A stretch of DNA of 28,800 nucleotides from a virus: the IMG/VR virus record IMGVR_UViG_3300042106_000084, positions 1 through 28,800 of that record. The stretch is one strand, 5' to 3'. Positions 1 to 28,800 of the stretch are shown here, piece after piece. Under the pieces are notes generated by a model. The model was not told the origin of the DNA and ran no database searches. It saw only the letters and a list, made by a program, of their open reading frames with translations. Position 1 is the first letter of the stretch. Every line of letters starts with the position of its first letter. The position numbers and the translations under genes were made by a program.

Positions 1-1
1 G

Positions 2-1114
2 TTGTTCTCACCCAAGCCTTATTCATTGATGGTTCCAGTCTACAATGATACACTTGGGCTAGTTGGTCGGGTAAATGAAAATTTAGACAATTTTGCAGGA
101 GATACATCTATTGTTCAGGAAATTGAAACATTGGGTGGCATCGTTACTGAAGCTTCTGGCGCAATAGTCGACTTCCAAACTTCTCCTGCTGAAAATGTTA
201 TCAACATGGTCGTGGATGATCAATCAAAAGATGATGTTCACACCAACCGCTTTTACTCTGAGGAAGTTGGATTCGACCCTAAGAATCTTGTGGTAAGCTA
301 TAAGCACCCTGTACTCTTTGGGAATAGGCTGTTTGTGGTTGATGAATCTACCCTACGGTGGAGTGAATCTTTTAAATATGATTCCTTCCGACCTGAATCA
401 GTTTATGAAGTAAGTTCAGAACCGACCAAGATTTTACCTCATCATGATGCTCTATTGCTCATTTACGAGAATAACATTGATGTATTAAATTACTCTGGTA
501 CCAAAGAAACATGGCGTACCTCTGATTCGTTGAACAAGCTTGGCACCACCCTGACAAACAGTATTCTCTCAACCCCAGCTGGTGTGTTCATGGTCACCCG
601 ATATGGCATCTTCATGATTAATAGTCCAGAGACAGCAGGAAAAATGAGCTACTACAAGCAGACTCGAATTGATAGAGCTATTGAGGGTGAAATTGACCTT
701 GAATCTGCAACCCCAAATGACATCGTTGCCTATTGGGATTCAGAATGGGAACGCATTGTTTTGATAGATAATCGCACAGAAAAACATTGGGTGTTCAGTT
801 TGAAAAAGGGATGGATGCCAATTGAGGGAAGTGCGTATAGCAGTTTTTCCCACATTATTCCAATCCATGATATGTTGAATTTGGGGCTGGCGCGGAAAGC
901 ATCGGCACCTATCATTTCTAAACTGCGTTATGATGGTGAGAATCTTGGAGACTATGAATTTGAATCTGGATGGATAACCATGAAGGAACCTTCTGTTTTC
1001 AAAAAATTCAAAAAAGTTTATCTTATAGCGGAGATTCCATCGGCTACCGCAATCGCTGACCCTGGCCTTACTGATCCAGATGATGCACAACCTCCAAGAC
1101 CGAGGGCGAACTAA
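2..1114 (+). CDS. Tail hub / DNA-stabilisation-like protein (5'-truncated)
   Basis: The reading frame is open at the left edge of the window, so the real start lies upstream; the visible 370 residues are the C-terminal part. The protein is rich in short beta strands with recurring aromatic and Trp residues, and a stretch at about residues 145-165 (HHDALLLIYENNIDVLNYSG) recalls the 'device-reading' repeats of P22 gp10-like packaged-DNA stabilisation or tail-hub proteins. That family plugs the portal after packaging and leads to the tail. The C-terminus is acidic and Pro-rich. The stop (TAA) overlaps the ATG of the next gene by one base, so the two are translationally coupled. Its place just before ejection-like genes fits a tail role. 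Assignment is by general resemblance and context only; another beta-propeller tail protein is possible. Confidence 0.5.
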   Translation: MFSPKPYSLMVPVYNDTLGLVGRVNENLDNFAGDTSIVQEIETLGGIVTEASGAIVDFQTSPAENVINMVVDDQSKDDVHTNRFYSEEVGFDPKNLVVSYKHPVLFGNRLFVVDESTLRWSESFKYDSFRPESVYEVSSEPTKILPHHDALLLIYENNIDVLNYSGTKETWRTSDSLNKLGTTLTNSILSTPAGVFMVTRYGIFMINSPETAGKMSYYKQTRIDRAIEGEIDLESATPNDIVAYWDSEWERIVLIDNRTEKHWVFSLKKGWMPIEGSAYSSFSHIIPIHDMLNLGLARKASAPIISKLRYDGENLGDYEFESGWITMKEPSVFKKFKKVYLIAEIPSATAIADPGLTDPDDAQPPRPRAN

Positions 1115-1353
1115 TGGCAACAAGACGCAGATTCTACACCGTAAAACTTTATTACAAGAGTGAAATGGATGCGACTTGGCAAGGGCCATTCTTGTTTCGT
1201 GGTGCCGATACTGACATCCAAGTTGATATGGAAGAATACATGGCAAGAATTGGTATCAAAGCCAAACGGCTTAAAATAAAGATTGAAGCGACTTGTCCAG
1301 GGTTGCTTATCGATCATATAGGAATAGTGTTCCAACCTAAACGAGTGAAATAG
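1114..1353 (+). CDS. Small virion-module protein, unknown function
   Basis: A 79-residue basic protein that starts at an ATG overlapping the previous stop (TAATG). It begins with an Arg-rich segment (MATRRRFY) followed by alternating hydrophobic residues that suggest a compact beta-sandwich (TVKLYYKSE, GPFLFRG, RLKIKIEA, IDHIGIVFQP). Small beta proteins directly after a tail hub/stabilisation gene are common in podovirus tail modules, so a tail accessory role is inferred. No family recognised. A GGAG-type ribosome binding site for the next gene overlaps its stop codon. Confidence 0.75.
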   Translation: MATRRRFYTVKLYYKSEMDATWQGPFLFRGADTDIQVDMEEYMARIGIKAKRLKIKIEATCPGLLIDHIGIVFQPKRVK

Positions 1354-1363
1354 GAGATTAGAG

Positions 1364-2011
1364 ATGAAAAACAGAATTGAAAATTTTCAAGAAGATTGGA
1401 CAGGTGGAGCATACGCCCCAGGTGGACAATACGAACAATCCGCAGACCCTAAAGCTGATGTAATGGCTTTGTTTGGTGGTGATATGAACAAATACAATGC
1501 TTGGTACAACAACCTACGCCCCGAAGATAGACCCAAGAATTGGGATGATGCTCTCATTGGTGCGCGTGGAAGCATGGGTGCTGGTGCCTTTAAAGGCGGT
1601 CAGGTTCGTACTGGTCAGCAGACTGGTGTTCAGCCCCTTCAAAATCCTCAGGCACAGCCAATTGTTCCACAAGGGCCACAGGCTATTGGGATGCAGAAAC
1701 AAGGTTTCGGTGCCAAGATGGGTGGCATGTTGGGTCAGATGATGCAACGTGCTGACTATGCAGGCGCAGGCGTTCGTCAAAAACTTGGTCAGGTATTCGG
1801 TGGTGGACAACAACAGCAACAGGCTCCATACATCCCAAGTGGCCCTGCACCACAACCAGCGGCATATGAAGATGGTCAAATGGCACCAAGCGCATTTCCA
1901 AATCAAGCCCCTGCGCAAGTACCGCCACAAGCCCCTCAAGATAATTCTGCTTTATTAAGACAGCTTGCCAGTTGGATGCAATCTGGCGGTGCCCCTAATA
2001 TTGGAGGTTAA
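1364..2011 (+). CDS. Gln/Pro/Gly-rich virion protein, possible ejection protein
   Basis: A 215-residue protein preceded by AGGAG with good spacing to ATG 1364. The N-terminal 70 residues have ordinary composition (ENFQEDWTGGAYAPGG, then a region with W and N that may fold). The rest is low complexity: a Gly/Met segment (about 120-150) and Gln-, Pro- and Ala-rich tracts including a run of five Gln. Such disordered proteins lie beside ejection or internal virion proteins in podoviruses. The gene is 2 bases upstream of the next one. Function is inferred from context only. Confidence 0.75.
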   Translation: MKNRIENFQEDWTGGAYAPGGQYEQSADPKADVMALFGGDMNKYNAWYNNLRPEDRPKNWDDALIGARGSMGAGAFKGGQVRTGQQTGVQPLQNPQAQPIVPQGPQAIGMQKQGFGAKMGGMLGQMMQRADYAGAGVRQKLGQVFGGGQQQQQAPYIPSGPAPQPAAYEDGQMAPSAFPNQAPAQVPPQAPQDNSALLRQLASWMQSGGAPNIGG

Positions 2012-2013
2012 TC

Positions 2014-2595
2014 ATGGGTTGGAATTTTAAAGATGCAGGCGGTGGGGCAGCACAAGGCGCGTTGGCAGGCGGTTCGATGTTCGGGCCCGCAGGCGCGATT
2101 GGTGGTGGACTACTAGGACTCGCCATGGGAGGCATGCACAGTGGGCCACCTACGGCAGAGGAAATGGGAGTTAACCCCCTCGACATAAACGCTGAAGCTC
2201 AAGCATTGATGCCTAACCAATCTGAAACGAACAATCAGCGGAATGAATTCAATGCGGGTCTTGATGGTGAAATAGAGAAATATCGCTCTCAACTCATAGC
2301 GAGTGGAATGGATCCAACTCAGGCCGCGCAATTGGCTCAGAATAAATTCATGTCTCAGAGGAATCGGTTTGGTATAAGCCAACAGCAGGGTCAGGCAAAT
2401 ATGCACCGTGGGCTAATGGCTCAAATGCTTCCTGCAAAACTTCAAAGAGATGAAGATATTTTGAATATCAACAATAACCAAAAGTTCGCACCAAGCTTCA
2501 ATCAATCTATGGCACCCATGACAGCGGGTTTCGGGTTGCAGGGAATCTTTGACAGAACGAATGGAACTGGTTTCTTTAAGCCAGAAGGAGAGTAA
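2014..2595 (+). CDS. Glycine-rich ejection-like protein
   Basis: A 193-residue protein with a GGAGG ribosome binding site and ATG start. Residues 8-42 form a Gly/Ala-rich hydrophobic segment with small-xxx-small spacing, typical of membrane-inserting glycine-zipper segments in phage tail and ejection proteins. Residues about 60-140 are polar, Gln/Asn-rich and probably helical (SQLIASGMDPTQAAQLAQNK). The C-terminus has MAPMTAGFGLQGIFDR. I infer an internal virion or ejection protein that helps to form a trans-envelope channel; no homologue is named. It sits 2 bases before the next gene, which has a similar membrane segment at its other end. Confidence 0.75.
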   Translation: MGWNFKDAGGGAAQGALAGGSMFGPAGAIGGGLLGLAMGGMHSGPPTAEEMGVNPLDINAEAQALMPNQSETNNQRNEFNAGLDGEIEKYRSQLIASGMDPTQAAQLAQNKFMSQRNRFGISQQQGQANMHRGLMAQMLPAKLQRDEDILNINNNQKFAPSFNQSMAPMTAGFGLQGIFDRTNGTGFFKPEGE

Positions 2596-2597
2596 TC

Positions 2598-3164
2598 GTG
2601 GCTATTAATGTTCCGAATAACGACCAAATGTTAAGCCAGTTGTCAGCGGTTGTTGGTGGTGTACTTGCTAATAAAATGGCTACCGAACAAGCGACTGCCC
2701 AACGTGGTCATGAGTTTCAATTGGCGCAACTCAACAATCAGAATCAAATGGCTATGATTACCAAAGATTATGAGATGCGTAAACAGCTAGGTGATGAACA
2801 GCGGAAAGCTATGCTTGAAGCCCTTCCTCAACAGTTACAAGCTTGGGGATTGAATATGCAAGATATGTTACCGAAAGAGGAAAAGCCTGCAAATTGGATG
2901 GAGCATTATGGTTCCCGTATCGCAGGTGGAGCCGCAATCGGTGGTGGTATTGGCTTGGCAGGTGCGGGTGTTGGGGCTATCCCTGGCGCACTTATTGGTG
3001 GAGCCGCAGGACTTATTGAAGCTGGTGGCGCACACCTCCTGAGTGGCATTGGCAAAGAGGACAAAGAAGCCAAGAAGAAATCTGAATTGGCACTACGTCA
3101 AATGCAGACAATCGCTGCTTTGAATCAGATGATGGGTATGAACCAAATGGCACCAGGCTTATAG
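2598..3164 (+). CDS. Ejection-like protein with glycine-zipper segment
   Basis: A 188-residue protein starting at GTG 2598 behind GGAG with 7 bases spacing. The first 90 residues are Gln-rich and predicted helical, with a likely coiled coil (ATAQRGHEFQLAQLNNQNQM). Residues about 107-150 are a long Gly/Ala stretch with repeated GGxxxG-type spacing that could span a membrane twice. A lysine-rich hinge and a Met/Gln tail follow. The arrangement of helical body and glycine zipper resembles ejection or tape-like proteins delivered with DNA. Function inferred from composition and position directly before the giant protein. Confidence 0.75.
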   Translation: MAINVPNNDQMLSQLSAVVGGVLANKMATEQATAQRGHEFQLAQLNNQNQMAMITKDYEMRKQLGDEQRKAMLEALPQQLQAWGLNMQDMLPKEEKPANWMEHYGSRIAGGAAIGGGIGLAGAGVGAIPGALIGGAAGLIEAGGAHLLSGIGKEDKEAKKKSELALRQMQTIAALNQMMGMNQMAPGL

Positions 3165-3174
3165 GGGTAAAATC

Positions 3175-6100
3175 TTGAGCGAAAATCCTTATGTCGAGAT
3201 AGCAGATGTAATAGAGCAAATGAAACCACAGCTTTCACCTCATCAGGTGGGGGCTGTTCGTGATTATGAGAAGGCTCTATATGGTGAAGATGAATTTTTT
3301 CTGAGGGAAACAGGGCGACTACTTGGGCAGATACCTACGGGTTTTGCTGAAGGGATGTCAACCGTTAATCTCCAATTCATTGAACCGCGTACTGAAGCTG
3401 AGAAAATTGCTCGGTCATTAGGTTCCTTGCTTGGTTTCGTGGGATATATCCCCAATCCATCTGCCCTTGCTCTAAAGGTTGCTGGAAAGACCAGTAAAAA
3501 GGGTGCGTTAAAAATACTCGGGAAACAATGGAACAAGCCTAATTCAGCAGGTCGATGGGCTGAAATGCAGGCTATGTCTCTGGATGATTTATACAAGACT
3601 GCCATTGAAGGTGTTCCCACTAATCTCTCTAAAGTAAAATCAGTGCCGATGTATCTCACTGATATGATCACTAAATCCTCGGTTGGTAAAAAAGCAGGGA
3701 AAGCATCCCTAGACTTGCTTAACAAGTCGAAGTATATCAACTCAAACAAATTCCTGGCACCGCGTATTGGTGATTTTGGGGAAGGAATGATGCACTTGGG
3801 TCTGGCTTCTGCCATTTCCGCAGGTGGTATCAATCCTTTCCAATGGAAGGAACGTGTTGATTCTGTACTCCCTGCTTTCGCTCATGGTGCTGCCTTTGGT
3901 GGTGCCTTTCGTGGTATTGGGCAACTTGGTAGCGTTCTAAACTGGACTACCGCTAGTGGTTCTCCAAAGACTGCCGCGAAGTTGTTGCAAGCAGTTGCAG
4001 GCTCTATGGTTCAAGGTATTCCTTCAACCATGCGAAACGACTCTACTGCTGAACAGATTTATGAATACTTACTTGGTAGTTGGTTTGGATTTCATGAAGT
4101 TCCCTATGTTAAAAGAGTAGCAGGGAAAAAGGAACATGAGATTCAGATTGAAGGTCAGAAGTCACAGGGCGTTCATACCAGTTGGCATTATCGCAATAAT
4201 CCTGAAGCCTTTAAGCGGAATTTTGGTTGGGATAAGATGCCAAAAGAAGCACAGGACATTGTTGACCTATGGCTAAAAGACCAGTATAACGCAAATAGTC
4301 CTGAGCTTTATGACATCATGACTCAGGCAAATGAAGAAATCGCAGTTAGACGCGAAGCTGGTGAAGATGTTCCCTTTATTATTCCCAATCGTGTTGGTGT
4401 CGTAAAAGCTCCTGATGCACATGGTCTTGAATTTCAGGTTCCAATTTATCATCGTGATGCTCTCAGCGAAGGTAAGCCAATTAAAAATGGTGCCATGTTT
4501 GACCGTCAAGGTGGTCGAATCATTATTGACCCTGAGTATTTTGAGCGTAATGACCCTATCTGGAGAAAAGAGGGATTCGGTCCTGACATCGATTCAACAT
4601 TTCTTCCCACAAAAGCTGAACGCCAACGGTTCATGATACTTCATGAGTTCTATCATAAATTTTACAAGTCTGAAGATTTAGCTAATGTGGTCGCTGCCTT
4701 TGAAGTAAAGCGGGAACTTGGTAAAGAAGCTGAAATTCCTGCTAATTGGATTCTTCCTCAAAGACTCTCTCCGCAGGAAAAGATTGAGTTTCAGCGATAC
4801 GTTGATAAGCTTACGATGGAAACCTATACTAAAGGTGAAGTCATTCCCGATGGAACCTACGTCAATATGCACCTCAGGACTGAAATGGGTCAGATGTATG
4901 GGCATCGTGGGTATGTGGTTGAAAAAGCAGAGGAAGCTAATGTTTTCCGCATGCTGATTGAACGACCCGCGGAAAATGGAAAGCCTGGGGAATATGTCCT
5001 CGATGATCATACTACCTTAGTCGGCCAAGACCTTATCACTGGAATATGGCGTGATAGACACATTTCTGAGTTAGACCGCGAAGCATCCCTTCCTACTGGA
5101 CATGATAATGAAGGGAATTTCAATTGGGAGGGTGGTAAGCCCACCAAAACGCCAGAAACACCGCCTAAAGCTCCTGTAAAGCCAAAAGCGACCATTGAAC
5201 CGCCTAAGCCTAAAAAGGCTCCTGAGAAGCCTAAACCGCCTAAGGCAAAGAAGGTCAAAAAGCTCACCAAGAAACAAGCCAATCAGGTTGCAAATGTCGA
5301 GAAGGAAATCAAACTTCTTGAACGGATTGAGCTAGAGCAAACCGAGAAGATGAAGAATGGCGAGAAGCCAGATGATGCAGTTGGCATGGATTTCCTTCGG
5401 AGACAAGAGCAGTTAGGTGACTTCCTTGCTCGTAATGATGAAGTATTTTCCAGGATTGTAGAGAAACAGAACAATGACCTAGTTGAATATGGTAAATACC
5501 TACAAGAAAAGTATGGCAAGGAATATGAAAATTCTGACCTATCTCCCAAAGACCTAGCCCGACTCAAAGAGTTTAAAACTTTCCAAAAACGATTGGAAAT
5601 GTTGATGGCAGTAGGGCAATCCCGATTGATTAATAAGGGAAAACCTACCCCTGAGACTAAGGAATTACCTGAGGCCAAGATTAACAAAGAGGGTGAGCTT
5701 GAAATCACTATTGAAGGTGGTGAGAAGGAAGCTCAAGAGTTAATCAAAAAGGGTAAGCTCGAAGTCAAAGAGATTCAGAACGACGAGTATGTTCATCATT
5801 CAGGTGGTGCCAAAGGTGCTGATACTGGTTGGGATATGGCAGGGCGTAAATATGGCGTGAAGTCAAAACATTATCGGGAACCTGGGGCAAAGAGCGTTGA
5901 CAGTCCTACCCTTAAAGGCGAGGGTGTTAAACCAGTTGAGATGTCAAAAGCTGAGTTTAAAGAAGGTACTGAGAAAGCTACTAAGGCAGCGCAACGTCTT
6001 GGTCGCCCAATGTCTGCCAAGTTCGCACATTATCAGATTCGGAATTGGAACCAAGTCAAACATGCTGATGCGGTATTCGCAGTCGGTAGAATCCTCGATG

Positions 6101-9100
6101 TGGGTGAAGCAGGCGCAAAGGGTTTCCCCAATAAAGCCAAAAAGCAAACGGTGGATGGTGGAACTGGATATGCGGTTGAAATGGCTATTGGTGAGGGTAA
6201 GCCAGTATTCGTCTTTGACCAAGCTAGGAAGAAGTGGCATACTTGGGATGGAAAAGAATTTGTTCAAATCGATACTCCTACCCTGACACCCAATTTTGCA
6301 GGGGTTGGAACTCGGGAACTTACCAAAGGTGGCATGAAAGCCATTGAAGCAGTATTTGAGAAAACCTTTGGCAAGAAAACTGAACCTGAACCCGAAGTAG
6401 AAGTAGATCCCTGGGATGCGCTTGATGAGAATGGCAAGATTGAACCTAGTGCCGATGAACTAAATGTCCTCGATGGATGGGAGAATAAAGCACCAGTTGG
6501 TGAAGATGGTCGCCCACTCACATCTGATGTTCCTGAGCGTTCTGCAGAATACTCCGAACGAATTGAATCATCCTACACACCCCACTTGAAAGAAGTCGGT
6601 GTGAAGAATGGTATCAAAGATGACATGAACGTGTCTAAGTGGAAATCTGAACTCCGTGAAAAACTCGGGAACTACGATGATGCGAATTTAGTCATTGAAG
6701 AATTTCAGCACCAGTATTCTCAGATTGACATGGGTGGCAAAGCCAACAAAGATGGTTGGACTAAAGGCCAGTTAGAGTTCATGAAGTTGGTCGAGGAAGC
6801 ACACCCAGGACTATCAAAACAAGCTTTGATGGAATACCATAATCAGGTTGAGATTGATACTATTTCCTTGAAAGGTAATGGCGCTGAGTTAGGTCGAGCA
6901 TACATCACAAACGCTAAGATTCATAGGCTGTTTGACCATAAACGGTTTGTGGCACTTGAACCTAAGTTGATTGATAAGATTTATGAGGGTGCTGGACTCT
7001 ACAATGAAGCGGGTCTATACACTATTCGTGAACTGCTTGCGAAAAATGAGCCTGCTGAAGCATACTTTGAGCGCATGGGTGTTGATTTTGGACACATCTA
7101 TGACATGAAGCATCCAGTCGGAAAATATGCCCGACTCTTAATCAAATATGAACCACACATGATCACAGAGCTTAGAGCCATTGAAGCTTCTGAAAAAGAT
7201 GGTCGTGCATCTGATAGATACCTGAACCAAAGAGATATTTTTGAAGCTCAGATTCATCGGGAAATCTTTGAAGCCGCGCAAGGCAAACAGTACACCCAAT
7301 GGGCTACTGAAGGAACAATTCCTTACGCCATGTATCAGGCTAATTACAATGAGTGGAGAGAGCAAAGGGCTGAACAGAACAAGCCTAACTCAAAGGTTGC
7401 CTATGAACGATTCCTCAGAGATAAAGGCATCAAATCACGCGCTGATAAAATGATGAAGTATTTTGGTCAGGCCAATACCAATGCCTATTACTCTCCGAAT
7501 AAGCGGAAGATGAATTATGTCGTAATCAATGACGGAACATGGATAAAGAAATTAGCCAAGAATTCTGTGTATCAAAAGTGGTTGAAGTCTGATACTAAAA
7601 GTCGTCAAGATGGTGCTATCTACATTTCCAAAGCACAACTTGAAAGGCAGAATGAAAGGTGGAATCTTCCTGACGATACCGTGAATATGAAAACGGTTAT
7701 CAATCATCGCTCTGGTGATGATGTATTTATTGGAAAGGGTGAGACTTTTTACCATGAGGGTCTAAACGAGTTCATGGAAGCGAATGGGTTGGATTTTGTA
7801 ATCTTTGACTCAGGTGCTAAAATCCGTGCCGACAAAACAGGGGTGAACTGGCCTATCATGGAAAACATGACCTTTGCTGATATGGCAAAAGGTCGTAAGG
7901 GTGCTGATGGGAAACGTAACTTTAAATATCCTGAGATTGCAGAAAACATGCGTTCAGATATTGGTGAAGATGCCGTTGGGTTTATCAAGATGGACAAGAC
8001 CAAAGGCAAGGGTCGCGTAACAGTCACACCTCAGGTTTTGGATTCGTTCATGAATCATGATGTTGCCAATGAATATATCGAAGCCTATGTGAAGGATGAA
8101 GTCAAAGCAGTCGAGCAGATTCAGAAGTCGATTACTCGCCCAAAAGCTTTTGTCAATGCGCTTATCCATTATGGACTTGGTGCTAAAATCAAACGTGATG
8201 CGAAGGGCAAGCGTTTCGTTGAGGGGAACTTCTCTGAATCGAATGAAGCCTATGTTCGGAAATTAATGGATGGAGCAAATCCATTCTCCGCACCTTTGAT
8301 TGAGCAGACAAACAATACCTTTAGACAAGTTTTAGGCCACATCGCCAAGCCAAGAACTGCATCGGGGGAATGGGTGACACTCGTTCCTGAAAGTGGTTTT
8401 GCATGGAAAAAAGGCGGTAAGGCTGAAGAACATGAGCTGAAAGAGCGTACCTTCAGGGACTACTCTGGTGAAAGAGTTGTAGTCCCTGGGGAGGCTCGCG
8501 CTCCTTATAGCTTTTCAAAGAAACTAGAGAAGCCTGAAAATATCACGCTGTTTGATCATGAGACAGGGAAATATGTAAAATACGCTGACCATTTTCCAGC
8601 CACACCAGTTGGTGGGAATGGCAAGATGAGATATGGTGATGCGTGGGAAGCCACCAGAAGCCAATTCTTCACTCGTAAAAATGCCGAGGGCAAAGATGAA
8701 CAGGTTCGGAAATATGACCTAATCATGAATTTCCAGACCTCTCCAAAATCTAAGCCTGAAGATATGCTTGTAATGGCGGTTGATGTTTTCCTTCCCAAGA
8801 CTCGCGGAAATGCACTTGAAGCCAATACTCTCGATGCGTCTGTTGCTGCTGAACGTGATTGGGATGGTGATGCAGGGGCAGGATTCATTCACATGCCTGA
8901 AGGTATGATGCGTGAATATACGAAGGACATACTTGGCCCCGATGGTGAGTTTCGTGTTGGTATCACCGATGTTGGAAAAGCGACGAATCCGCAGGTCGAC
9001 CTTTTGGATCCTCAGTGGTATCGTGAAATGAATGACAAGATTCGCACCGTCAATAAGAAGATTGGTGAAGTTGTAAATAGGCGGTCTGGATTCGATGCCA

Positions 9101-12100
9101 TTGTCAAAGGCAACATGAGTATCAATTGGCTTGGAAATAGATTAACTGCAATCAAAGCTGACAGTGAAGCATATTCAGGCTACATGTCTGAATTTGCTGG
9201 TGAAGTCCAGGTGACGGTTGATGGTCCGAAAGCTGACCTTCTTTCCCGACCTGACCTACTCAGAGGAAATTACTCAATGCTTGCTCGCGGTAGAGCCTTT
9301 CTTGAGTTCTCGCGAAAAGACCCGATTCACAAGATTCTCGCAAAGGTAGCCAGTTACTTTAAAGAGCAGGCTGGCCGAATGGTGAACAGTAAGAATTTCG
9401 ATGGTGAAGCAAAGAACGCATCACTAAAAGCGGTTCACCAAGCTGTGCATGAACATCGAGTGCTTGAAGCAGCTGAGAACAACGAGCTATTCACATTGGG
9501 CGGGGTTCCCATCAAGACCGATCAGGTGTATGGCGTTGTCTGGTGGAAGCAGGCAGTTCCTTCCCTGAATAAAGTGACTCAGGCTATTCATAATATCACA
9601 TCTGAATTAACTCTCTCTGAAGTAACTCGCGAGGGAACATTCCCTGAGAAGAAATACAACAAAAACAAACGTGTCGCAATTCAAGCTCTCAAGAAACGTG
9701 TGAAGGATTCTGAGGATGGTCGAGCCTATGGCGTGAATGAGCAGGATATGGCCTATTGGGAAATGTATGAAGCCAGCCTTAGTCATGGTGCTATGCAACT
9801 CCGTTGGGGGCCTGCAAGTGAAGCCAAGAAATATGACATGCCTACTGCCATTCGTGACATGCTGATTGCTGAAGATAACCCAAGTAAGAAGTTCCTGCTT
9901 GAAAAGCATGACCACAATAACCGAACTGAATATTCTGATACCATTGTATTACCATTCTTGAATGTGAAAGGCAACCATTCAACAAGTCCGAAACAACGAT
10001 TGCTGAAGAAGCTAATCGCTGCCTATCCTGACCCATTCAAACTGCATGACCCGACTCCTATCAATTTTCATGTTGGTGGAACTGGTGGTGGTATGCACAC
10101 GACTCGAAGGGCTGACCAAATCAGAACTTCCATGTTGGCATCCAGAAATAATGAAGCTCTCTATCGTATGATTGCCGATAAACACCCTGAGATATTTGAG
10201 GGAATCGACTACAAATCCAGTAAAGGTTGGACTATCCCTAAACGCATCCTTGAGTATTGGGGTGAGAAGAATAAGGCCAAAGCGAAACAAATTGCTGAGA
10301 TGTGGGCTTTGCGTTCAATGCGTGATAGCTTGCCCTTCCAACGGCCTAGAGATTTTGCATCAGTCGAAGAATTAAAGATGAATGAGAATAAGGTTCAGAC
10401 CAAATTTCGCTTTTTCATCGAGACTAATGGGTTAGAGCCTATACTCTTTCCCAAAGGTATTCCTGAGAATCTAGGGGAGTACCTGGATAAGTACCGCATC
10501 GAAAGTCAAGATGGTGGGAAGCAGTTTGATTATACCTCTCTCGATGCGCGTATCCAGTCCTTGTGGGATAAAGGCACCAGAGACATCCGAACATTTTTCA
10601 TGCCTGACCCAATGGTTTCCAAAACTGGCAGTTTGCATGGCTCGTTTACTGAAGCCGTTAGTATCAACCGAAGTTTGTGGGACCAATTCTCGAAGGACAA
10701 AGCTCACCAAAGTTGGATTAGACACTACGATGATGTGGTATCTGACCAAGATGGGATGGGGCATAGATATACGGAAGCATCGAGGAAAAGGGCTGACCTA
10801 CTCCTAAGAGGGGTTGAACCTAATGAGCTTTTCTTCCCTTATGGTGGCCGTGAAGAAGCACTTGGGGTAATTAAGGATATGAGTAACGGTACAATCCCAA
10901 TGACTCCTGGGCAACGTGCTGACTTCCAGAGACTATTTGCTGAATATCCTGAAATGGCTTCTCAGTTTCGCAGGGTTCTACTTGGCCTTATTAATAAACC
11001 TCACCTCGATAACCACAAAGAGATTGACTTTGTTATCAAAAAATTGAGCGCATTGGGTTCTGGCGATCCTAGACTTGGTGTGATTCAAAGACAACTCATG
11101 CCAAATAGAGTTCAACGTGACTTCCTGAAGTTTGATGTCATGTGGCCTGAGTCTGAAGTGGTTGGAACTGGTATGCACGCCTTGAAGCCAGTTAGTGGAT
11201 TCGGTAAGGTTTTTCAACATCAGCTGGAATCACATGCTGAGATTCAGAAGGAAGAACAAAAAGGGCAAATCTTACTAAACTCTATTTTCTATCTGGAAAA
11301 GCTACCCGAGTGGGTTTCCAAAGAGTATGGTCTTGAGAATGGATCTATGTTCACCAAAGAGGAATCTACCTACGTCGAACAATGGAAAGAAATGTTTAAA
11401 GCTGATGTTGGTGCTGTAAAGGACTTGTTTGACATCGCGGCTCACATCTACCCAGTTGAGTATGGCGGTAAAGAGCATTTCAAAGGAATGTCCTCTGAGC
11501 ATAAAGCTGAAATCATGGATAGATACAGAAATGCTAAAGCTCAGTTGGAATCTCTTGACCATGATGCAGGTCGAGCAAAACGACATTATGTGAAATATAT
11601 CATGAGACAGCAGAACAAGCTTGCTGACTTCATCCATAACACTTATTGGGAACATTCTTCAGGCAAGAAATACTCTATCCATTGGAATAATCAGGAAGTG
11701 AAAAGGTATCACTTACCCAAGCAGATTAAAGAATTGAACAAAGAAATACTCCGACTGCAAAAGGAATCTTCAAAGCTGACTGGTTCCGATGCCAAAGAGA
11801 TTCAGAATATTATTGAAGCGCGGACCGAGACGATGCACATGTTGGAAAACCTAGCCAAAAAGCTAGACAACTTGAATCGTATGAAGCTTGTTGCAAAGGG
11901 TGATAAGTTCATTACTCCTGACCGAATCGCTGGCTACCTCCCTCACATTTGGGATTCACCTGAGTTGATGGTAAAAGCCTATGAGGAATCATATGTCAGA
12001 ACCATTAATGCAACTAAAGACCCCAAGCTGAAGAAAGCACTTACAATTGACATGCAGAAGAAGCTTGAAGATTTAGGCCGAACGATGGTTGAACCACCTG

Positions 12101-13692
12101 GAAAAGAGTTCTTTGATGCGAAGGCTGATCAATTCGATTGGTTCTCCAAAACAAGAAATCCTGCCGAGCGTGAGCGTAACATGCAGTTAGGCGGGTGGTC
12201 TACTGAGCTTCCTATGGTCTGGATGAAGTATTGGAAAGATACTGTGAAACAGGCTGTTGGGCTTAAATATAGTGTTGAAAGTCGCAGAATGATTGACGAT
12301 TTCAGTATGCGAATGGAGAAGAAATTCGGTAAGGAATCTGAAGGTCAAGTAAAGCGAATTGCTGAATTTATGAATGTATATTTGCGTGACTCAATGGGCT
12401 ACATACCTGAGTTCAATAAGCGACCCAAGCTACTGAAATATATGCTTGCCAAAGCATCAGGTAAAAAGCCTGACGATAATCCCGATGCTTATGAAGAATT
12501 CTTTTCCGATTCTACTGTAATTGATTTTTGGAATAAACGCTCTAAGTACAAGTTGCCTGCATGGAAAATGCAACAACTAGCTAACCTTGAAGCCAAGTAC
12601 GAATATCTGACCTTGCTGACACATCCTAAATATCCACTTGGAAATATTCTTGGCGGTACAACCAACATGCTAGTCTATGGTGGAATCAAACGATTCAAGC
12701 AAGCCAATCAACTGTTGGGTCAAAAAGACGGTGAATATAAGGCGATGATGAAATCTCAGGGAGTGTTGCCCGAGTTAATGGCCTATGAGTTCGATGTTGC
12801 TGCTGGCCCTTACAAAGTGGAAATAGGCGGTGCCTATGAAGCCGTGAAAGAAGTGGCATTATCCAACAAAACTAGAGCGCAGAAAAGGGAAGCTTTACTT
12901 GAAATAAATCGCAAGTATAATATTGGCAGGAAAGCTATGGATATTGCAGGGAAATTCGGTACTCCTGCTGAAACATGGCTAAGAGAACGTGCATTTACTG
13001 TTGGGTATATCATGGCAGAAGAAATGGGCTTGTCAGGTGATGCACAGATTAAGTTTTCCAGGGATGTTGTAACTGGTACACAGTATCTTTACCACAATGG
13101 GGTAAGACCTGAATTTGCTAGAACTGGATTCGGTAAAATTGTTACTCGATTTATGATGTACTTCTTTTCCACCATGAGCTTTCAAAAGCAGATTCAACTT
13201 GATGCACAGAAATTGAACCTAACTCCTGAGTCTGAAGAACACAAACGCATGCAAAGATGGACTTCGGTTGCATCGGTCATGATGGCCTTAGCATCGATCT
13301 ACCCATATTCAATATTTGATTCAGCTTTGCCACCTCACCTGGATGCCATGAAGGATGCGAGTGAAATGATGTTCGGTGATGATGATGATAGGAAGCGTGC
13401 TTTCTTCGGTACCTATGGTTTGAACGTAATTACCGCACCAATGCCCTCAAGATTAATTCTAAGGCCATTAGTCACAATCATGAATCAAGACTATCAGCGG
13501 TACTTAAACAGCGAGATATACAGTTGGTTCCCCTTTGGCAGATTTGCTAAGAGTTCCATGCGAATGTTACGCAATCCTATCTATGGATTAGAGACTTTCG
13601 CAGGTGTTCCACAGATTTCCGCAAGTCGGGATGTGAAGCATATTCAGAAGGGAAAAGAAAAAGGGACTGACAGTTATCAATCCCCAGGTTAG
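3175..13692 (+). CDS. Giant polyvalent virion protein: zincin, SLOG and RNA-polymerase-like modules
   Basis: A single uninterrupted 3505-residue frame. The TTG start is chosen because AGGGGT lies just upstream with proper spacing. Visible parts: N-terminal region (1-330) with hydrophobic Gly-rich patches; metalloprotease motif H490-E-F-Y-H494 preceded by a hydrophobic helix; Pro/Lys-rich linker (about 655-700); SLOG/LOG-like Rossmann domain (about 872-1030) with HHSGGAKGADTGW, NWNQVKHADAVFAVG and GGTGYAVEMAIGEGKPVFVF; region about 1450-2080 resembling phage two-barrel RNA polymerases, with DGAIYIS (1479-), K1521 in FIGKGE, K1549 in FDSGAK and D1895-W-D1897-G-D1899 followed by FIHMP, as in the catalytic loop of multisubunit polymerases; a coiled coil (about 2843-2915); a hydrophobic C-terminal area (about 3317-3385), perhaps an LPD-type domain of large polyvalent proteins. 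Giant proteins of this kind are packaged and injected. Zincin and SLOG calls rest on clear motifs; the polymerase call is a strong suspicion, not proof. The remainder is unassigned. Confidence 0.85.
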   Translation: MSENPYVEIADVIEQMKPQLSPHQVGAVRDYEKALYGEDEFFLRETGRLLGQIPTGFAEGMSTVNLQFIEPRTEAEKIARSLGSLLGFVGYIPNPSALALKVAGKTSKKGALKILGKQWNKPNSAGRWAEMQAMSLDDLYKTAIEGVPTNLSKVKSVPMYLTDMITKSSVGKKAGKASLDLLNKSKYINSNKFLAPRIGDFGEGMMHLGLASAISAGGINPFQWKERVDSVLPAFAHGAAFGGAFRGIGQLGSVLNWTTASGSPKTAAKLLQAVAGSMVQGIPSTMRNDSTAEQIYEYLLGSWFGFHEVPYVKRVAGKKEHEIQIEGQKSQGVHTSWHYRNNPEAFKRNFGWDKMPKEAQDIVDLWLKDQYNANSPELYDIMTQANEEIAVRREAGEDVPFIIPNRVGVVKAPDAHGLEFQVPIYHRDALSEGKPIKNGAMFDRQGGRIIIDPEYFERNDPIWRKEGFGPDIDSTFLPTKAERQRFMILHEFYHKFYKSEDLANVVAAFEVKRELGKEAEIPANWILPQRLSPQEKIEFQRYVDKLTMETYTKGEVIPDGTYVNMHLRTEMGQMYGHRGYVVEKAEEANVFRMLIERPAENGKPGEYVLDDHTTLVGQDLITGIWRDRHISELDREASLPTGHDNEGNFNWEGGKPTKTPETPPKAPVKPKATIEPPKPKKAPEKPKPPKAKKVKKLTKKQANQVANVEKEIKLLERIELEQTEKMKNGEKPDDAVGMDFLRRQEQLGDFLARNDEVFSRIVEKQNNDLVEYGKYLQEKYGKEYENSDLSPKDLARLKEFKTFQKRLEMLMAVGQSRLINKGKPTPETKELPEAKINKEGELEITIEGGEKEAQELIKKGKLEVKEIQNDEYVHHSGGAKGADTGWDMAGRKYGVKSKHYREPGAKSVDSPTLKGEGVKPVEMSKAEFKEGTEKATKAAQRLGRPMSAKFAHYQIRNWNQVKHADAVFAVGRILDVGEAGAKGFPNKAKKQTVDGGTGYAVEMAIGEGKPVFVFDQARKKWHTWDGKEFVQIDTPTLTPNFAGVGTRELTKGGMKAIEAVFEKTFGKKTEPEPEVEVDPWDALDENGKIEPSADELNVLDGWENKAPVGEDGRPLTSDVPERSAEYSERIESSYTPHLKEVGVKNGIKDDMNVSKWKSELREKLGNYDDANLVIEEFQHQYSQIDMGGKANKDGWTKGQLEFMKLVEEAHPGLSKQALMEYHNQVEIDTISLKGNGAELGRAYITNAKIHRLFDHKRFVALEPKLIDKIYEGAGLYNEAGLYTIRELLAKNEPAEAYFERMGVDFGHIYDMKHPVGKYARLLIKYEPHMITELRAIEASEKDGRASDRYLNQRDIFEAQIHREIFEAAQGKQYTQWATEGTIPYAMYQANYNEWREQRAEQNKPNSKVAYERFLRDKGIKSRADKMMKYFGQANTNAYYSPNKRKMNYVVINDGTWIKKLAKNSVYQKWLKSDTKSRQDGAIYISKAQLERQNERWNLPDDTVNMKTVINHRSGDDVFIGKGETFYHEGLNEFMEANGLDFVIFDSGAKIRADKTGVNWPIMENMTFADMAKGRKGADGKRNFKYPEIAENMRSDIGEDAVGFIKMDKTKGKGRVTVTPQVLDSFMNHDVANEYIEAYVKDEVKAVEQIQKSITRPKAFVNALIHYGLGAKIKRDAKGKRFVEGNFSESNEAYVRKLMDGANPFSAPLIEQTNNTFRQVLGHIAKPRTASGEWVTLVPESGFAWKKGGKAEEHELKERTFRDYSGERVVVPGEARAPYSFSKKLEKPENITLFDHETGKYVKYADHFPATPVGGNGKMRYGDAWEATRSQFFTRKNAEGKDEQVRKYDLIMNFQTSPKSKPEDMLVMAVDVFLPKTRGNALEANTLDASVAAERDWDGDAGAGFIHMPEGMMREYTKDILGPDGEFRVGITDVGKATNPQVDLLDPQWYREMNDKIRTVNKKIGEVVNRRSGFDAIVKGNMSINWLGNRLTAIKADSEAYSGYMSEFAGEVQVTVDGPKADLLSRPDLLRGNYSMLARGRAFLEFSRKDPIHKILAKVASYFKEQAGRMVNSKNFDGEAKNASLKAVHQAVHEHRVLEAAENNELFTLGGVPIKTDQVYGVVWWKQAVPSLNKVTQAIHNITSELTLSEVTREGTFPEKKYNKNKRVAIQALKKRVKDSEDGRAYGVNEQDMAYWEMYEASLSHGAMQLRWGPASEAKKYDMPTAIRDMLIAEDNPSKKFLLEKHDHNNRTEYSDTIVLPFLNVKGNHSTSPKQRLLKKLIAAYPDPFKLHDPTPINFHVGGTGGGMHTTRRADQIRTSMLASRNNEALYRMIADKHPEIFEGIDYKSSKGWTIPKRILEYWGEKNKAKAKQIAEMWALRSMRDSLPFQRPRDFASVEELKMNENKVQTKFRFFIETNGLEPILFPKGIPENLGEYLDKYRIESQDGGKQFDYTSLDARIQSLWDKGTRDIRTFFMPDPMVSKTGSLHGSFTEAVSINRSLWDQFSKDKAHQSWIRHYDDVVSDQDGMGHRYTEASRKRADLLLRGVEPNELFFPYGGREEALGVIKDMSNGTIPMTPGQRADFQRLFAEYPEMASQFRRVLLGLINKPHLDNHKEIDFVIKKLSALGSGDPRLGVIQRQLMPNRVQRDFLKFDVMWPESEVVGTGMHALKPVSGFGKVFQHQLESHAEIQKEEQKGQILLNSIFYLEKLPEWVSKEYGLENGSMFTKEESTYVEQWKEMFKADVGAVKDLFDIAAHIYPVEYGGKEHFKGMSSEHKAEIMDRYRNAKAQLESLDHDAGRAKRHYVKYIMRQQNKLADFIHNTYWEHSSGKKYSIHWNNQEVKRYHLPKQIKELNKEILRLQKESSKLTGSDAKEIQNIIEARTETMHMLENLAKKLDNLNRMKLVAKGDKFITPDRIAGYLPHIWDSPELMVKAYEESYVRTINATKDPKLKKALTIDMQKKLEDLGRTMVEPPGKEFFDAKADQFDWFSKTRNPAERERNMQLGGWSTELPMVWMKYWKDTVKQAVGLKYSVESRRMIDDFSMRMEKKFGKESEGQVKRIAEFMNVYLRDSMGYIPEFNKRPKLLKYMLAKASGKKPDDNPDAYEEFFSDSTVIDFWNKRSKYKLPAWKMQQLANLEAKYEYLTLLTHPKYPLGNILGGTTNMLVYGGIKRFKQANQLLGQKDGEYKAMMKSQGVLPELMAYEFDVAAGPYKVEIGGAYEAVKEVALSNKTRAQKREALLEINRKYNIGRKAMDIAGKFGTPAETWLRERAFTVGYIMAEEMGLSGDAQIKFSRDVVTGTQYLYHNGVRPEFARTGFGKIVTRFMMYFFSTMSFQKQIQLDAQKLNLTPESEEHKRMQRWTSVASVMMALASIYPYSIFDSALPPHLDAMKDASEMMFGDDDDRKRAFFGTYGLNVITAPMPSRLILRPLVTIMNQDYQRYLNSEIYSWFPFGRFAKSSMRMLRNPIYGLETFAGVPQISASRDVKHIQKGKEKGTDSYQSPG

Positions 13693-13704
13693 TCAGGCTT
13701 TCAG

Positions 13705-13740
13705 AAAAAAGAAGCCCCTCTGAATCGAGGGGTTTCTTAT
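13705..13740. terminator. Bidirectional intrinsic terminator
   Basis: Arms GAAGCCCCTC and GAGGGGTTTC flank a 6-base loop, with an A-run on the left and a T-rich right side, so it can stop transcripts from both sides. It lies between the stop of the giant gene (13692) and the end of the converging minus-strand genes (13780). Confidence 0.85.
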
Positions 13741-13779
13741 GTGTTTTAGGGGTAGTATGTCCACAATCTCTGGACTTAC

Positions 13780-14076
13780 TCACCTTGCTAATGTCATTTC
13801 CCACATATGAGAAATATGGTGAGGAACATCATCAGGTGCATCTAACGAAACCTCGAAATAGTCAGGTCGCCTACCTTCCCACATCAAGCCTCTAGTGGTT
13901 CTACCCACAGCAAAGCTTTCCTCATGTTCAGGCGCACCAGTTTTATTCCACCACACGAATTTCACGTTCCCTGGCAGTTTGTTTTCTGGTTCGTTATTTT
14001 TTCCCCAAATCCTCTCATAGTTTTCACCATAAGATTTTTGGTCAACCTTTTGCTGGGTGTTTGCGATTCTGTTCAT
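13780..14076 (-). CDS. Hypothetical phage protein, last gene of the leftward operon
   Basis: A 98-residue protein at the distal end of the minus-strand gene series. I place the start at the ATG at 14076 because GAAGGG lies 9 bases upstream; an ATG at 14085 is also in frame but overlaps that site. It overlaps the upstream gene by 35 bases. The middle (GNVKFVWWNKTGAPEHEESF) and the C-terminus (PHHISHMWEMTLAR) are Trp- and His-rich. No family recognised. Confidence 0.6.
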   Translation of the reverse strand: MNRIANTQQKVDQKSYGENYERIWGKNNEPENKLPGNVKFVWWNKTGAPEHEESFAVGRTTRGLMWEGRRPDYFEVSLDAPDDVPHHISHMWEMTLAR

Positions 14077-14233
14077 CCTTAGCATCCCTTCTCTTTTGTA
14101 GCTCTTTTACCATTCGTGATGCGGCATGGCAACGGATTCCCCATTCAATAGGCTTGTCGTTGCCTCTTTCATAAACACCATAACCTGAGCCATGTGGCCC
14201 TGATTTTATAGATTCATAATGTTTAGTTTTCAT
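14042..14233 (-). CDS. Small basic hypothetical protein
   Basis: A 63-residue protein starting at ATG 14233, directly after the stop of the previous gene and behind GGAGG with 7 bases spacing. A longer frame to 14329 exists but would overlap that gene by about 95 bases without a better ribosome site. It has Gly-rich HGSGYGVYERG, then a helical basic half (ASRMVKELQKRRDAKDEQNR). Function unknown; the basic helix could bind nucleic acid. Confidence 0.65.
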   Translation of the reverse strand: MKTKHYESIKSGPHGSGYGVYERGNDKPIEWGIRCHAASRMVKELQKRRDAKDEQNRKHPAKG

Positions 14234-14234
14234 C

Positions 14235-14471
14235 TTATTCCTCCGTTCCATCAGTGAATGTACTGTTTTCTTTACAAGCTGAACATCTTCCATAGTGTTC
14301 AATGATAGGTTCACCATCATCGGTTTCATCTACTACCTCACTATGAATTTCACCATAGGCGTTAGCCGTACAGCATAGGGATAACAATTCATCATCATCC
14401 TCTATTATCGGTTCAGGCGGTGGGTCGGGTGGGTCAAAATTAGAACCAAGCTGATAAATTGCTTCACTCAT
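14235..14471 (-). CDS. Acidic small protein with Cys pairs (zinc-ribbon-like)
   Basis: A 78-residue strongly acidic protein (PEPIIEDDDELL). ATG 14471 is preceded by GGAG at 7 bases and overlaps the previous stop as ATGA. Cysteines occur as LCCTAN and CSACKE, spaced like a small zinc ribbon. No catalytic feature seen. Acidic, Cys-containing small proteins in phage early operons are often host-takeover factors, but nothing here proves that. Confidence 0.65.
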   Translation of the reverse strand: MSEAIYQLGSNFDPPDPPPEPIIEDDDELLSLCCTANAYGEIHSEVVDETDDGEPIIEHYGRCSACKENSTFTDGTEE

Positions 14472-14740
14472 TTTAAATCTCCATTCTCATCCAGATAAGG
14501 GTTTCCCGCATTACCGCTTCTATCATGATAGACATCTGGATGCCTTTCGGTAATCGGGTCGAGAGCCATAAGTTGACGTTGAACTTCGGCTTCTTCACCT
14601 TTCAATAATCTCAGATTAGTTAGGTGCTTGTGGATCTTCCTGTGAAGTCGAAAGGCCGCTTTGGGTGAATTGGAATTTATCCTTTCAATCCACCCACCTT
14701 CACCAGTATTAGTGTTGGTTGACATAATGAAATAAATCAT
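14468..14740 (-). CDS. Small basic hypothetical protein
   Basis: A 90-residue protein. ATG 14740 overlaps the upstream stop (ATGA), which favours this start over the in-frame ATG at 14725. The central part is a basic helix (KAAFRLHRKIHKHLTNLRLLKGEEAEVQRQL), and the C-terminus is Asn/Gly/Asp-rich. No domain recognised. It is translationally coupled to both neighbours. Confidence 0.6.
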   Translation of the reverse strand: MIYFIMSTNTNTGEGGWIERINSNSPKAAFRLHRKIHKHLTNLRLLKGEEAEVQRQLMALDPITERHPDVYHDRSGNAGNPYLDENGDLK

Positions 14741-15129
14741 CTAGTCGCTGCCGTATCTGATTCACAGTTTTTACAATAAAAAGTGTCATAGGTATCCTCA
14801 ACCTCAAAATCTTGAATTTCTTCAGACCATGAAATTGTGGCATCCATGACAATGTTGGTTGAATCACATTGGATACATTTATAAGGTAGCATCTTGCTTT
14901 TATTCTTGTGCATGTTGTAAATGCCCCTAAGAGTACGAACAAGGGATGGGAGCATTTCATTTGGAATAAAAAGGACACAGGACTTCGACACCCCACGCGA
15001 ATTAATGGGGGAGAGAATTGCGCTCTCCCCCTCATAATTCGAGGACACGACATCGATTCCAAGTAGTTTACCTACCCGATTCCGACCTATGTACTTGCCT
15101 ATTTTATTCAGGCGAATCCACTTCCTCAC
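14737..15129 (-). CDS. Zinc-ribbon protein, unknown function
   Basis: A 130-residue protein starting at GTG 15129 behind AAGG. It begins with a basic segment (RKWIRLNKIGKYIGRNRVGK), then a beta-rich middle, and ends with two Cys pairs, CIQC and CKNC, about 35 residues apart, the usual pattern of a zinc ribbon. The gene overlaps the upstream one by 26 bases. A nucleic-acid or host-protein binding role is plausible but not shown. Confidence 0.6.
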   Translation of the reverse strand: MRKWIRLNKIGKYIGRNRVGKLLGIDVVSSNYEGESAILSPINSRGVSKSCVLFIPNEMLPSLVRTLRGIYNMHKNKSKMLPYKCIQCDSTNIVMDATISWSEEIQDFEVEDTYDTFYCKNCESDTAATR

Positions 15130-15364
15130 CAGCCTTCAGTTTCTCAGAGTTGATGAGGGCGATCTTGTAAGCTGACGTTTTAGTTAGCTCACCGACTTCC
15201 TCACCTTCCATGAAACATTGTGCCAGTAACCAACTTGCTTCCCCTTGAGTAAAGCCAGTTGGGTCGGAGTCGACTGCTATTCGCATAGCTTCATCGATTC
15301 CTTGTGCGTGTACTTCCTTGTGAACAGGAATAGTGACATTAAATCCGATTCTAAACTTCAGCAA
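15104..15364 (-). CDS. Small hypothetical protein after ParB-like gene
   Basis: About 86 residues from a TTG at 15364 overlapping the end of the ParB-like gene by 14 bases. The frame is open further upstream to 15472, but that extension is a Lys/Pro-rich shadow of the acidic ParB tail. No strong ribosome site is seen, so the start is uncertain. The plausible core is FRIGFNVTIPVHKEVHAQG followed by two helices. Function unknown. Confidence 0.5.
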   Translation of the reverse strand: MLKFRIGFNVTIPVHKEVHAQGIDEAMRIAVDSDPTGFTQGEASWLLAQCFMEGEEVGELTKTSAYKIALINSEKLKAGEEVDSPE

Positions 15365-17171
15365 CTTCGCTTTCGATTGGGTCGGCTTTTTCGCTTTCTG
15401 TTTCTTCGGTGCTTTCGGTGTAATCGGTTTCGATTTCTTCTGCAAAGGTTGTTTCTCCTTCCTCTGAATCATCTTCAGTTTCTACATCGGTTGTTTCAAA
15501 TTTACTCTGATGAACTAGAGCAAAGCCAGGTTCAGTTATGGTACTATAATTATACCATGCTGATAAGAAATCATCACCATGTTGCACATACTGAGATTTC
15601 CATTCATGGTCTTTGGTGAGTAGATCCACCATAGGCATCTTTGGAATTTCAGCGATTGCAGCAACATAGTCACCCTTCTTAGCAGAAGATTCCATTTCTG
15701 CAAATGGTTCCAGGTCACCCTTTGTGAACAATGCTGTAATAGTTTCACGGAGGTGCTTATTAGCAGTCCACTCTTTCAGCAGTTCAAGGTTTATATCAAC
15801 ATCAATGCCATTTTCGACCATGATGTGTTGAAGTTCGACCAGTTCAGAAAAGCGACCTGCTTCAACAATCTTGTTGCGAATAACAGCAATCCGAAGATTG
15901 TGCATCGTTCCCATCATGTCAAAGGATAGCCAGTTTTCCTTTGTGTAAACGTGTTTTCTGTGATTCATGCAAACATCACCAATTGCCTGAGCATTGGTTG
16001 AGAATAGCATGTGAGCAACGGGGCCAGTCAGACCAATATCAGAAGCAATTAAATGCTCCCAAAGGTATTCCTTCATATATCCAACTACGAAAGTACGCCA
16101 TTTAGATTGACTTGAATTGGAAAGCCCTTTTTCTTCCTCAGGCTCGGTCCCAGGTTCGGTACTGGTGTTAGTTTCCTTTTCGGCTTTGGTGGCTTTAGCG
16201 GCTTGACGAAGCAGAATTTCACCTTCACGGCTAATGTCAAACGCGATTGCGTTCTTGATAGCACCCTTTACTCCACGAGCTTTGGTGTGAAATTCTACTG
16301 GGGTAAAGCATTTTACGTCATGATGCCATTTGCTCTGGTCGACTTGTGGAACACCAAGCGATTCAGTCAGTTCAGCGATGAAAGCCGTGTACTTTTCACG
16401 GTAGCAAGCTTCATCATAACATGGGTTGGTAACAGATGGTTCGGTATATTCAGCAAACATGCCTAGTTGATCATCGGTGCGAAATTCGCAACCAACACAT
16501 GACTTGCCTTCACATTCTGTTAGTGTAATGTCGAATGGCGCTCTATCCAAAGTCAACTTCTGACTTCTGAGAGTATATTCAGCATCGCTCCAATGGTAAG
16601 ATTCGATGAAGTCGTATTCTTCAAGCAAGGTTTCCTGTGTTTTCTGTGAATAGGATGCAATGCTTACAGCATCTTCAAGGAAGTCTTTGTAATCATCAGA
16701 TTCGTTTAGGGCTTTCAGTAAGACAGGATGTAGGTTGGCAAGCATACCGAAGTTTCTTACCCAGGCAACAGTTTTGCCAAAGACAACAGCGATTTGTTTC
16801 TGATTCATGCCGTCATTCGTCATTGTCACCACAAGAGAAACCATATCGAGCAGGTTCATGTCTTGACGGTGGATGTTTTCATGTGATTGTACTTTGGTAA
16901 GTTCTTCATTCGTTGCTGTGATAATACTGACAGCTACATCAAAGTCAGCCTTCCCATGAATCTTCTTCAAGGCAGCGAATCGCCTGTTACCTGAAATCAG
17001 TTCATATATCTGACGTTCTGGATCCTCACGAACAGTCAAAGGGTTTAACAAGCCAACAGCTTTTATGGATTTCACCAATTCACTGTCAACCTTTACTTTT
17101 CCAACACGGACATTTCCTAATGGTTCTATCAGATTGATATTAACCATTCCAAGTATTGCTTGAGCTTCCAA
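15351..17171 (-). CDS. ParB-like DNA-binding protein, large
   Basis: A 606-residue protein. I choose TTG 17171 because AAAGGAG lies 8 bases upstream and a promoter lies just before it; a GTG at 17237 would sit inside that promoter. Residues 1-100 are a ParB/sulfiredoxin-type domain with the SGNRRFAAL box (GNRR at 61-64), the nucleotide-binding arginine motif of ParB CTPases. Residues 122-146 (MNQKQIAVVFGKTVAWVRN) are a helix-turn-helix. A cysteine cluster (C220, C225, C228, C251, C256) suggests a zinc site as in many plasmid/phage ParB-like proteins. The remaining 350 residues are helical and unassigned, with a very acidic C-terminus. No ParA is present, so DNA binding, condensation or transcription control is more likely than classical partition. 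Confidence 0.8.
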   Translation of the reverse strand: MEAQAILGMVNINLIEPLGNVRVGKVKVDSELVKSIKAVGLLNPLTVREDPERQIYELISGNRRFAALKKIHGKADFDVAVSIITATNEELTKVQSHENIHRQDMNLLDMVSLVVTMTNDGMNQKQIAVVFGKTVAWVRNFGMLANLHPVLLKALNESDDYKDFLEDAVSIASYSQKTQETLLEEYDFIESYHWSDAEYTLRSQKLTLDRAPFDITLTECEGKSCVGCEFRTDDQLGMFAEYTEPSVTNPCYDEACYREKYTAFIAELTESLGVPQVDQSKWHHDVKCFTPVEFHTKARGVKGAIKNAIAFDISREGEILLRQAAKATKAEKETNTSTEPGTEPEEEKGLSNSSQSKWRTFVVGYMKEYLWEHLIASDIGLTGPVAHMLFSTNAQAIGDVCMNHRKHVYTKENWLSFDMMGTMHNLRIAVIRNKIVEAGRFSELVELQHIMVENGIDVDINLELLKEWTANKHLRETITALFTKGDLEPFAEMESSAKKGDYVAAIAEIPKMPMVDLLTKDHEWKSQYVQHGDDFLSAWYNYSTITEPGFALVHQSKFETTDVETEDDSEEGETTFAEEIETDYTESTEETESEKADPIESEVAEV

Positions 17172-17202
17172 AATAGAGGCTCCTTTCTTCGGTTTTTTAA
17201 TA

Positions 17203-17232
17203 ATTATAGAAGGTGTGGGGTAGGCTTTGCAA
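17203..17232 (-). promoter_or_regulatory. Sigma70-like promoter of the ParB-like gene
   Basis: On the minus strand TTGCAA (17232-17227) is followed by 18 bases and a perfect TATAAT (17208-17203). The predicted start lies about 10 bases before the AAAGGAG of the ParB-like gene. The -35 box falls in the loop of an inverted repeat. Confidence 0.6.
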
Positions 17233-17242
17233 CCCACCCCAC
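17215..17242. promoter_or_regulatory. Imperfect palindrome over the -35 box, possible operator
   Basis: GTGGGGTAGG and CCCACCCCAC form a 9-pair arm with one mismatch around an 8-base centre holding TTGCAA. It lies between the stop of the 138-aa gene and the ParB-like start. As an RNA hairpin it lacks a following T-run, so an operator (perhaps for ParB itself) seems at least as likely as a terminator. Confidence 0.45.
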
Positions 17243-17254
17243 GGTGCGAAACGC

Positions 17255-17671
17255 TTAATCGTCAGATGGTGGAACGTCACGTTCCTCAACTTCTTCCTTT
17301 ACAGCGGTAGGAATTTGAGTGAGCGTACATTCCAAATCAGCCTTTGCGGTACTAAGCTGTTCTCTGGTAAGGTCAAGAGCAGTTGAAGTTTCCTTCAATT
17401 CATCTTTCCGATATTTAAGGGATGCTTCTTTTGATTCGATCTCCTTCTCAATTGCAGTTAGTTTGGCTTCATCACCAAGTACAATTTGAGAATCGTTAAC
17501 AAATTCCACGGTAATACCCGTAGCTTGTTCCTTGTGCGGGAACCAGACTTTATCTTTCCCATAACCCTTTGTGTCCATCTTAAATCCATTTTCAATGAAC
17601 TCCATAATCTTCATGGCGGTTACTGAATCAAATAACATTTCTGAATAGTCAAACTTTATCGCGATTTTCAA
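17255..17671 (-). CDS. Coiled-coil hypothetical protein
   Basis: A 138-residue protein starting at TTG 17671, which overlaps the upstream stop as TTGA and has GGAGG 8 bases before it. The N-terminal half is mixed alpha/beta (IAIKFDYSEMLFD, HKEQATGITVEFV). Residues about 72-115 form a clear coiled coil (EKEIESKEASLKYRKDELKE). The C-terminus is acidic. Function unknown; it is the last gene before the hairpin and the ParB promoter. Confidence 0.7.
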   Translation of the reverse strand: MKIAIKFDYSEMLFDSVTAMKIMEFIENGFKMDTKGYGKDKVWFPHKEQATGITVEFVNDSQIVLGDEAKLTAIEKEIESKEASLKYRKDELKETSTALDLTREQLSTAKADLECTLTQIPTAVKEEVEERDVPPSDD

Positions 17672-17979
17672 GGTGTTTCCTCCTTTAGAGGGTTGTGAAG
17701 ATGAATTATTTCATCCTCATGAATAAACCAAGTCACGTTATCATAATCGATAAGGTGAACTTTACTACACGGCTCGCCTGTGATTATTTCCATAAGGGAA
17801 TCACAAACATCACCAAAGCGTTTTACATCATCATTTTCCATGTAAAAGTTTAGGTCTTTTAAGCTGATGGTCGAGGGGAATAATCCAACTGAGCTATCCC
17901 CATCCCAACTCAACACAGCTTCTTTTAACTGAAATTGTGCATCTGGCTTGAAAGTTCCTTGAGCGAATTGGAATTTCAT
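17668..17979 (-). CDS. Hypothetical protein
   Basis: A 103-residue protein with ATG 17979 overlapping the previous stop (ATGA). It appears to be a compact alpha/beta fold: FQFAQGTFKPDAQF, VLSWDGDSSVGLF, KVHLIDYDNVTWFIHEDEIIHLH. No known family recognised. The chain of 4-base overlaps makes it part of one translationally coupled set with its neighbours. Confidence 0.7.
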   Translation of the reverse strand: MKFQFAQGTFKPDAQFQLKEAVLSWDGDSSVGLFPSTISLKDLNFYMENDDVKRFGDVCDSLMEIITGEPCSKVHLIDYDNVTWFIHEDEIIHLHNPLKEETP

Positions 17980-18269
17980 GATGGTTTGTCAATGAATTCT
18001 TCAGGAAGTGTGTCGAAAAACATCTGTGTCCTGATGTTGGTGACTGCATCCTGATTAAGCGAATCGATGTGCTTTTGTACTCGACGTGTAACTTCTATCT
18101 GAAGTTCAGTCGGCCACTTATCATCCGTGAGAATGTGTTCTGCACGGAATTTGGGGCGGTTTCGGGCATTAGCCAATCTGGACTTTTCAAAGATAAACTC
18201 TGCAACAGCCAGTGTGCCATATACTCCAATACATTGTGTCTTGTTTCCATTTACAACGATGAATCTCAT
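17976..18269 (-). CDS. Hypothetical protein
   Basis: A 97-residue protein starting at ATG 18269. It has a beta-rich start (RFIVVNGNKTQCIGVYGT), a helix (LAVAEFIFEKSRLANAR), a conserved-looking DDKWPTELQIEVTRRVQKHI helix and a short acidic end. No family recognised. It lies 14 bases after the 71-aa gene and overlaps the next by 4 bases. Confidence 0.65.
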   Translation of the reverse strand: MRFIVVNGNKTQCIGVYGTLAVAEFIFEKSRLANARNRPKFRAEHILTDDKWPTELQIEVTRRVQKHIDSLNQDAVTNIRTQMFFDTLPEEFIDKPS

Positions 18270-18283
18270 AAGGGATTCCGATC

Positions 18284-18499
18284 TTAGTTGTGTATTGACT
18301 TATAATCATCAATAGTTAATCCCTGTTTCTTTCTCAGGGCATCTTTTTTACGAACTCTATCAATCCTACGTTTCCGAATAAGAGCTTGTTGAGATTCTTC
18401 GCGAATCCATCTCTGCAATCGCTTAATTTCAAAGTAGCTTAATTTTCGCATAGCAGATTTAATGCGCTTCTCGTTTGTCAGGTCACTACGGCCTATCAT
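18284..18499 (-). CDS. Small very basic protein
   Basis: A 71-residue protein, about one third Arg/Lys (IKRLQRWIREESQQALIRKRRIDRVRKKD), likely all helical. ATG 18499 overlaps the previous stop (ATGA). The charge suggests nucleic-acid binding, but no motif identifies it. Confidence 0.6.
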   Translation of the reverse strand: MIGRSDLTNEKRIKSAMRKLSYFEIKRLQRWIREESQQALIRKRRIDRVRKKDALRKKQGLTIDDYKSIHN

Positions 18500-18726
18500 T
18501 TCTTCTTTTTCCTTCGGGTCGGGATGATAGTTTTCTTGGGTAGATCTAAATTCTTGAACTTTTCCTTCATTTCCTCAATTGTCATGTTTTGAGATTGAAT
18601 TTCTTCAATTAATTGATCATCGGTGGTTACAATAAGCGAAAGTAAAGTGAAGATTCCTTGTATCTGGTCGTCATGTAGCTTCAGAGTGTCTTTGATGCGA
18701 ACTTTCCCATCTTTATCTCTTATCAT
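18496..18726 (-). CDS. Small helical protein with basic tail
   Basis: A 76-residue protein starting at ATG 18726 with GGAG 7 bases upstream. The middle is a long heptad-like helix (TDDQLIEEIQSQNMTIEEM), and it ends in TRRKKKK. It overlaps the upstream gene by 14 bases and the downstream gene by 4. No family recognised. Confidence 0.6.
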   Translation of the reverse strand: MIRDKDGKVRIKDTLKLHDDQIQGIFTLLSLIVTTDDQLIEEIQSQNMTIEEMKEKFKNLDLPKKTIIPTRRKKKK

Positions 18727-19120
18727 TTGCTTTCTCCATTCTAGCCACTCTATCCCGAAGTGACTTGTTCTTTTTTTTCAGGTCGTTATTCTCCCTCTGA
18801 AGTTCCCGAATCAACATCAATTCTTTTCCTTCCATGAGAGCAATTCTTTTTCCCGTTTTCACATTGGATTCCCTTAATGCGGTGATAAAATCTTGCCATT
18901 TAATGGACTTTAGGGCGTGTCTAATGTCAGTATCTTCAGCATAAGTGAGCAAATCCAGCAGGGAAGTAAAATACTTGTTGGTAGATTGAGCAGGTGTTCC
19001 ATCAGCTTTTTGCTTTGTTTCCTGAAGTGTCCAGCGATGCCCTGCCAAAATCTCATATCCTGTGACCTTGTTGTTTATTTCAATATGCCAAAAGGCAATA
19101 CTGTTCGGTTTTATTCTCAA
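18713..19120 (-). CDS. Hypothetical phage protein with C-terminal coiled coil
   Basis: A 135-residue protein. Start TTG 19120 is supported by AAGGAG 6 bases upstream. Residues 8-85 form an alpha/beta unit (IAFWHIEINNKVTGYEILAG, then NKYFTSLLDLLTYA) recalling small phage DUFs of the DUF5405 kind, though I cannot confirm this. Residues about 90-130 are a basic coiled coil (LIRELQRENNDLKKKNKSL). It is the first gene after a 143-base spacer with strong hairpins. Confidence 0.65.
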   Translation of the reverse strand: MRIKPNSIAFWHIEINNKVTGYEILAGHRWTLQETKQKADGTPAQSTNKYFTSLLDLLTYAEDTDIRHALKSIKWQDFITALRESNVKTGKRIALMEGKELMLIRELQRENNDLKKKNKSLRDRVARMEKANDKR

Positions 19121-19263
19121 TTCAATCTCCTTCCTGGGTTAATGTAAAGGGGAGCAATTGCTAAACTCCCCTTTACGCGATAAGTGGTGATTTTCCGCAA
19201 CACCACTCGACAAGTGGGTTTAGCCTTTTAGGAATAATCTGGAAGTGTGTGCAGGACCAAATT
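19121..19263 (-). promoter_or_regulatory. Spacer with stacked hairpins, possible attenuator
   Basis: A perfect 11-bp inverted repeat (19144-19154 with 19166-19176, arms GTAAAGGGGAG/CTCCCCTTTAC) lies next to a 7-bp one (AGTGGTG 19183-19189 with CACCACT 19201-19207). CCACT/AGTGG (19203-19217) can also pair and competes for the same bases. No clear T-run follows on the minus strand. The segment separates the membrane-protein gene from the 135-aa gene. Confidence 0.5.
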
Positions 19264-19536
19264 TCAAGGCTTTATTTTTTCATAGTCACCACCTCCAATC
19301 CCCGTTGTAGTGTAAACAGATAATAATGCTAGACTTCGATTTTGAGTATATTTACCCATCCGACTTTCCAGACTGGTAAGGCGTTTACTCATCATCTGTA
19401 TTTCTTGTAGTTTGTGATTTAGTTCTGTGTCTTTCGCTTTCTGCTTGAACGCTATTGATAGCAGGACAATCAGCAGAATCATGTTCAGCGTGAAAAGCAT
19501 GCCTACAATGATTCGGTTTCGTTTAAGCTTTTCCAT
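19264..19536 (-). CDS. Small single-pass membrane protein
   Basis: A 90-residue protein from ATG 19536, with GGAG 7 bases upstream; the longer frame to 19614 lies inside the preceding gene. A basic N-terminus (MEKLKRNR) is followed by one transmembrane helix (about 9-31, rich in I/L/V/M), then a coiled-coil region (KAKDTELNHKLQEIQMMSKR) and a Gly-rich tail. Positive-inside rule puts the N-terminus in the cytoplasm. An i-spanin has a similar plan, but no partner lipoprotein or lysis gene is nearby. Function unknown. Confidence 0.65.
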   Translation of the reverse strand: MEKLKRNRIIVGMLFTLNMILLIVLLSIAFKQKAKDTELNHKLQEIQMMSKRLTSLESRMGKYTQNRSLALLSVYTTTGIGGGDYEKIKP

Positions 19537-19834
19537 AAAATGGCTCCACAGTTCCGTAGTGAGTTGAAAGCACTTCAGCCCACTTCTCATTGATGTTTCG
19601 ATATACGACCACATAAGCGTTTCGTGCTTTTAGCTCATTTGCAAGCTCAATGGTATCATTCTCAGTTGCATACGATTTACTGCATCTGAGTAGATTCCTA
19701 GTGCGTTTCCGTACCATAGTTCGGTCAAACTCCCACTTCCGAATAAAGGCACCTCGTTGAGAAGGCCATTTAAAAGCGACAGTTGCAACCACTTCATATG
19801 GTTTTTCAGTCTCGCTGCTCATTGGTCGGCTCAT
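19523..19834 (-). CDS. Basic hypothetical protein
   Basis: A 103-residue protein; starts at ATG 19834 or 19822 are both possible. It overlaps the zinc-finger gene upstream by 29 bases and the membrane-protein gene downstream by 14. The middle is basic (RKWEFDRTMVRKRTRNLLR), and the C-terminal half looks alpha/beta (TIELANELKARNAYVVVYRN). No family recognised. Confidence 0.6.
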   Translation of the reverse strand: MSRPMSSETEKPYEVVATVAFKWPSQRGAFIRKWEFDRTMVRKRTRNLLRCSKSYATENDTIELANELKARNAYVVVYRNINEKWAEVLSTHYGTVEPFYGKA

Positions 19835-20381
19835 CGGGTTTCTTTTTCCCGAGTGTCCGCTTCTTTGACCATTCTAGGACATCGTTTATTGCTGACCATT
19901 CCCTATAAATCGTGGTGTTTTTCGCCATAGATTTAACAGCATCGGTATAGTCAGTTGTACCTCTAACAAGAATAGCAGCTTTGTCAGGTTTCGACCAGAT
20001 CCACAAGTGCTTGTTTGAAGTGAGTCGTATGTTTTCCCATGCTTTGATGATTGTCATTTTCTCATCATGAGATAAGCGTGAAGCTGACCCTTTGTTGATA
20101 AAGAAATTGAAAGCACCTCGCAACGAATATGGATTGGTGATTTGGTTGCGAATTGCATGGTCTAACTTTGCCCAAACAGCTTCATAGGTGAAATTAGGTA
20201 TAATCAAGTAGCTTTTAACCAGACAGCTTCGTGAATCAGTTTGACGTTTATGGCGTGTAACTTCATTCTCACAATCCCGACATTCGCCACGATAGTAGCG
20301 TTTGCCTTTTGTGATATGACTACGGAATTCATGTATATCCTTTTCAGTCTTACATGTCCCCTTGCATAGTTTCTTTAGCAA
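19806..20381 (-). CDS. Zinc-finger protein (HNH-like knuckle), unknown function
   Basis: A 191-residue protein. I choose TTG 20381 because AAAGGAGGG lies 9 bases before it; a longer frame to 20441 lies within the nuclease gene. The N-terminus holds CKGTC and CRDC pairs about 30 residues apart with an aromatic between them (HEFRSHITKGKRYYRGECRDC), the zinc knuckle common to phage HNH-like and recruitment-type proteins. No HNH catalytic residues are evident. The rest is helical with several Trp. It overlaps the nuclease gene by 32 bases, suggesting joint work on DNA. Confidence 0.65.
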   Translation of the reverse strand: MLKKLCKGTCKTEKDIHEFRSHITKGKRYYRGECRDCENEVTRHKRQTDSRSCLVKSYLIIPNFTYEAVWAKLDHAIRNQITNPYSLRGAFNFFINKGSASRLSHDEKMTIIKAWENIRLTSNKHLWIWSKPDKAAILVRGTTDYTDAVKSMAKNTTIYREWSAINDVLEWSKKRTLGKKKPDEPTNEQRD

Positions 20382-20730
20382 TCTGGTATTCCCTCCTTTC
20401 TCTGAGGATTTGCCTGAGTGAATCCCAGGGTAGCGTTGCATACGTTTCCGATCGGTTACGAGTGAAAACTACCACTGGATGAGTTCCATCAAGACAGTTT
20501 GCTTCTGCCTGCTTCATAGCCGCCCAGATGTTGAGCGATTCTTGATTTTTACATTCGGGGCTGATAGGACAAGCTTCGATAGCTTTAGCTGACATTTGCA
20601 CATCAACACCACCAGCTCCCATAGATGTACTGACTACATCGGTTTCAGGTAGATAATGGTCATTTTGAATATCGGTGGCTACTTTTTGCTGTAATCTCCG
20701 ACCTTTAGCTTTTGCAGATGATGTTTTCAT
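20350..20730 (-). CDS. PD-(D/E)XK nuclease, Holliday-junction-resolvase-like
   Basis: A 126-residue protein starting at ATG 20730 that overlaps the previous stop (ATGA), with GGAGG just upstream. The core fits the PD-(D/E)XK fold: an N-terminal basic helix (SSAKAKGRRLQQKVATDI), then D43 in MGAGGVDVQM, E59 and K61 in PECKNQESLNIW, and a beta strand HPVVVFTRNRS. Small proteins of this type in replication modules cut branched or flap DNA, or nick during packaging. Cleavage target cannot be told from sequence. Its neighbours (Gp157, helicase, SSB) support a recombination or replication role. Confidence 0.75.
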   Translation of the reverse strand: MKTSSAKAKGRRLQQKVATDIQNDHYLPETDVVSTSMGAGGVDVQMSAKAIEACPISPECKNQESLNIWAAMKQAEANCLDGTHPVVVFTRNRSETYATLPWDSLRQILRERREYQIAKETMQGDM

Positions 20731-21002
20731 TCATCCTCCACTATATAGAAAGTAAGCTTCCCTGCCCATTTTATGAATCTGAGTTCAAGGGCAATTGCCC
20801 AATTCGTCTCAAATTCACTGGTTCGGCTCATTAATTTGCCGAACCATTTTCCTGCGCGTGTGGTGGGAAGCTTACGTTTTCTGTTTGACACTTTATGAAC
20901 GATTGTAAAGTACACAGCCACCCATAGCAATTTGAGATGAAGGACAAAACTTTCATCATTATTGAATTTGCCAAAAGCTATGAGTGGAAAGAAATGTGTC
21001 AT
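20727..21002 (-). CDS. Small basic protein with hydrophobic segment
   Basis: A 91-residue protein; ATG 21002 shares its first base with the TAA of the Gp157-like gene. An N-terminal hydrophobic helix (HLKLLWVAVYFTIVHKVS) is followed by a basic, Trp-containing segment (RKRKLPTTRAGKWFGKLM) and a beta-rich end. It may be weakly membrane associated. No family recognised. Confidence 0.55.
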   Translation of the reverse strand: MTHFFPLIAFGKFNNDESFVLHLKLLWVAVYFTIVHKVSNRKRKLPTTRAGKWFGKLMSRTSEFETNWAIALELRFIKWAGKLTFYIVEDE

Positions 21003-21637
21003 TATTTCACTGTGACTTGGGCATCACGTTCTAACACAATTCCATATTCTGCCAAGCTCTCGCCAGCCTTTAGTGCCACAGCCGCAGTTTTCTTGTCCAA
21101 CTCAGGAATGTATGCTTTATCTTCCCGAATAACAGCGTTTGGCACATCTTTGTAACGAGTGAATTTGGGTGGTAAAGGAAAACCTTCTTCCTGAACAACC
21201 CTTCCAGGTGTAAGCTTGGCGGTAAACGCTTGACCATTAATGATCACTTTGTGAGATGTAGGCGAGATTTGTTCTCCCATGGCCATAACGATGTTGTAGG
21301 TCAGCAGTTTGAATTTCTTGGCGGTGTTTTTGATACGTTCAAGCTTCGCCTTCTCTGCTTCAAACGCAGATTTAAGCATATCCATGCGCCCCTGGATACT
21401 TCCAGCCATCATGTTCAGACTGTCAGTACCTTCCTGTAACGCTTGGGGTTTATCCATCAGGTGAGTGGTGAGTTCTTCTTCGGTTACCCCGAATTGCTCA
21501 ACACCCATTTCAAGCATTGTGAGGATGTTTACGGTATCTTGCTCCATGTAATAAATGAGGCTTCCGTGTGGTAATGCAGAGGGCATCATTACTTCTGTGA
21601 TTCCTAACTCTCTGACTTGTTCTGATTCTTCAGTCAC
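21002..21637 (-). CDS. Siphovirus Gp157-like protein
   Basis: A 211-residue protein starting at GTG 21637 behind AAAGGA. Residues about 70-115 are a coiled coil (SIQGRMDMLKSAFEAEKAKL), followed by a beta-rich part and the family-typical ending: PELDKKTAAVALKAGESLAE and a final strand ERDAQVTVK. This layout (helical pair, then beta strands, then DKKxxxxALKAGE) matches the Siphovirus Gp157 family, found beside SSB and recombination genes and linked by earlier work to resistance against other phages. The N-terminal 60 residues are extra. Assignment rests on that remembered pattern. Confidence 0.7.
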   Translation of the reverse strand: MTEESEQVRELGITEVMMPSALPHGSLIYYMEQDTVNILTMLEMGVEQFGVTEEELTTHLMDKPQALQEGTDSLNMMAGSIQGRMDMLKSAFEAEKAKLERIKNTAKKFKLLTYNIVMAMGEQISPTSHKVIINGQAFTAKLTPGRVVQEEGFPLPPKFTRYKDVPNAVIREDKAYIPELDKKTAAVALKAGESLAEYGIVLERDAQVTVK

Positions 21638-21648
21638 GTTAATCCTTT

Positions 21649-23466
21649 CTAGAATTGCGCTCTAGTCTCATGACTAGGCCGTTGAAAACGAAAATTCTTA
21701 AATACAGCATCAAACTCAACACTGTCTCCATCACGATTCTTGGCTATTTGTATGTTCCTTTCAGGGTACGCGGGGTCACCCTTGACAATTAAAACCATGT
21801 CAGCATCTTCACCAATTGATGAGTTTCCTGAACCTGAGTAAGCATCCCATATGGCGTTGCGAGCAACACCTTTAGATACCTGACTGACCTCGATAATGAT
21901 AAGGCCGTGTTCAAGTGCTATTTCTTTCATGGTTCTTGTAATATCTGCTATTTTACGCATGTCGTCATTCCAGTTTCCAGAGACAAGCTTGATATGGTCA
22001 ATGACCAGAACTTGAAACTGTCCTGCCCACTGTGTAACTGCACTAGCAAGATCATCAAGCGATAATTTGTAGTCTCTTGTCCACATTATGTGGCCTGCGT
22101 GTTTCTGGTAATCTATCACTCCTGCAAGTATCTTTTCACCCACAGCCTTCTTATCCTCACCATTGATAGTTTGGATTAGCCTGCGTTGCATCTGTTCTGC
22201 TGATACTTCCATAGTGGAATAAATGGTAGGTAGCAATCCATCCAAGACAAGTTGAGTTGCCATAGCGGATTTACCTATACCAGTGGGTCCCATCACCACG
22301 ATAACATTTCCAGGGTAAAGTTTTATATCTTTGTCAGGTAGCTCGAATTGTTTGGCTATGTCTATAATTCGACCTGTCCAATCTGTTCGGTAATGTTTTA
22401 CAAGGTTGTCATGAGTTTCAGCAATTGTGAGCAGTTGCATTGACTCGCCTCCTTCATAGTTTTGTTTCCTATAAAATACACAATCATGGTTACATCTTGA
22501 TTTGAGTATAGGGTCATTACATCCAAAGGTGTAGCCCTTCTCATAGACGCTTTTAATTGATGTCGCAATTTCCTTTTCGGGTAAGTCAACCCGAGCAGCC
22601 CAATCACGCATTAGCATTTCAGAAGCATCCTGAGGGATTCCGTTTCTTCTGTAATGACTGATGATGCGAGTAGCCGAATTGTTTCTTTGTTCAATCTGCT
22701 CCCCTCTCCATAAGTCAGCAATACACATAGCTACTTTAGTATGATTTGGGGATGAAACAATTGGCTTATTAAAATGATAAGTTAATGGTTCCCGAACCTC
22801 ATCTGCTAATACAGGTTCAAATACCTCACGCCATTCTTTCTGAGATTCATCGGGGTTACGAGGACTCTGAGCAAGTAGGCGAACATCTTTCATGGGCATG
22901 TCACGAAGCTCACGCAAGGTGAGTGGAATCTTATACAATCCAGATTTCTCATTCAGCGTGTTTAGTACACGGTAGATCCTTCCTGCATCGTAAATGTTAT
23001 CAATGTCATCACCGAAGATGCTTTTCATTGTTTCCTTTACGCGAGCAGGTAGGTCATTCGCTGGCTTGAATCCATCACCGAATAGAGCAGCAGGCAATAG
23101 AATATTGTAACCAGTTCCTGAAAAGGTGGGTAAGATGTTCATATCGGGAACACCCAAGTCTGACAATTGTAGCATGATACCTTCCACTAGCTGTTGGGTA
23201 TGGTTGTCAGAAATATCATCAGGGTTATACTTGTCACCCAAGTAATCAATATCAATGTCAACAACATCAAGGTGGTAATCACCATTGAAGAATCTAAGAC
23301 TATTGGTTCGATTAGAGTGTTCAAGCATATCCTGACCCCAGTACCACATCGATCTGTAAGCGTAGCGGGCTTGTCCATAGACTGAGCGTAACTCATTCAT
23401 TCGGACTAACCCGCCACGTTTCCAGAAAGCATCCAAGACCAATTCAATAAAATAGTCTTGGCTCAT
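21649..23466 (-). CDS. Primase-helicase: archaeo-eukaryotic primase fused to DnaB-type helicase
   Basis: A 605-residue replication enzyme. The N-terminal third has archaeo-eukaryotic primase (AEP) signs: VVDIDID (D70, D72, D74) for metal binding, FSGTGYNI (116-121, where SGxGxH is usual, so the His is replaced by Asn) and DAGRIYRVLNT/LYKIPL (160-182). A Cys group (C316, C325, C329) follows. The C-terminal third is a RecA-fold helicase of DnaB type: Walker A GPTGIGKS (393-400), Walker B VLVID (D490), and IIIEVSQVSKG (522-532), with a final arginine/lysine-rich stretch. It should synthesise primers and unwind the fork. It lies just after the SSB-like gene (3 bases apart) with no strong ribosome site, so coupling is likely. 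Confidence 0.85.
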   Translation of the reverse strand: MSQDYFIELVLDAFWKRGGLVRMNELRSVYGQARYAYRSMWYWGQDMLEHSNRTNSLRFFNGDYHLDVVDIDIDYLGDKYNPDDISDNHTQQLVEGIMLQLSDLGVPDMNILPTFSGTGYNILLPAALFGDGFKPANDLPARVKETMKSIFGDDIDNIYDAGRIYRVLNTLNEKSGLYKIPLTLRELRDMPMKDVRLLAQSPRNPDESQKEWREVFEPVLADEVREPLTYHFNKPIVSSPNHTKVAMCIADLWRGEQIEQRNNSATRIISHYRRNGIPQDASEMLMRDWAARVDLPEKEIATSIKSVYEKGYTFGCNDPILKSRCNHDCVFYRKQNYEGGESMQLLTIAETHDNLVKHYRTDWTGRIIDIAKQFELPDKDIKLYPGNVIVVMGPTGIGKSAMATQLVLDGLLPTIYSTMEVSAEQMQRRLIQTINGEDKKAVGEKILAGVIDYQKHAGHIMWTRDYKLSLDDLASAVTQWAGQFQVLVIDHIKLVSGNWNDDMRKIADITRTMKEIALEHGLIIIEVSQVSKGVARNAIWDAYSGSGNSSIGEDADMVLIVKGDPAYPERNIQIAKNRDGDSVEFDAVFKNFRFQRPSHETRAQF

Positions 23467-23469
23467 GGG

Positions 23470-24066
23470 TTAAAATGGTAGCGGTTCGTCGTTGGATGTT
23501 GCACCAGCTGGTGTATCAGCAGGAGTGTCAACTCCTGGAATAGCACCATCAGCGGGAACAGCAGATTCCCGAATCTTGTTCTGAAGCCAATCATCAGTAT
23601 CGAAAGTGGCTTGCACAACATTGTCGGGAGTTTCCAGAGGGAATAGGTCATATACATCTGTATATTTCCCTTTAACAAAGAACAATGTCTTTGCTTGACG
23701 ACCAATGAGATCAGCAGGCTCGGTTTTCACCTTACCCTTTGCATCACGGGGTTTATTGGCAAATACGCCTGTTGCAGCATATAGGTTGCCAATCTTCCAC
23801 ATGGTTTTCTGACCACCATAGATAATCTTGCGGTACTGTTGACCATCGACCTCAAGTAAGACTTGCAATACAGCAATATTCTTGGGGTCATTTCGTACCT
23901 TTGTAATCAAGGAATCGAGTTTGAGCTTTTCAATCTTTTCCTTGTTGGCAGGTAGCTTTAAGTCCATTTGAAGCAAGTCAAAGGCATCAACAATGCGAAC
24001 ATTCGCAATACCAGTTCTACGTTTCGGGGTGCCAGAGACTTCATTTGGATCAAATTCGTAACTCAT
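23470..24066 (-). CDS. DUF669/SSB-like single-strand DNA-binding protein
   Basis: A 198-residue protein. It opens with MSYEFDPNEV, as in phage DUF669 proteins, and has beta-rich segments that could be an OB-like fold (RKIIYGGQKTMWKIGNLYAA). A Pro/Ala-rich linker leads to an acidic tip, NDEPLPF, resembling the DDDIPF tail by which SSB recruits partner proteins. I infer a single-strand DNA-binding role; its place between the ATPase and the primase-helicase fits that. No direct family proof. Confidence 0.7.
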   Translation of the reverse strand: MSYEFDPNEVSGTPKRRTGIANVRIVDAFDLLQMDLKLPANKEKIEKLKLDSLITKVRNDPKNIAVLQVLLEVDGQQYRKIIYGGQKTMWKIGNLYAATGVFANKPRDAKGKVKTEPADLIGRQAKTLFFVKGKYTDVYDLFPLETPDNVVQATFDTDDWLQNKIRESAVPADGAIPGVDTPADTPAGATSNDEPLPF

Positions 24067-24081
24067 TAAGAGTCCTTTCTA

Positions 24082-24390
24082 TTAAGAGTGGAATACATGG
24101 TTGCCTTTCTTCGTGGCAATAAGTGATCGCTTGGCCCTAACCTTAGGGTCAACTTGTGATTGTAAATCGGGGTTTAACTCAAGAGCTTTTCTTCTAGCTC
24201 GGGTGATTGACTCACCGCTTGGCATCATTTTAAACACCTCCCAGGGCATGAGTTGTGTACCCTGAGAAAATAGGTGACCGTAGTGGTTCACGGCATAACG
24301 CCAAACTAAGGCTTTGTCAGATGAAAGGGTTACTGGATGCTTTTTAAGAATATCCAATACTTTATCATAGGTCGAATTTCTCTTGCCCAT
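24082..24390 (-). CDS. Small helix-rich phage protein of the replication module
   Basis: A 102-residue protein; ATG 24390 lies 2 bases after the ATPase stop. The start looks like a winged or helical unit (YDKVLDILKKHP, DKALVWRYAVNHYG), and the segment SGESITRARRKALELNPDLQ matches a pattern I recall in small proteins near phage recombination and replication genes. Exact function unknown; DNA binding is plausible. Confidence 0.6.
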   Translation of the reverse strand: MGKRNSTYDKVLDILKKHPVTLSSDKALVWRYAVNHYGHLFSQGTQLMPWEVFKMMPSGESITRARRKALELNPDLQSQVDPKVRAKRSLIATKKGNHVFHS

Positions 24391-24392
24391 GA

Positions 24393-25094
24393 CTACTCAG
24401 ATGTTTTGTAATAGTCGATAATTGCTGTCATTACAGCGTTGTAGTCATTGGGAATAAGGCGTTCTTCAAACATACCTCTGGGTGCCTTTGCAGGCCGTTC
24501 ACCATCAGTACGAGTCATGAATAGGTGAACAGGTTCACCCTCACGCATTTCGATCATGCTCCACAGAACAATTGCGAACTCTTTCTCGATTAAGCCTTTC
24601 CAGCGTTTACCGAATGTGCGAGTACGACGTTCACGCATACCATCATCTGCCATGAGTAATTCTTCGTGACCAATGAATATGACATTCTTGCCCGATTCCT
24701 TAGCCTTCTGCAGAATACTACCTAGCATGGTGTTGTAATTGTTCCAGACTGCATATGGATCTACTGCTTTCCATTGAGCAATACAATAAGTTTCCAATGC
24801 TTCGGTAACCGATGTGAGACTGTCAATAACGATTGTTTTGACATCCTTGTGGTCGATTAGCTTTCCGTAAAAGCTATGGAACTCAAGATAGTTCGTTGGA
24901 TAGACTTGCATTTTAAAGTCTCTAGCCCCTGGGAAGGGTAGCAACTTTCTCTCGACATTGATAACAGCGGTTGTTTTCGTGTCAAGGTGTTCGATAGCCG
25001 TGGATTTACCAGAGCCAGGTTGTCCAGTGATGAGCAGGACAGGTGATAAATCAGTCAATCCCTTTGGTTCGGGAGTGGTCTTTTTGTCAGGCAT
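24393..25094 (-). CDS. Sak4-like RecA-fold ATPase
   Basis: A 233-residue ATPase with Walker A GQPGSGKST (24-32), Walker B VKTIVIDS (D91), and the later GKNVIFIGHEE and RTRTFGKRWKG segments usual for Sak4-type phage ATPases. ATG 25094 is preceded by AAAGGGG. Sak4 proteins are RecA-core ATPases that help single-strand annealing by phage SSB-type partners; the SSB-like gene lies one gene downstream. The 12 bases around its start codon are repeated 64 bases upstream (see findings). A simple helicase accessory ATPase is the alternative. Confidence 0.8.
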   Translation of the reverse strand: MPDKKTTPEPKGLTDLSPVLLITGQPGSGKSTAIEHLDTKTTAVINVERKLLPFPGARDFKMQVYPTNYLEFHSFYGKLIDHKDVKTIVIDSLTSVTEALETYCIAQWKAVDPYAVWNNYNTMLGSILQKAKESGKNVIFIGHEELLMADDGMRERRTRTFGKRWKGLIEKEFAIVLWSMIEMREGEPVHLFMTRTDGERPAKAPRGMFEERLIPNDYNAVMTAIIDYYKTSE

Positions 25095-25111
25095 TTAAGC
25101 CCCTTTCTTCG

Positions 25112-25140
25112 CTATAAGTTTATGGTCATGAGCCTAACAA
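25112..25140 (-). promoter_or_regulatory. Possible promoter for the ATPase gene
   Basis: On the minus strand TTGTTA (25140-25135), 17 bases, then TTATAG (25117-25112), about 20 bases before the start codon of the ATPase gene. The -35 lies within a 9-pair stem (GCCTGACAA/TTGTTAGGC, 25133-25157) with one G-U pair. Match to consensus is moderate. Confidence 0.35.
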
Positions 25141-25170
25141 TAGCAATTTGTCAGGCATACCGCAAAGGGT

Positions 25171-25347
25171 TTATTTGCGTTCTTCTTTGATGAAATATGT
25201 GACTGGTTTAGAGCAGTAAGGACATTCCTTTTGGTCATGGAAGAAGGTAATTTCACATTCTTCGCAGATGATTACTGTTGGATTCTCAAAGAAGAAAACA
25301 ATCTGCTTATCACAAGCGCAGCTTTTAGGCTTCTCCATCCCACTCAT
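25171..25347 (-). CDS. Zinc-ribbon microprotein
   Basis: A 58-residue protein. It starts at ATG 25347, overlapping the stop of the ArdC-like gene (ATGA), with GGGGG 7 bases upstream. Cys motifs are CAC near residue 10, CEEC at 29-32 and CPYC at about 44-47; the last two form a clear zinc ribbon. The fragment IICEECEITFF is typical. Function unknown; it probably binds nucleic acid or protein. The same gene could also be read from the ATG three codons in. Confidence 0.75.
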   Translation of the reverse strand: MSGMEKPKSCACDKQIVFFFENPTVIICEECEITFFHDQKECPYCSKPVTYFIKEERK

Positions 25348-26162
25348 GATGTAACCCCCATCTGTCTGAGAGCAATATTGACTTGTGCCATGATACGCTC
25401 TGAACGCACATCATTCATCCAATATCCATCAACTTTCTCTTTCATGTTCGCGGACCAATTAGCGATGTAGTCCTTTGCAGAAAGATGTTCCAAGCCAACA
25501 CCGTTGGCGAGTATGAAGGAAAATGATTCAGCTTCTAACTCATGTGCAGGGTAGCTTTGATCATCTTCCAAATGCTTCATGGAAGCGTGACCCCACTCAT
25601 GAAATAGCGTGAGCAACATGCCTGTATTCTGTTGTTCCTCACCCCTATCTGTTATCCAGATAGTCTTACCATCAGTCTTGCCGTTCGCTGATACATATTT
25701 GTTGGTCGTGATTTCCACGGGAAAAGGGCAAGCTTCAATAGCTTGGTCAAGGGTAACAATTGATTGCCCCATGACATCATCTACAATGCCAGGAATAGGC
25801 ACATCCTCACCCTCAGTTTGACATAAATCGAAAACAGCCACAGCTTTAAACCCGCGAATAGTTTCTTCTTCTGTCTTTTTCTGGTAAATCATAGGTGCCA
25901 TGATTCGCAAGGCTTTCTCGCCTGCCTTCACATGACGCTTGAACTGCCCCCATTGTTTGAATCCTCCAACAAGCGTTGGTTCACCCATTTGCCGATAATC
26001 CATCTGAATTAGCAGTAATAGGTTATTGAGAAATGATAAACGTGATGAGTTCAGCTTGTTAGCTCCACCTCCACGCCATTTAGCAACATATCGAGCCATG
26101 CGCTCTGGATCCAATATGAGTGAGTCAAAGAGTTTTGTCAGCTCTTGTTTCAAGTCCTTCAT
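25344..26162 (-). CDS. ardC-like: ArdC-like antirestriction protein with metallopeptidase motif
   Basis: A 272-residue protein from ATG 26162 behind AAGGAGG; a longer frame to 26321 overlaps the upstream gene without support. Residues about 30-120 match the ArdC N-terminal single-strand-DNA-binding unit: FLNNLLLLIQ, GFKQWGQFKRHVKAGEKAL, IMAPMIY, GFKAVAVFDLCQTEGED. Residues 188-192 are HEWGH with E212 in the following helix, an HExxH zinc site. ArdC proteins act during DNA entry to protect incoming DNA from restriction and can have protease activity. Being among the first leftward genes fits early expression. The substrate is unknown. Confidence 0.8.
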   Translation of the reverse strand: MKDLKQELTKLFDSLILDPERMARYVAKWRGGGANKLNSSRLSFLNNLLLLIQMDYRQMGEPTLVGGFKQWGQFKRHVKAGEKALRIMAPMIYQKKTEEETIRGFKAVAVFDLCQTEGEDVPIPGIVDDVMGQSIVTLDQAIEACPFPVEITTNKYVSANGKTDGKTIWITDRGEEQQNTGMLLTLFHEWGHASMKHLEDDQSYPAHELEAESFSFILANGVGLEHLSAKDYIANWSANMKEKVDGYWMNDVRSERIMAQVNIALRQMGVTS

Positions 26163-26376
26163 GGGGTTCGACCTCCTTCCATTCAGGTTCAAACTGTTGG
26201 TGTAAACAGTCAGGGTTATTACAACTCGCCCACTTGCTGTTAGTGGATACGAGTTGAAAGTTTTGGTTGATTCGGTTGTACCTGGTAGTATTGTGATGAA
26301 ATACAATATTGGAACTACCACATGCAGTACACACAGGCCAATGGTCAGGCTTATGTTTCGACCTATTCATTTCCAT
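26125..26376 (-). CDS. Small zinc-ribbon protein
   Basis: An 83-residue protein with AGGAGG 6 bases before ATG 26376. It carries CTAC and CNNPDC-type pairs 33 residues apart, with several His between them (NIVFHHNTTRYN), consistent with a zinc ribbon. The C-terminus is acidic and overlaps the ArdC-like gene by 38 bases. Function unknown. Confidence 0.65.
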   Translation of the reverse strand: MEMNRSKHKPDHWPVCTACGSSNIVFHHNTTRYNRINQNFQLVSTNSKWASCNNPDCLHQQFEPEWKEVEPHEGLETRADKTL

Positions 26377-26411
26377 GAATGTCCTCCTTGTTGTTTACCG
26401 CTTACAAAGAA

Positions 26412-26442
26412 AAATGCCTACTCAATTAGCGAGTAGGCATTT
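26412..26442 (-). terminator. Intrinsic terminator
   Basis: A perfect 12-bp stem AAATGCCTACTC/GAGTAGGCATTT with a 7-base loop, followed on the minus strand by TTCTTTG. It lies between the 56-aa gene and the 83-aa zinc-ribbon gene and should end or attenuate transcripts from the right. Confidence 0.8.
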
Positions 26443-26460
26443 CGTGTAGTGACGACTAGG

Positions 26461-26631
26461 TTATTTACGCGGGAAGTCGTCTTTTAGGTGGGTAGCAAAA
26501 GCTTTAAGTTTCTCAGGCTTTACCCTTCCGAAAACTCTGCGAGCGATGTGTTTAGCGGAATCAGGACAATTACCAGAATGGTAATCTTCCTCGGTGACAA
26601 CCTGAGCTTGTGGTGTGATTATGTATTTCAT
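26461..26631 (-). CDS. Small protein, unknown function
   Basis: A 56-residue protein. ATG 26631 overlaps the upstream stop (ATGA). Segments are MKYIITPQAQVVTEED, DSAKHIARRVFGRV and a C-terminal basic helix ending DDFPRK. It ends 19 bases before the terminator stem. No family recognised; coding is supported by the coupled start and by position. Confidence 0.6.
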   Translation of the reverse strand: MKYIITPQAQVVTEEDYHSGNCPDSAKHIARRVFGRVKPEKLKAFATHLKDDFPRK

Positions 26632-26879
26632 CGTTTCTTCGCTTTCTTAGCAAGCCAAGAGTCTGACTTCTTTTTGCGAAAGATAGATGTGTGAAAACCA
26701 ATCTCACCATCTGTACGTTTGTAAGGCCATTTAGAAACATGAATAGTTCTACCGCGATTGTCAACTGCTGCACGACTGGCGGCCTGACGAGCGCGATACT
26801 CTTTCATGCTTTCACCGTGATAGCGTTTAGGCTCATGAAGTTCACGATTCAATACAAAGCGTTTCATTTTCTCGAACAT
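26628..26879 (-). CDS. Small basic protein
   Basis: An 83-residue protein starting at ATG 26879, with AAGGAG 8 bases upstream; a longer in-frame start at 26918 lacks such a site. It is strongly basic (KRFVLNRELHEPKRYHG, SMKEYRARQAASRAAV, FRKKKSDSWLAKKAKKR) with a central Trp/Tyr segment. It overlaps the 52-aa gene by 16 bases. Likely nucleic-acid binding; no family recognised. Confidence 0.65.
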   Translation of the reverse strand: MFEKMKRFVLNRELHEPKRYHGESMKEYRARQAASRAAVDNRGRTIHVSKWPYKRTDGEIGFHTSIFRKKKSDSWLAKKAKKR

Positions 26880-27022
26880 GGGTCTGTCTCCTTCTTGTAT
26901 TTGCGTAGTCGGCACCATTGCACATCACCTCTGAGTCGAGCATAATATCTCAAGTCAGCAAGTGTGAAGTTAGCAATCTTTGGCTGCTTACTACGTTGAA
27001 TCAACAAATCTTTAATAGTCAT
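26864..27022 (-). CDS. Small basic protein
   Basis: A 52-residue protein from ATG 27022 with AAAGGAG 8 bases before it; a longer frame to 27100 runs through a non-coding leader. It starts MTIKDLLIQRSKQPKIA, then ANFTLADLRYYARLRGD, and ends with basic residues and two Cys. Function unknown. Confidence 0.65.
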   Translation of the reverse strand: MTIKDLLIQRSKQPKIANFTLADLRYYARLRGDVQWCRLRKYKKETDPCSRK

Positions 27023-27102
27023 GGGTAGATCTCCTTTGCAAGTCAAGAGAGAGGGATACTCGCGTCGTAAAGTGTTGCAAGCACCACCTCCCTCCATCAT
27101 TA
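27023..27102 (-). promoter_or_regulatory. Short leader before the 52-aa gene
   Basis: 80 bases hold GAGAGAGGG and CCTCCCTCC, which can pair in part, and TTGCAA at 27079-27074. No firm -10 box follows, so any promoter here is unproven. Confidence 0.25.
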
Positions 27103-27255
27103 CTAATACATTTGGTTCATTCTGTTGCCAGCGATACCATACGCCCGAGTCTTAGTCAAATTCTTTGCGAGTACATGATCGGTAGCTCTCAACGCTACAA
27201 CTCCACATGAGACATTCGGCCACTCCTTGTCTAAGGGAACAACCTCAACCCGCAA
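27103..27255 (-). CDS. Possible 50-aa protein (start uncertain)
   Basis: A frame open from TTG 27255 to TAG 27103. The peptide reads like real protein (VVPLDKEWPNVSCGVVALRA, then DHVLAKNLTKTRAYG). There is no ATG or GTG and no strong ribosome site; AGG abuts the TTG. A perfect TATAAT occurs just upstream (27269-27264). It may be a genuine short gene, a remnant with a lost start, or a chance frame. No family recognised. Confidence 0.4.
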   Translation of the reverse strand: MRVEVVPLDKEWPNVSCGVVALRATDHVLAKNLTKTRAYGIAGNRMNQMY

Positions 27256-27263
27256 ACCTGCAA

Positions 27264-27319
27264 TATTATATAAAGGACACCAGCAATAGCAGGGCTAAAT
27301 AAATAACCCTGCCTAATTG
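27264..27319 (-). promoter_or_regulatory. TATAAT box with adjacent hairpin
   Basis: TATAAT lies at 27269-27264 on the minus strand, but no TTGACA-like -35 is seen at 16-18 bases. About 25 bases upstream there is GCAGGG with CCCTGC (27289-27313 area) around an AT-rich loop. It could be a nonstandard promoter with a hairpin. Confidence 0.3.
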
Positions 27320-27388
27320 CGTGAGACTGCCCATAATCTTAAATCCATTCAAGGGGTGGCTGAAGAAGTGGCTGTTGGCGCGTGTAGC

Positions 27389-27429
27389 AAAAAAGCCCAA
27401 CGGTGCCACTGGCGTATACCAATGGCACC
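27389..27429 (-). terminator. Intrinsic terminator
   Basis: An 11-pair stem GGTGCCATTGG/CCAGTGGCACC (27429-27402) with a 6-base loop and one G-U pair, followed on the minus strand by GTTGGGC and six Ts. It ends the transcript passing the structured-RNA region. Confidence 0.75.
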
Positions 27430-27443
27430 TATTTTAGTCTCTA

Positions 27444-27455
27444 CTATCTTTTCAT
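27444..27455 (-). other. Mini-ORF (Met-Lys-Arg-stop) with strong ribosome site
   Basis: AAGGAG, 7 bases, ATG AAA AGA TAG. It sits between the structured region and the terminator at 27389-27429. A three-codon product is unlikely to be a protein; a leader or regulatory role is possible. Confidence 0.4.
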
Positions 27456-27473
27456 GATGCTACTCCTTGTTAC

Positions 27474-27706
27474 AAAAAATCAAGCTAATGTGCATGCCTC
27501 AGGTAAGTACGTCTACTATCATCGGTCTTACAGTGTTCACATTAGCTATGAAATATTTGTTCCTGACCACCTATCGGGAGTTAACCCTGGCGTGGTGATT
27601 CCGCGACTCCTATCAGGAACGCTTAGAGGACAGCCGTAGAACAAGCTAATGAGTTGAGGTCATTAGGATGTGTACTGTCAGCTACTAACCCAGAGGGTCA
27701 GCATAG
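27474..27706 (-). ncRNA. Candidate structured RNA with terminator
   Basis: Directly after the stop of the 68-aa gene come three strong inverted repeats: CTAATGA/TCATTAG (27645-27665) nested inside GACAG/CTGTC; GTTCCTGA/TCAGGAAC (27559-27620) with inner GGAGT/ACTCC; and a perfect 10-bp AGCTAATGTG/CACATTAGCT (27483-27547) enclosing GTAAG/CTTAC. On the minus strand the last stem is followed at once by TGATTTTTT. The 10-mer caagctaatg occurs twice (27481, 27642). No convincing gene lies here. The class of RNA is not recognised; a processed leader or a DNA-level site is possible. Confidence 0.45.
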
Positions 27707-27913
27707 TTAAATTGTTTTCATGCCAAAATATAAGTCTTTAGCACTAAGGAAAGTTGGGCAAATCGTTGTATAGGTGCGATGGTCTGCATTGTCATCATGG
27801 ATGAATAGCCACACATCAGTTCCACTTATGCGAACAACTCTGATTGAGTTACCATTCTCCTTGTTGACTGCGAATAATAAAGGCTGAGTCTGCACATTAA
27901 CTGTGATGTTCAA
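27707..27913 (-). CDS. Small beta-rich hypothetical protein
   Basis: A 68-residue protein from TTG 27913, with AAAGGAG 6 bases upstream; a longer frame to 27994 has no such site and reads through a T-rich leader. It alternates strands (ITVNVQTQPLLFAVNKENGN, SIRVVRISGTDVWLFIHDD) and ends FLSAKDLYFGMKTI. It may form a small beta fold. Function unknown. Its stop directly adjoins the candidate structured RNA. Confidence 0.6.
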   Translation of the reverse strand: MNITVNVQTQPLLFAVNKENGNSIRVVRISGTDVWLFIHDDNADHRTYTTICPTFLSAKDLYFGMKTI

Positions 27914-28075
27914 AGCTGTCTCCTTTAGCTGTTGGCGAGAGTTGCAAAAAAACCTGAGGGTGGGCAGGCCACCAAGCGCGAGATGCGTTAGCATCTATGT
28001 ACTCGCGCACCAAGCCTTTAAGTAATGCCCACCACAAATTAATGTGATGGGCATAAAGGATTAGCACAATGGGTG
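27914..28075 (-). promoter_or_regulatory. 162-base leader with three hairpins and a T7 run
   Basis: From the right: ATGCCCAxCACA/TGTGxTGGGCAT (28025-28054, one mismatch, 6-base loop); GCGCGAG/CTCGCGC (27976-28008) with inner AGATGC/GCATCT; then CCTG/CAGG (27953-27968) followed on the minus strand by seven Ts (27952-27946). The last pair can act as a weak terminator. Then CGCCAACAGC and the ribosome site of the 68-aa gene follow. No gene is seen. Confidence 0.5.
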
Positions 28076-28426
28076 CTACCAGTTAAACTCCTGCCTTTGT
28101 GCAGGTATGGAATCCGTGCCGACCATCTGAAAAGCACGAATGTTATGCCAGACACCCTTTTCACCAACAAAAGGCTCATATTCCACACCAGTAAGTGAAA
28201 GCACAAGCTTTTCACCCTCAGGCACGTTCTCCAAAGCTTTCTCTGCTTTAGCAATCTGCTTGTCATAGCATGCAAGCTTGACTGAAGATTTACGAACGCC
28301 ATCAGGGTCAATCACATAACCGATTAAGTTACGGACTTTACCAGCTTTCCCCGTACGAGGGTTCTTGCAGGATGCGACCTCTGTGAAATGGTTAATTACA
28401 AATGCAATAACATTCTCATTAGACAT
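28076..28426 (-). CDS. Hypothetical early protein, possibly OB-like
   Basis: A 116-residue protein starting at ATG 28426, with AAGGAG 5 bases before it; a longer frame to 28504 crosses the repeat-rich leader. It begins MSNENVIAFVINHFTEVA, has a basic middle (CKNPRTGKAGKVRNLIGYVI), a helix (CYDKQIAKAEKALEN), and beta strands (KLVLSLTGVEYEPFVGEKGV, WHNIRAFQMVG) that could be part of a small OB or SH3-type barrel. No family recognised. It is the rightmost gene, so probably among the earliest transcribed leftward. Confidence 0.6.
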   Translation of the reverse strand: MSNENVIAFVINHFTEVASCKNPRTGKAGKVRNLIGYVIDPDGVRKSSVKLACYDKQIAKAEKALENVPEGEKLVLSLTGVEYEPFVGEKGVWHNIRAFQMVGTDSIPAQRQEFNW

Positions 28427-28800
28427 ATTGGCTCCTTCGCCATTTACGGCATGGATTAATTCCACACCATGAAGTGGCTGAAGAAATGGACACCAGAACC
28501 ACACAATGGGGGCATAAAGAGCGATGGATGCGGTGTATAGTAAATCCTTAACGTGAAGTAGTGAGGGCTATAATACGCCTGCCAGACAGCCATGTATGTA
28601 GGGAGCATACATAGCTACGGTGCGTGCGCGACTGCCTCATTTAAACGCATGAACAAAAGAAGCAGGAGCGCGTCAGAACGTAAACACGACCCCATGACCC
28701 CTATTGCAAGGGGGGCTACTGTGAATAGAAAGCCACGCAGACATGTTTGGGCAATTTTTTTGAGAAATAGGTTTCACTACCTGTGACAAATTTTTATCGT
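28427..28800. promoter_or_regulatory. 374-base gene-poor spacer with hairpins and repeats
   Basis: No convincing gene is seen. It holds a plus-strand TATAAT (28569-28574), a 7-bp hairpin ATGTATG/CATACAT (about 28593-28613) extended by AGC/GCT, a CCCCT/AGGGG hairpin near 28698-28712, a GC-rich patch, and short sequences shared with the spacers at 27280-27370 and 28049-28073. It most likely carries promoters for the leftward early genes. A 64-aa plus-strand frame (28592-28786) crosses the hairpin and has no ribosome site. Confidence 0.4.

Follow-up and report, generated by a model that had tools for sequence, protein, structure and literature searches.

A candidate single-chain two-barrel RNA polymerase within a giant virion-type protein of an uncultured phage

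Phages which bring their own RNA polymerase (RNAP) were long known mainly from the N4-like and jumbo groups. The enzymes of crAss-like phages and of P23-45 widened the virion polymerases to the single-chain two-barrel type. The crAss-like RNAPs (phi14:2 gp66, crAss001 and the Fpv1-like giant structural proteins) are large virion proteins. P23-45 gp96 is a two-barrel virion RNAP fused to a tape measure, and it combines RNAP, metallopeptidase and membrane domains (PMC10770324). N4-like virion RNAPs invariably occur as fusions with metallopeptidase domains (PMC5512222). YonO of SPbeta is also a single chain with the motif order DG...KG...SxxK followed by DxDGD, which in YonO has the form DNDGD, but it is a free-standing protein of 839 residues with no giant fusion. 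The protein described here resembles the crAss-like RNAPs as a large virion-type protein and P23-45 gp96 in having two-barrel motifs inside a giant protein for which a metallopeptidase and membrane parts are predicted. It resembles the N4 virion RNAP in its size (~3500 amino acids), in the idea of an injected protein and in a giant late gene that converges on the early ones, while the N4 enzyme has a T7-like fold, unlike the one proposed here. We consider it likely that residues ~1440-2130 of this protein form a single-chain two-barrel RNA polymerase which would be injected and transcribe early genes.

The window, that is, the whole stretch of 28,800 bases analyzed from the record IMGVR_UViG_3300042106_000084, is composed of two convergent arms. 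The plus strand arm carries structural genes, and the last of them is a single open frame of 3505 residues (3175..13692) starting with TTG. The upstream structural genes (2..3164, plus strand) encode a beta-propeller-like tail/virion protein and three small Gly/Gln-rich proteins, and their order resembles that of podovirus nozzle and ejection proteins. The phage is uncultured and probably podovirus-like. A terminator-like stem-loop (13709..13738, plus strand) separates the late arm from the minus strand arm of replication or early type (13780..28504). This arm possesses ParB-like (15351-17237), RusA-like (20350-20730), primase-helicase (21649-23466), SSB-like (23470-24066), Sak4-like (24393-25094) and ArdC-like (25344-26321) genes, all on the minus strand. 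The same phage is also represented by the contig L143 (99.8% identity over 10.8 kb), which adds 1.5 kb rightward. In this extension the early arm stops at a divergent region, past which genes run the opposite way. Host-type promoters were not enriched in the early arm (25 seen, 29 expected) and none was found in the divergent region by the promoter scan; this is weakly compatible with a phage polymerase and is not evidence for one. In the other parts of the window genome that were examined there is no crAss-like character, and tblastn of the RNAP region, the C-terminus and the helicase against crAss-like phages gave no match.

The translation agreed with the sequence-only reading that the giant protein of 3505 residues is encoded by one open frame. 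Its only relative among 2.9 million viral contigs was found in L002, where the full length counterpart has 3256 amino acids. Searches with C-terminal, barrel and helicase patterns retrieved L002 alone, apart from the same-phage contig L143. The N-terminal hydrophobic segment (residues 51-100; 3325..3474, plus strand) shows 78% identity in L002 and appears membrane-like from its composition. A predicted zincin-type metallopeptidase site, HEFYH (residues 490-494; 4642..4656, plus strand), corresponds to HEAYH in L002; the only Pfam match for this activity was weak (Peptidase_M78, E 0.09). A DprA/SLOG-like domain (residues 865-1024; 5767..6246, plus strand) matched PHROG 768 with E 1e-5 and 2e-7, and it is missing from L002, where the alignment of the giant proteins has a gap. 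The C-terminal region (residues 3252-3405; 12928..13389, plus strand) matched the PLxRFG/tail-700 family NF032893 of NCBIfam with E 1.5e-8, under the curated cut-off. PLxRFG/tail-700 regions are typical of giant phage proteins.

The size class of ~3500 residues and the late giant gene facing early genes would equally fit an N4-type virion polymerase of T7-like fold within the same protein. No T7/N4-type polymerase family, however, was matched in Pfam or PHROG at E up to 1, and this explanation is extremely improbable. The earlier suggestion of a protein similar to N4 in idea with an unrelated fold fits this result. More generally, no polymerase match for the giant protein was obtained in Pfam, PHROG, NCBIfam or the PDB sequences, nor in a direct search of 50,697 phages.

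The proposed polymerase module (7492..9564, plus strand) is placed on the block conserved in L002 together with the profile and fold results. Its putative barrel B starts with DGAIYIS (residues 1479-1485; 7609..7629, plus strand). About 36 residues later follows the KG of FIGKGE (residues 1518-1523), in which K1521 (7735..7737, plus strand) is the proposed first catalytic lysine, and K1549, the proposed second barrel B lysine, stands 28 residues further in FDSGAK (residues 1544-1549). The latter belongs to the segment EGLNEFMEANGLDFVIFDSGAKI (residues 1528-1550; 7756..7824, plus strand). K1506, between these motifs, sits in VNMKTVINHR. Translation confirmed the positions of all these residues, and of D1895-D1899, as given by the sequence-only reading. 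The KG position of K1521 is common to gp96, gp64 and YonO. The barrel B start has counterparts in P23-45 gp96 (DGALGI...LKG, with DGAxxI...KG spacing of ~40 as in the window) and in gp64 (DGIVGI...WKG). The crAss-like RNAPs start barrel B with TD[AG]Q..[IT][ST] followed by SA.K, and DGAIYIS resembles such a DG/DA..[IV][ST] start. The SxxK segment of the window is as in the crAss-like enzymes and is a difference from gp96. Candidates for both conserved barrel B lysines of the two-barrel family, K1521 in KG and K1549 in SxxK, are present in the window and kept in L002.

The putative barrel A is composed of a first strand VVVPGEA (8476..8496, plus strand), recognized by direct sequence comparison, an insertion of ~60 residues between this strand and the catalytic half, FQTSP, and, after 37 residues, DWDGD (residues 1895-1899; 8857..8871, plus strand) with the proposed metal-binding catalytic aspartates. 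The first strand corresponds to IVPGEI in P23-45 gp96 and to YIRPGQ in phi14:2 gp66. The motif proline is followed by DxDGD after 35 residues in gp96 and 37 in the window, while the distance from RxP to DxDxD is 32 to 36 residues in E. coli beta', the Thermus phage and crAss-like enzymes and 40 to 44 in the YonO group. The crAss-like enzymes have LPx3G[ND]x[IL] ahead of DxDxD, as in the window, and DFDID in place of DWDGD. The arginine of RxP, common to 15 of the 15 compared polymerases, is not found in the window, which has QxSP instead (NFQTSP; MYQSSP in L002). This arginine is not among the features used in the literature to define the two-barrel family.

The conservation in L002 distinguishes the proposed catalytic residues from their surroundings. 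The polymerase region of L002 has 34% identity to that of the window, and it keeps D1479-G, K1506, K1521-G, K1549 and AERDWDGDAG. The consensus of the two sequences reads DGAI[YF][IV]S (DGAIFVS in L002), F[IV]GKG, the lysine of [ST]xAK and GFIKxxKTxGKG. The stretch around DWDGD (8712-8876) is among the few blocks of the giant gene which are still alignable as DNA. Of the segments that had been read as following DWDGD, VDGPKADLL is present at residues 2015-2023 and FIHMP at 1904-1908, the latter being SMVIP in L002 and hence not conserved; an FFxxxGE-type segment occurs nowhere in the protein.

This pattern also bears on the possibility that the domain is a polymerase homologue which has decayed or been repurposed, retained without activity in an ejection protein, where it would have a structural role, bind nucleic acid or help to form a channel. 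The lost RxP arginine, the extreme divergence and the insertion within barrel A would suit such a domain, and with two sequences only there is no third family member to prove a catalytic constraint. Against it, the three aspartates and the candidate lysines are all kept while the surroundings diverged to 34%, and we regard the decayed domain as unlikely, slightly more so than the chance origin of the motifs considered below.

The sequence-only reading had taken the DbDGD motif (b, bulky) as a polymerase signature. The motif is present at the end of the putative barrel A and kept in L002, but it is insufficient alone. At least 119 bacterial genome stretches match the DNA pattern for DWDGDAG, with no relative among the matches listed. 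Among 82 sequences matched for the motif, a hidden Markov model (HMM) of the DxDxD block, the last part of the catalytic barrel, built from 15 RNAPs gave rank 14 to the window and rank 18 to L002; therefore the DxDxD block alone is not distinctive. By itself the DWDGD motif is no better than chance and is no proof of a polymerase. The combined order DG...KG...SxxK...DxDGD was found in 0 of 4000 shuffles and not once in 0.66 million decoy residues, for a pattern which was written partly with the window in view.

The profile searches with several crAss-like RNAPs changed this picture. In the profile-profile comparison with the crAss-like RNAP family that the sequence-only reading had proposed, here hhalign against 13 RNAPs, the top match fell exactly at the second barrel B lysine segment with K1549. 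Its score of 32.8 was reached by none of 300 column shuffles (maximum 26.5), and four segments taken from elsewhere in the giant protein scored at most 26.7. The second-best match, QIVGILPEAMGDTI (residues 1857-1881; 8743..8817, plus strand), lies directly ahead of DWDGD, one residue off the DxDxD register and with the DxDxD motif outside the aligned stretch. The hhalign probabilities of these matches are low (2-4%), which is to be expected when the matches are short and a two-row profile is compared with a thirteen-row one. When more than 7500 frames were scored with an HMM of seven crAss-like barrel B segments, built without the window, the window protein came top (7.9 versus 3.7 bits), with the match at residues 1530-1549, the FDSGAK segment. 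Within this region LNEFMEANGLDFVIFDSGAK of the window and the barrel B segment INEFMEENGIDVVQFESTTK of the crAss001 RNAP are identical at 12 of 22 positions, and 1 of 300 shuffles was as good. No significant match was given by hhalign against the single sequences of gp96, gp64, gp66 and YonO. A minor match to gp66 in this comparison fell at the first strand of barrel A.

A polymerase of the same fold might instead copy RNA or prime DNA replication and have no part in early gene transcription. Eukaryotic RNA-dependent polymerases have a barrel B spacing similar to DG-KG-SxxK. The closest profile matches, however, are to the crAss-like virion RNAPs, which are DNA-dependent, and the replication arm carries its own primase-helicase, so priming by the giant protein is not needed. 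This alternative is very improbable.

Fold prediction gave partial agreement with a two-barrel polymerase. A whole-region AlphaFold model of 941 residues had a mean pLDDT of 33, and at this low confidence it retrieved neither a double-psi barrel nor a polymerase. A template-free model of fragment 1756-1942 (187 residues) reached pTM 0.55, with pLDDT of ~70-88 over model residues 20-100 and below 50 at and past DWDGD. Foldseek with this model found nothing significant (best E 0.85) but ranked an RNA polymerase large subunit first among 350,542 chains. Against viral models there was no clear match, and two weak RNAP fragments stood in the top ten. In the VIA comparison aspartate decarboxylases gave the best match (Z 3.6, rmsd 2.5 Å, 44 aligned residues). 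Most rows were RNAP large subunits, of Pol I, Pol II, archaea and ASFV, with Z 2.1-3.3 (Pol I, Z 3.3, rmsd 4.7 Å, 86 aligned residues), and the rows also include a loosenin; we take all listed rows to be double-psi barrels. Residues 361-474 of Pol II align to model residues 15-131, and its catalytic Asp481 would fall two residues from D1895. Z values so low can reflect a merely common arrangement, and therefore the fold matches are support and not proof. They suggest that the modelled fragment resembles the catalytic double-psi barrel, with Z at most 3.6. The earlier claim of a two-barrel polymerase is thus partly supported, by the crAss-like profile matches at K1549 and ahead of DWDGD and by the barrel-like fragment model, while the whole-region model lends it nothing and one barrel was modelled. 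The second barrel we infer from sequence.

A chance origin of the motifs, in a protein with no polymerase that is simply a helical ejection or tape-measure-like one, would explain the ease with which DWDGDAG arises, the undistinctive DxDxD block and the low structural Z values. It accounts poorly for two separate profile matches at both predicted sites with 0 of 300 shuffles as high, for a structural list of barrels only in nearly correct register, and for the conservation in L002. We judge this explanation unlikely.

The two-barrel reading is thus supported by three independent results: the profile matches, the fragment model and an architecture analogous to those of N4 and P23-45. The crAss-like/QDE-1/YonO/P23-45 clade is proposed as the nearest to the predicted polymerase, whose sequence is probably closest to those of the crAss-like enzymes and whose arrangement is closest to that of P23-45 gp96. 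It differs from the former in having no tblastn-level similarity, in the RxP position and in the fusion to a PLxRFG-type giant protein. It differs from gp96 in lying mid-protein (from residue ~1440) rather than at the N-terminus and in belonging to a protein which is not a siphovirus tape measure. On balance we favor a new family of two-barrel virion RNAPs, with a crAss-like barrel B sequence and a P23-45/N4-like arrangement, placed mid-protein in a metallopeptidase/PLxRFG giant ejection protein of a phage that has no relationship to the crAss-like or Thermus phages.

In the proposed mechanism, the giant protein would be made late and then packaged; packaging and injection are predicted from the structural-gene neighbourhood and the domains of the protein. 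The membrane-like N-terminal part and the giant C-terminal region would eject the protein into the cell with the DNA. For catalysis, barrel B would supply K1521 and K1549, and barrel A would supply D1895, D1897 and D1899 to bind the catalytic magnesium. Once ejected, the polymerase would act on the early/replication arm of the opposite strand and transcribe it ahead of the host RNA polymerase or independently of it.

If this is true, the phage would not need the host enzyme to start transcribing its genes, and two-barrel enzymes have come to reside in the injected giant proteins of one more phage lineage. The two-barrel enzymes would gain a very divergent member without the RxP arginine. With a further unrelated lineage, the repeated evolution of polymerase passage through an ejection channel would become testable.

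Very large proteins of two other phages, Flavobacterium phage Fpv1 (L134) and Azobacteroides phage ProJPt-Bp1 (L135), were found to possess crAss-like RNA polymerase barrels and are annotated solely as 'structural protein'. In its record, Fpv1 is not assigned to Crassvirales.

The gene-poor part of the early arm possesses a pair of 35-nt repeats (window 27371-27405 and 27928-27962) with 80% identity, each associated with a terminator-like element when read on the - strand, and the pair is possibly a phage-specific transcription signal. On L143, the second contig of the same phage, a divergent region (1300-1510) lies between the early and late arms and contains two copies of a TAGGAACTTAGTA-type repeat and no match to a host-type promoter. 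This region may represent an origin or early promoter region.

The ArdC-like antirestriction protein of the early arm (window 25344-26321) showed a weak metallopeptidase match. No significant family match was found for the SSB-like protein (window 23470-24066), which ends in the acidic tail DEPLPF, shared with L002, the sole relative found. The giant protein contains a DprA/SLOG-like domain as an insertion (window 5767-6246) which is absent from L002, suggesting a polyvalent protein in which this domain serves as exchangeable effector cargo.
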